A stretch of DNA of 64,000 nucleotides from Brasenia schreberi (Eukaryota; Streptophyta; Magnoliopsida; Nymphaeales; Cabombaceae): the NCBI GenBank assembly GCA_036023115.1, contig JAYKKT010000055.1, positions 9,306,001-9,370,000 of the forward strand, in the 5' to 3' direction. The notes under the pieces are model-generated. The model was not told the DNA's origin and did no database searches. It worked only from the letters and a program-made list of their open reading frames with translations. The position numbers and the translations under genes were made by a program. Positions within the stretch are counted from its first letter, which is position 1. Each line of letters starts with the position of its first letter. This document shows positions 1 through 64,000 of the stretch, piece after piece.

Positions 1-1480
1 TGAGAATGCTCTATAAACTCCCTTGATGGACAAGGAAATGGATTTTCTTCATCAAAAGAGTCAGAACCCTCGTGTAACAATCAAGTAAATCATTTTCAGT
101 GACGGTACTATTGTATGTATGTGAAACAAACGCGCACTGCATAATTAGGATACGAGCTGAGAAGAAAATGATATTGAAGACTAAGAAAAGGAAAAGATTC
201 TATGATGCATATTGTGATCTCTTTACGCACATTGCACACTGCATACTGATCTCTCTATGCACACTGCACACAAACATAAGTAGCAGACATGCAAAGAAAA
301 AAGGACCAGGAATACTAGGTAGAACACATGAGCTGATGCAGACAAAAGATCTAATACAGTAGAACACAATCACTCCAAAACGTCTCTATCGAATTCATGC
401 CACCAAATATCTAATCCCATACCGAGAGAAAGTTCGCTAGTATTTTACCTAAACAAATTTCAATTTAACATGCGAAGCCTAATTGTGGTTCCTACAACCT
501 ATACAATATTTGAATGCTTGTTTTCCCATCCACAAATTTGTTTCAATAATCAGAAAAATATAGCCAATGGAAAATGAGAGAACGAGAGATGGTCATCCAT
601 CAATGGAGATGAGATGGAGATTCATTAGAGAAAGAGAGAAAGGGGGTGGGGGGGAGAACTAATTGATACCTGGTGGTTGGAGATGGATCATAAGGAGGGA
701 TCGACTAGGATGAGCATAGGTCTAAGCAAGGTGGAGAGAGGGTGATGCCTCACTCAATCAGATTTGAGCCAAACAATCGGGAGGACAGAGAGTCTAAACA
801 CGTGATGACTCAAGGAGAGTCACTCGCTTGATCAGATTTGGCATCCAACGATCACGAGAGTTGAGCAGAGAGATAGCGATAGAGAGAGAGAGAGAGATGA
901 AGTCCGAAGAGGAACTAGGACACAGTTTGGTTTTTTAATTAATTCCAAATCCAAATTCTGCTCACCCCTAAGTGCAAAGACGGCCAAAATTGTAATTGGT
1001 TTGAGAAGCCTCATAAATTCTTCTTGTCCGCAAACCAAATGTCCTCACATGACGAAGATGGAGATCTATAAAGAGAGACTTTGTAATCCTACATTCAGAA
1101 ATAACCAATGAGAAGCTCGAGAATAGATCTCGGGACCTCCTCACACGCTGCTGTGCTATGGATGTTCAAAAATCACTAGCACGAAATGGGTTTATTCCGA
1201 CTGTGGGCAGTGGATTATTCAGAACAACTGGAATAAGGTATTGCATTTTCTGGCTTTTCAACAATCAGGATGTTGAAGAAAAACCAGAGGAATTGGTTTT
1301 TTCATAAATCTTACTGTTACACAATTGGAATAACGTTTCCACAATTTCCACCGTTAGACAATCGGAAAAAGGAATGAAGAACAGTCTTAATTGAGTCCAA
1401 TGAATGATTTCACCCAGAAGGAATTTTTTCCCTTTTGTCTCTCCGGCCTGAGACTGCCATAGTTTCCTTCAATCGTCATA
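1..1480. other. No recognisable gene; AT-rich flank
   Basis: I see no coding region or recognisable mobile-element protein here on either strand. The stretch holds a G-rich patch near 640-655 and a short GA run near 873-899. Reading frames present are short and have no family resemblance. It is probably decayed repeat DNA, but that is inference from the surroundings. Confidence 0.5.
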
Positions 1481-2096
1481 TGTTGGATTTAATGTTAATT
1501 AAAGTTGGGTTAATAAACCCATATTTCATTATCTCTAAATATTCAATTTATATATATGTAAAGTCTTAAAGTATAAAAAGTCACATGTGAAAAACGTGTG
1601 CATATGATACTAAGAAAAGATAAAGTTTAGTCCAACCACATGTCTTTTTATATAGTTAGCAGCTCAAGAACCTTAGTTCAAAGAGCTTGAGGAGGACATC
1701 TTAAATCAAACACGCGTGGATTGGGCTGGACTTGAGTTTGGGAATTGTTACGGGATAGTTAAAAGTGTTTATGTGGGAATGATTACGGGATAGATAGATG
1801 CACTATTTGGATCGGATTCATAATTCGTGATTCATCATGCAACCTATAAATAAAGGATTAAGGCTCTCTAATTCACACATATGCTATTAACACACTCTCT
1901 TCTCTCTACCCTCTCTTCTACTTGTATCCTGTGCGATTGTGTGGTTGTTGAGCCATAGTCGAAGTTGACTGGAAGCAAAGTACGTCACTTTGATTTGTGT
2001 GTACATTTTATCTTGAGAGGAAAGCAAAGACCCGTATGTACTGCATAGTGGGGCATTGATTTTTCTATGACAAGTCTAGAAGGTTATCTCCTACAA
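1481..2096 (+). repeat. Candidate 5' LTR of a decayed Ty1-copia element
   Basis: The block begins TGTTGG at 1,481, has a TATA-like motif (CTATAAATAAAGG) near 1,845-1,857 followed by a CT-rich initiator-like tract (about 1,885-1,925), and is followed within about 350 bp by copia gag-like coding. That order matches U3-TATA-R-U5-gag. The 3' limit (a CTACA near 2,095) is a guess, no clean primer-binding site is visible and no second LTR copy is in the window. An alternative is an unrelated repeat that happens to precede the gag remnant. Confidence 0.4.
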
Positions 2097-2419
2097 ATAA
2101 GTTTTCTTTTCTAATAACTGCTTTTACTTTTGTTTTTCATATGGTTTGTTTATGACTTACATTGGATCTATGACTGTTATTGATTGGAGCATATTATAAT
2201 CATTATATATTGATTTTTTATACATGTATTTATATAGTTCTTTCCATCAATCTTAGAGAAATCACTATCATCCATAGTAAACATATCCACATTTGCTTAC
2301 CCTCTGACCTAAAGATGACTTGACCTTGAAGCCGGAAAAGTTTTTCGATCTCTATTTCAAATGTTAGCATCAGCATATGAAAATTTAGTGAATTATGTTA
2401 GGGTTGCACTTGTATATCG

Positions 2420-3690
2420 AGTCAAATTGTCCCCAACCCGATGATATTGGCCCTAGCAACTCAAATAAAGTCATCGAGTGGAAGGAGAATGATACTCTAT
2501 ACCATTGTATATTATCGACACTATCAAATATTTTATTCGATGTTTATAGTTCTTCTCCTTAAGTATCAAATGGTAGAGGAGAAATCGATGACCAAATATG
2601 CTCATGAGTTTCAGTTTTTATGTCATAGTTTAAAGAAAGCCGAGATAAAGCTTCTTATCAAGATTATTATTATGTCTATTATTGAGAATTTTCCTAAGTC
2701 TTGGAAGGGTTTTGGCCTAGATCTCAAGAATAAAAAGGACAATATAACCCTTGATGACCTCATGATAGATGTAGCAATAGAAGAAGATCATAGAAGTAAA
2801 AAACACATTATACCGGTAGACAATACATATAGGGTTAACCTAACGGTTATAAAGAAACAACCTAGTGATTCTAAGAAAAAACATGCAAAGCATAAATCAA
2901 TGATCAAGATCTAAAAAAACCCAAGAACAAATCGTGTTGGCTTTGTGGTCAAATTGGACATTGGGCGAGGAACTCTCTCTCAAAGAAAGCTAAGAAACCT
3001 ACGACTCTCGAAGGAGCTATGGTCAACATGGTGACCAGTGTACCTACTGGCGATGAATATCTATCTCTTAAACACCATCTCCTTTCTATTTATAAGTCAC
3101 AGTACTAGATTGTAAACACTATGGCTAATGCATATATTTGTGATGACTAGTGTATGTTTGTGTTTTATCAGGCCATTTGTGGCAAAACTGTGACCTTAGA
3201 AGATCAATTGAATACTGAAGTTAAGGGTGAAGGGTGTGTGTAGATTTGAAGTTTCTTTCGAGAAAAGTTCTAACTCTTAAGGGAGTTAGACACATTCCAA
3301 CAATTTGTCGGAATATCCTCAGTGATCCTACTTTAGTTAGGGAGAGATTAAGGTTAGATTGTAAATTTAATAAAGTTATAATTATATGACTTAGTATATA
3401 ATATTTCTTTGGGAAGGGTTATTTGTGTGATGTAGAGGATTTGTTTAAAATTCATATAGAACTGATTGTTGATTCTTGTATAAATTTTAATGTCAATAAA
3501 GCTTCTACTTCTTCTTCTTCTTCACTTTCTTCTTTTGTGTAAATCATATGATGTATGGCATGCTAAATTGGGTCATGTAAACTTTGATTCCATGAAAAGA
3601 AGGATGAACTTAAACCTTATTTCTAAGACTGTTATAGATAGAAAACAAAAATGTAGTATACGTGTACAAACGAAACAACTTATATAACCT
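2420..3690 (+). pseudogene. Ty1-copia gag-protease-preintegrase remnant
   Basis: Fragmented copia polyprotein. Around 2,470-2,530 a frame reads like the copia gag block WKENDTLYHCILSTLS; 2,566-2,900 continues with the gag helical region (ENFPKSWKGFGLDLKNKK, DLMIDVAIEED). At about 2,936-2,975 there is a zinc-knuckle relic, CWLCGQIGHWARN, with the last cysteine replaced by N. Around 3,265-3,390 a frame reads like the region just after protease (VLTLKGVRHIPTICRNIL), and near 3,560-3,620 the pre-integrase motif DVWHAKLGHVNF appears. Integrase core, reverse transcriptase and RNase H are missing. Several stop codons and frameshifts show it is dead. The family resemblance is to TNT1-94-like copia elements. 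Confidence 0.8.
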
Positions 3691-3764
3691 TTCTAAAAGA
3701 TTGATTGGAAACAAAAAATTTTGGATTTGGTAGACATTGATATTTGTAAATTCAATGAAATGAC

Positions 3765-4350
3765 TAGATCAAAGGATTGTGGATTTAGGTTACTGTGCCA
3801 TCAAATACGTGATATCTTACAATAGTATCATAGTTTCATCCTCACTCTTTCACTATAAAAAGTAGTACTGACATACTGTTCTTGTCCCTTTCCCTTCTGT
3901 CTATGTATTTATAAACTTTTTAAGAGTACGACTTTCTTGAGAAAAATCACTTCATCATGGAGAAATCTCTCAAGGGGATCTCAAACACTATTTTTCTTAC
4001 AGAAAAACTGATATCTTCACCTCTATGTCTTTGTATGACCTGGGGTTAAAATCTTTTAAATAAAATTGTCTGCATTGTATAGCTGCCTGTGAACTCCGCT
4101 CATTTAAGGGATCATCCTTGCATTGTCTGTCCATCTTCCGATGATCACTTCAACAATGACAATGAATCAAGTAACAATGATGAGTTCTTAGATGAAGATG
4201 AGGAACTTGATTCACGCATATGAATATTTTACCATGTGCTTAAATGGAATTTATTAATTCTTTATTATGCTTGATGTTCTGTGAATGTATATTTTTTGTA
4301 ACCATGCTTGTGTATTATGTAAACATTCATCATGCCCCCAAGAGATGGAG
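3765..4350 (+). mobile_element. CACTA (En/Spm) remnant, short copy
   Basis: This plus-strand stretch matches, by eye, the reverse complement of 9,385-10,265 with deletions. Shared landmarks are the segment near 3,770-3,825 (encoding SKDCGF... in the other copy's frame), the acidic C-terminal coding near 4,130-4,225 (NDHFNNDN then DEFLDEDEELD) ending in a stop after CATATGA, and the AT-rich tail to about 4,345. The longer copy identifies it as the second ORF of a CACTA element. No terminal inverted repeats were found. Confidence 0.55.
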
Positions 4351-4567
4351 CTAGCTTGAATTCTCGGTTTCACAATGAGCATAAAAATGGCTAATGTTTT
4401 AATAAATGATAGCTTGAATTCTCGGTTATAGTATATGGATTCAGACTCTTTCACGGAAGCTCTAATATTGTTCAGACTATTTTTTCTGCAAAAGAGTGTT
4501 ATATAGTAGTTTCAACTGAGATTTACTGAACCTTTGGAACTTGGTTTTCTGTCCAATTTGTCTCACT

Positions 4568-4850
4568 GATAGAGTAGTGTTTGGTTTCCCTGTTTGAAAT
4601 TGCCAGTGTTTATTTTTCTCATTTAGCATTAGATATTCTAAAGCTCTTGCTTCTGCCTAGCGATGAACCAGTGGATTCTCCGGCTGCAGGTGGCTGGAAT
4701 CATGAGCTTGCTTGTACCCGGGATGTACGAAGTGAGTGTTGTCGGTCCACAGACGGCTGGGATCGTGCCTCCCAGGTTCATGACACATTTCGTTTTTTGT
4801 TGCTTTTTCATGTTATTTTTAATATTTATGTCTAAGTTGAGTAATTATGT
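4568..4850 (+). pseudogene. GLOX-like (aldehyde/galactose oxidase family) C-terminal fragment
   Basis: A frame from about 4,640 reads HSLAMNQWILRLQ and then PGMYEVSVVGPQTAGIVPPRF. This is the C-terminal beta-sandwich (DUF1929-type) of plant glyoxal/galactose oxidase-like proteins, where the family pattern is HSFSMNQR, then YEV...PP.A..APPGYY. The catalytic beta-propeller is absent. The fragment ends in a FVFCCFFM-like tail and shares its downstream sequence (TAAGTTGAGTAATTATGTGATGG) with both ends of the inverted GLOX pair at 13,970-14,760, so all three derive from one captured fragment. Similarity to GLOX is from memory of the family. Confidence 0.7.
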
Positions 4851-4855
4851 GATGG

Positions 4856-4913
4856 CTTTAGAATTCACTTAATTACTCACATAATTATGTGAGTAGCTAA
4901 GTGAATTCTAAAG
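4856..4913. repeat. 58-bp near-perfect palindrome
   Basis: Starts CTTTAGAATTCACTTAA and ends TAGCTAAGTGAATTCTAAAG, symmetric about 4,884.5. The two 29-nt arms differ only at two positions near the ATTA/GCTA step, with no loop. It lies directly after the GLOX fragment and before a TA-rich tract. It could extrude as a cruciform or be the fused ends of a small inverted-repeat element. Confidence 0.85.
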
Positions 4914-5041
4914 GGTATATATATAAGTATGTATATGTATATATGTATGTATCTCTATATATGTATGTATACATTATCTATATATGCATATGCATATATA
5001 TATGTATGTATATGTATCTGTGTATATATACATACATATAC

Positions 5042-5046
<5 letters not shown>

Positions 5047-5107
<61 letters not shown>
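5047..5107. repeat. (TA)n microsatellite, about 30 units
   Basis: Uninterrupted TA dinucleotide run inside a wider TATG/TACA-rich zone (4,915-5,107) and near a second TATA/TACA-rich zone at 5,380-5,490. Long tyrosine/isoleucine reading frames across it are artefacts of the repeat. Confidence 0.95.
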
Positions 5108-5109
<2 letters not shown>

Positions 5110-5400
5110 ATTAATTAGGTTTATTGAGCTTTGAAACCTTAGAAACCAAACCAAAACAGTACATTGAACCATGGGTTTGCTCCAGCGATGAGCAAATCTA
5201 CTTATGTAGGGATCTCATGGGTCAGTTCATATATATATATATAAGTATTTGTATGGGTCAGATCTTTGTGAAACCACGAGGCATAAATTAAACTACTGTT
5301 TCTTATCGCACAATACAATTTTAGTTAGAAATTTTGATTGTATACAGTTGATGGATATCGAATCGTATTGCATTCAATGTATTTGTATGTATATACATAT
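5110..5400. repeat. Rearranged copy of the 13,640-13,930 repeat
   Basis: 5,110-5,150 is the inverse of about 13,630-13,680 (TTTCTAAGG.TTCAAA.CT...ATAAACCTA), while 5,262-5,390 matches 13,795-13,920 in direct orientation (GTGAAACCAC.AGGCA.AAAT and GATGGATATCGAAT). In both places a GLOX fragment lies alongside, so the two loci share a composite ancestor. Confidence 0.55.
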
Positions 5401-5489
5401 ATTTTTATGTATACATGTATATATATATGTATATGCACATATACATATACATGTACATACATGTATATGTATATTCATATGCATATATA

Positions 5490-6645
5490 GAAAATAAAAT
5501 TTCAACTTAAAACCTATATCGAAGAATTGAGTTATCTAACCAAACTATATGAAAAGCTATCTGCTCTAGCTTCATGTTAACCTCATCTAACTCGTTCGCA
5601 TTCCAATTATATCAAATCAGCTAATGAGCCAAATATCAGTTGATAAATAAGCCATCAACAAACCCTAATCAACTAGTTGTGCTTACGAACCAGCCATACG
5701 CAAGGTATGACGCAAAGGCAAGCATGATCTCAACACAGTTCAACATCTTTTATGTGCCATATGAATAGCTTTAAATTACCTAAATATAACTTCAAATGAG
5801 GTCATACTTATCAAAAAATAAATCCTATTTCAATTTTACATCTCTATTTTCTGTTTCCTTAACAGTTCTATGTCTGCTTCCATGCTTTCGGTTTCTGTTG
5901 GTCTCCAGTCTGGCTTCGTTTCAATTCAATCAATAGGAAAACTCCAACTTAGACTTCAAATGAGTTTTTGTTTCACAATATTAAGGGTTCTTTCTAGAAT
6001 AATATTGTTTTCATCTAATCAAGATAGAGCATATGAAGAAATAGAAGATAGTAGAGTTAACTAAAAATAGGACTGATATGTTGATAAATATGTTTCGTTT
6101 TGGACTATATTTAGGTAATTCAAAACTATTAAATTTGTATCTAAATGATGTTAATCCATGTGAGATCAAGCTTCCGTGTTTGCCACAGCTAACAATATGG
6201 CTAGTGGGCAAGTCTAAGTTGTAATGTCAGCTGAATTGAAACAAAACCGTTTTGGAGACTAACTGAAACAAAAAACATGGAACCGGACATAGAAGCATAA
6301 TGGAAATTGAAATTAGAGATGTAAAATTTAAGTAGGACTTATTTTTTGATAATGACTTCGTTTCAGGTTATATTTAGAAAATCTAAAGCTACTGATATGG
6401 TATTTAAAAGATGTTGAACCGTGTTGAGATCATGCTTGCTTGTGTGCCACACCTTGGGTATGGTTGGTTCGCAAGTTCACTTCATGGGGTGTTTATAAAC
6501 TGGAAATCTTACTCATATTTGTCTCATTAGCTTATTTGATTGATTAGAATGTGAACGAGTTAGATGAGCTTAACATGAAATGAGAAAAGATACTTTTCAT
6601 AACTCAATTCCTCTATATAGGTTTTAAGTTGAAATTTTATTTTCA
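5490..6645. repeat. Inverted-repeat unit with arms of about 350 bp
   Basis: The left arm 5,490-5,855 is the reverse complement of the right arm 6,308-6,645. Matching landmarks include GTTTTAAGTTGAAATTTTATTTTC at the outer ends (inverted at the left end), AACGAGTTAGATGAG in the middle and GAGATGTAAAATT at the inner ends. The spacer 5,856-6,307 has its own second copy at 10,799-11,185. No protein similarity is visible. It could be a foldback element or an inverted duplication of the repeat described at 5,957-6,900. Confidence 0.7.
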
Positions 6646-6900
6646 AATAAATATGGTTTTTTTGTTAGAGGGGGAAGGCCGAAGCTACCTATGTATGTCC
6701 TGCATATTGAACTCACAACCTTCATCTTGTTAGTAGAGACCCCTATCCAAGTTATCTATGATTCAGGGTGTTTAAGTGCTATTCACAGACAAATTTATTG
6801 TACAATTAAAAGACTTCATTTAACCAATTAATTTAAAGTTGGTCAACATGTTTTTCTATGTATATATCTACAAATGGTCTATACACTGAAAAATACAAGC
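5957..6900 (+). repeat. Direct repeat, copy 1 of an unclassified family
   Basis: Matches 10,799-11,800 in the same orientation over almost 1 kb. Shared anchors are GAGTTTTTGTTT.A.AATATTAAG, GGTTCTTTCTAGAATAATATTG, GTTGAGATCATGCTTGC and the SINE-like piece near 6,660-6,775. No coding potential is recognised. Confidence 0.75.
6660..6775 (-). repeat. tRNA-derived SINE-like head
   Basis: Read on the minus strand there is an A-box-like TAACTTGGATAGGGG followed about 30 bp later by a B-box-like GGTTGTGAGTTCAATATGC, as in tRNA-related polymerase III promoters. A better preserved copy lies at 11,575-11,682. No poly-A or T tail and no target duplication were found, so the call rests on the two boxes and the repetition. 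Confidence 0.4.
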
Positions 6901-9384
6901 TTGTGATACTAGATTTGAATCGTGGCTGCTTGTAGACACCCAAGGAAGGCAATGGAGATTGTCTTCCTTAGACTCTAGAGAGCAAGGAAGTGAGAGAGGG
7001 AGGAGGGGCAACGTTGTTGCGGTTTTGAGAGCATCAAGAAGCCAAAAATCGTGTGGGAGAACCAATTCTAGTGAGGTAAAAATTTCCTGTTTTGATGTAG
7101 GTTTTCTTCAGCGAAAAGTCGGTGAATAGAGGTCGGATGATTAAAGGGAAAGGGATAGAGGTGGGAGGCAGTCCTTGTGAGTCATTCCCCAGCTCTCATA
7201 TAGCCAAAAAACACTGAAATTTGTTAGGTTTCTTGTGAGTTTTTGATAAAGGACCAAAACTACCCATTTTCTTTCTATTTTTTGGTAAAACTGCGACCAA
7301 TGGCTGACCGTTTGATAGTGATAAATAGGGAAAATCTGGACAAAGCCCACCATTTTTTGCAGTTGAAAACAATGGTTCTATGGTTTGTGTGGTGTCAACC
7401 CTTAGAAACACTATGCTGAACACTGAGTCAGTGTCCCCACAAAAACAAGGTTTCGGCTCCAGATCGGGTCTACAAATTGCAAGGCAGGATCCAATTTAAG
7501 TAATAGAATGAATCCAAACCTTTTAACCAGATCCAACGGAATTTTAAGGATCCATATTACGTTTTGGGGGTATTTCGAGCCCATTTGAGGTCCGAATTTG
7601 ATGTGGTTTGAATCGATGGATCCATAATTAAACATAGAATATTAATGATATGTTCTTCTCATGATTTATATACTAAATAAGGGTGATTAAAAAGAAGATC
7701 TGTATTAGATATTTGGATCCACATAGAGGTTTCAGGTAGGTGGATGTGTCCACTCCAGATGTATACTAGAGATGGTTTTAATTGTTATTAAATGATGTAT
7801 GTGATTGTGAAATGTTTGTTAATGCTTAGGATGGTTAACTAGCCAAAATCGATTGTGCTTCCCTTAGGATGGTTGATCCTCCTTGATATGAATCATATTT
7901 GGTTGTCCTCCACCTTAGCATGAGCATAGCATATTTCTTCTATGTTAAATGATCCTGCCATTACCTTGACAAGAAACTTGACTATTCCATAACTTTGTCC
8001 AACCATAACATTGCTTTACAATGGGTCTTCCAAAATAGGTGAGTTAAATATGAGTGAAATAATGTAGATATGTGAATCAAATGTGAGTAGTGCTATAGAG
8101 GATAATAGGTTAGGGTATATGAGTGTAGGTTAATCAAGTGATCAAGATAATCAATGGGTGGAACCATGAGTCAAGTGAACCAATTAAGTGAACCTATTTG
8201 ACTTTCTAAAGATTAATTAATTTTTATTCGAGCATGTACTATATGCCTAGGCTCATGATCCATATTTTATATAAGATAAATAAATGAATTACAATGTATA
8301 AGTCGAACTTCCAAAGCTCATATGCATAAGAAAACTTTTCAAATTCATTGAATATGTTATACTTTCCAAAACACTGAATACATAATTTAGATTTTTATAA
8401 CATTCTAAGTACATGAACATAAAATTCAAATCCATGAGTGGTTTGAGTGGGTCTACTTGGGTTGATTGGTTTGAGTGGCTTTTATTCAAATACTGAAATA
8501 TTAGGTGGGTATTTGAAAATAGCTAATTAGCTCAGCATGTTTTATAAACTTATGAAAAAAAATAAAAAGTTTAATTAGGGGCTGAGGTGTGATCGGGTCA
8601 AGCATGGGTACGACCAATCTAGACTGACTCGTTAAGAATAGCCTCTGCTTGAGTTGTATTCAAACAACCCGAGCTCGGCTCATTGAAGCTTGATTTGACT
8701 GTGAATGACTTGATTCAGGTGTCATTTTCATGAGTTTGAATGGGGACAAACTCTAGTTCACGGAAATTTATTCAAACTTCTATTAGATAAAGAGAGATGG
8801 TGATGTAAATTCAAAATTCAAAATGTATTTTTAATAAGTGTAAAGTAATCAAGTACATTCATTGGAAAATGTATTCTTTCTGCATTTTGAATCCACACTA
8901 TTACATAAAGAATAGTTTTGATAAGTTTGCAAAGAATACTTCTCCCTCTCTATATCTATCTATTTATATATATATGAGCTGCCAAATCCTAACCACCGCC
9001 GATGATGTCTTGCTCGTGTTTAACCATTGATTTCAGAAAATACTAACATATTTCAGTGTCATCTAACTGTATCCATTTCATGAATATCTTTTTCCCTTAG
9101 TTTCCTCATATATCATGGTCTTAAATACTAGAAAGTTTATCTACTTAATAGTGTAATTATTCAACTAGGTGCAAAAGAGTAAGTCCACACTTACAAAGCA
9201 TAAACTTTTATACAAAGGTTCAAGAACCTAGCCTTATTGGCAAGCACACATGACAATTAAGAAAAAAGAAGGTTGTGAGGTTTGCAAAATGTAATTACCT
9301 CAAGGAGGTTCTAAAGGTTGAGAACCATCAAAAGATGAGTCAACTATGGGCATCTCACTAGACCCTCTCTCAATAGTGTGTCAG
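6901..9384. other. No recognisable gene
   Basis: About 2.5 kb with only short, unrelated reading frames on both strands. Around 7,830-7,890 a phrase (TTAGGATGGTTGATCCT.CTTGATATGA) recurs at 10,765-10,805, indicating another dispersed repeat. 8,940-8,975 is TATC/TA-rich. Nothing else can be supported. Confidence 0.5.
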
Positions 9385-10265
9385 CTAGATCCATCTCTTG
9401 GTGACATGTTGAATGTTTATATAATACACAAGCATGGTTATGAAAAATGTAAATTCATATAACATCAAGCATAATAAGAAATTAAATGTCAATAAATGTC
9501 ATTTAGCACATGATAGAATATTCATATGCACAAATCAAGTTCCTCTTCTTTATCTAAGAACTCATCATTGTCACTTACTTCATTGTCATTATTGAAGTGA
9601 TCATTGGAAGAAATGTTCATTGGATTATGTATCTAATTTATGTTCAAATCTTCCATTGAAGCATATATATCGAGCTAGGAAATCACTTTCTTATCTACGG
9701 TGCTATTATATATCATTGGAGCATCATCATTTTGATAAAAATCATCCATGGTTAGCTCGCTAAAGACCTCAACATCATTATTCATGGCCTCGCTCTAACC
9801 TCACAAGGTGCACGCCACATGCCACTAACTATACCTCTAGCTTGTGGTTATCTTAAATAATATACTTGTGCTTGTCCTACCAATATGAGTAGCTCATAAG
9901 GCAAAAGCCTTGATTTTATGTCAACATCAATCAAGTTATAACGCTTATCAACCTGAATTCCCATCATATGTGTCAAACCAATGACATTGTAAAACAAAAG
10001 CATTATGTTGAGATTTTAAATATCACAATTCCAACATTTCATCAGTGACACCATAGTAATCCATGTCACCTTTGCTAAATATGCTTCTTCGGACGTACAA
10101 CTCACTATTCAGGGTAGCTTTATTTTCTTCATACTCCTTTATATGAAATCAATATCCGTTAACTATGATACTATTTTAAAATATCATATATTTGGTAGCA
10201 CCGTAACTTAAATCCACAATCCTTTGATCTCTTACTCCATCCATTGTCACCTATAAACATAAATA
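9385..10265 (-). pseudogene. CACTA (En/Spm) second-ORF remnant with DUF4216-like region
   Basis: On the minus strand, starting near 10,260, frames read TMDGVRDQRIVDLSYGATKY, then FHIKEYEENKATLNSELYVR, then DMDYYGVTDEMLEL, then VDKRYNLIDVDIKSRLLPYE with LILVGQAQVYYL. The order and the YG.L.....L and VDK...I.V motifs are those of the DUF4216 region found downstream of the transposase domain in plant CACTA elements. The coding ends in an acidic tail (near 9,600-9,530; NDHFNNDN, DEFLD) before a stop. Stops and frameshifts interrupt it. A shorter plus-strand copy lies at 3,765-4,350. Transposase core and terminal repeats are not in view. Confidence 0.65.
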
Positions 10266-10798
10266 CCACATATTTTTGGGTTAAAACGTTAGGTTTCAAA
10301 CTATGATGAAAATTGAGATATAACTTCAAAGAGACGATGCCTTACAAGATGTTTAAGTCACATAGCAAATGTATCATCTCGAACTTTCAAAATATAATCA
10401 TCACTTATAGTAGGATTTGCTTGCCTCAATTTGTGCTCAAATTGCGTAGAAATCAAGAAAATAGTTGGTATCGAACAATAGCATTGCTAGCAACTACAAC
10501 CTTCTATTTTCAATTACAATGAACAAAAAGGTCTATCGAGAAAATACCAAGTCTTTCAACGCAATGGATGACTCTTTCCTTTATGATAAATCAGACAAGT
10601 TAGCAAAGATATGCATCCCCTAGGCACTGCTTAAATAGGGTCGGACTCCCTCTTGCTACACCATAGGATGGTTTATTTTCTTTAACATAAATCTTGATCA
10701 AACTTTGCTTCTTCTAGGTCGGTTAACTCCCACTTGGCGTAGGCCCTAACCAACCAAAATTAATTGTGATGCACTTAGGATGGTTGATCCTTCTTGAT

Positions 10799-11800
10799 AT
10801 GAGTTTTTGTTTGAGAATATTAAGAGTTCTTTCTAGAATAATATTGTTTTCATACTTATCAAGACGAGAGTAGATGAAAAAAATAGGAGATAGTAGATGT
10901 TAACTTAAAATGGGACTCATATGCTGATAAACATGTCTCATTTTAGATTATATTTAGGTAATTCACAACTACTATTAAATTTGTATCTAAATGATGTTGA
11001 ATCATGTGGGATCATGCTTTCCTATCTGCCATACCTAACGATATGGCCAGTGGCAAGTCTAAGTTGGAATTGTTGCATCTGTTTAATTGAAACGAAACCG
11101 GGTTGGAGACCAACTGAAACCGAAAACAATGATCCGGACATAGAACTGTAAGGGAACCCTGCATCAAACTTGCGTAGATACGAACTAGAGATGTTATATT
11201 GAAGTAGGACCTTTTTTTATATAAATATGACTTCATTTGAGGTTATGTGTAGGTAATTTAAAGTTACTAATATGTTACATAAAAATGTTGAACCATGTTG
11301 AGATCATGCTTGCCTTTTTGCCATACCATGGGTATGGCTGGTTCCCAAGCACAGCTAATTCATTAGGTTTTTCATGACTTGTTTATCAACTAAAATCTTA
11401 CTCATATTTGGCTCATTAGCTGATTTGATCTTATTGAGACGCGAACTAGTTAGACGAGCTGAACATGAAACTAGAGAAGATATTTTTTCATATAGATTTG
11501 TTAGATAACTCAATTCTTCGATATGGGTTTGAAGTTGAAATTTTATTTTCAAACAAATATTTTGTTTTGCTTAGAGGGGGAGGCTGCAGCCATATATGTA
11601 TGCCCTGGATATTGAACTCACAACCGTCATCTTGTGAGTAGAGAGGCCCCTAGCCAAGTGAGCTATCACTTGGAGTGCTATTCACAAACAAGTTTAGTAT
11701 ACCATTGAAACACTTCATTTAATTTCTTAATTTGAGGTTGGTCGAGGTGTTTTTCTATGTATATATCCATAAAAGGTCTATACACTTAAAAATACAATCT
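10799..11800 (+). repeat. Direct repeat, copy 2 of an unclassified family
   Basis: Second copy of 5,957-6,900, in the same orientation and 4.8 kb downstream. It includes the segment corresponding to the right arm of the 5,490-6,645 inverted repeat (11,185-11,560) but not the left arm, so the inverted arrangement is specific to copy 1. Confidence 0.75.
11575..11682 (-). repeat. tRNA-derived SINE-like head, better preserved copy
   Basis: Minus strand: A-box-like TAGCTCACTTGGCTAGGGG, then about 30 bp, then B-box-like GGTTGTGAGTTCAATATCC. These fit TRGYNNANNNGG and GGTTCRANTCC with one or two mismatches each. It sits inside the larger direct repeat, so it moved with that repeat after its own insertion. 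Confidence 0.45.
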
Positions 11801-13507
11801 TATGGTGCTAGACTAAGTAATTATTCATGTTGGCTTGATATAGTTTAACATGAGCTAGCTCGTGCTTGGTTCCTTGAGTGTGTGTTTGCTTCATGATGGC
11901 TGACCCCTAACCCATTAGGCTTTTAACTCTCATTCTTGGAAACCATGGTGTTGTGTTTGATTAGTGAATGGTACTTGGGTTTGAGAGAGGAGACTTTAGT
12001 TTTCATGCAAAGCCAGTGGGTCTAGTTCATTGAGCTGACCTACACCTAGTATCGGCGTTTTCTCTTAAATTGAGCCTATGGAACCATGGCTTTGCACCAA
12101 CAAAGAGTTCCATGTTAGATGCAAAACAAAACTCAGAATTGAGATTACCAAAATTGAATCTCAATTTCTCTAAAACCTTCTATCAGGCATATCTTGTGGG
12201 GCCGTTTGTGTGGCGAAACTTTTTAAGTGAAAACACTGCTTTGGGTGCTAGTTCCATGATTGATGCGAACAAAGAACATGAAGTACCATGAAATATGTAC
12301 TGTATAGAATCTGGATTTTCAAGGGAAAGAGATGCTCTCTTTTTTTCCCCGCACCCTTTTACCTCTCCTGGTAGTTCCTAAACAAAGTGATATCGCTTTT
12401 AAATAAAACACAAAGTTCTACCTCTCAGGTTTTAAACAATTTAGCCAGATGATGATTGGGTAAGTTTCAAATATGTTCTCAAGAATTATCGCAAAAGTGA
12501 GCTTTCTATGAAAAATATTTAGAGTTTTCAACCTTTCCCGATGGATCTCTGCCAAGAATAACTCGTTTCGATGTCTAGCAATGTCTTGGAAAGACTTTAG
12601 CGATAAAAAGGAGCTTGAAGAAGAATAAAGATTGGTTCCTCCAAAATTCTAATATATTTGGTTAGAACTCAAATTTTGAGATTTTTAGGATGAAATTCTC
12701 CTTTTAGTAACACAACATCCCCAAAGTGACTGCTCTCTCCAGGTATATATATAGTAGATGGATCTTGTCTACCTCAGACACTATCTACTCATGAACATAA
12801 TAATAATATCCTTCTTACTTTTTCATATCTATTTAAAATAATATAAATTATACTTATGTCATGAAAAGCATGAGTAAGAACGTCAGAGGTAGTAGGATTT
12901 GGTTTTCCTATATATATTTATTGAAAAATAACAAATTTCTTCTTTCTTTATTGCTAGAAAAATGATCTGCATTGATTATGTCATCTGTATACAAAATTCC
13001 AAGCTTTTTGACACGATATAACAAGTTTGGGATAAAAACCAAGCAATCCACTTTTATGTAGCACCCCGTGAGTCACAAGGTAGCCATTGAGCACATAAAA
13101 ATAAGAAAAATAAAATCTGACTTAATTAAAATAAATGTTAAGGGTCTGCTTTGGGGGTTCAATTCACAAGTTTAAGTCTGAGTTCGATACTCGAGGTGTG
13201 TCTATGGCTTTGTCCTCTCTTTTGTATTCAAATAAAACTCACCGTTTTAGGGATTGTGTCCCAGGATGCTTATTAGATTTTCTAGTCAAACCACTCTGGC
13301 ATCCTGTGCTTAGACCGTTAGCCCAACGGTAAGTAGCTCTAACCTGGTTTGAAGTTCCACTCTCATAGGGTGCATGTGCAATGTTAAGCTTCGACCTTTT
13401 CTTAAAAAAACACTCGCGTTTTAAACTTTATAGTAGATTTTCTCATCGGTTAGATGTCCAACCCTAATCTGAAAGTGACATGATTATTGAATTGCTCCCC
13501 CTAAGTA
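11801..13507. other. No recognisable gene; possible tRNA-like boxes
   Basis: No coding region recognised. At 13,318-13,365 the plus strand has TTAGCCCAACGGTAAGTAGC followed by GGTTTGAAGTTCCAC, which weakly resembles A and B boxes of a tRNA-derived SINE. I do not call a tRNA because no cloverleaf with an acceptor stem closes around them. Confidence 0.35.
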
Positions 13508-13930
13508 TAGGGATGAGCATTATTCGGTTATAACTGAACCGAGTCTAATATTAATTTCTATTTCAGTTTGGTTCTACTAAAGTATGGTTCCCGTTTTCAA
13601 TTTCATAAAATTTCAATTTACTACTTCGGTTCGGTTTCTAAGGCTTCAAAACTAGATAAACCTATTAACTGAATATATATTGTGTATATATATGTCTTTA
13701 TATGTATATATATTTGTATGTATGCATGTGTGTATATATACAAAAATACATACTTATATATATCGCCCCATGCAAATCCCTACGTAAGTATATATTTGTG
13801 AAACCACAAGGCAAAAATAAGATGATTGTGTCTTATCACACACAGTACAATTTTAATTAGAAATTTGGATTGTACACAATCGATGGATATCGAATTCGTA
13901 TTGTATTCAATGTATTTATGTTACATAAAA
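13508..13930 (+). repeat. hAT-terminus-like repeat beside the GLOX pair
   Basis: Begins TAGGGATGAGCA and continues with CGGTT..AACTGAACCGA and further GGTTC motifs (13,530-13,640). This style is typical of the ends of non-autonomous hAT elements. It then passes into a TATA/TACA-rich tract and a segment shared with 5,262-5,390. No matching opposite end or 8-bp target duplication could be confirmed. Confidence 0.4.
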
Positions 13931-13982
13931 ATACTCTGATAAAAATATCAATCTCCTTTATTCCATCACATAATTACTCAAC

Positions 13983-14286
13983 TTAGACGTAAGTATTAAA
14001 AATTAGGTGAAAAAGCCACACGAAACGAAATGTGACATGAACCCGGGAGGCGCGATCCCAGCCGTCGGTTGACCGACGGTGCTCACTTCGTACGTCCCGG
14101 GCAGAAGAAGCGCGTGATTCGAACCACCTGCCAGAGCTCTGCTGGAAACTCCACGCCGGAGCCCTTTCGTCCGGCAGCACGATGGCGGAATAGTGGTATT
14201 TGATCGGTGACGGGTTCATGACAGAGAATCTTTCGCCTCGAGGGGCGCCCGGGTGGTATATCACCGGCCTCTTCGCCGGGTTCCGG
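13983..14286 (-). pseudogene. GLOX-like fragment, left (minus-strand) copy
   Basis: From 14,282 downwards the minus strand reads NPAKRPVIYHPG, GERFSVMNPS and YHYSAIVLPDER. This corresponds to the glyoxal-oxidase-like pattern NPNLTP.LY.P..P.G.RF...NP....MYHS.A.LLPDGR. A frame change then gives SGVEFPAEL, and after a deletion YEVSTVGQPTAGIAPPGF from the C-terminal domain. These proteins are secreted copper-radical oxidases of the plant cell wall or pollen exine. This piece lacks most of the propeller and cannot encode an enzyme. It faces outward, back to back with the plus-strand copy. Confidence 0.8.
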
Positions 14287-14309
14287 CCGAGGTGCCACGT
14301 TCTTCGGCC

Positions 14310-14722
14310 AAGGTGCCTCGTTGGCGGGAGCAACCCGAACGCCAAGTATGCTTTCTCCGGCGTGGAGTTTCCAACAGAGCTCCGGCTAGACACGTTTTCG
14401 CCGCCGTACCTCAGGCCGGAGCATATTCCTTGGCGGCCGTCTATCGTGTTCGCTAGACCGTACAGGCAGTCGTTCTCTGTCTACTGCTTCCTCGCCGGAG
14501 AGGCGTTGCCGGCGGCGAAGGAGTTCGATCTGAACCTGCCTTCTTCGTCGTTCACGACATTCACTAGCGATGAACCATCGTATGCTCCGGCTGCAGGTAG
14601 TTCAAATCACACTCTTGCTCCCTGAACGTAAGAAGTGAGCGCCGTCCTTCCACGGACGAAAGGGATCGCGCCTCCGGGGACACATTTCTCTTTGGTGTTG
14701 CTTTTCCATGTTATTTTTAATA
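14310..14722 (+). pseudogene. GLOX-like fragment, right (plus-strand) copy
   Basis: Reads LVGGSNPNAKYAF, SGVEFPTELRLDTFSPPYL, RPSIVFARPYRQSFSV and SSSFTTF. In the GLOX family LVGGSNP follows the propeller blade that ends in LLPDGRV, and FPTEL...FSPPYL begins the C-terminal DUF1929-like domain. After a frameshift near 14,560 the fragment ends with EVSAV...TKGIAPPG. It therefore continues from about the point where the left copy diverges, which suggests one captured gene piece duplicated in inverted orientation with different internal deletions. Confidence 0.8.
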
Positions 14723-14984
14723 TTTACGTCTAAATTGAGTAATTATGTGATGGAACCAAAAGTCTTATTTCATTTACCTCTCATCCAAATCTATTCGATA
14801 ACATTTGTCTTTGGCAAAATAGTAGGATGGACGACTTGCGGTCTCTTATAATTACTTAATATTTTAGTTTATAGGAAAAATTATTTGGTTTAGTTTTTAT
14901 GTGTTTAAATGATGATTCATCAATATTTAAAATATCACCATCAATATTATCAATGTCATTGTTATGTCATTTAAAAACTCATCC

Positions 14985-15790
14985 CTACTCTCTATGAACA
15001 TGAGGTCCCTATAATATAACCAATACCCTATTGATCCCTTTGAGTATCATATGAAGATATGCCTCATAGAGCTATCATTTAGCTTATTCTTAGATTGGTC
15101 TAAAGTCTTAACATATGCTACGAAGCTTCTGTATGTGACTAAGGTCTCGTTTGATACCAAACCACAACTCATATAGTTTAGTGAAAACAATATTACAAGA
15201 ATTTTTATTTAATATATACATAGTTGTTGATACTGCTTCTTCCCAAAATACTTTGGTAGAGAAACATCTCTTAACATAACCTTGTCATGTTTAGAAGAGT
15301 CATGTTATATTGCTTAGCTATACTATTTTGTTGAGATGTCCTAGACATTGTATTTTGTCTAACTATTGCAACGTATAGTAGGCACAAAAACTAAATTGCT
15401 CCTTATAGTAGGCACAATTAATACATAACTTAATAGGACGTCTGCTGCATCCATATTAAAGAACCCAACTCTAAGAACATCCGAATAAAAATTGTTTTTC
15501 CATAGAAGCTCAATGTTTATCGGGTCAGTACTCTTTGAGGTCCATGTCTTCAACTTTGCTCTTCGTCATGTGGTACATTGCTCTAGAGTCAATCCACTAA
15601 CCAAAAATATCTTGATCCAGGTGAAAGCGTTCTAAGATCATGCATACTACTTCACACTTCTCTTTTTAGTTGTCTTGTTGAGTGTTATTATCATCATTCT
15701 TCTGGTTGTAACAACCCCTTTTATAGTACCCTATTTTTCATAGTTGAAGCATTTTACCTAAGAAATAGATCCTTGTATTTTCTGGAATGC
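14985..15790 (-). pseudogene. Ty1-copia protease/integrase remnant
   Basis: Minus-strand frames read, from high to low coordinate: a zinc-knuckle relic near 15,755-15,715 (CFNYEK.G.YKRG), a protease-site relic DSRAMYHMT near 15,585-15,555 (family pattern DSGASHHMT), then after a deletion the integrase C-terminal region near 15,330-15,000 (MLRDVSLPKYF, MYILNKNSCN-like, IFIGYSKGSIGYWLYYRD). The integrase catalytic core, reverse transcriptase and RNase H are missing. No LTRs were identified. Confidence 0.7.
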
Positions 15791-16332
15791 TTAAATGTTT
15801 TTGGTTGTAGCACACTTTTGTATAAATTACATGTATAAAAAAATATTGAAGCATTTATTATTAAATTGATAAGGAATAAAGAGATGGTGAGTGCGCTTGG
15901 TGTAAGCCAGAGGAAGGTCATTCAATCACCAGATGAGAGCAATTACAAGGAAGCAGTGGAGGTAATGGAATTTAAGCAGAAAAATTTCTCGTTTTACTTT
16001 TTATGTTAAAGAGTAGTAGTTTGACCCATATAAGGAGAGAATTGTCTTAACATAAACAAATGAGGTGATTCATTATGCTACTCATACAACTAATAGGTAT
16101 GTGAAATTAGTTTTTAATGCATATATATCATCTACTATTTTTGAAATTTATAATGAATATATATTCAGCGTTGCCAAGGTAGAAAATGCACATGTAAGGT
16201 TGAAAAGATTCATCGATAGCTTAACTAGGAGATTCGATATAATTTGAAAACAACTACATTCATTGATAGAGTTTTAGATTACATAATTGAAGAAGTCATT
16301 TAAAGAATAATGAACTATCACCATTCATTATT
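15791..16332. other. No recognisable gene
   Basis: Nothing beyond short AT-rich frames. The frame at about 16,065-16,247 has no family resemblance. Confidence 0.4.
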
Positions 16333-17161
16333 GTAAACACCCCTAAAAAAATTCAAAATAATTTTTTTTTATCTTTTAGAAATTTTATTTTTTTGGCAAC
16401 TTTGGGCCTTTTAAAGTTTTCTCAAATAAAGATACCTTAAATGGATTCAGTCTTGTGCCAAATTTTTCTAACAACCTCAAAATGATGGTAAATTGCATTC
16501 CTCTCAAAAATAATCCAATTTGGACAAAATTACACAAAAATGATTATTTTGCCCTCAAGGCCAAATTGACAGGATTTTACTTTTTCAATGATTACCTTTA
16601 AAGAAAGTATGATTTTAAATATGTTTCCTTAAATAAATAAATAAAAATGAGGATATTGGGAATCAAACTCAAAAATGTTTGCAAATTTATAAATTTAGAA
16701 AATTCTAAACCCCTAAAATTTAATGAATAAATTTGCTCGGTTGAGAATAGTCTAATTCTGAGACCTGATACCCAAGGGTTAAAGTGGTTCGATACCCTAC
16801 ACCCGTTAAAGTGGTTCGATATTCTACACCCATTTAAAGTGGTTAAATGGTCAGGTAGTTATAGACTAACTCACGAAGCGAAACTATGTCACTCATGCAA
16901 ATAAAAACCTGGGAATGAACCTCAGTGTTTTTCTAAAATAATATTTGAAGATTTCATTAAATTTGATGTTTTTAAATATAAAAAATAGTTTTAAAGAAAA
17001 TGTTTGTAACTATACCTATCATGTATGAAACTTGGACCAGAATGAGGCAAATTTCTCCGAAAGAGGAGATTGTATGAATGAAAAAGGTAACGACCAAGCA
17101 CTTGCCAATTTCATTATTGTTCGGCAAGGTAATCTGTCAATTTTTGTTCTAAGGTCGGTGC

Positions 17162-17330
17162 CTAAAAAGGGAAGTCGACGTTCAAGAAAGAAAGGTCGGT
17201 GTTCAAGAATGGAAATCAGTGTCCAAAAAGAAAAGTTGGCGTTCAAGAATGGAAATCAACGTCCAAAAAGAAAAGTTGACGTATAAGAAAGAAAATCGGC
17301 ATTCAAAGAAGGAAAATCGTCGTCATGCAA
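17162..17330 (+). repeat. 20/40-bp tandem minisatellite
   Basis: Alternating near-20-bp units of the types GTTCAAGAATGGAAATCA and GTCCAAAAAGAAAAGTTG recur with a 40-bp higher-order period (17,201 and 17,241 carry the same unit). About eight 20-bp units are visible, decaying at both ends. Because 40 is not divisible by three, it is unlikely to be coding. Confidence 0.75.
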
Positions 17331-18000
17331 GAGAAAGGAAAGTGATGCTTGATTTGGCATGGTGTGATGTTTAATTTGGCAAGCTGTGATGTTCGATTTG
17401 GCAAGCCACCAAGAGGAAACTTACCAATTTTGGCATAAATGAATCATATGACTTGCTATAGGTGACTTTGGTTTGCAGTTTGGTAAGTTACCAAGCCTTA
17501 CCAATTTCAACATGGAAGAATAAAGGCAACCTTGGTACAATTTGGCAATATTGATACACCATTTGCAATTGAATTCATCAACGTGGACAACAAGGTGCCT
17601 TCCAAATTCAGCTTGAGCCAAGTTCAACATGAACAACAACATCAATGGATTAACTTACCATTCCACATTACTATAAGGAGCAACTTACCATGTTAAGTCC
17701 CAACCGACTTCAGCAAATGGGACCAGCCACTTACCATTATTACTGCAGCAAGTGGACAACTCCACCTTCAGCCAAATTCCAACCTTCTCAAGCTTGACCA
17801 TGTACCATAGCAGGTGTTGGACAACTTTAGCAAATGAAGATAGCTATTGAAGCTCGGTTTGGAAGGTGTCATGTTGTCCTTGGAATTGTCAAATTCGAGG
17901 ATGGTAAAAAAGACAACAAGCCTTGCCGATGTCAACCACTTACCAAACCGAATTCAGTAAGTGGGCAGTAGCAATGTTGAAGAAAACATCTTACCAAGTG

Positions 18001-18180
18001 CAGTCGGCGATCCAAATTGGTATGAAGAGGCTTGTCTATATGAGCACATACAATGTGGTGTTTGGTGGTAAGGGGATCGTTAATGGGAACGACTCGCTAA
18101 ATTACTTCCCAATTGATGCTCATGTTGATCCATATGGAAGGAGCAAGTCATTTGCCGAACAGTTGGTTTTGAAGAGCAGT
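18001..18180 (+). pseudogene. Captured 3-beta-HSD/SDR-like gene fragment (about 60 codons)
   Basis: An open frame reads MKRLVYMSTYNVVFGGKGI, then YFPIDAHVDPYGRSKSFAEQ and LVLKS. It is an internal piece of a plant 3-beta-hydroxysteroid dehydrogenase/isomerase-type short-chain dehydrogenase (extended SDR family). The YGRSK is the Y-x-x-x-K catalytic pair and the upstream ST is part of the active-site strand. The N-terminal Rossmann glycine motif and the C-terminal half are absent. Similarity stops abruptly at both sides into repetitive TTACCAA/TTTGGCAAG sequence, so this is a gene fragment inside mobile DNA rather than a gene. From memory it resembles Arabidopsis At2g33630-type proteins. Confidence 0.75.
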
Positions 18181-18577
18181 AAACACACTTACCAATTCAC
18201 GCCTCACTCAATTCCAACATGGAAATTTTACCCTAGCCAACTTTGGTATGTGGACTTCAACATGGAAAGTTTGCCCTGGCTGACTTTAGTAAGTGGACAA
18301 CAATGATGGAAAGTCAACCTTGGCCATGACGTCAACCTAGTTCCAAATTGGCCGAAATGGTAGGCCATATGCAGCATCTATTTACCTTTCATATGCCAAT
18401 AGATTTTGGCAAGTGAGTGCAGTGGTTGTGGCTCGATTTGGTAGGCCATATACTGCAACCTTTGATCCGATTTCAACAAGTTCTCATGCAAGGTAACCTA
18501 CCATATTATATGGGGCAGGTTGACTTATAAAGAACCGCAACAAAAAGGCAATGTATTGCCTATAAAAGAGCCCTTAA

Positions 18578-18594
18578 GGGGGGGGGGGGGGGGG
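18578..18594. repeat. Poly-G tract (17 G)
   Basis: Uninterrupted G17 located 5 bp after the TATA-like block at 18,561-18,573. Long G homopolymers are unusual in this AT-rich sequence and their exact length is prone to sequencing error. Confidence 0.9.
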
Positions 18595-18703
18595 TTGCAA
18601 GGCATCTATCTCATCTCATCCAATCCAGCAATCAATCCATCAAGTTCCATTCCCATCCCATGATTCAAGAGAGGGAGAGAAAGAGAGAGAGAGAGAGAGA
18701 AAG

Positions 18704-20624
18704 AAGGTGCATTGGTACCAACCGTCGGCCATCCTCCAATCTTTTCATCATAGGTTCATTCTTCATTTTTTTTATTATTATTATCTCCTCTTTCATTAAG
18801 ATTTTTGGGGTTGTAATTAAGGAACTCATATCTCCATTATGATGTATTAATTAAGAATCATATGTTTCCCTGTCTCTTTTACATTTAGAAATTATCTGTT
18901 ATGTGATTATTTTTTGATCTTTTCTACTCCGACCTATATTATAAGATCATATGCCTCTTAATCCCTTCTATACTATGATATAATTATTTTTTTATTTTGA
19001 ATTGCTGTAGATTTATTTTTAATTTGGATGAAAGTATACACATATCCTGAAAATCTGAAAACTTGTTTTCTACACTCTGTGTACGTCCGATGAACAATTT
19101 TTATTTCTTTACTTCCTATTCTGAATGTTCTGAAACTTTGTACATATAATCTACACACACATACACACTATTTATAAATATTTTAAAAATTTTAGGCATG
19201 TGCAACATCGTGAATAAAATCAAATAAAATCGGAACAGATTTTGTAAAACTAGTTCTTATAATAGAGGCTAGGTCAAAATCGCATATCTTTGTGTACAGT
19301 GAACCTTTTTTATTGAAAATGATCCCATTAGAAATTTGAAATCTGTGGCTTTCTAACAATATCAATTTCATAGAAATCGAAGATTTAATAATAAAGATAC
19401 AATCATTTTTCTAAACCTCTGATTTTTTGATACAGTTTTGTCCTGAATATCTGAATGGGATATGTTTTTGGATTTAATTGTACAAATCTATAGTATAAAA
19501 AAAAAATAGTTTCTGAATTTATATATAAAGTTATATCTTCTGCAAAATTTTGAGTATTTTGAGATTCATAACTATTTAAAAAAAATCAGAAACAAGCCAC
19601 TTAAAACATAACCAGTTTCTTTTTTTAAGACTTGAAATGTTTTCAAATTAAGAAGAAAATGACGGTTTTTATCAAGTTTTTGGAATTGAAATTGGGTTTT
19701 GAAAATTCACTGGATCTCAAACGATTTTCAAAGCGTCTAGGCTGACCCTTAAGCATCGGTTCAAGAAGACCTACGTCAGAAAGAATTCACTTACCCCAAT
19801 TGCTACTAAAGTCAAAAATCAATCTTTTCTAGTTTGAGCAAACTAGCTAATACGCTTGCGCACATGACGTAGTTTGAGAATTTAATTTCAAGTCTCTACA
19901 TAGACTTCGAAATAAAATTTCACATCTATAATTATATTAATATGACAAAAGATCTTGTAGCGAATCTTTTAAGAAAAGTATCATGACATGTTCTTCATCT
20001 TATTGTAAGAACAATCATTTGAACCGGTAGATTCAAAATAAAAAACATGTCATTGTAATTTGTGGCCTTCACATGGTTTGTCGTGTGCTCACGACATCAT
20101 CTTTCTCCTTAATATGATAAATAAATAAAATTCTCACTATTGTTTTATTTTGTAGGAAGCTAGACATGGTAGACACTCCATAAATTGTCAATAATGTAGG
20201 AAATGATACATGATCTATAATGGAGACCATTTAGAGGAAGTTAAGGAATCATCTATAGCAAGATATATTTGTTAAGATATTGAATAAGTAGTTGAGCCTT
20301 TGATACACCACCCTACAGGAGCTACTCATTTGTCATTATAAAGAGAAACTATGTAACAGATCTACAAAGAAGGACTTGTCTCCTTGGGGGCATTAAGGTA
20401 GTAATACTTTACTCAAGGAAGGCATAAATGTATACGTGGTTGAGAACATGATGTCTCTCCTGAGTTGGGTTGCTATGTGCAGTGACATCCTTCATATGAT
20501 ATGGTGTGGCGTCTATTAGATGAAGCGGTTATGTTACAACCTTTTACTCATGCCCTATGAGTAATATCTGCATAACAAAAAAGAAAAATTATGATACTAT
20601 ATTGAGATAATCAAGATGTGGTCT
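18704..20624. other. No recognisable gene
   Basis: AT-rich sequence continuing from the promoter-like block at 18.56 kb, possibly the R/U5 part of the same LTR-like unit. No protein similarity is seen on either strand. Confidence 0.4.
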
Positions 20625-20770
20625 AGGCATGTCTCTTACGTTTGGGAGATGATCCATGTATGTCTCTCTCATTTAGGAGACACACTTGAGGTGTATCTCT
20701 TGGATAGAGATGCGCGTAGACTACATCTCAACTCTAGAGATAGGCATGCCCCAAGCATGTCTCGAATAGC
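20625..20770. repeat. 31-bp tandem array of self-complementary units
   Basis: Units start near 20,631, 20,662, 20,693, 20,723 and 20,756. Each contains a small dyad such as GTCTCT...GGGAGAT, GTCTCTCTCATTTAGGAGAC, ATCTCTTGGATAGAGAT or ATCTCAACTCTAGAGAT. The spacing is regular at 30-33 bp although the loops differ. Confidence 0.65.
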
Positions 20771-22799
20771 AAAACATGATGTTTTTTTTGGCAAAATATC
20801 ATTCAAAAATCAATAAAAACAACTAACAAACAAACAAAACAAAATCAAATCAATACCATACCTAAGTAAATCAATGAACCCCCTTCTAATCGGGCGTTCT
20901 TATCCTCCTTTTCTTCTTTTTCCTCTTTCTCTTTTTTTTTTCTTTCGATTTCTTCTTTTTCGACAGATTTCAATTCGTTCACTTGTTGGAAACAATTGTA
21001 GATTGTGTAATGTTGCTAGAATGGATTGAGGAGTGATGAATGGATGGAGAAATGGGCAAAAATGGGGTATTTTTAAGTTCATGGAAAAGGAGAGAGAATC
21101 ATAGGTTAATTCCTATGTAGTGGATTTTTGGTAAATATTAAAAATAACCAAGAGTAGTTTGGAGAAAACAAAAAAAGGGTGTGTGAATAGTAAAAGGAGT
21201 GTGTGTATCAATTATGATATTTTATACTATTATCCTATTAAACCATGAAGAGGTTTTAACAAAACCTTTTGTCAAATATATTAGGTTTATGGAGAAGATG
21301 ATAACAATATATATGAACAAGTGTAACATAAGCATACCTTGATTGGACTTTTAATGACTGATCTAGTATGAGGGTGAGACTTAAGAAAAACCAATGTGTT
21401 GATGTGGGCAACACTTTTGGGCTATCAAGGATAGTATAGTATGTTCTGATACAATATAATATTATCTATTTGTTATTTTGTGGAGGAGTGGCCCATTGGG
21501 CTTTGAATCAATTGGCACGCCTTCTTTGATAAGGTTTCTCAAGGTTGCAAGAAATCATGGAGAGATTATAAAGATATAGTATGAATATTTGTAAAAAAAT
21601 TATAGTTGCATTTTCTTTTAACCTTGCACTGTTTTTCTTTCTCAAATGTGCATTTCAGTTAATTGAAATGGCTCTTTTGCTTGTGTTGCCTCTTTGATTT
21701 CTTTTGTAAAATAATGATTATTATTTTTAATTAGAAAACACTTTTGTTCAAAAGAAACTCTGCATGCAATATAGAAGGGGACACTCCCTCCTTATTGTAT
21801 GCCCATTATTATAGAGGCCTTATGAACATTACCATATCTTAGAGTTATCAAAAACTCACAACTGAACTCCCCACACATCAAAACCACCCCACTCATGACT
21901 CTACAACTCAAGAAAACATGAAACAACACCCATACAAAATACACAACCCTTGTTTTATGGCTTCTCTCATATCACCTACTCCCTTACTCTCTACTACCAA
22001 TTCCCCTACTCCTATACAAAATTTTGGTATGGAAATGAGTTCATTTAAGATGTCTTTATTTGAAAAACGTTAAAAGATACAAAATCACATTTTTTCTTGA
22101 AAATCCAAAAATTATAAAAAGGTCAAATCTTTTGAGAAATTTTGCTAAGAAAGCATGGTAGATTTCATAGTGGTACTGATAATAATACCTTATTTATGTA
22201 GAAAACCAATTCATTGTTAGATGTTCAACAAATAAAGACATCATCTACAATGGATGATGTCCTCTAAAAGTCAGGTTAGTAGGATCTTGTTGAAGATTCA
22301 CCTTACAAAACTATATGATAAACAAGGTGTTGTTAATAAGGAAAAGTGTAACTACTGCATAAAGGTAGCTTTAGTCTTGAAGATGATTATGGCACACTCT
22401 AAAACCATGTAATAAAAAATATCTAGTAAAGATAAGTTTGGATGTCCATCAAACCCAATTTTCTTTGTAAGGTAGCTTTTGCGTCCATGGATTTACTTTT
22501 GTGGGGCTTTTCTACTTCAATTCAACTCAAGATAGGGACAAGTTTGTATATTTTGTTTTTAATAGAACATCTCCCATTTAGTTTTGGTGAAGGCTCAATT
22601 TTGTCGATTACGTAAAAAACACATAATAATTTAGTGGTGCCTATTTCAAGACAATCAGTTACTATACATATACGTAAATTATATAAAGAGAAAAAGAATT
22701 AGTTATATTTTTTAGTTCAATATTTAATATGTGCTAATATACAGAGTGATAACTGACAATTAAATGTGTTACGAGTGTTAGTGTTTATTGGATAGATTT
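20771..22799. other. No recognisable gene
   Basis: A strong polypyrimidine stretch on the plus strand (20,905-20,955) and otherwise AT-rich DNA without coding resemblance. Confidence 0.45.
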
Positions 22800-24090
22800 T
22801 AGCTGGAAAATTCAACAACTCTTCTTACACTTCATTGTTTTGATAAGTCACACATTACACAAAGTAAGCTACTTGTGAAAATCATTTTTTGAAGAATATC
22901 AATTATAAGACTATTATAATTTCACTTCATAATGTTGTTGCAAATGCATATTCTATTTATGACTTACAAAGAATATATCAACCTACTTTATGCAATAATT
23001 TTTTTATTTTCTTTGTTCTTTTCGTTATCTAACTTTTGTTTATAAGATAGTTTGAAGATTTTAAGACTTGTATATAACCTATTAGAGGCTATTAATTTTT
23101 TGTAAGGTCATCCAAACATTAAAAATAAATTGGTAGATTTTTGTTGGAGAAAAGATAGAAGACTAAAAAAAATTTCAAAGACATTGTATATTGTTGTAAT
23201 CCGACCTACCGAAAGTTTTTGTGACTATACTTATAAAAACCTATTAACTAAGTTTAGGTATCTTCATTTAATACAATTTGTTAGAATCTAATTGGGATGT
23301 TTGTAAGAGTCTTTTAGATATCTTATCAATTTTTAATATGTTGATTACTATCCAACTTATTGTTTTTTTGTTTATCAAGCTATTTGTACTTCTATCTTTA
23401 TCACATTTTTGGGAGAAATGAAAAACTTATTACTTGACTTAGTATGTATAGGAAATAATAGAAAAGTGCCTTTATTATTACATTGATCTTCTTCTTATAA
23501 GTTTAGTTGTTGTTGTATTAGACTTTAAATTAAAATTGGATGACTTAGAAAAGTTATTGAATGCTTATTATAATGATTTTTCACTAGACAAATTTAATGA
23601 TATATGTATCATAATTAGTGATATAAGATTGGCTATCAATCAATGATGTAGAGATTATAGTTCTTCATATAGTCATCTTGTTAGTCATACATCCTCCTCT
23701 TTTAACCGTAAGTGCTTTAGTCATATTATGAAAACAAGGCATAGAAAGTGTCTAAAATCTATGGACTTGACTCAATTTGAGATATATATTGTTAATTATT
23801 ATGATTCTCATGAATTTGCGGATGATGAGGGTGGATTCTTTTTACTATTTAAGATATTGGGGAGAGTATTAAGTTACTTGTCCTATTTTATCTTTAATTT
23901 CTAAGAATATTTTTTTGTTCTAACCACAACTGTTGTTGAGAAACACAAATTTTGTGCAATGTGAATATATTGAATAAATATCACTTTAACTTACACTCTG
24001 AGGCACTAAAAGCTTTAGTTTCTTTAGATGATTGGATAAGAGCTAAGGCATTAAGTATAAAAGTGTGAAGAAGTACTAGTTGATGTATAC
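22800..24090 (+). pseudogene. hAT transposase remnant (RNase H-like and C-terminal dimerisation part)
   Basis: Frames in order read NWDVCKSLLDILSIFNM (23,290-23,345; the family has a W..........L..F), VVVLDFKLKLDDLEKLLNAY (near 23,515-23,570; family pattern VLDPRFKLDYL), QFEIYIVNYYDSHEFADDE (near 23,775-23,830; family ...LD.YL....), then in another frame NILNKYHF...LH and EALKALVSLDDWIRAKAL (near 23,970-24,050). The last is the hallmark C-terminal dimerisation end of hAT transposases (LSP..VEALVC..DWLR). Frameshifts and stops are frequent, so it is inactive. The N-terminal BED zinc finger is not seen. Confidence 0.75.
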
Positions 24091-24534
24091 ATAAGAGACA
24101 TTTATGCTATTGAAAGAGTAACTAATATGAGTACCACTGGTACTAATGCAGTACAAATATGGAACAATCTGGATGATTATATGCATAACTATAATCTCTA
24201 CATGTATGACTATAAACCCAAATAAATGAGAACTATGTATGCTTTGATTTTTTTCTACTAGAGGATATGTACTGGCTTAATTCAAAGGTAAGTGAATTAA
24301 GATCAAGTTTTTTTCTCGTATATGTATGATTATAATTGTAATAATATAAATTTATAAGGTTAAAAGTTTAAGTGAAATGTGTTATATATATGATGTGATA
24401 TTTGTATTTTAAAGTCAATATGATTATATTATTTCATAACTTAGTTCATGTATAATGATATGAGATATTAAGATATATTTAATAATTTATTTTTAAATAA
24501 ATGATATATACATAAGGCTACCATCAAAACCATG

Positions 24535-24760
24535 TGAGAACCAAAACCACGTCGAAGGTGGCCTTCAAGACAGAACTGGAATAGTCCGGGAACCGACCTT
24601 GTAACCAGAACCAGAACCAGAACCCTCCTGAAACTGGTCATGGAACCATAACTGAAACCATGTCGTAACCGACGGTTCCAAAACCATAAGTGGAACCGGT
24701 CTCGAGCTGGTCCGGTTCCGATTCCGTGTTACAGGCAAACCAGAACTGAGCATGTTTGCT
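24535..24760. repeat. GGTTCC/GGAACC-rich subterminal block
   Basis: Dense alternating GGAACC, CCAGAACC and GGTTCC motifs on both strands, including CCAGAACCAGAACCAGAACC near 24,605-24,622 and GGTCCGGTTCCG near 24,709-24,720. Clusters like this occur in subterminal regions of hAT elements, and this one lies about 450 bp beyond the hAT transposase remnant, so it may be its 3' end. No terminal inverted repeat was found. Confidence 0.4.
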
Positions 24761-25001
24761 TCTACGCTACAAAATCTTTTTTAAGATCGAAGAATTAAAT
24801 GATGTATACATGATTCTTATGGTTTAATTTGAGGACTACCGCAAATGATGTAAATGTGATATTGGCTCCATGGCCTTCAAATTGGAGGTCACAAATTCAA
24901 CAAGGCTGGCCTGCATTTCTTGCTTTCTGATGGCCATTAACAGAAGTTCAGTTTAGGGCCCAATACCAGGAGTTGATTATGAAAGAAAGATATGATACAA
25001 G

Positions 25002-25124
<123 letters not shown>

Positions 25125-25680
25125 CCCAATTTTTACCCCATACTAATGCCGTTAAAGTTCAGTTCAGGGGCCGGGTATAAGTGTGCCCGTTTCCCACCCG
25201 TCCCGTCCCGTCCCCATTGCCGAAATCGATGAGAGGAGTACATAAAGAAGTTACTATGTTTAGATCAAAGCACCAACTCGTGTGGCTGTACCTTCTCATT
25301 TAGCAGATCCAAATAGCCGACAATTCGGTCTTAATAGTACGTTGGACCAGAAACGGATACATCTGCAACTGTGTATCCGATCCGTTTGCAGTCCAGATAG
25401 TTATGATGAAGGGGGAAGCCGTTAAGGTTTGTCCGCAGGTGCCGTTGGTGTGTTTGATCTTGGTGCTCCTTACCCCTACGACCTTCATTTCTCTCTTTCC
25501 ATTCTCCCATTTCTTGATTCCCTCTGATCCTTCACTGCTCCCCCTGATTGATACTCCAACACCAATAAGCACAAGAAAACAATTCCTAGGAAAAGGCAGA
25601 CGGAGAAAACGCCCTACGACATAGATGGCACGGACGCGGTTTCCCGTTTTCCTCGATCTCAAGGGAGCAATTCGCACATC

Positions 25681-25688
25681 TTTATATG
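25681..25688 (+). promoter_or_regulatory. Candidate TATA box of the RABA4D-like gene
   Basis: TTTATATG lies 108 bp before the start codon. A start of transcription about 30 bp downstream (near 25,711-25,716) would leave a leader of about 80 nt that includes the purine-rich GAGGAGAGGGAGAGAGAG tract just before ATG. No other TATA-like motif is as well placed, but the call is by position only. Confidence 0.35.
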
Positions 25689-25795
25689 GTTCTGCCTTTG
25701 CGTAGGGAGGATTCTTTTTGATCTTGGTAAAAGAATCAAACTGGAATACGATTTCGGGGTTTTCTTTTTCCTGTGAAGAGGAGAGGGAGAGAGAG

Positions 25796-26022
25796 ATGTC
25801 GAACCTGTACGGGGAGTTCAACCAGAAGATCGACTACGTGTTCAAGTTGGTTTTGATCGGGGATTCGGCGGTGGGGAAGTCTCAGCTGCTCGCCCGATTT
25901 TCCAGGAACGAGTTTAGCATCGATTCCAAGGCCACCATTGGCGTTGAGTTCCAGACAAGAACGCTCAACATCGACAACAAGACCATCAAGGCCCAGATTT
26001 GGGATACAGCCGGCCAGGAGAG
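25796..26022 (+). CDS. RABA4D: RABA4D-like small GTPase, exon 1 (residues 1-76)
   Basis: Exon 1 of a Rab11-class (plant RABA4) GTPase, a membrane-anchored switch for trans-Golgi/recycling-endosome to plasma-membrane traffic; RABA4D is known in Arabidopsis for polarised growth of pollen tubes. The start [20 protein letters not shown] matches the family N-terminus, so the ATG at 25,796 is preferred over an in-frame ATG at 25,718 whose extra 26 residues have no counterpart and include leader sequence. Visible motifs: P-loop GDSAVGKS (22-29), switch I with T47 in ATIGVEF, and DTAGQE (70-75) with Q74. The exon ends ...CAGGAGAG|gtactg at 26,022, splitting codon R76 as AG|G. Reading on without splicing adds about 38 unrelated residues before a stop at 26,140. 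Exon 2 is 37.5 kb away. Confidence 0.92.
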
Positions 26023-27765
26023 GTACTGCGTCTCTCCCTCCCTCCCTCCCTCTCTCTCTATCTATTTATGCGTGTGCGTGCGTGTGAGTTCACTTCTTTT
26101 CCTCGTTATCTACGGCGTTGGTGAAGAGGAGATCCCATAGTAATGACATTTCGTTAATGATATTGAATTTCATAAGATTCAAAGAGACAATACAATGTGT
26201 ATTGTTTCTACTAATAATTGTCAGAAATGTAAAAGAATAATTGTCAGAAATGTAAAAGGGAGATCTTATTGTAATATTCCAAGGTTAAGTGATCATGATC
26301 ATGGATCGTACCATTGATGTGAATCGGCCAAGCTTGATTGAGTCCAATTGGAACGGGCTGCAAAGAACCAACCATGAAAGCTATGGCATGAGCCAAGGAG
26401 GACTCACCTAGAAGAACTTTCACTAACTTCAAGTTTTAAGAAAATTGTTGAATGCATGTGAGAGGAACATTGTGGCTCACCCGGTGTCAAAGCAGTTTGA
26501 GTCCTTCAACAATAGACGATTCTAGAGGAAACTGGAGTTAATGCACTTGAGGGCCTTAATTAGAAGCACAACTGATGTAAAACTTTGCCTTTGAGTTCGT
26601 AGGACGTTTTAAGTTGTTTTGTTTGTGATTTTTAAAATAGTTTAATTAGTAGTTAATGTTGCAAGGTGACAACTATTTCCCAAAAATTCCTAGGTAGTAT
26701 TTTACAAGAGCTGGAGAAACAACCTAAAATCATAGGGAATGAAAACAATCCACCTAGTAAAATGTAGGGTATTAATGTTCTTTTTGAACTAAGCTCAGAG
26801 AGTCTGTTTTGAGCATAAATAAACAAATTATAGAATGAAAAATAAGATTGTTTTGGCTCTTGAGTTTTACTCAATCTCCCTCACTCTTATCCTGTATAGG
26901 TGGTGAGTGAACTAGGCCTTATCACCATTTTGGCGTGGCAGTTAAGGTGTATGTATGTGTTTGTGTGTGGGACTTGGTTCCACAAGCGAATGCAAGCGCA
27001 TTAATAGTTGCTCGCACATAGTTCTTCTCAATCCTCTCTAATCAACTCAACTCACATCCTCTCTAACTCGGTCTGTTTGAGAGGATGTGAACTGAGTTGA
27101 TTAGAGAGAGTTGAGAAGAACGGCGTGCGAACAACTATTAACACTCTCACATTCGCTTGTAGAAGACCTGCCATACAAAGGAATGGTGATAAGACATGGT
27201 TCACTCGCCACCTATACATGATAAGAATTAGGAAGATGGAGTAAAACTTTAAAGCCAAAATAATCTGATTTTCATTTTGGAATCTATCTATTTATGCTCA
27301 GAACATACTCTCTGAGGTGAGTACATTAACACCTTACAATTTACTAGGTAGATTATTCTCATTCCTTGTGATTCTATATTGTTTTCCAAGCTTTCCAGTT
27401 GAATGCATTAAAGGGCCTTGAGAAATACTAGGTAGGAATTATGAGAAAATAGTTGCCACCGTGCAACATCAACTACTAATTAAACTATTTCAAAAATTTT
27501 AAATAAAATAGCTTAAAACATCCTAGAAACTCTTAGGTAAAGTTTTGCATCAATTGCATTTCTAATTAAGGCCCTAAACTACATTAACTCCAGTTTCCAC
27601 TGAAATCTTCTGTTGTTGGAGGACCCAAACTACTTTGACACCAGGTGGGCCCCCATGTTCTACTCGGGATCCCACATGCATTCAACAATTTCTTTAAAAT
27701 TTGAAGTTAGTGAAAGTCTTACTAGATGAGTCCTTAGCTCATGTTATGGCTTTCATGGTTAGTTT

Positions 27766-28121
27766 TGTTGAATTCAAGCATAAAATATAGATTGAAATAG
27801 CCAAAAAAGAAGTCCATACATATTCCTTGAATCAGGGCAGCAGTCGGCTGCTCCAAAATGGCTACCGTCCTTCTATTCCATCTTGTTTTCTATTAAGCAA
27901 CCCTAATTACATATTTATACTAATCCATGTTCTAACTTAAAAGATAGAAATAACCCTACTTAAAGTACACGGTTTCTAGTGGATCCTAATGGATCTGAGC
28001 TGATCCATTAGGACCCAAACATGTAACTGACCCAAACACATAACTCGACTCACATTTAAATTACATAAGACAGTAAAACATAAAGACTGAAACATATGAA
28101 TACAAAACTTGATCTCCAACA
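27766..28121 (-). repeat. 3' LTR of copia A
   Basis: 356 bp, TGTTGA...CCAACA. On the minus strand it carries a TAGGG.T.ATTTCTATC.TTTAAGTTAGA block (27,931-27,959) and a GC-rich dyad downstream, matching the 33,031 copy. Confidence 0.95.
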
Positions 28122-28128
28122 TGCCCCC

Positions 28129-31100
28129 TCAAGTTGAGTCTTGAAGAGTTGTAATTCCTATCCTTGCAAGGATTTTCTTAAAGTCATTTACTGGTAATGC
28201 TTTAGTTAGAATATCTGTCAGCTGATCTTCTGAGCGTACATGAACAAGGTTAAATATGCATTGAGAAACTTTCTCCCTGATAAAGTGGCTGTCAATTTCT
28301 ATGTGTTTAGTCCTCTAATGAAATACTCGATTCGAAGCTATTTGGAGAGTTGCTTTACTATCTGTAAAGAAGTTAATCAGCATTTTGTCTTTGAGACCAA
28401 TCTCCTCTAGAAGTGATATAATCCATAGACCTTCACACATTCCTAAGGCAATTGTCCGGTACTCTGCTTCAGCACTCGATATGGCTACCACAGATTGCTT
28501 TTTACTATTCCAAGAGACTATATTGCCACCTAAGCATACCATATAACTAGAGGTAGATTTCCTATCAGTTTTAGAACTTGCCCAATCAGCATCAAAATAG
28601 ATTTCTAAATTCATCGATGAGTGTGGAGCATATAGTAATCCATGGGTAATAGATGACTTTAAATATCTGATTATATGAAATACTGTGCTCATGTGATATC
28701 TGAACGGATAATGCATCCACCTACTGACATATCCCACTGCAAAGCTGATATCAAGTCGAGTTATAGTTATATATATCAATTTTCCTACCAGCCTCTGGTA
28801 CTTGCCAATGTCTTCATAAGGTCCTGTTGACTGACTATCTTCTTCTCTTGGAGTATCCATAGGAGTAGAACATATTCTACACTCCTCCATTTTGATTTTC
28901 TTTAGTAAGTTAAGGATGTATTTTCTTTGGCTTAGAAATAAACAATTATTTTTATGTATTACTTCAATTCCCAAGAAATAGTGTAATCTGCCCACATCTT
29001 CAATTCCCAAGAAATAGTGTAATCTGCCCACATCTTTTAAGTCAAATAAAGTTTTTAAATTTTTCTTTAGTTCAACTATGCCCTCTGCATCATTACCAGT
29101 GATAATAATATCATCCACGTAAACTAGAAGTATGATAACTTTCTGGCCATGCTTGATAAAAAGTGTATTATCACTGATACATTTAGTGAAACCCAGTTTC
29201 ATAATATCATCACTAAATTTTTCAAATCATGCTCATGGAGATTGTTTCAAGTCATAAATTGATTTCCTCAATTTACATACTTTATTCTGCGTTTGTTTCT
29301 GAAGGTAACCTGGAGGTATATCCATATAAATATCTTCCATGAGATCTCCCTGAAGAAATACATTTTTTACATCTAACTGCCATAACTCCCATCCTTTATT
29401 AACTGCTACACTCAGAATTATTTGAATTGTATTCATCTTTGCAACTGGGGCAAATGTTTCAGTGTAATTAATGCCATATGACTGACTGTAACCTTTAGCC
29501 ACTAATCTGGCTTTGTACTTTGTATCTTTCAATATTGCCATATGCTTTATACTTTACAGAAAACACCCATTTGCACCCAACTATCTTCCTTCCTGATGGT
29601 AAGTTCACTAGTTCCCAAGTTTTATTTCTGACTAGTGCATCAATTTCTTCTTCCATTGCTTTCTTCCATTCTGGCTTTTGTTCTGCTTCTTCAAATATTC
29701 TTGGAATAAGAATTGAATCAGTATTCATCACAAATACCTGATATTCTTAAGGGTAATTAGAATATGACACAAATTTCTGCAAAGAGTATTTTGCTACCTC
29801 TCTTTTCCCTTTTCTGACAGCAATAGGGAGATCAATATCTGAAGCGTTAGAAGTAACTTGAGTTGGCAAGGAATCTGAACCTGAACTAACATCCTGACCT
29901 GGTAAAAACACCTTTCTGTCACCTCTTGAATACACTTGCCAGTCTTTATTTTGAGTAAGTAGTATCTCTTCATCTTCCTTCTCATGTTGTGCCTGATTTT
30001 CAATCGGAGGAATATGTATCACATGTGGACCAACAATTTTAGGTGGAAAATCTTCTTAGATATTATAAAATGGTATATCTTCATGAAATGTAACATCCAG
30101 AGTAACATATAGTTTTCTGCTAATAGGATCATAACACTTATATCCTTTCTGAGTAGAAGAATACCCCACAAATATGCATTTGATAGATCTTGCATCTAAT
30201 TTATCCTTTATACCATGATACAGATGAATAAAACAAGTACATCAAAAAACTCTGGGAAGTAAGTGAAATTGCTTCTGATGAGGACATAGTAAGTGGAAGG
30301 GAGTATTACCATTTAGGACTCTGCTCGGCATGCAGTTTATGAGATACACTTCTGTCAATACTGCGTCACCCCAATAGTATTTGGGAGCATTACTCCCAAT
30401 CAGTAAGGTTTTGGCTACCTCAAAAATATGTCTGTTCTTTCTTTTAGACACACCATTTTATTGGGGAGAATAAGCACATGAAGTCGGATGTAGCATTCTA
30501 TTTTCTACAAAGAATGAGTGAAGATATTGGGATATGAACTCTCCGCCATTATCACTGCGAAGAACCTTGATAGTGCCCTGAAATTGAGTACGTACACATT
30601 TACAGTAGATGGGGAGAATATTCCTTACTTCATCTATAGTTTTCATAAGATATATCATTATAAACCTGGTGCAATCATCTATAAAAGTTATAAAGTATTT
30701 AAAGCCATGCAAAGAAGTAGTAGCACAAGGACCCCAAACATCAAAATGCATAATTTCAAAAGGAATAGATGATTTTTATTCACTCAAAGGAAATGAAATA
30801 CGATGATGTTTTGCCTTCTGGCAAGTTTCACAGTTCAAATTCAAATTATTACATAAACTGAATTCAGGAAGTAGAATCCCAATCTTAGATAAATGTAAGT
30901 GTCCCAATCTTTGATGCCAATGAGGTATATCTTTTTGTTTTTTCTGTAATACTGGTAGACTACATCGTTGCTTTATTATTATCTTCACAGAAATAGAGGC
31001 CTCTTCTCATATTACCTTGACCATAGATCTTCTCCGTCCTCAGTTCCTGAAATGCACATCCAGTAGAATAAAAAATTATACGACATTTCAGATCCCGAGT

Positions 31101-32411
31101 TAAAGAAAATACTGATAATAAATTAACTGAGAGACTTGGCACATGTAAAACATTTTTTAGTACACCAAAAGAAGTAGTAATGTTCCCTTTTCCTACTATA
31201 GAAGTATGAGATCCATCTGCCAATCGGATGTTAACAGGTTCTTGAGTTTGCTCATAACTATCAAACCATTCATTTCCACTGACCATATGATCGGTTGCTC
31301 CTGAATCAATAACCCATATCTGTGAGTTAGAAGTGTTTAGATTACCCTTAGCTAAGAATGAGAAGGGGTACGCCATGGTTGCTTGAGCTTCATTATTAGA
31401 GGAAGTGGATGGAGCATGTGAATCAACCAACCGAGCCTTCAGTAATTCAATCTCCTTCTTCATGTCTGCTAGTGAACTGCCATTGTTTTCAATATCTTGT
31501 TTGTCCTTCTGAACACTGGTCAAATAAGCACTATTAGGTCTATTCTCGAATTGAGTAGGTCTTCCAATTAATTCCCAAAATGTTTCTTTTGTATGTCGTG
31601 TTTTTCCATAGTGAGAACAGGTTAATTTTGATTTCTCATCAGAATGAGGTGTGAATCTGCCTCTACCACGACCATAACCTCCTCTATCACGAGAAAATAA
31701 AGAATTTTGTGTATTTCTCCCCACGAATGCAGTAGTCTCTGTATTAGTTTTTGCTTCCTTCTCTAAGTGTTTCCTGTCTTCCTCTCGAAGTAAAAGTGAA
31801 TATATTGTGCTTAGAGAGGGTAGTTCTTCTCTGCTCAGAATGTTATTTTTCACTGCCTCATAATGTGAAGAAATTCTCCATAACAGATTGAATACTTTTT
31901 GTTCTTCAAATTCTTCATTTCTCTCTTGTGTGCAATTTTGACATTTTATCTTAGAGTACTGTAATTCTTCTCAGAGGCCTCAGAGTTCTGCATAATATTC
32001 ATTAACTGATCTGTTTCCTTGTCTGCATCGTCTAATTTTCTCAATAATATCATATTTCTTGGCTATGTTTTTTCTCTGAGCATACGCATCATGGACTGCC
32101 AACCAAATGTCTTTAGCTGAGTCTAGGAACATAAAAGTGCTGGGGATTGATGGAGACATTAACTGAAGGAACCAGGCACTGACTAGTGCATTTTCCCTAC
32201 GCCATCTTGAGTATAAAGGATCATTTATTGGAGGTTGAATTACCTCACCAGTTAGATAATCCCAGCGCCCCCTTGCCATTACTGCTAGTTCTATCGATCG
32301 AGCCCACTGAAGAAAATTCTTTCCATCCAGTTTTAAATTGGTTATTTGAAAACCTTCACTCTTATCTGTCGAACAGTTTTCATTTGTATCACCCATCTTT
32401 ATACTCTCCAT
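28129..32411 (-). pseudogene. Copia A gag-pol polyprotein, broken
   Basis: Minus-strand order: gag from the ATG at 32,411 (LDGKNFLQWARSIELAV, then IWLAVHDAYAQRKNIAKKYD); a zinc knuckle near 31,620-31,580 with two cysteines changed (CSHYGKTRHTKETF); protease WVIDSGATDHMVS near 31,315; pre-integrase HQRLGHLHLS and CETCQKAKHHR; integrase core with DVWGP and SDNGGEF (30,751-30,458), then a nonsense codon at YSPQ*NG and K in place of the catalytic E in the following GVSKRKNR; reverse transcriptase [14 protein letters not shown] to YVDD near 29,120; RNase H ending HIEIDSHFIREK; stop at 28,129. Several frameshifts and a 36-bp internal duplication add to the damage, so it cannot make a working polyprotein. 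Confidence 0.9.
28963..29034 (-). repeat. 36-bp exact tandem duplication in copia A RT
   Basis: Two adjacent 36-bp copies (28,963-28,998 and 28,999-29,034) encode DVGRLHYFLGIE twice in frame. This segment follows the YVDD catalytic loop, so the duplication would insert 12 residues into the reverse transcriptase palm/thumb region. Confidence 0.95.
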
Positions 32412-33030
32412 TAATAGCTGAAGATAGGTTGTCTGTAAGTAGTCACCCTTTGACTAAATCACACCTCAAAATCTGAATGTTGGTGCGTGTAATCAGCCTT
32501 AATTAGAGTTGAATAATATAGACTGAATAATGTATACTTTCCTTTCTTCAAATCACGGCACAATCTATGTTTGCCGAATTCACTTAGGGAGAAACTCACC
32601 AAATCATGATCTTCGCTAATGACTGACCTCTGCAATCAGTTCACAAAGAAACATATAAAGCTTTCTCACGTTTTGACAATATGGCTGAAATTAGGGTTAT
32701 GTCTGAGAAACATTAAACAACTTTGACTCTGTGAAATCTGAGAACGATTAAATGATTCTTGAATCTCACAACTTAATCAACTATGAAAGGCGATAAAAAA
32801 ATTCCTGTAACCACAATACTCAATCTAATCAAGAGACTTCATTAATGCCTTTCTTGTTGTGCACGTATTCAATAATAACTTCCCTTCTTTATTATTGAAT
32901 CTGCTGTCATTTCAGACTTGAAATAATGCACCAAATGGTAAAGTATACTCACAGTTTCTGGTTAAAACTTCGTAATCAGCCTGATTGTAATCCACGAGGG
33001 TCTAAACTCCGAGTTTAGGCTCTGATACCA

Positions 33031-33385
33031 TGTTGAATTCAAGCATAAAATATAGATTGAAATAGCTAAAAAAGAAGTCCATACATATTCCTTGAATCAG
33101 GGCAGCAGTCGGCTGCTCCAAAATGGCTGCCGTCCTTTTATTCCATCGTTTTCTATTAAGCAACCATAATTACAGATTTATACTAATCCATGTTCTAACT
33201 TAAAAGATAGAAATAACCCTACTTAAAAGTACACGGTTTCTAGTGGATCCTAATGGATCTGACCTTATCCATTAAGACCCAAACATGTAACTGACCCAAA
33301 CACATAACTCGACTCACATTTAAATTACGTAAGACAGTAAAACATAAAGACTGAAACATATGAATACGAAACTTGATCTCCAACA
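33031..33385 (-). repeat. 5' LTR of copia A
   Basis: 355 bp, TGTTGA...CCAACA, directly preceded on the plus strand by GGCTCTGATACCA, the complement of the primer-binding site. It would drive the element's transcript towards lower coordinates, opposite to the host gene. Confidence 0.95.
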
Positions 33386-33445
33386 AGTTCTTTGGAGCCA
33401 ATTCTAGTTGGACTCAATCAAGCTTGGCTCATTCACATCAAGCAT

Positions 33446-34254
33446 ACAGCCAGGTGGAGCTTGTGAAATCTTTTGGTCATAGAGAGCGATACCAATGCGT
33501 ACAAGATTGAAACAAATATGATGTATCGTGATTGATAGTAGCTTAGTTGATTAAGGTTCTGAACTTACTAGATAAGGCTTTTGATGCAATTTACCAGTCC
33601 TTCGTGGTGGTGAAACAGATTGTGAGAAAGGAATCTTTGGGGCAGATTTTCACCGAGTCATACATACTCTAGCGTAACAATGTCGTACATAGTTCCTCAT
33701 CTTTGGGATGGTGAAGAAGGGAAGTGCAAGAACAGTTGCATTCAGAATCTCCTTTATAGGAGAAGAAAGGGTAAAGAAAGTTGATCTTGAAAAACTTTGC
33801 AAAATCCTTATAATTTGATGTATTGATCATGGATTCCATGTTTCTAGTATTGAGTATGAAAAGTACAAGGAGCACTAGATATATAACTCCATTTGCCATG
33901 ACTGCTCGGACAGTCCAATCGGAATTGATGCAAGGTTACTATGCATCATATAAAACAATTAGGTCTACTGAGCTGCTCTTTGTCATGATTGTACAATTGA
34001 GCTTCAAAGTTTCGCTACATACTTCTATTGATATTGGTAAATCTCTCGGTCCCACATTCCTCCGGATGTTTATACAAATGCATATGCCATATGGCTCATC
34101 CAACACATTGTTTGTTTTCATCAATGTTTTTATTGGTCGAAAGAGAGGTGGAAGCCCAATTACATCCATTAGGTGTAACAATGATAGCAATCCACTAGGT
34201 GGTTGGCTCTTCCCAGACATGCAACCCCGTTGCTAGGTTTAGGTTGGCTTTTGT
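33446..34254. other. No recognisable gene; possible LINE tail
   Basis: 33,446-33,840 has no recognised content. On the minus strand 34,220-33,939 is open and follows the LINE RNase H-like domain, so it may be the LINE's C-terminal tail and 3' UTR (reads SGLLSLLHLMDVIGLPPLF). Confidence 0.4.
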
Positions 34255-36545
34255 AAGTAATCAACAATAGTATTACCTTCCCATCGAACCAAATTCAGTT
34301 GCACATCCCTAGCTCTTGTTAGAGCAGTTGCTACATCTTCCAACAGTGCCTGTCTGTCTGTTGTTGATCGGTGCATCATCCTTGATCCAATCCAGTATTG
34401 GCTTAGAATCCAATTCTAAAATTATTTTGCCATATCCACTACTCCAGGCTAATTTGAGCCAGTGACTGCAGCCCATGCTTCTGCGGTTAGAGCTGAGAAC
34501 CAACCAATATTTCTTGACAATCCTCCTTTCCAGTCCCCATGCCAATCTCTGAGGGATTAATCTCCACAGCCTGCAGCACCAGGATGACAGCCACTGGTTC
34601 CATCGAAATTCATTTTGATCCACCCTTCGGCTGGTGTTTTCCATGCCTCTGAGCAAGGCTCGCATTCTCTATTAAACTTCCCTTACTTCTCACTTTTCAA
34701 CACTGCCCGACTTACTACTACTTGCACGAAACTCAGGATACTTCTGGATGAGAACTTTTGGTGTTTGCTCTGGGTTAAAACACAGATTTGTTTCGACACT
34801 TCCAGAAAGCCAGCACTTGACTCAATACCATCACAACTCTTCTTGGATGTTAGGTTCTTAGTTAACCACTCCTCCCTTTCTTCACAAAAGAAGTTTAACC
34901 TCTGTTCTAGTGGGAGGGGATTCACACCAAATTGATCGAACCCGCGAATAGTTCCTGATGGCATGGAGAACATGTTCACCTTCTTTGCAGAAGCAGCAAC
35001 CGATTAATGGACCCAACCACCTAACCAAAATTTCCCTCACCTGAAGATGATTATGAGCAGCCAACCATAGAATGTACCGAATTCGTTCAGATCCCAACCA
35101 TCTCTAAACATGCTCTCCAAATGTGCGCCGGTTTCCCAAGGCTTTTTTCCATTATAAACTGGTATAGATTCCATTTGCTGCTTCAGCCCATTGGATTCTG
35201 TCTCTCCCCACAGTCTTGTTTGGAGTGAGTATTGTACGTATTCTCAAGAGACTTTTACTTGGGAGTAGATGTTTCAAGCTTTACCAATGCCATGTCATCA
35301 TCTCCCTATTGTAGAATAGTATGTTATCAATCCAGCGGATCTTGCCAGAATGTTATGTTGGTACTATCCTCAACATCAAAAGCAATGCCCGACTCGGCCA
35401 ACTTCCATACTTTAGGATTCCAGTGGCTTGCTGGCTGTCCAATGGTCATGATTCCAGTGGCTTGCCTTTACTGTACTCTTTTAGTTCTTACACCCATAAG
35501 GAATTGATGTTCTTACGAACTTGCCATGCTGACTTTAGGATTCATACCTCATTCATTGCAGTGAGGTTCTTTATACCTAATCCACCCTTGGCCTTGGGGC
35601 GATATAAGTGATGCCAACCGATCGCTTGGTGTTTTCGTGCACCTTCATGGTGACCCCATATGAAATGATGCCGGAGTTTCTCAATTTCCTCGCAAACCGA
35701 CGGTGGCTAATGGACATTGGATAGATGGGAATTGAGATTTAGCCAACATCCTGGCAAAACTTAAGAAATTCATTTTCCGATAGCAAGCATCTGGTTCACC
35801 TTCTAGAAGAGGTAATTGTGGTCTTGTTTGATTATGTGACCTTCCTGGATTGCCAGTTCCAAGTACCTTCCACAGGTGAAGGTCTCTTTAAATCTCCAAA
35901 GTTGCACAAACCTTCTTCTTATCCCGACCTGCGTATTCTTAGAACAAACAATATTAGTTTTCATATGGATACCTCACAAAATTTTGTGATGAGAACTAGA
36001 TAGTCTGTAGCTTCACCAAAGAGAACTAGATCGTCTGCAAAAATAATGTGGAATAATTGACTTGCTTTTCCCTTTATGAAATCCTTTCCAACCTCCTCGA
36101 ATTATACAGATCACAAAGATGTACGGTGAAAGAGGGTCACCCCGCCTTATCCTCTCAATGGTGCAAAAGTGTTTGAATTGCCACCCTCCAAGAGAACATA
36201 AGAGGTAATTGAAGTAATACCCTTCACTATAACATGACTCATCCAGCTTTGTAGATTTACCTCGCAGAGAACACAATACATAAAGTTCCAACTTAATATA
36301 TCATAATCCTTTTCAAGGTCAATTTTCGTTGCAAAGAATCCCCATCTACCTTGAAATCACCGCATGGAATGCAAAATTTCTTGTGCTATAGTTATATTTT
36401 GCCTACATGGTACAAAGCTAACTTGGTTCGGAGAGATTAAACTCGGGAGAAGCAGTTTGAGTTGGTTGAATATCACCTTTAGGATACTTTTGTAGAGAAA
36501 CTGGTGAGTGATACTGGTCTAAATTGTGTTAGATGACTATACTTG
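34255..36545 (-). pseudogene. L1-type LINE: RT, zf-RVT and RNase H-like remnant
   Basis: Minus-strand frames from high to low coordinate: NQLKLLLPSLISPNQVSFVP (near 36,470), AQEILHSMR, then KIDLEKDYDILSWNF (A replaced by D in the usual EKAYD), RRGDPLSPYIFV near 36,145, and the catalytic FADDLVLFGEA near 36,030-36,000. Further down: the zinc-binding RT-associated domain ERIRYILWLAAHNHL...VLHAIRNYSRVRSIW (35,090-34,930), then an RNase H-like domain KLAWSSGYGKIILELDSKPI (near 34,460-34,400) ending VRWEGNTIVDYLQK (near 34,270). This order is that of plant L1 LINE ORF2. The endonuclease is missing (5' truncation is usual) and many stops are present. Confidence 0.88.
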
Positions 36546-36689
36546 TACCTTTCTACTTCTTTATGTAGGTGCTTATTATTTTTTAATGTAAGGTGTTTGT
36601 ATTTTATAAGAGTGGCTTATCACAAACACAAATTGATTACTTTATTTGTAGAAAAAAAGATAGAGTGTGTTGTAAAGATTGTAAGGTAT

Positions 36690-37965
36690 TTCAAGGAGAA
36701 AGCCTAACCACCCACCATCAACTTTAGTTATGGATTTACAAATAAAAAATGGAAAAAGAAGAAAAGAGTGCATCGAGCTATTCAAACTAAATGGTACAAC
36801 CTCAAAAGCAAGAAAAAAGATATATTTAAAAAGAAAGTCCTAAAGGAGATGTTTGGAATTATGTTGGTACACCTTGTGATATGTGGAACAATATGGCTAT
36901 ACATATTAGGAAAGTGGAGAAAAATGTATTAGGTGTATCTAAGGGAGGTGTACCGACGCAAAAAGAAGTTTGGTAGTGGAGTGAAGTAGTGCAAAATAAA
37001 ATCAAGGCAAAGATGTTACAAATTATATTATACTAAGAAAACTAGTGAAACTTTAGAGGCTTATAAGAAAACAAAGAAGGAAGCAAAAAATGCGGTCAAT
37101 GAATCTAAAGCTAAAATTTAGGAGGATTTATATAAAAAAACTCAACTCAAAAGAGGGTGAAAGAGATATTTTTAGGATACCTAGGCTAGAGATAAAAAAA
37201 CTAAAAATCTTAATTATATTAGATGCATCAAAGACGAGGATGAAAAAATTCTAGTGGCAAATGATGATATAAGAAATAGATGGAAAACTATTTTTATAAG
37301 CTTTTTAATGAAAATAAAGATGTTAATATTAGCTTAGGAGAGTTAGCCAAATCAGAAAAGTATATAAACCATAATTTCTACCGACGTATTCAAAAGAATG
37401 AAGTCAAAGAGGCTCTTAAATATATAAAAGATGGTAAATCGGTAGGATCAGACAATATTCCTATAGAAGTTTGGAAAATACTAGGAGAAATGAGAATCAC
37501 TTGGCTCACAAGACTATTTAATGAAATATGGAGAAACCAAAAGATACCCGAGTAATGGAGAGCGATGACACTTATACCAATATATAAGAACAAGGGAGAC
37601 ATTCAGAATTGTACGAATTATCGAGGTATCAAGTTAATGAGCTATACTATGAAATTGTGGGAAAGAATTATCGAACTTAGGTTAAGACAAGTATCAAGTA
37701 TAACAGAGAACCAATTTGGATTCATGCAAGGCACATCTACTATTGAACCGATTCATCTTTTGAGACGTCTTATGAAACATTTTAGAATAAAAAAGAAAGA
37801 CCTTCACTTGATATTTATTGACCTAGAAAAAACTTACGATAGGGTACCGAGGGAGGTTCTTTGGAGAACCTTAGAAAAAAGAGGTATCCCATTCACATAT
37901 ATAAACCTTTTAAGAGACATGTACGATGGTGCAAAAGGTGCTTGGGCTTTTGTACCATATTAATA
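36690..37965 (+). pseudogene. RTE-type LINE reverse transcriptase, truncated
   Basis: Plus strand. 36,690-37,200 holds a decayed linker between endonuclease and RT. From 37,280 frames read MENYFYKLFNE, KDGKSVGSDNIPIEVWK (37,420-37,475), then after one stop [20 protein letters not shown] (37,565-37,625), [49 protein letters not shown] and [11 protein letters not shown]. These are the RT motifs of plant RTE elements, where the usual FIDLEKAYDKVPRE has T for A here. Sequence after MYDGAKG (37,935), including the catalytic YADD block, is gone and replaced by unrelated DNA in which GGTGCTTGGGCTTT is repeated twice (37,937 and 38,001). Confidence 0.88.
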
Positions 37966-38559
37966 ATGTGTATGAGGGGGGATAGCAACATGAGAGAAGA
38001 GGTGCTTGGGCTTTCGCGAGAAGCCCTTAGGTACATTTCCTATAGCCCACCTCTCTTGATGCCAAAGTTTCCGACTCAAATTGGGCCTATATAATGATAG
38101 TTTCGCGCTCGTGACAAGTTTCACTACAAAACTCAAGGTCTAGTTCTCCTAGAACCTTATATCAAAAACACCCTAAGGGAGTCATTAGGTGGTTGGTATG
38201 ATTTTTATTAGTTGTCTCTCTCGTCAGTTCAATCCTTTCCTTATTTTTCCCATGAAGCTACACTCTATTTCCACCCTTTACGGCACAAGATTTCTTATAT
38301 TGTTGGCCTTGTCAACTATCAGTGAGTGGCTCATCCTTATCTTTCTCATCTAGGATGATTCGGGCTAATCGTGCAAATCGTGATCCACTCATTATATCTG
38401 GTAGTTTCCGTTGTGGTTGAGTACCTTCATGAGTTGGTGTATGTCTATCATTTGTTGGTGGGATCTTGGGGGCTTTGTTGAAAGTTGGCTCTTTTTGGAA
38501 ATATTGGCTTTTATGAATGCAAATATTGTTAGAGATTGTAATACGTCTCATGGTAGACT
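37966..38559. other. No recognisable gene
   Basis: Short gap between the RTE remnant and copia X. No coding or repeat structure that I can name. Confidence 0.4.
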
Positions 38560-38816
38560 TGTTACAACCCATATTCATACTTTATGTTTATTCTGTTATA
38601 CTTAATTAAGATTAGGGGTAGATTAGTCTTTCAAGTTAGAGGTACTTATAAATAGGTGATTAGGATTTAGTATTAATAATACAGAAAGTGCGGGGAGTGT
38701 ATGACAGCAACCAAGAAAGGTCTTGAGTCTGCAGAGGCAGATTGGAAGAGATGCCTCCAATCTGTCAACTTCTGTAAGTACGTTTATTTCATGTTAATGA
38801 ATGGTTATTTGTCACA
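38560..38816 (+). repeat. 5' LTR of copia X
   Basis: 257 bp, TGTTAC...GTCACA. It contains ATTAGGGGTAGATTAGTC then AAGTTAGAGG and TATAAATA (38,649-38,656), and a stem-forming GCAGATTGGA...TCCAATCTG dyad (38,739-38,762) also present in the left LTR of Z. Confidence 0.8.
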
Positions 38817-39484
38817 TGGTGTCAGAGCCTATAAGACATTTAAATCGAGTTTTTTGGAAGAGGAAGATAAATAATTTGAGTCAGATCTACTTGTGAAGCA
38901 AATGTGGTTCCTGCGCGTGAAACAGATCAGATTCTGTGCATAATTTGTCCCATTCATTGCTGCTTGAATCTGTCATTTTTGAAGGTTGGTTGCACACTTG
39001 TAGAAAGCCCATTTGGGACAGCAAGAGGGCCAATCATCGTTATAAAATCTGCCAATTTGAAGACTGCTTGCACGTTTACAGAAAGCTCACCTCCAGAATA
39101 TATAAAGTGAGTCCAAATCAGATTCTAATTGCACGCTTGCAAGAAGAACCTTTCATAAAAGCATACAAAGTGAGCCAAAAGGAATCTCATGGTTGATTGC
39201 AAGTTGACTAGAAAAGGCTGGAACCTAGATTCCTTTGCCGTGCAGTAATTATTATGGTGTCACACGAACAAACTAGTTGCATAAATGGTTGGGAAAGGAA
39301 AAGGGATTGAAAACCCCTTTATGTTGTTTGAACATTTCACAAATGAAAAAGTAGAAAACTTTTAAATTATAACAAAGTTAGATGGCAGGAAGTACTTGGA
39401 ATGGTCTAGGTCTGTTGAATTGGCTGTTATAGCAAGGGGAGATGATCTCTCCTAGAGTCCAAAAACATATGATGCACAATATTC

Positions 39485-39803
39485 TGTTAGTGTAGTATTT
39501 TAATGTTAGTAAGTGTGTAGTATTAGTGTTAGAAGTTAGTGTCTTATTGGGTCAGTCAGGAGTTTACTGGGTCTTGTAATTCGGACTGATCCATTAGGAC
39601 CTTGAGTTAATTAAGAACTAATTAGGGGTATAGTGGTCATTTAAGTTAGATCAGACTTTTATATAATCTCTGTTGTAATTAAGGTTAACGTGTAACTGAA
39701 TAGAGAATAGAGGTGGCGGCAGGAAGAATGAGCCGACCAACCCATTCCATCTTTCTTTCAATGTCTGATTTATTTTGTTGAGTGATTCTTCATCAAAACG
39801 ACA
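39485..39803 (+). repeat. 5' LTR of copia Y
   Basis: 319 bp, TGTTAG...ACGACA. It carries ATTAGGGGTATAGTGGTCAT then AAGTTAGATC (39,621-39,652), a TTATATAA box (39,659-39,666) and GGTGGCGGCAGG downstream. It lacks 19 bp present in the 3' LTR (a GATCCATTAGG-type inverted segment). Confidence 0.95.
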
Positions 39804-40612
39804 TGATATCAGAGCCTTCTACGAAGATTTAGCAATCCGCTGAAGTCGTCTATCCCTGAAAAACACAAAAGTAAGTAAACTTGTGAGTTTTTAAACGATT
39901 GGTACAGAAAAATTGCAGTATTTCATTATCTGTATAAGAAGATGTGCACGTTTGGAACAAGTTGTCTGTGCATCTCTTGAATCAGCCTTGGTACATGCTA
40001 AGTTGTGAATCGAATCACAAATCAGATCACGTTATTGAAAGGATTGTGGTGTATCATCAATCGGATTGTGATATTTCAAAGAAATCTCATTGAATCAGCC
40101 TTGGTATAGGTCAACTAATTTCTATCGTGTGCAAGACAGTTGATTGAATCTCCATTGTATCTCAAAGGCATCTCGTGGATATTTGCTTGAACCAGTTCAT
40201 TGAGTCTGGCAGTGGAGAAATAAATCTTAAGGAAGTGCATCGACACACCTTGGAGCAGCATAACTCGCAGAATTTTTTTGTGCATAGTGTCATCTTACAA
40301 ATCGTTGCTTCAATTCCCTAAATTTCTGTGTGATCAAGTCAGCAACAAAGGAATCTCGTTTGCTGGTAATCACTTTGTCTTGAATTTTTCCTGACAGCCG
40401 TGGTGGATTGAAATCAAATGAGTCATTGATAATCTTGATTCTTGCATTACATAATCAAGGAAGCATTATAGATTGAGTTAGCATATACAGAAATATTTGT
40501 AATAAAGTGCATATGCAAATAAACTGATTTAATACCACAAAGACTTTGTACCACAATTATCATCAATCTATTTGAAGGAAGGAATCTTAGTTTCAAACAG
40601 GTGTGAATCAAC

Positions 40613-43600
40613 ATGGAAGTCATATTGAAAGAAGAATCACTATCATCTACGTATGGAAATGATCAAAAGCTGGAACCATTCCAAATGTTCGGCTAGATGA
40701 AAGAAATTACAGAGAATAGGCTAGGTCTATTGAACTTGTGTTACGATCCAGAGGAAAGGCATCTATTATTAGACAGAGTCCACCTCCTCTAGAAGGAAGC
40801 AGTGCAGATTATGAAAGATGGTCCAAAGATGATGCTCTTGTAAGCTCATGGCTAATTCAATCCATGAATCCTTCCATCAGTAAGACTTTATGTATATGGA
40901 ATCAACAGCTGAAATTTGGTCTGCAGTGGAAGAAACTTACTCCAGACAAAGAAATATAGCAAAAGAATATGAGATTGTTGAAAGAATAAGAAAATGCCGC
41001 CAAGGGACCAGATCAGTCAGTGAATACTATAGAGAATTACGAGAACTCTGGAATGAACAAAGACATTGTGGAAAATAAGTGCAGCCACTATGTAAAGGAG
41101 AGAACAACTGAAGGAGAAATTCAAAAAGTGTTTGATTTACTTTGGGGAATTTCATCAGAATACGAATCAATCAAGTTAAATATTCTAAGCAAGAAAGAAC
41201 TTCCATCTTTTGAAACTGAATATTCATCCCTACTAAGGGAAGAAGATCGGAAGAATTTAGAGAAAGGTGAACATATACAAGCTGAGAAATCCACATTTAT
41301 TGGTAGAGGAAAGAGCAGTTACCAGAGAGGAAGAGACTCATTTAGAGGTAGAGGAAGAAGAAGGAATCAGAATTATGATGATAAGAGCAAACTAAAGTAC
41401 ACACATTGTGGGAAAAAAAGATACACACGGGAATATTATTGAGAAATTATTGAGAAACCTCCAGAATATAAAGATTATGGCAGAAAACCACATAATACAA
41501 AGATTATGGCAGTCATGTGGCAACTATATCTGAGAAGAAAGGAGAAATGAATCCTATAGATGAAATGAAAGAATTGAAGAAACAGATTGCAGAAATTGAA
41601 ACACGTCTACGGGATCAACCTTCAACCTCCTCATCAAAGACAGAATTAAGTCCTCCTACTTCTTCCAGTATTAGCGGTAACTACTCTCTTAAAGATTCTA
41701 TAGTTTTTTCTAATTGGATAATAGATTCAAGAGCTATCGATCATATGGTAGGAAACAAGTCTAATATGATGCGATATGAAGTGACTTCAACTCCTCAGTA
41801 TATAAAAGTAGCAAATGGTTCTTTGATTCCGATGGAAGGAAAGGGAACAATTCAGAGAGATAATCTCAGGCTTAACTCAGTGATATATATTCCAAAATTT
41901 CCAGTAAATCTACTTTCAGTTAGTTTATTGGTTAGATATGAATTGTACAGTTACTTTTTCTCCATATGGCTGTGTTTTTCAGGATTTGAAGACAGGAAGA
42001 ATCTTTGGACGTGGTGAACTACGCAATGGATTATATATGTTACCTTGAGATCAAATTTTAAGGCAGAAAAGAGCATTGGCAGCTAGTACTACTGAAGAAT
42101 AAATAAAAATTTGGCATAGTAGATTAGGATATTTGTCTGTTTCAAAATTAAGAGAGTTTGTTCCTTTTTCAATTCCTAGTGATATGGTCATTCAATGTGA
42201 TGTATGCCAAAAAGCAAAACATCATAGAGCTATTTTTCCTACTAGTGAATCAAGATCAGTTGTTCCTTTTGAGTTGATATATTCTGATGTTTGGGGACCA
42301 TGTGTGATACCTTCTATTGGAAATTTTAAGTACTTTGTTACTTTTATTGATGATTTTTTCAGACTTACCTTTGTTTATCTAATGAAGTGAAAGTCAGAAA
42401 TCTCTTCGAATTTTCCTCTAGTTCATAATCTTATCAAGACTCAGTTTGGTTATACTGATCAGATAATGATGGAGAATATTGTAATACTCAGTTGGAATCA
42501 TTTTCTCAATCTCACAGCATCATACATCAGACATCTTGTGTTTATACACCACAACAGAATGGAGTAGCAGAACGAAAGAATCTACATATCTTGGAGATCG
42601 CTAGAACTTTACTTATTGAACACAATGTTCTAAAATATTTCTAGCCAGAAGCAATTCTTATAGCAGTATATATCATAAATAGAATTCCGATTGTGACTCT
42701 TGCAGGAAAGTCTCCTTTCAAGGTGATTAAATCTAGAGATAATTCATTCCATCTCATTCCCAGAATATTTGGATGTACTTGTTATGTGCACGTTCATCAA
42801 CAATTCAGAGATAAGCTTGATCCAAGGGCAATAAAATATATTTTCATTGGATATTCTTGTGAAAAGAAAGGATACATTTGTTATGATCCTAACTCTCATA
42901 GAAGATATATTTCTATGGATGTAACCTTCTTTGAGACTACTCCATACTACAAAAAGTCGAATAAGGTATCTGATTCTATCTTTGAAGAAACAATTGTTCT
43001 ACCATGAATCACTGTAAGTGAAGAATCAGAGGAAGAAAATGCTCTTTGAGAAAAGGGAAAAGATCTTGTGCCAAATATCCTATATCCCGATTTGTGTCTA
43101 CTAAAAACCTTTCTATGCAAAGACGAGCTTTATTTCGAGCTATTGATTCTATCAAATCCCTACATCGCACAAGAAGCCTTAAAGGATGAGAAGCGGGTTC
43201 GAGCCATGAATGAAGAAATGGGTGCTTTGGAAAAGAAACGAGACTTGGGAGATTGTAGAGGCGAGAAGGGACAAGAAGGCGATGGGTTGTAGGTGGATAT
43301 ACACGATTAAATATCGATCCCGATGGTACCTTGGACCGGTATAAAGCGAGAGTTGGTTGCAAAGGTATACACCCAAACCTATGGGATCGATTATGAGGAG
43401 ACATTTGCTCCAAGTGGCAAAAATGAATACGGTGAGAATCATCCTCTCCTTGGCGTAAGCACTTTGGTTGGGAGATGCATCAATTCGATGTTAAAAATGC
43501 TTTCCTACATGGAAGTTTGGAGGAGGAAGTATACATGGAGATTCCACCTGGATATGGTGCCATTAATGGTGGGAATAAGGTTTGCGAGACTAAAAAAGGC

Positions 43601-44753
43601 ATTGTATGGCCTCGAAGCAGTCTCCCCGTGCTTGGTTTGGAAGGTTCACTCGGCTATGGTATCCTTGGGTACAAACAAAGTCAAGGTGACCATACTCTCT
43701 TTATAAAACATTCTCGGGATAGCAAACTTACACTTGCTTTTGGTATATGTAGATGATATGATTATTGGCATGCAATGATGAGCTTGAAAAAAAGACTCTA
43801 AGGGAGAGGTGACTACTCGATTTGAGATGAAAGATCTCTCGGGAAGCTAAAATACTTCCTTGGGATTGAGGTTGCCTATTCTAAGCGTAAGGCATCTTTA
43901 TTTCTCGGAGGAAATATATCCTTGATCTCCTCGAGAGAGCTTGGTAAGTTGGGTGTAAGATCTACTCGAGTGCCCGTAGAGCAAAATCATGGATTGGGAG
44001 TGATGTGGAGAGCCCAAAGGTGGAGAAGGCACTGATACCAAAGACTTGTGGGAAAACTCATCTATTTATCCCACACCGTGGCCAGATATAGCTTATGTAT
44101 GCAGCTAGTGGTTAGTCGGCTCAAGTAAGCTGATCCAAGAGAAAGGCACTACAGGCTTGATGAAAATAGAATTATTCAAGGTACTCTGAAGGCCTGCTCG
44201 GGGGGAAGAGGATCTGTATTCAAAAAGGAAGGAAATTTATTCATGGAAGTATATGCGAGTGCCGTACTATGCGGGGTAATAATTGTTGATAGGAGGGAGA
44301 TCCACCACAGGATATTGCATGTTCTTGGGTGGAAATGCTGGGTGACTTGGCAAGGAGTAAAAAGCAAAATGTGGTTGCAAGATCAGAGTGCAAGTTGAGC
44401 TTGGTAGAGGTATGGCGTCGAGGGATTTGTGAGTTGTTATGGATGAAAGATTTATTCTCGATGACCTCAAAATAAAATATGAAGCTCCTATGAGATTGTG
44501 CTACTGTGATAATAAGTTCGGCCGTCAAAGCATTGCACACAACTTGGGCTCAAAGCATGCATCGGACAAAGCAGCATAGAGGTAGATCGACATTTCATTA
44601 AGAGAGAAATTGGACGGTGGTCTTATAGCCATCAGTGCGACGCCACTTCAAGGTCAGCGATTGGCAGATATGTTCACTAAGGCAATTACTAGAGATCTAC
44701 TTCAGAGATTGTGCAGCAAGTTGGGTGTAACATCCATCTTTCACCCAACTTGA
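40613..44753 (+). pseudogene. Copia Y gag-pol polyprotein, broken
   Basis: Start ATG at 40,613. Gag pieces: YERWSKDDALVSSWLIQSMN, EIWSAVEETYSRQRNIAKEY. The zinc knuckle CTHCGKKRYTREYY (near 41,404) has lost H and C; the protease site is DSRAIDHMV (41,728; G to R in the DSG triad); pre-integrase CDVCQKAKHHR; integrase DVWGPCV, TFIDDFFR; capsid-like tail RDKLDPRAIKYIFIGYS. Reverse transcriptase pieces: GIDYEETFAP, HQFDVKNAFLHGSLEEEVYM, IPPGYG. RNase H ends in ...FHPT with a stop at 44,751-44,753. From about 43,000 onwards small insertions and deletions are very frequent, while motif order is kept. Confidence 0.88.
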
Positions 44754-44760
44754 GGGGAAG

Positions 44761-45098
44761 TGTTAGTGTAGTATTTTAATGTTAGTAAGTGTGTAGTATT
44801 AGTGTTAGAAGTCAGTGTCTTATTGGGTAAGTCAGGAGTCTACTGGGTCTTATAATTCAGACCTAATGGATCAGTTGTTTCTGATCCATTAGGACCTTGA
44901 GTTAATTAAGAACTAATTAGGGGTATAGTGGTCATTTAAGTTAGATCAGACTTTTATATAATCTCTATTGTAATTAGGGTTAACGTGTAACTGAATAGAG
45001 AATAGAGGTGGCGGCAGGAAGAATGAGCCGACCAGCCCATTCCATCTTTCTTTCAATGTCTGATTTATTTTGTTGAGTGATTCTTCATCAAAACGACA
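44761..45098 (+). repeat. 3' LTR of copia Y
   Basis: 338 bp, same termini. It retains CCTAATGGATCAGTTGTTTC before GATCCATTAGG, a short hairpin that was collapsed by deletion between its arms in the 5' LTR. Confidence 0.95.
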
Positions 45099-45601
45099 TA
45101 TTCTAGTTTGAGAAGAGAAGACACCTTAATATCCTCGTGGCTACTTCAGTCTATGATTCCTTCTATTGTAAAAACTTTTATGTTTTTTGAATCAACCCAT
45201 GAAATCTGGTGTGCAGCCTCAGAAGCTTATTCTAGAAAGAAGAATGTAGCTAAGGAATACGAAATATTAGAAAGAATCAAGAAGTGCAAACAAGAAAATC
45301 GTTCTATTAGTGTTTATGCGGATCTTCGTGGATTATGGGATGAACTTCTTTTCTACACAAATATCAAGTGTTCATTGTGTTACACTGAAAGGAACATTGA
45401 AATTGAAAAGAAAAAAGTCTTTAACTTGCTTTGGGGAGTAAATCTGAAATTTGAGTCTATCAAGATTAATATTTTAGGCCGTGAAGAACTTCTTTACTTG
45501 ACACAGTATATTCCTTATTGATTCGAGAAGATCGCATAAATCTTGAGAAGGACAACTCTACTCCTATAGAAGAACATGTTATGAATAAATCTAATATTCA
45601 T

Positions 45602-45894
45602 TGACATATAAAGTCACTTACAATAAGGGGCAGATTGGAGGCATCCCTCCAATCTGCAACATGACCAGAATCGGCCCAGGACTGTGCAATCGTCCCCTCC
45701 TTTTCTGTTATTGCTCTATCTAACCCTAATCACCTATTAATACCATATCTAACTTAATTTCCTAATCTACCCCTAATAAGTATTAACTATTTCTAAGATA
45801 ACATAGGACTCAAAAATAACAAAATGACATGGGACATGACATTCTTTTTACACGACTTGACTCTCATCACATGACACGATGACTTCCCTTAACA
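45602..45894 (-). repeat. 3'-side LTR of copia Z (X-like family)
   Basis: 293 bp, plus-strand ends TGACAT...TTAACA, adjoining the polypurine tract complement CTCCCCCTCAAGTT. Minus-strand reading has TTAGGGGTAGATTAGG...TTAAGTTAGAT (45,747-45,777). Confidence 0.75.
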
Positions 45895-45901
45895 CTCCCC
45901 C

Positions 45902-47918
45902 TCAAGTTGGGTGGAAAATGTTGATGACACCTAACTTGGATAAGGTCTCCTTTAATAGTTTGCTGGTAGTAGCTTTAGTTAAAAAATCAGCCCTCTGTTT
46001 GATAGAATGAACATACTCCAACTGGAATTCTTTATTAGATATCTTCTCCCTGATGAAGTGGTAGTCAATTTCTATATGCTTGGTCCTTTCATGATATACT
46101 GAATTATATGCCATCTGAATTGCTGCACTGCTATCACAATATAAAGGTATAGGATGGTTAAGTGAATAACCCAATTCAGTAGTCAATGAAGATATCCATT
46201 TTCCTTCACATGGCTTGTGCTATAGCTCTATATTTATACCCATGCAATGAAATTGTAGAACAAGGTCCCCAAATGTCAGAATGAATAATCTCAAAAGGAG
46301 TTGAAGATCTCTCTTCACTCAACGGAAAAGAAATTCTGTGATGTTTAGCTTTCTGACAAGTTTCACAATTCAAATTAAAATTATTACAATATCGAAACTT
46401 TGGTAATAACATTCTAATCTTAGATAAAGGTAAATGCCCTAGTCTTTGGTGCCATCGAGATACTTCTTCTTTCTGATCATCTGTGATAACTAATGATTGC
46501 ATAGCCATCCCACTCTGTTCCTCGCACAAGTAGAGACCTCTGCGCACGCTACCCCGACCAAAGATTCTGCCCGTCCTCTGTTCCTGAAATAGACATCCAG
46601 TTGATTAAAAAATTATACGGCAATTTAGATCTTTAGTCATGGCAAAGACTGATAACAGATTAACGAAAATACAAGGAACATGAAGAACATTTTGTAGTAC
46701 ACCAAATGGGGTAATAATACTTCCTTTGCCCACTATAGGAGTATGCGAGCCATCTGCCAGACTAATACTAACTTGTTCATGAGCCAACTCATACTTATCA
46801 AAGTATTCCCTTCTACTAACCATGTGATCAGTAGCACCAGAATCAATAACCCAAATGCGAGAATAGGGAACACTATAATGGATAAGCCATAGTTGCTTGA
46901 GATTCATTGTGAGATGATGTGGAAGGGAGGTGTGTATCAACTAGGCGAGATTTGAGTAACTCGATTTATTTTTTTATATCTGCCAAAGCTGGAGTGTTAT
47001 TGTCTTCCTGTTGATTATCACCACTGTAGTAGGCCTTATTAGTTCGATTCTGAAAATAGTTAGGTCTGCCTACTAACTCCCAGCATGTCTCTTTAGTATG
47101 TCTGGTCTTTCCACAGTGAGAGCAAGTTAACTTATTCTTTTCCTCAGAAGTAAGAATGGGTCTGCCTCTGCCACATTCATAACCTCCTCTACCACGAGAA
47201 TATTGAGAAGTGGAGTTATTTCTTCCCACAAATGCAGTATTCTCTGAACTGATCTTGGCTTCTTTCTCTAACTTCTTCCTGTCTTCTTCACGAAGTAAAA
47301 GGGAGTAAACTGTACTTAAAGAAGGAAGTTCTTCTCTGCTAAGAATATTATTCTTTACGGCCTCATACTCTGAAGAAATACCCCATAGGAGATCAAACAC
47401 TTTTCGCTCTTCAACCTCGTCATTTTGTTCCTGTAGACAACTTTGACATTTAGTTTTCGAAAAAAATTATAGCTCTTCTCATAAACCTCTGAGTTCAGCA
47501 TAATACTCGCTTACTGGTCTGCCTCCTTGCCTGCACTTCCTGATTTTCTCAATGAGATAATATTTTTTAGCAATGTTCTTCCGCTGAGTATATGCATCCT
47601 GAACAGCAAGCCAAATGTCCCTCGCTGTTTCCAAAAACATAAATGTCCTGCCTATTGATGGTGTGATTGATTGAATTAGCCATGCACTAACTAGTGCATT
47701 CTCCTTGCGCCATCGTAAATAGAGTGGATCTGTGATCGGAGGTTGGGGTATATCTCCTGTCAGGTAATCCCAGCGCCCCCTTGCCATTATGGCCAATTCC
47801 ATTGATCGAACCACTGAAGATAATTCTTTCCATCCAATTTTAAATTTGTGATATGAAATCCTTCTCCTTTGTCGGATGACAATTGTTTATTACCTTCTCC
47901 TAACTTTAAACCTTCCAT
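45902..47918 (-). pseudogene. Copia Z gag-protease-integrase/RNase H deletion product
   Basis: Start ATG complement at 47,918. Gag reads ITDPLYLRWRKENALVSAWL, AVQDAYTQRKNIAKKY; zinc knuckle CSHCGKTRHTKETC is intact (near 47,120); protease WVIDSGATDHMVS is intact (near 46,855); pre-integrase HQRLGHLPLS, CETCQKAKHHR; then integrase IHSDIWGPCSTISLHGYKY fuses at about 46,230 directly to RNase H YRAIAQAM, with the usual following CEGKW block frameshifted. About 2.5 kb of integrase core, RT and half of RNase H are missing. The tail is CDSSAAIQMAYN, HIEIDYHFIREK, with a stop at 45,902. The join is at a shared TATAGAGCTATAGC-like sequence. Confidence 0.88.
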
Positions 47919-48330
47919 GACAATTGGCAAATTAACTCAATCACACATTTTTTTTCTTCAATTGAGTCTTGAGTAAGCCAAAGAGTTTTTTTTTTTCTGA
48001 AACTTCACGCAGCGAAACAACTGGGCTGAATCTCAGCTTAACTAGATAAGTCACCAAACTGAATTAACTTTTTGTCACATTAACAAAAAAACTGAATTAA
48101 CTTTCTGTCACATAAAAAAAATACCGATGTCCCACGTTATGCTGTCAATGTTCCCCCTTTTTTTTTTCCTGAAATCTGTTCTGGATAGGACTGCACTGAT
48201 CCTGGCCTGATCAGTCCACCAAAAACACCAAACGAAGAATCTTTTTCCTGCCGCCACCCAAGAGGATCACGTTATGCTGTCATCGGGACTTCACAGATTC
48301 CAATAACCCTCGATTTCTGCTCTGATACCA

Positions 48331-48639
48331 TGTTGAAATCGAGGGATCTCCACAAAATAAACATCTTTATTTCATAGTAAAGAAGGACTTACAAGACTGT
48401 GTAGGTCGGCTGCCACTCTGTTGCCGCCTGCACCTCTTCAATCATCGTTAACCTAAACCTAAACACTAATACACGTTTTATACTTAAGTTATTCTAACTT
48501 AAAAGACACAATTACCCCTACTTAAAAACTAACTTTAAATATACCTTTAAATATAACATAGACTTAACGACAGACTGACCTAAATTAACTTTGAGAGTAA
48601 GACTCAACTTGCAACTAAACTAAATATCAATTTCCAACA
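48331..48639 (-). repeat. 5' LTR of copia Z
   Basis: 309 bp, TGTTGAAATC...TTTCCAACA on the plus strand, with the complement of TGGTATCAGAGCA immediately before it. Minus-strand reading has AGTAGGGGTAATTGTGTCT then AAGTTAGAAT (48,491-48,521) and a GCAGGCGGC...GCAGCCGACC dyad. Confidence 0.85.
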
Positions 48640-51465
48640 GATGGTACTAAGTGTGAGCTGGGTTTCCATCTTGGTTGTTTCATTAGCCAGCTTCAGACCC
48701 ATTGTGATTGATGCATTTACTCACAAAATCCCTCATTAGACATTTCACCAAAGAATAAGATTCAACTCTAACCTAATATAGATAATAGGTGTGAGTCCAT
48801 TCTTGAGAAGATCTCTCACATTACTTTGTCTCGTCTATATTTCCTATTTTATATTGGCAATATGCATTTGATAAAGTATCCTACCTATCATAATTCATTA
48901 ATATCGGTGTCATGGGCTTTGGTCATATTAAAATCTCATGAAGCATATTTCTCAGTCATTCTTCTTCCTTTTTTGTCATTGCTAAAATAATAAACTTAGC
49001 AACCATGGTCGGTGTACGTTACATGCTTCTTTGAACCCCAAGAAACTGCACTCCCATTAATCATAAAGACCCATAGTAAGAATGTCAACCTATATTTTAA
49101 TTTCCAAACCTTTTGAGGAATTTAAGTTCATACAAGAAGAGCTTTAGTCTTGAAATCTGAATTCATGCCAGTACACAACTTATTGTTGTCGTGGTGGGTT
49201 AAAAATTGAATTCCCACTCACGAATCATTAAATAGTAATCATAGATTAACCAAAAACCACCTTGTAGAGCAAATTCATAATCGGTCTGGCTCGGGAAAGC
49301 AAACACAAATTAGTCATTGTTGATACCATCTATAGTGATCACTCTAGTTTTCACCCTATCATGCACTATAATGAAACACCTTGAATGGAAGAAAGTTCCT
49401 GTTCATTGTGAGTGGAATTGGGTGGAAGACATGTTAGAGGGCACTAACCTCTACCCTAAGAGGATGAGGTGAGTTGGAGACCTCGAGAATCAATTTATAC
49501 ACATCCTAGTAAGGATTGGTCATAGTAGAGGCACCAACGTCTTCTGAAGCACTTCTCAAGCTTTCTCAAACTCTCCTCAAGCTTTCTCGAGTCCTTTTGA
49601 GCTTCAAATTGAAATGGAGTCTAAAACTTTGGAATGTTTCAAGGTTGGGTCACCACGGGATGAAAATCAGGTGAAGCCTCAAATAGTTTGATAAGGAAAT
49701 AGTATTTTAGTTGTATCTCCTTGATACATGTCAAATCAACATGATTCTTGATGCATTAGAAACTAGATAAGTGGGGTCATCCAACGAACCAAAAGTCAAT
49801 CAATTCTGGATGAGATCATAATTTTGGTGAATTTTCCAATATAACCAGAATTTAGTTGGCAATCCGATTATAAGCCTTCGAACGGGGTCTACTTATTTTT
49901 CTATAACTTAGCTCTAACTTTTTCATCCAAGTTCTAACCGTGCGATTCTTGATTTTGTGGAAAGAGGGAATAGGGACCTTTTTACATAATTAAACATCAA
50001 CCACTAGAAGGAAGATATGATTGGTCAATTGATCAAATATGTGGCCATATTGTTTTCTTTGTATTTTGATTGTGCAAACTCAAATTCGAGTAATTCTTGG
50101 TTTGTCTGAAAGTAGAAACATTAAGCTTTTCTTGCATCTAAGGGTCAAGAAAATTAGCCTAAATACAAATTTTTGGTGAATTTTGAAATTTGAAGCAAAT
50201 TTTGGTAGGTTGATAGTCGTGGATTTGATTATACAACTCAAGAGAAAGAAAGGAGTAGAGAATTTTTATTAACTAAAAGAGAAGGGTTATAACTGCGGAT
50301 CACAATGAAGAAAGAAAAGGAATAAAAGTAAAGAAAAATGAAATAAATGATAGGCTGATGTATGTCTGGTTGATGATTCCTTCAAGGTGAGTAGTCATCC
50401 CTTTTTATAGTTGACATGGATTCATTACAAATCCTTCTAGATTTGTGTACAGGGCTCTTAACCTTCTCCAACCTATTGAAATAGTGGTTAATGGGTCAAT
50501 ACCTTCACCTCCTCAGTGGAACAACCCATTACTCATCGGTTTTCAGAATGCAGGTTGTCTGCATGTGCCATATTGGAAGAGAGAAATTACGTTTTCACAA
50601 TGGGTCAATACCTCCATGCAATTTTTGGTGTTAACACACCCATAGAGATCTTAGTGGTGCATCTAGTGCTTTAAGGCCTATCCTCCATCCGAGTAGTTTC
50701 ACTAATAACCTTTATAGTTCACAATCCGAAATAAACTCACCATAGGATGGTTAGGGTCATCGGCTTCCTATACAGTTTCTACCCGGTTTACATGTTTTGC
50801 AGGTAAGCCTTTCAGAATCTTGCAATACGTGTATGCCAGCCACAAACTTTTTTGGGAGGCCTTTTAGCAGTCTCAGTAGTTGTTTCAGTAGTTGCACCTG
50901 TTAGTGAGTGTTTTGTGTGAGTGAGTGTTTTGAAAAGTAACATTGACTCATCATATCTGCACATTGTAAAATAAAAAGTCAACAGTAACTAGGGACATGG
51001 ATAACAATTCAAGCAGAACAGAATTAACCTGTGTAAGAGAACATACAGACCGCACAATTAGAGCCACAGCCATTCCATGCTTTAGGAAAAAAGTAGAAAG
51101 AAAAAGAAAGATGATAAAAGAATGAATAGTATGATGTAAATATCTGTAATGCTGTTGTTAACCAACTTTCTCCGTGCAATTTACTAAGTATCTCTTAATT
51201 CAAGGTTTGGTGGTTCAATTTCTTTAATTTAGTAATGATAAATATAAATATAAATTCAAGAAATGTGATAAAAGAAAGTAATGAAAATCAAATAAATACA
51301 AATTCAGAAGAGTTCACTGGACAACTAAGAGAATTTGAGCCATGTTGAAACTGTATAGCCCTTAATAAGATTGAGTCTAATCAATCTAATTACTCTCCTA
51401 ATTCCGAGAAAAGACACTCAAGTAAATTGAAGGCAAACAAGGCCATGATAAAGGATTGAGCATAG
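48640..51465. other. No recognisable gene
   Basis: About 2.8 kb of intron between copia Z and copia V. Reading frames are short. The frame near 50,445-50,645 has no family resemblance, and ATGGGTCAATACCT occurs twice there (near 50,490 and 50,601). Nothing more can be supported. Confidence 0.45.
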
Positions 51466-54400
51466 GTGTTCGAAACCGTATATAATGGCCGTGAATTTTA
51501 CGGTCTTCATATCATGCAAATCTGCTGTAATCTCTCTCTCAACATTATTTATCGAGCCTATAAGATTCAATCTTCGTCACAGAATGCAACAAGTACGCTT
51601 TCTTCATATGTCACGGTGAACTTTCTCAGCTCAGCCGTCTTTCAACATGGTCCGGTTCTTGTGCTACCATGTAAAGAGTTTTCGACAATCCTAGAACCGT
51701 GCTCCCGCCACTTCTCCCTTGTGAGCCCACCGCCGCTTCTCTCACCGAAATTTTTTCAGCGCTGGGCCACACCATGTGTTTCCATTCTCCCACCGGTTTA
51801 TGGCAGCCTTTCAGCCCGTGCCCGTGCCACCGTGGCATGTTCCACTTTTTCTCCTTTCTTGAGCTCGTCGTCCGCGGCCGCCGGAATTCACGGCTCCGTC
51901 GACCCTCCTTTCCCAGCCGAAGGACACACTCTACCGGATCTTCGCTCTCGCCGCTCGGCGCTCATGCTCGCCTCGTAAGCCCGCCATTACGACCGTCGCA
52001 CGTGCCCCCACGCGTCACCTTGCATCGCGACTCGGCTCGAGTAGCCCACCGCGCGTTTCACCCCGAAGCCCGGCTTTGTAATGGGTAGATCGAGCGTACA
52101 TATGACTTATGTCTCCCGGCTTGTCCGATGTTGGGCCCCATCATATAATTAGGTCTAATCTAGTCTACGCCGATCACATCATGTAAATTGTGTAATTATT
52201 TATCTACTTATCTGAGCCTATATTCGGCCTCGTTGCTGTGGTTGACTCGTGCGGTTTTATACTCATATGTCTATGCTATCTTAACTCTCTCTCCAAGAGT
52301 CCGATGAAATTCATCCCTAAGTCAACACTCAAAAAATCGGAGCACTAGTAGAATAAAAAAAATCCATTAAGGAAAAGGAAAGAAAGTGACATCTACGAGT
52401 TACTTATGCCAATGCTCCTCTCTTCGTTGATAAATTAGATGGCAAGCAACTATGATACTTGGGCACTCGGACGTCAGGGTCATGGGCTTGAAGGTCAAGG
52501 ATATGAAGACCATGCCTCACCATCGACCTTGCCTACGTATAACGGCTCGCGAAGGAAACAACCCGGTGGAAGAGAGAATAGTTGATAAACAAATTGTGCT
52601 GTCATCAAGTCCACCATTCATCAAGTTCCTTAAGCAGATCTTCCGTGCTCGTACCACTTGTGCTTCGTTTGGGGAGCAGCCAAGGCGGATCTTCGGGTAC
52701 TCGGACCACTAATGCTTACTCGTTTGGGGCTTGAGCCACAGTTAACTTTACACTAATGACACTCGGCTATATGGGAGTTTCTCCTGTGATCTAAAACAGT
52801 GGTATTGCTCCTGCGACAGCTTGATGGCCATACGCTCACTTACTTGCAGGAAGGTTCATGCTTTACTCTCCATGATTTCTGAATGAGTTGCTACCTCCTG
52901 GCCGCTTACCCCTGCCCAAAGAACTCGAGCAACACACGCGGCACCTTCTTCATGCTCATGGCACTTGTATGGTTTTGCCTCCGTGAATATGTCACTTGTT
53001 GCCAATTGTGATCAGATTTTTTGGGTTCGCCTACTATTCCTACTCGTCCTCTCTGCTTGGTCTACTTTGCTCCGGTCCCGGCGAGCACCCTCTACGGTCT
53101 CGTCCTAGCACTCTAACCCGATTCGATATTTCTCGCCCACGCCTGTCGCTTCCACAGGTGCATAATCATGGTCGTTCTCACCCTGCAGCACCACAAGTAA
53201 GCCTCGTCCGAAGTGTACCCCGTACCGTAAGGTCATACAGATGATGATGTTGGACTAAACACGGCCGTCCTCCACGGCTACCAATCCTTGCTCGTGTTGT
53301 CGTATGTTGGACCTAAACGCGGCCAGTCCTTCCCACCCACCCAGAACGCCAATGTTGCCCCAGGTTGCGCTATGTCGCCCGATTCACCGAAATGGCCTTA
53401 CGATCAATCGACCCGTCTCGGCTAACTGTCAGGATTTTTTTGAAATGGTTTGACGGCAGCGGGCCATCTCTTTTGCATTCTGTTATTCTCTATTATTGTC
53501 ACCTTGCTTGTCTCTCGATCACCTTCCTTGGGTCCTTGGGTCTACTTGACTGCGGAGTGCATCTGACCATATACTCCCCCCGTGGCCAGCGTCTTTTCTC
53601 CAAAGCCTCTAACTTTCGACTATTTACCTATGATTTACTTTTAGCAAATGGTTCTCAAACACGGCCCCCCGAGGATTAGTACCGTCCATCCCTCTCCACT
53701 TCTCACCGTTCATTGATTACATTGCCTTTATGTCCCTGGATGTCCTTTTTAATTTCTTTCGTCGAATTTAGTCGCTTTGGCCCGTTTCTTTAGATTGTCG
53801 CATTAGTTTCACTAAAAGATCACATTGTCATTCAAGGCCGAAGTTCGTTGGGACGGATGATTGGTGTGTTACTTTTATTGATGATTTTTCAAGATGTACT
53901 TGGATATTTTTAATGAAAGATCGATCTCAAGTTGTTTTTCAAATTTCAAAACTTTGCAAAGAAATTCAAACTCGTTGAGCACTCTATTCACTTAATTTTA
54001 CGTAGTGAAAATGCCAAAGAATACTTTTATGCACCTTTTTAATTCCTTTTATGGCATCGAATGGCATGATTCATCAATCAACCTTGTACGCACACTCCAC
54101 AACAAAATGGCATTGTTGCCGAAAGAAACATCAACATTACTAGAAACCGCCGCACTCGCTTTATTCATACTCATTTCCCCTACCATTTTTGGAGTGGCTT
54201 CTCAATCCAACGCTGTATGCTTGATTAATCGTATTCCCTCTTCTGTCTTGAAATCAAGTCCCCATTCGATTTTTTTCACCTCACCAAGCCTATTTTCTCT
54301 CTTCTCCACTACGCAAGCCTTTGGTTGCACTTGTTTTGTTCATGATCTTTAATCAGGTCTGGGAAAGATAAGTTAAATTCGCAATTTAGTTCTAGAAAGT

Positions 54401-56410
54401 GTGTCTTCTTAGGATATATTAGAGAAAAAGGATATCAATGTTATATCCATCTGAACTTATCTTGATTTTTTAGTGTCAAGAAATGCAGATGTTACTTTTC
54501 TTGAAAATCTCCTTTTTCTAACATTCTTCGATATTATCCCTACTCCGTATGCTTACCTCTTTTCGATTGTTGCTCCAATCTTGACACCTTAGACGAACAT
54601 CCCGTCCACCACTTGCTTCTACCCCACCCCGTCCAGGCGTATAAACCTCTCAAGTTTATCATCGTCACCTCGTATCCTGTTACTATGGAGACCCCAGCAA
54701 CCAATGCAATCCCTTTGATTCCACAATTCTTCCTCAAACCACTCGGGCACTTCAACCTCCTAGATCCCTCAAACAAACCCTCTTCCTTGATGTTACTCAC
54801 CGCCCTCCCATTGCTCTTCAAAAAGCTATACGCCCAAATCAATCCTTAACTCCCATCCTTTATAATTTTCGAGTTATCATCGTTGTTGTCTTCTTCCCAT
54901 TATGCTTTTATCTCTTCTTTGTCTTCTCTGTGACTATACCTAAGTCAATAGCTACTCGAAGCTTTCTCCCATTCTTGGTCGGCGCCAAGACAAGATTTAT
55001 GAAGAGATGTCTCTTACATGCCAATGGTACTTGGGAACTTGTTCCATTGCCACTCTGGCAAATCTACATTGGGTTGTAAATGGATTTATACGTTAAGGTG
55101 AGACCGATGGCTCCATTGATCGATTGAAAGCCCGCTTAGTTGCTAAAAGGGTTTCTTACTCAAATTTTTGCCTTGATTATGGTGACACTTTTCGTGCTAT
55201 TGCAAAAATGGCGTGTGCGAACCTTGCTTTTGTCTTTTCCGCTATCAGCCAGGATACCACTGCCACTTTATCAACTTGATATTAAGAATGCCTTCTTACA
55301 TGGCGATCTCCAAGAAGAAGTGTACATGGAAGCAACCTGCCCCCAGGTCTTTGTTGCTCAAGTGAGTCTCGGAATTCCCTCCGTGTGCAAATTGCACAAA
55401 TCTTTTATGGCTTGAAACAATCTCCTCGAGCTTGGTTTGGAGATTTCAAGATCATTATTAGAGTTTGGTATGACTCATAGTGAGGCCGATCACTCCGTTT
55501 TCTATCATCATTCCTCTACTAGAACTTCCATTATATCCGATTGTTTATGTAGATGATATTGTTATCACTTTGGAGATGATCAAGAAGGTAAATCGTGAAG
55601 TTAAAATAACATCTATTTGATCATTTTAGACTAAGATCTTGGCCCTCTTCGTTCTTTCTTGGGGCTGGAAGTTGCTCGACGGTCCAAGGATGGCATTTTA
55701 TTGAACCAACGCAAGTACACCCTCGAATGAGCTACTTGAGACGGCTGCCACTATTGCGATACCAAACCCTCCAACACTCCCTATGTGATCCTCCTGTTAC
55801 TCATTGAGCTCCGTGATTTCGGACTCGGCCTTGTTTTCGATGAATTTGCTTATCGAAGATTGATAGGGAGACTTCTTTACTTAACTACCACCGCCGGACA
55901 TTGCATGAGTTGTAGTTCAACTAAACTACGGCCACCGTATACTAAGCCCAAGGAGGTACACTTACCAGTTAGCTGCACGCAAAAATCCTTAAATACCTCA
56001 AAGGGTTCTCCGTGAAAAGGACTTATTCTATCTATGAAGACTCATCTACACTCAACATTGTTGAATACTTCGAGATTCCCGGGATTTGGGCCAGTTGCCC
56101 CTCAACGGGAAGAAAATCCACTTACGGGTATTGTGTGTTCCATTGGATCAGTCTTTAATTTCGTGGAAATCCAAGAAACAATCCACGGTTTCTAAGTCAA
56201 GTGCCGAAGCGAGAGTATAGTGCGTTGGCCGGCCACTCACGTGTGAGCTCATTTGGTTAAAAACAATCCATATTCAAGGGATTTGGAAATGTTTCCTTCG
56301 CACTAAGCGACTCTTATTTCAGCGATAACAAGTCGCACTACATATATTTAGCACACAATCCTACTTTTTTCATGAGAGAACAAAACACATTGAAATAGAT
56401 TGTCTTAAGT
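51466..56410 (+). mobile_element. Copia V: heavily decayed copia element with R/U5, PBS and gag-pol
   Basis: A TATA-like GTATATAATGGCC (51,478-51,490) and an LTR-like end TTTCAACA (51,640-51,647), followed by TGGTCCGG, a degraded PBS. There follow a GC-rich leader (51,650-52,400), gag (52,430-53,330), integrase (53,860-54,480), reverse transcriptase (55,090-55,640) and RNase H (55,840-56,405). The 3' LTR is missing; another LTR-like piece follows at 56,411. Base composition is clearly more GC-rich than its surroundings. Confidence 0.75.
52430..56405 (+). pseudogene. Copia V gag-pol, fragmented
   Basis: Gag: VMGLKVKDMKTMPHH, IFRARTTCASFGEQPRRIFG. Integrase: TFIDDFSRCTWIFLMKDRSQ (53,870-53,930), ENAKEYFY, TPQQNG-like near 54,095, ETARTLL-like, and the GCTCFVHDL and CVFLGY regions to 54,420. 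Reverse transcriptase: CKWIYT, KARLVAK-like near 55,125, YQLDIKNAFLHGDLQEEVYM (55,270-55,330), YVDDIVIT (55,548-55,572). RNase H: YRRLIGRLLYLTTT (55,848), SWKSKKQSTVSKSSAEA (56,162-56,212), FHERTKHIEIDC. Frames change every 30-150 bp, mostly through one- to three-base losses, so nothing can be translated across it. Confidence 0.85.
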
Positions 56411-56750
56411 TAGATTAGGGATTAGTATAACTACTGGTTGTAATTAGGTTAGAATATATAATAAACAAGAGAGGTAGACGACGGCCAATGCTGGGATCCG
56501 ATTCTGTACTTTTTCAGGGATGATGTGTCTGCCTGTGTTTCTTCATATTAGTTGTTGATTGATGGAAATTATCAGCACCATCAGATGTGTGCTAGTGGAG
56601 GAGATCCTCTTTCTCGAGGCTTTTCTGGTCATCAGAAGGCAGGGGAGCAAAGTCGGTTTCATACGCCATGTTTTTGTTGCCATTTGTTCTTTATGTTTTA
56701 GTGGAGTTTCTTCTTTGCATGTCAGAGACACTTATATGCAACCTAATCTC
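56411..56750 (+). other. LTR-like scrap plus unrecognised sequence
   Basis: 56,411-56,515 reads like an LTR U3/R piece (GTAATTAGGTTAGAATATAT, then GAGAGGTAGACGACGGCC), possibly the deleted end of V or another element. 56,520-56,750 continues on the far side of W (from 61,618) once W is removed. I see no gene. Confidence 0.4.
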
Positions 56751-57088
56751 TGTTGAATATATGAGTTTAGAGTCAGTTTTAGTACATATAATGTCTTAGG
56801 ACAGTAAAATTGATGTTTAGAGTATTATTGTAATTGTCCGAAGTCGTAAGGGCATTTTGGTAATTTTCTGTACTAGGGGTATTTTGGTTATTTTACGTTT
56901 TACAGCTCCTTATATAAGGGCTGATAGGCTCTATTAGGGTTTAAGAGTCCGAGATTAAGAGTGAGAGAGAGAGGGGGCGGCCTCCATTGGAGGGCCTGCC
57001 CCCTCCTTCAAATTTCCATTATTACTCTTCATGTTTATGAATATTTTCTATTATTTATTATCCATTGCGTTTCTCGGTAATTACAATA
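56751..57088 (+). repeat. 5' LTR of element W
   Basis: 338 bp, TGTTGAATAT...TTACAATA. The last two bases are TA instead of the canonical CA found in the 3' LTR. It contains AGGGGTATTTTGGTTATTTT and TTATATAAGG (56,932-56,941) upstream of a GA-rich tract and a GGGGGCGGCC...GGCCTGCCCC dyad (56,973-57,003). Confidence 0.93.
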
Positions 57089-57284
57089 TGGTATCAGAGC
57101 CTTGGCGATCAATGGAGCACCAAGCAATCGCTGTAAACGTGTGATTGAGATTCAGCCATACGGATGGGAAGAAAGAAGAAAATGAAACAAGACTGTATTT
57201 TGGAACCTAGAATTGTCCAGGGAAGATCTGGATCGATTAGATTATGTTGGAATAAAGGCCAACGTAGAATAACTTGCATGCAAG

Positions 57285-57452
57285 ACACTGAAGGTTGTTT
57301 ATGCGGATGCTGACTCTCTCGATTTTGTCATGGAGTCCTGCCCAGGTGGTCGCTAACTTGACTGTATGGAGAAAGAAGGTAGCTTTCCTGAGAGACAAGC
57401 TGTTATTCTGCTTAAGGATCTCATCTTGGTTATCAAGTACTGCGACAAGATT
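57285..57452 (+). pseudogene. Captured kinase-like fragment in W
   Basis: One frame reads VYADADSLDFVMESCPGG, a stop, LDCMEKEGSFPERQAVILLK and IKYCDKIGEKR. The pattern (hydrophobic)VME.C.GG.L.D....G.F.E..A..(L/I)L......YCH..G matches subdomains V-VIa of CDPK-type serine/threonine kinases. The ATP lysine, HRD loop and DFG are outside the fragment. It is short and partly degenerate, so the family call is moderate. Confidence 0.45.
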
Positions 57453-57464
57453 GGAGAGAAAAGA

Positions 57465-57995
57465 TGCAGGAAATATGTTATGAAGTCAGTGTGCATTTAT
57501 TTACTACAATGATCAGAGTGTTTGCAAGGAAAGGCCGACTTGATGCAACTCTCTCTATATTGGACGAAATGAAGACCAACAGTTTCAATGCAGACATTGT
57601 TCAGTATAATATTTACATAGATTGCTTTGATAAGGATGGAACAGTCCATATGGCATGGAAGTTTTTCCATGAAATGAAGGTTCAAGATATCATGCCCGAC
57701 AATGTGACCTATTCGAGCATGATTGGTATCCTCTACAAGACGATTAGAGGAAGTTGTTGAAATCTTTTGAATAAATGAAAAATAACAGTAATGTACTTTG
57801 TACATATACATATTCGACCATGATTATGGGCTATGATTCTGCAGGCAAAATTGATGAGGCTTGTAGACTTTTAAGGAGATAAAGAAGGATGCCAAACCTA
57901 ATCTTTCAACTTATAATATTCTTATTGAGATGTTGTACAGGACAGGGGCCATGGAGATTGTACATAAATTCAGGGATGCAATGGAAGCTGCAGCG
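57465..57995 (+). pseudogene. Captured pentatricopeptide-repeat fragment in W
   Basis: Reads FTTMIRVFARKGRLDATLSI, LDEMKTNSFNADIVQYN, IYIDCFDKDGTVHMAWKFF, HEMKVQDIMPDNVTYSSMIG. These are three successive 35-residue P-type PPR units with the usual (V)TY(N/S).(L/M)I and A..LF.EM positions. After a frameshift near 57,755 further PPR-like phrases occur (YSTMIMGY-like, NLSTYNILIEMLYRTG and RDAMEAA in shifted frames) to about 57,995. PPR proteins bind organellar RNA. With no start codon context or targeting peptide this is a gene fragment. Confidence 0.85.
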
Positions 57996-58661
57996 AGGAA
58001 GACGATCAATATATTATTTTTAAAGTGTTTCATGCAGCAGATCCTGACTTCGCTCTGTGGATTCATAGAGAATGTTTTTGAGCACAAGGTCCTTAGAGAA
58101 ATATTTGACACTTATATTCTGCTGTGCATGTTCCTATGATTTACGTGAACTTCTCAAGAAAGAAGAAGAAGATAGAAAAAGAAAGTTGCTGGGTGCAAAA
58201 TAAAAAAGGTAACAATGGTGGCTGAACCATTCTTGGAGAAAATTAGTTATGGAAGATAACTATATTTCTTTTTTGAATTTCAAATGCTAGAAATGGAAGT
58301 TACAGATTATTTTTCCAGATTTTGTGGAAAGTAAACCAGAAAGGTAGATATGGAAAGTACTTTTTCTGATTTTGTGGGAAAGCTAACAAGAATTAGTTAT
58401 GAAAAGTAATTTCCTGATTTGGTGGAAATGATAAGGAAAAGAAATCATAAGGATGATTCTAAACATAAGGATGAGTACCACATTTTTTTAGGAAAGAAAA
58501 AGGTAACTTCTACCCATCATCTGCATAAAGAAAGTAAATACAGGAAAAGGAATGTGGTTGATTATAGCAGGTGAATGATCACACGTATGGAAGTGGAGCA
58601 GCAATCCAAATATAATTTATAATTTATGAATGCTCGATGAACTTGCGTAAGAGTTGCTGCT

Positions 58662-58915
58662 TTGATTGTCTTACTTAAAGGCAATGAATCTAAGGAATTC
58701 AGAAAGTCATCAAAGCTGTTGAAGAATTTTTTGTCAACTGAAATGCGTGAACATTATGAGATCTGCAGCAGTATATCCAAAGCAAGGAGTGAAGGCCGAC
58801 TCTTTTCTGAGTTGAAATGGCCTAAACCAAAGACGTTGAGTTGTGGCAGACTATACAAATCAAGAGGTTGTATTCTCTCTTGAATATCAAAGATTCAACT
58901 GCAAATGTTCCATTG
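58662..58915 (+). pseudogene. Captured callose synthase (GSL) fragment in W
   Basis: Reads LSTEMREHYEICSSISKARS, EGRLFSELKWPK (to 58,826), then in a shifted frame IQIKRLYSLLNIKDSTANVP (58,853-58,912). In plant callose synthases the same phrases occur in the same order ahead of the glucan-synthase domain: ...MRE..E....L..AR.EGRLF..L.WP, then QVKRLH.LLT.KDSA.N(I/V)PKN. The catalytic part is absent. Recognised from memory of the family; a protein search would settle it. Confidence 0.7.
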
Positions 58916-59321
58916 CAGAATAGTGAAAACCTTTAAAAACATGATGGCTACAGTTGAAGAAGTTTCACAGATCAGCCCAAGAAAATTTGCAACAGATTTT
59001 TCCAGTAAAGCACAAACCAAATTCAAACTTATTCATGATGAAGTAGTTACTGAGAAGGTTAGGGAAGATAAAGCCTTTGTCAGCTCATAAGGAAAGGTAT
59101 ATGGTGAGCTCTGTTTGCTATGCTGATGAGATTCGTCATGTGCTACAAAGAAGAATCGTAGAGAATAACAGAGAATAATTGGAGATTTGCAGCCATTAAA
59201 GCTGCTGAAGTCCACAGTCATGTAGGCTGAGTGAACGACACAAAGCTTCTGTGTTATCTTTGACTAAACCAGATCAACCGTATAATCTGGAAGAAAGCAA
59301 ATAATGATGGACGTTTTTGCA

Positions 59322-59547
59322 GATAGTTTACACCCCTAAGGTTAGTGAAGCATGCCAGAAATATGGAACCATTTTCAGACGTCCATAGGGTCTCTACATA
59401 AGCTTGAAAGAAAAGGAAACATTCTTGAGGTGCTAAGGAACTGACCAGAGAAAAACATTCAGGTCATTGTTGTCACTGACGGTGAGCGCATTCTGAGGCT
59501 TGGTGATCTTGGTTGTCACGGAATAAGAATCTCTGTTGGGAAACTGG

Positions 59548-59619
<72 letters not shown>

Positions 59620-59850
59620 TACTTGGAGGAATTTGTCCATCTGTTTGCTTGCCCATTACAATTGATGTGGGAACTAACAATGAGAAGTTGCTCAATGATG
59701 AATTCTACATCTGTCTAAGACAGAAGAGGACAACTAGACAGGAATACTCGGATCTGTTGAATGAGTTCATGTCTACTGTTAAGTAGATTTACGGAGTGAA
59801 GGTTCTCATACAGTTTGCAAAGTATGGGACAACACATCTTGTCTTCAATG
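59322..59850 (+). pseudogene. Captured NADP-malic enzyme fragment in W
   Basis: Reads IVYTPKVSEACQKYGTIFRR, GLYISLKEKGN-like, [26 protein letters not shown], then a TA-repeat, T(V/A)LGG, and [11 protein letters not shown] in one frame or [17 protein letters not shown] in the next, [38 protein letters not shown]. Plant NADP-dependent malic enzyme has [33 protein letters not shown] and VLIQFEDFANHNAFDLLAKY. Here 13 residues (EDF to LLA) are deleted exactly in frame. The stretch covers several exons in known genes but has no intron-like interruption besides the TA run, which points to capture from spliced mRNA. Stops (for example TVK*) make it dead. Confidence 0.9.
59549..59616. repeat. (TA)34 microsatellite inside the malic-enzyme fragment
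   Basis: The run sits between ...GGGAAACTGGC and CAGTACTTGGAGG, exactly where the enzyme's LALYTALGG is encoded. The natural CTATATACAG-type codons contain a short TATATA that probably seeded the expansion. Confidence 0.95.
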
Positions 59851-59935
59851 ATGAAGTTCACTAAGGCTGAGAGTAATATGAATGATCTGGTGTCTGAGTA
59901 TCAACAATATCAGGACGCTACAGCTGATAAGGAGA
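59851..59935 (+). pseudogene. Captured beta-tubulin C-terminal fragment in W
   Basis: Open frame [18 protein letters not shown] then [10 protein letters not shown]. Beta-tubulins end ...[25 protein letters not shown] followed by an acidic tail, so only two E to K changes are seen before the fragment leaves the family at ADKE. It is fused directly to the malic-enzyme fragment at a shared ATGATGAAGTT. The GTP-binding body of tubulin is absent. Confidence 0.92.
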
Positions 59936-59974
59936 AGATGCACTGCAGACCAACTGTTTGATGAAACGTTTAAG

Positions 59975-60060
59975 AAGAAGTGATGATTAACTTGCGCGAC
60001 AAGTGTTTGATGAAATGCCTAAAAGAGATGTTTTTACCTGCACATTAAGTGTTCGCTAAA
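59975..60060 (+). pseudogene. PPR-like fragment, second piece in W
   Basis: Reads ARQVFDEMPKRDVFTCT, a phrase typical of PLS-type PPR proteins (A..VFDEMP.RDV..W). The phrase GTGTTTGATGAAATGCC is partly repeated downstream (60,045-60,115, KCLRKC-like). Only one repeat is recognisable, so this could be chance repetition of the short motif. Confidence 0.5.
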
Positions 60061-60789
60061 ATGTTCAAGAAGGGATTATTAAACATGCCCATTAAGTGTT
60101 TGAGAAAATGTTTAAGAGGGTTGCAGATTCAGAAAAAGATTGCAAAAGATTTAAAGTAGTACGTGATGATTGCCTTCATTGAAAAAGCAATTGAATGCAA
60201 ATAGAAGGAAAGATAGAATGCAAGAAAATCAATCTTTTTCACTACATATGCATGACAAATCAAATCATTGAAGAGGCCAGAAAAATTTGTTGATATAGAA
60301 TGTGGCAGTATCACCAAGAATCATGAAAGTTAAGACCTTGGGTTGCTGAAGTAAACAGCCAGGAGAGCTGGAAAAGCGGCTACAGTCACCATGTGAAGGG
60401 GCGCAGACTGACTAGTATAAGCAGATGTCTTTATTCTGCTATTTGAGTGGTAGAGAGAGGGCATCCAACCAACACACCGGCTGCAGCAACCATGTGAAGG
60501 GGCATAGGAAAAGCCATGTGAAGTGTGTATAGTGGAGTAGTACCTCCTATCACAAAAGATAAGCTTTCTAAAGAGTAGAAGAAACATGACTTTTAAATGT
60601 AGCTGCCGAATCACTTTATGGAGAAGAAGAAATAGAGAGGGAGCAACCGACACCCATAGAAGGGTCGGGTGTTACCCATGTGTTCTTAATTGTTTAAGTT
60701 GTTTTACAGAAGCCTCGAAGAAATTACTAGTGCACGTGTGATGAAGAAAGTCATGATGATGATAAGCCAGAAAGGAAGAGGTAATGATG

Positions 60790-61175
60790 CAGTCAGAGAT
60801 GCTGCTTGAGATGATCAGCCAGGAAGACTGAGTTGATATTGCAGTCATAGATACTGCTTAAGATGATCAGCTAGGAAGGCTGAGTTGATGTTGCAGCCAG
60901 AGATGCTGCTTGAGATGATCAGCCAAGAAGGTTGAGTTGATGTTGCAGCCAGAGATGCTGCTTGAGATGATTAGCCAGGAGGGCTAAGTTTATATTACAG
61001 CCAGAGATGCTGCTTGAGATGATCAACCAGGATGGCTGAGTTGATGTTGCAACCAGAGATGCTGCTTGAGATGATTAGCCAGGAAGGCTAAGTTTATATT
61101 ACAGTAAGAGATGTTGCTTGATATGATCAGCCACGAAGGCTGAATTGAAGATATTACAGCCAAAGAAGCTGTTGA
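60790..61175 (+). repeat. 52-bp minisatellite, about seven units, in W
   Basis: ATGATCAGCCAGGAAGGCTG recurs at 60,811, 60,863, 60,915, 60,967, 61,019, 61,071 and 61,123: exactly 52 bp each time, with scattered substitutions and no length change. The rest of the unit is AGTTGATGTTGCAGCCAGAG and ATGCTGCTTGAG. As 52 is not a multiple of three it is not a coding repeat. It lies 100 bp before the polypurine tract. Confidence 0.95.
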
Positions 61176-61277
61176 AGATTAAACCAGTGATGAAGACAGA
61201 TGAAGAATGTTGCAGACTGATGAAGATTTTTGGCAAGTTTGGAGTTCGAACTATCTCACTCCCAACTTGAGGGGGGG

Positions 61278-61617
61278 TGTTGAAGATATGAGTTTAGAGT
61301 CAGTTTTAGTACATATAATGTCTTAGGACAGTAAAATTGATGTTTAGAGTATTACTGTAATTGTCCAAAGTCGTAAGGGTATTTTGGTAATTTTCTGTAC
61401 TAGGGGTATTTTGGTTATTTTACATTTTACAGCTCCTTATATAAGGGATGATAGGCTGTATTAGGGTTTAAGAGTCTAAGATTAAGAGTGAGAGAGAGAG
61501 AGGGGGCGGCCTCCATTGGAAGGCCTGCCCCCTCCTTCAAATTTCCATTGTTACTCTTCATGTTTATGAATATTTTCTATTATTTATTATCCACTCCATT
61601 TCTCGGTAATTACAACA
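61278..61617 (+). repeat. 3' LTR of element W
   Basis: 340 bp, TGTTGAAGAT...TTACAACA, with two extra bases in the GA tract relative to the 5' LTR. Followed at once by the ATCTC target duplication. Confidence 0.93.
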
Positions 61618-63494
61618 ATCTCATCTTAGCAAATATTCTGAGAATGGCTCTGACAATCTCTGTTATGAGCTTATCTTACCATGTAAACATAGAATGTAAA
61701 TAATTTCTAGCTGGATAGGGAAGGATCCCCAACTCTTTTTATTATAACCCAGAGTGACTGCCCACTGGAGGTGTATGTTTCAATGCACCTGGTAAAACAA
61801 CTCAGATGCCAAGTAAGACCTTAATCTTGAGGGCAGATACTATGTTTTGGCTTCTGCAAGATGAACAATGCTACTGGAAATTAAACCTCTGACTGCCCAT
61901 ATGACAGCTGAGGCTCGAATAAGGGCCTTTATTTGTTCACTATCAATCTTCAAGCTCCTTGTCTCATTCCCTTCCATTGGAGCTAGATATTGCTTCCTTG
62001 GGGAAGTAATTCCATAAATCTATCCCATTATTCCCATAATGTTTGGATTGTTGATTCATATGAGAAAGGATAAAATGATCCATTTATCATTGTTAAAAGA
62101 CTTGTGGCTCCTCAAAGCTTAATGCATGTATATTGAATATTCTTGGCAAGTGACAATCTTGGCAAGAATGATATTTTTTATACGCGTGTATTGGATATTC
62201 TTGGCAAGCCTCTAAATTCACTAAATAATAGATCATTATATTCTACAAGTTACAATCATGAAAGCTTGTGTTAGAATATTTTGTCATTCTGTATTGCAAG
62301 ATTCTCAATGATTTAATAGCTGGATCATTTTACTCACGGTACTTGAAAAGTGTTTGAGCTGGAGATGAATCAGTTAAGAAGATGGATTTCTTTACTGTGG
62401 CAATGAAAATACAGAAGGAAGCCTTCTGCTGAAAAAGTGGATTACGCTTTCTTTAAACCTAATTTCTTGCGTGAAATGAAGCCCACCTTTTCAATAAATG
62501 GACTCGTGCATTTTTATGCCTTGTATCATGCAGTGGAGATGTTCTGTCTTTGTTGTGTTTGTTGGTTACTCGGGAAGCACTTTGATCACAGCTGTTAACG
62601 TAATAAACAATTATTAATTTAAACTGCTCTGGCTGATATCTGAGCACAGCATCCAAGCGTCAATCATGTGCTTCTTATGCATGTCATGAGACGTGGTATT
62701 TCTCTGGCTCTGTTACTATCAGATTTGTAGAGAATTTCAATCTAAAGCCAAAAGCTGTCAGAATCACCATTTGTACAATGGCTTGAATTATTGTATCAAT
62801 TCAGAATGGAACCATACGAGATCTTAGAAGATGATACTTCAAGCAGTAGACGTAATTTGCCTCTACATTTTTGCAAGGGTGAAAGAGGACATAAGAAGCT
62901 TCTTTTGAATGGAAAGAATAAGGAAAACTTTTATAAAACTGGAAAAATAAAACAAATAATTTTAAGAATAAATAAACTTCCAACAGAAATAGGAACCCCA
63001 AAATGATTGCACCAGAGTTAACTAAGCTGCAGTGGTTATTAAAACAGTCAAGCTGTGCTTGACTGTTTAATTTCATTGTGTATCAATTGATTCATAAAGC
63101 GGTTAAGTAGGCTCCAGCAGGAACTTGATCATCTATTGGATAGACATTGACTGCTCTGAGGTTGGTCTAACAAATATTTACAACATAAATAAATTTTCAA
63201 CAGAGAAGAGCAACAGTCCAAAACGGTTGCACCAGAATTACCGAAATGTTCATATTCAATTTGAGCTGTAGTTAATTATTGTTTAGTTCCACTGTGTGCC
63301 GATTGATTTACAAAGTAGTCAATTAGGCTCCACCAGCAATTGGTACTTACTGAATTTGATCATCTGTAGGATCGAGATTTGGCTGTTCTGTAGAGGCCCA
63401 TGTCGGGCCTCTGGAAATGGCTGTCTTTCTAATGCATGTCCAATATACAGAGGTCCATCACGTTATGTGTTTGAGTTCTGTTACTGATGTGCAG
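61618..63494 (+). other. Intron tail, no recognisable gene
   Basis: Sequence between W and exon 2. It resumes the copy of ATCTC and flank interrupted by W. No gene is recognised. The last 500 bp hold an imperfect tandem duplication (listed separately) and then the acceptor. Confidence 0.5.
62955..63395 (+). repeat. Imperfect tandem duplication, unit about 210 bp
   Basis: The segment from AATAAACTTCCAACAGA (62,970) to about 63,165 is repeated from AATAAATTTTCAACAGA (63,188) to about 63,395. Anchors: GCACCAGA(G)TTA, GATTGATT.A.AAAG, AGGCTCCA(G/C)CAG, TTGATCATCT.T.GGAT. It ends about 100 bp before the splice acceptor. Confidence 0.65.
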
Positions 63495-63936
63495 GTACAG
63501 AGCTGTTACTAGTGCTTATTACAGAGGTGCAGTTGGAGCTATGATAGTTTATGATATGACCAAGCGCCAATCTTTTGATCATGTCGCGAGGTGGCTGGAA
63601 GAGCTCCGAGGCCATGCTGACAAGAACATTGTTATCATGCTGATTGGAAACAAGTGTGATCTGTCAAGCCTACGATCGGTTCCAACAGAGGATGCCAAAG
63701 AGTTTGCAGAGAGGGAGAATCTTTTCTTCATGGAGACTTCGGCCTTGGAGGCTACCAATGTTGAAACAGCATTCTTGACTGCGTTGACAGAGATTTACCG
63801 GACGGTTAGTAAGAAATCACTCACAGCCAACGAAGATGGCGAGAACAGTGGCAATACTTCTCTGCTCAAAGGAACAAGAATCATAATTCCAGGTCAGCCG
63901 CCAGCACCTCCAAGCAAACTAAGTTGTTGTATGTGA
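63495..63936 (+). CDS. RABA4D: RABA4D-like small GTPase, exon 2 (residues 76-222)
   Basis: Exon 2 begins after ...gatgtgcag| at 63,494 and completes R76 (AG|G) to read [16 protein letters not shown]. Motifs: NKCD (128-131, guanine base recognition), ETSALEA (156-162), the RABA-typical TEDAKEFAE (140-148) and GTRIIIPG (202-209) in the hypervariable tail. The protein ends SKLSCCM, a CCX-type double-cysteine signal for geranylgeranylation. Joined exons give 669 bp, 222 codons plus TGA, which equals the length I remember for Arabidopsis RABA4D and contains no stop or frameshift. The upstream neighbour within the intron is a transposon (W) ending 1.9 kb before the acceptor. Paralogues RABA4A-C are alternatives; MSNLYG, MTKRQSF and KKSLTA favour 4D. 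Confidence 0.92.
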
Positions 63937-64000
63937 GCCTAGGCTTTACTGGAAAACAAGAATCTATGCGTTCTGGTACTCATAGTAAGAAATCACTATA
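63937..64000 (+). other. Start of the RABA4D-like 3' UTR
   Basis: Sequence after the TGA stop to the window edge. No polyadenylation signal is visible in these 64 bases; the transcript end lies outside the window. Confidence 0.6.

What the first reader, a model, noticed from the sequence alone, without database searches (positions are those of the whole stretch)
56751..61617. Element W: an LTR retrotransposon with no gag/pol carrying pieces of at least five host genes
Seen: paired LTRs, PBS, PPT and perfect ATCTC target duplication enclose 4.2 kb in which I find kinase-like, PPR, callose synthase, NADP-malic enzyme, beta-tubulin and second PPR-like fragments, all on the element's own strand, in series and with abrupt junctions. 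Known: plant LTR elements such as maize Bs1 have captured one to three gene pieces. Inference: W is an unusually heavy multi-gene capture, probably built by repeated template switching onto spliced mRNAs during reverse transcription. It would belong to a family worth naming.
Basis: partly seen in the sequence, partly recalled or inferred. Interest (0 to 1): 0.92.

Follow-up and report, generated by a model that had tools for sequence, protein, structure and literature searches.

The report
Gene-collecting plant retrotransposon family
This mobile element belongs to a plant family whose members keep the same ends and core but carry different collections of host gene pieces copied from RNA, in one branch apparently from a circular RNA.

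Summary
W (56751-61617) is an LTR element with PBS, PPT, ATCTC target duplication and no gag/pol found. It carries sense-strand pieces of a kinase, a PPR gene, callose synthase, NADP-malic enzyme and beta-tubulin; the second PPR-like piece is weak. The malic enzyme gene was found: W matches six of its exons and lacks all five introns between them, so that piece came from spliced RNA.

The interpretation changes. W is not a lone heavy capture. It is one of at least two copies (sister L009, TSD ATAAT) in a family with a constant backbone (LTR, PBS, block A, block B, 52-bp array, PPT) around two hypervariable regions. Of 15 other members scanned, 14 carry host domains at Pfam cut-off and 7 carry two or more different host genes. 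Six of six members checked on the antisense strand gave nothing. Modules recur across lineages, so W was assembled stepwise.

In one branch (L010 and relatives) the insert is a complete 586-nt circle of four spliced PARP exons, opened inside exon 2 and joined from exon 4 back to exon 1 exactly at the splice sites: the signature of a captured circular RNA. W's own pieces show no such permutation; other candidates remain untested.

The parts
56746..56750 (+). 5' target-site duplication ATCTC
56751..57087 (+). 5' LTR; 40 genomic matches scored out of 4044 first-look candidates
57089..57101 (+). primer binding site TGGTATCAGAGCC; several lineages differ directly after it
57150..57454 (+). V1 module: protein-kinase piece; 90-94% to C64:5502862-5503245, 88% to C63:5079041-5079408; about 80 nt of coding sequence missing between GACACTGA repeats
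57462..57980 (+). V1 module: PPR piece, like the C68 PPR locus (L037); an internal stretch is missing, the same one as in L036
58023..58234 (+). V1 3' part, old module found at many places at about 76-97%
58263..58550 (+). backbone block A with imperfect internal repeats
58641..58935 (+). V2 module: callose synthase piece, also in L029, L031, L032, L033
58936..59177 (+). V2 module of unknown origin linked to the callose piece; the joint stretch 58717-59177 is matched in eleven places of the L029 type at 91-97% (one of them from 58802 only)
59322..59854 (+). V2 module: NADP-malic enzyme, six exons of C66:5116190-5117303 without the five introns; has a TA expansion at 59549-59616 and a 34-nt loss near 59816
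59850..59945 (+). V2 module: beta-tubulin C-terminal piece; joined to malic enzyme at the 5-nt word GATGA
59946..60116 (+). weak PPR-like repeats
60194..60705 (+). backbone block B, about 81-92% in the other members
60706..61200 (+). 52-bp tandem array, part of the backbone
61269..61277 (+). polypurine tract GAGGGGGGG
61278..61617 (+). 3' LTR
61618..61622 (+). 3' target-site duplication ATCTC

Best explanation
W is a non-autonomous LTR retrotransposon of a cargo-carrying family. Shown: a constant backbone (LTR, PBS, block A, block B, 52-bp array, PPT) flanks two variable regions that hold different host gene pieces in different lineages; detected pieces are sense-strand; in the two cases where a gene with introns was found they are spliced; W's whole set exists in two copies with different 5-bp TSDs; modules are shared between lineages. 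Inferred: the RNA is packaged by an unidentified helper's particles together with host RNAs and sister-element RNAs; during minus-strand synthesis the reverse transcriptase leaves the element template at short homologies, copies a stretch of host RNA and returns, so cargo accumulates by repeated excursions and is reshuffled by copy-choice between co-packaged elements. In the PARP branch the excursion went once round a circular RNA and came back to the same 10-nt word.
For: Backbone and variable regions: (18 interiors compared; three of the 20 fetched regions, L017, L022 and L028, were left out). Different host families in other members: 14 of 15 scanned have at least one family at its Pfam cut-off, 7 of 15 have two or more different host genes at cut-off (L012, L016, L018, L023, L024, L026, L027; L024 and L026 are close sisters). 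Sense only: 0 families in 18 antisense frames from six members including W. Splicing: malic enzyme, 5 of 5 introns absent, ten of ten borders GT or AG; PARP, 3 of 3 internal introns absent. Unit mobility: W and L009 share V1, A, V2 and B (K 0.032 over 3508 columns) with TSDs ATCTC and ATAAT; of ten elements examined six show a matching TSD (also L010 TGGCA, L011 GAGAT, L013 ATCTT, L024 GGTTA). Recombination: L012 and L024 share 882 bp of V2 at 93% but block A at only 76%. Microhomology GATGA at malic/tubulin. Excursion: in L029 about 940 bp of other sequence sits between W positions 58715 and 58717. Circle: the permuted PARP exon circle is identical to the insert in 574 of 594 aligned columns with 3 gap columns, against 324 alignable columns in linear order; the back-splice word is exact in L010, L014, L054, L055, L056.
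Against: No autonomous partner was seen. Introns could be tested for only two captured genes. L029 gave no Pfam family in 3 sense frames. Three examined elements (L012, L015, L027) show no matching TSD at the ends I set and L019's far end was out of view. Some of the 15 scanned members were only partly in view (no LTR pair seen for L016, L038, L026). The malic piece also matches an intronless copy at C89 (L030, 88-93%), which could have been an intermediate, though most C66 exons match better. The C68 PPR locus changes frame (10-nt gap against W), so it may be a paralogue of the true donor. W itself shows no circular permutation. The PARP circle is one capture seen in several copies, not several events.
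Confidence: 0.85

Rival explanations
1. Gene pieces were inserted one by one as DNA (processed pseudogenes or DNA transposons) into a resident element.
For: An intronless malic enzyme copy exists at C89 beside another LTR element.
Against: No TSD or poly(A) seen by eye at the one insertion that could be compared with an uninterrupted relative (L029 versus W); all domain hits are sense in the six members tested on both strands; the same anatomy recurs across lineages.
Confidence: 0.06
2. W is a unique heavy capture built in one or a few reverse-transcription rounds.
For: Among scored matches only W and L009 hold the complete V1 and V2 (40 of 1157 and 40 of 65 candidates scored); malic enzyme was in no other W-type element (23 of 23 candidates scored).
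Against: Callose, PPR, tubulin and the 58.06-58.26 kb modules are in other lineages.
Confidence: 0.08
3. The PARP permutation came from a linear RNA: a trans-spliced or exon-duplicated transcript, or two jumps that happened to fall on splice sites.
For: Not excluded by sequence alone; no RNA data are available here.
Against: Both PARP loci have one copy each of the exon 1 and exon 4 test words in the 3.0 and 2.9 kb read; the insert starts and ends at the same 10 nt and covers each exon once; the reversed junction is exact at both splice sites.
Confidence: 0.15
4. The interior comes from a Helitron or Pack-MULE that captured genes and was later bounded by LTRs.
For: Those transposons are known gene collectors (PMC13317346, section 4 read).
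Against: Introns absent at malic enzyme and PARP; cargo lies between PBS and PPT in elements with different 5-bp TSDs.
Confidence: 0.02

Closest known systems
Bs1 of maize (PMC13317346, section 4 read; original papers not read)
   Same: LTR element with transduced segments of three host genes.
   Different: Three genes; here about five in W, and other lineages with different sets on one backbone.
GmaRetroS15 and other gene-bearing TRIMs (PMC4717578, passages read)
   Same: LTR pair, 5-bp TSD, exon pieces without introns; GmaRetroS15 holds pieces of three genes.
   Different: Those TRIMs are 1172-1449 bp; this family is several kb with two cargo regions and conserved blocks A and B.
Maize LTR elements with gene fragments (PMC2774510, passages read)
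   Same: 425 intact elements with gene fragments.
   Different: That survey reports that, under its conditions, no single element had fragments of more than one standard nuclear gene.
circRNA-derived retrocopies in mouse (mentioned in PMC5408686, passages read; original not read)
   Same: Retrocopies of circular RNA with LTR sequences in the flanks.
   Different: Here the circle lies inside a mobile plant LTR element and was multiplied with it.

Membership tests
LTR retrotransposon (non-autonomous) | paired LTRs, PBS after 5' LTR, PPT before 3' LTR, short TSD | tested here: met
LTR retrotransposon (non-autonomous) | no gag/pol inside | tested here: met
   no gag or pol family in the Pfam scans of W (the sense strand was scanned in pieces, not in three frames end to end); the window's copia ORFs find nothing in W at E 1e-5
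Copia superfamily | pol gene order with integrase before reverse transcriptase (recalled) | not testable with these tools
   no pol seen in the family; the PBS type is compatible by recall only
TRIM | very short element | tested here: not met
   4867 bp; gene-bearing TRIMs in PMC4717578 are 1172-1449 bp
LARD | large element with long LTRs and conserved non-coding interior (definition recalled) | tested here: not met
   LTRs about 340 bp; interior mostly variable
Retrocopy of a circular RNA | exons spliced, order circularly permuted, reversed junction at splice sites | tested here: met
   PARP branch only; W's malic enzyme piece is in linear order
Retrocopy of a circular RNA | the circular RNA exists in the host | not testable with these tools
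   no RNA data

The most novel reading that the evidence does not exclude
The family is a general trap for host RNAs including back-spliced circles: short homologies let its reverse transcriptase make a full lap of a circRNA and return to the point it left, so the element stays intact and gains a unit-length circle. Permuted domain orders in L024 and its sister L026 (ABC1 120-237 then 52 onward) and in L027 (HSP70 294-392, with a weak 178-214 before it, then 2-30) would be further circles. The elements would then be a genomic record of past plant circRNAs.
Probability: 0.4. Interest if true: 0.9.

Novelty: new variant of a known kind. Interest (0 to 1): 0.8.

Why it matters
In the passages I read, multi-gene capture by plant LTR elements is a few cases of up to three genes. 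A family with fixed signals and exchangeable cargo shows which parts the element needs, offers many capture events with the parent genes in the same genome, and so makes the mechanism of capture directly testable by junction statistics. The listings showed no plant retrotransposon with a captured circular RNA.

Tried and rejected
Tried without result: PDB search with short kinase and callose pieces (0 hits). Autonomous partner: tblastn of ORFs from the window's copia-like elements against the loci (64 matches) hit only L009, L013, L015, L018, L019, L025 and L030; in the first six the matches lie outside the W-type element that I delimited, L030 is no W-type element, and W has none. L025's LTR at 4813-5151 is not followed by a PBS; L016 (second LTR) and L022 look like solo LTRs. 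An early idea that the kinase gap at C64 was an intron was rejected: it is coding sequence between direct repeats. An earlier count said 11 of 12 backbone loci share the junction word; recounted it is 9 of 12 with TGAAGATGC, and those 12 were picked from the matches that stop there. Notebook entry 1 left the first LTR base open; one search places it at 56751. I first took L030 for the malic donor; it is an intronless copy. Notebook entry 4 calls the C68 PPR locus an intact ORF; it changes frame once. Reverse-complementary matches between the introns flanking the PARP circle were only 8-9 nt, E 2 or more: no support for intron pairing. Circle tests for ABC1 and HSP70, and donor searches for the L029 insert and the L012 tRNA-synthetase module, were asked for but did not complete. 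Not scanned by Pfam: L011, L013, L014, L017, L022, L025, L028, L032, L033, L036, L039, L042-L058, and L009. The names TIR1/AFB (L038), histidyl-tRNA synthetase (L032) and the callose subclass were read from translations by recall, not from a call.
Full report
OBSERVATION. W has 337 and 340 bp LTRs (15 differences in 337 columns, K 0.046), PBS TGGTATCAGAGCC, PPT GAGGGGGGG and TSD ATCTC. Inside are, in order: kinase, PPR, an old family module, block A, callose synthase, a piece of unknown origin, malic enzyme, beta-tubulin, weak PPR-like repeats, block B, a 52-bp array. Callose synthase rests on E 3.1e-4 to 8.6e-4 to four Populus proteins and on better-kept copies of the same module in L031-L033 (read by eye). 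The kinase and second PPR pieces are below Pfam cut-offs; the kinase is backed by DNA matches.

SPLICED ORIGIN. The malic enzyme gene is C66:5116190-5117303. W covers six exons at 88-98% identity per block and lacks the five introns; the ten intron borders are GT or AG. W also has a 68-bp TA run (16 bp in L009, none at that point in the gene) and a 34-nt loss. The malic piece meets tubulin at GATGA, present both in the malic gene and in the tubulin-bearing relative L058.

FAMILY. The own genome (1.055 Gb, 92 contigs; species not given) has 40 scored LTR matches out of 4044 first-look candidates, so 40 is a lower bound. I fetched 20 regions from the top of that list. Comparing 18 interiors, W included, depth is high at block A and from block B to PPT and low elsewhere; L017, L022 and L028 were left out for lack of backbone, and L014, L016, L021, L023, L025 and L026 are truncated, nested or bounded by hand. 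Several lineages diverge directly after the PBS. Among scored matches only L009 shares both variable regions with W.

CARGO OF OTHER MEMBERS. Pfam, sense strand, three frames, E up to 0.05: L012 PPR, class I tRNA synthetase, anticodon domain; L018 syntaxin-6/10/61 and DUF4704; L019 PPR plus a sub-threshold anticodon domain in a stretch 89% identical in DNA to L012's; L010 PARP regulatory and WGR; L015 BAH; L020 PP2C; L023 EMP70 and kinase; L024 and L026 ABC1 kinase and tRNA synthetase; L027 cobW, HSP70, ZFYVE26-like TPR; L031 HSP70; L021 CwfJ; L038 PPR; L016 AMG1 and PPR; L029 none. So 14 of 15 have one or more at cut-off and 7 of 15 have two or more different host genes at cut-off. L016, L026 and L038 were not seen with both LTRs. 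Sub-threshold names such as Sol_i_2, Toxin_YhaV and Tad4 are taken as chance. Antisense: 0 families in 18 frames from W, L012, L018, L023, L024, L027.

STEPWISE ASSEMBLY. The C68 locus (L037) is a PPR gene: 18 listed plant relatives at 30-70% identity, the top one 61%, one named At3g06920-like; it changes frame once, so it may be a paralogue of the donor. W and L036 share the same internal PPR loss, while L038 has a longer PPR piece upstream, so W's kinase appears to have replaced the 5' part of an older cargo. W's 58057-58260 is 97% to L039, and 58717-59177 is matched at 91-97% in eleven places of the L029 type. L012 and L024 share 882 bp of V2 at 93% with block A at 76%. These mosaics indicate recombination between members.

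THE PARP CIRCLE. L010:2454-3048 matches PARP genes at C43 and C88 in the order exon 2 (second part), 3, 4, 1, 2 (first part). All borders are GT-AG; the exon 4 donor is joined to the exon 1 acceptor. The four exons make a 586-nt circle; opened at GATGAAGATG in exon 2 with a 10-nt overlap it aligns to the 595-nt insert with 574 identities in 594 columns and 3 gap columns, while linear order aligns only 324 columns. The back-splice word is exact in L010, L014, L054, L055 and L056; L013 holds a part and L011 only the 3' part. At the 5' junction the backbone of other members reads TGAAGATGC in 9 of 12 loci read, the same word as PARP exon 2: a plausible switch point. This is one capture multiplied by transposition. 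L024, L026 and L027 also show permuted domain order, untested.

AGE. LTR K is 0.046-0.088 in the nine measured pairs other than W (L019 on 217 columns only); absolute dates are not given because the species is unknown.

LITERATURE. Review PMC13317346 (section 4 read) gives Bs1 with three genes; PMC4717578 (passages) GmaRetroS15 with three; PMC2774510 (passages) none with more than one gene among 425 under its conditions; PMC3726574 (four passages) mentioned no multi-gene element; PMC7264820 (passages) says transduced genes are usually sense; PMC5408686 (passages) describes template switching at microsimilarities and circRNA retrocopies in mouse. The listings, each only the top of its hits where there were more (for instance 15 of 11,320), showed by title and abstract start no plant retrotransposon with a captured circular RNA and no family of this design; most subscription papers are not in that library.

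VERDICT. Observation confirmed; interpretation moved from a single odd element to a cargo-exchanging family, with one convincing circular-RNA capture in a sister branch.

Noticed in passing
L010:2454-3048 (C38:4560253-4560847): Insert equals a full lap of a four-exon PARP circle with an exact back-splice junction; several genomic copies.
   Followed up: yes
L024, L026 and L027 interiors: ABC1 kinase and HSP70 domains appear in permuted order, possible further circular-RNA captures.
   Followed up: partly
L029 (C38:6519000-6525500): Multi-copy branch in which about 940 bp of other sequence splits the callose piece without a visible target duplication.
   Followed up: partly
L030 (C89:22431500-22437000): Intronless malic enzyme copy ending abruptly near another LTR element's PPT-like sequence.
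   Followed up: partly
window 27766-33385 and 39485-45099: Two further LTR elements with degraded copia-like gag/pol ORFs, read by eye (LTRs 96% and 92% alike).
   Followed up: no
window 26366-27764: A 1.4-kb stretch is an imperfect inverted copy of itself (73% identity).
   Followed up: no
window 59549-59616: 68-bp TA run inside the malic enzyme piece, 16 bp in L009 and none at that point in the gene.
   Followed up: partly
L009:5472-6100: W's sister copy sits directly next to copia pol sequence, so it probably inserted into another retrotransposon.
   Followed up: no
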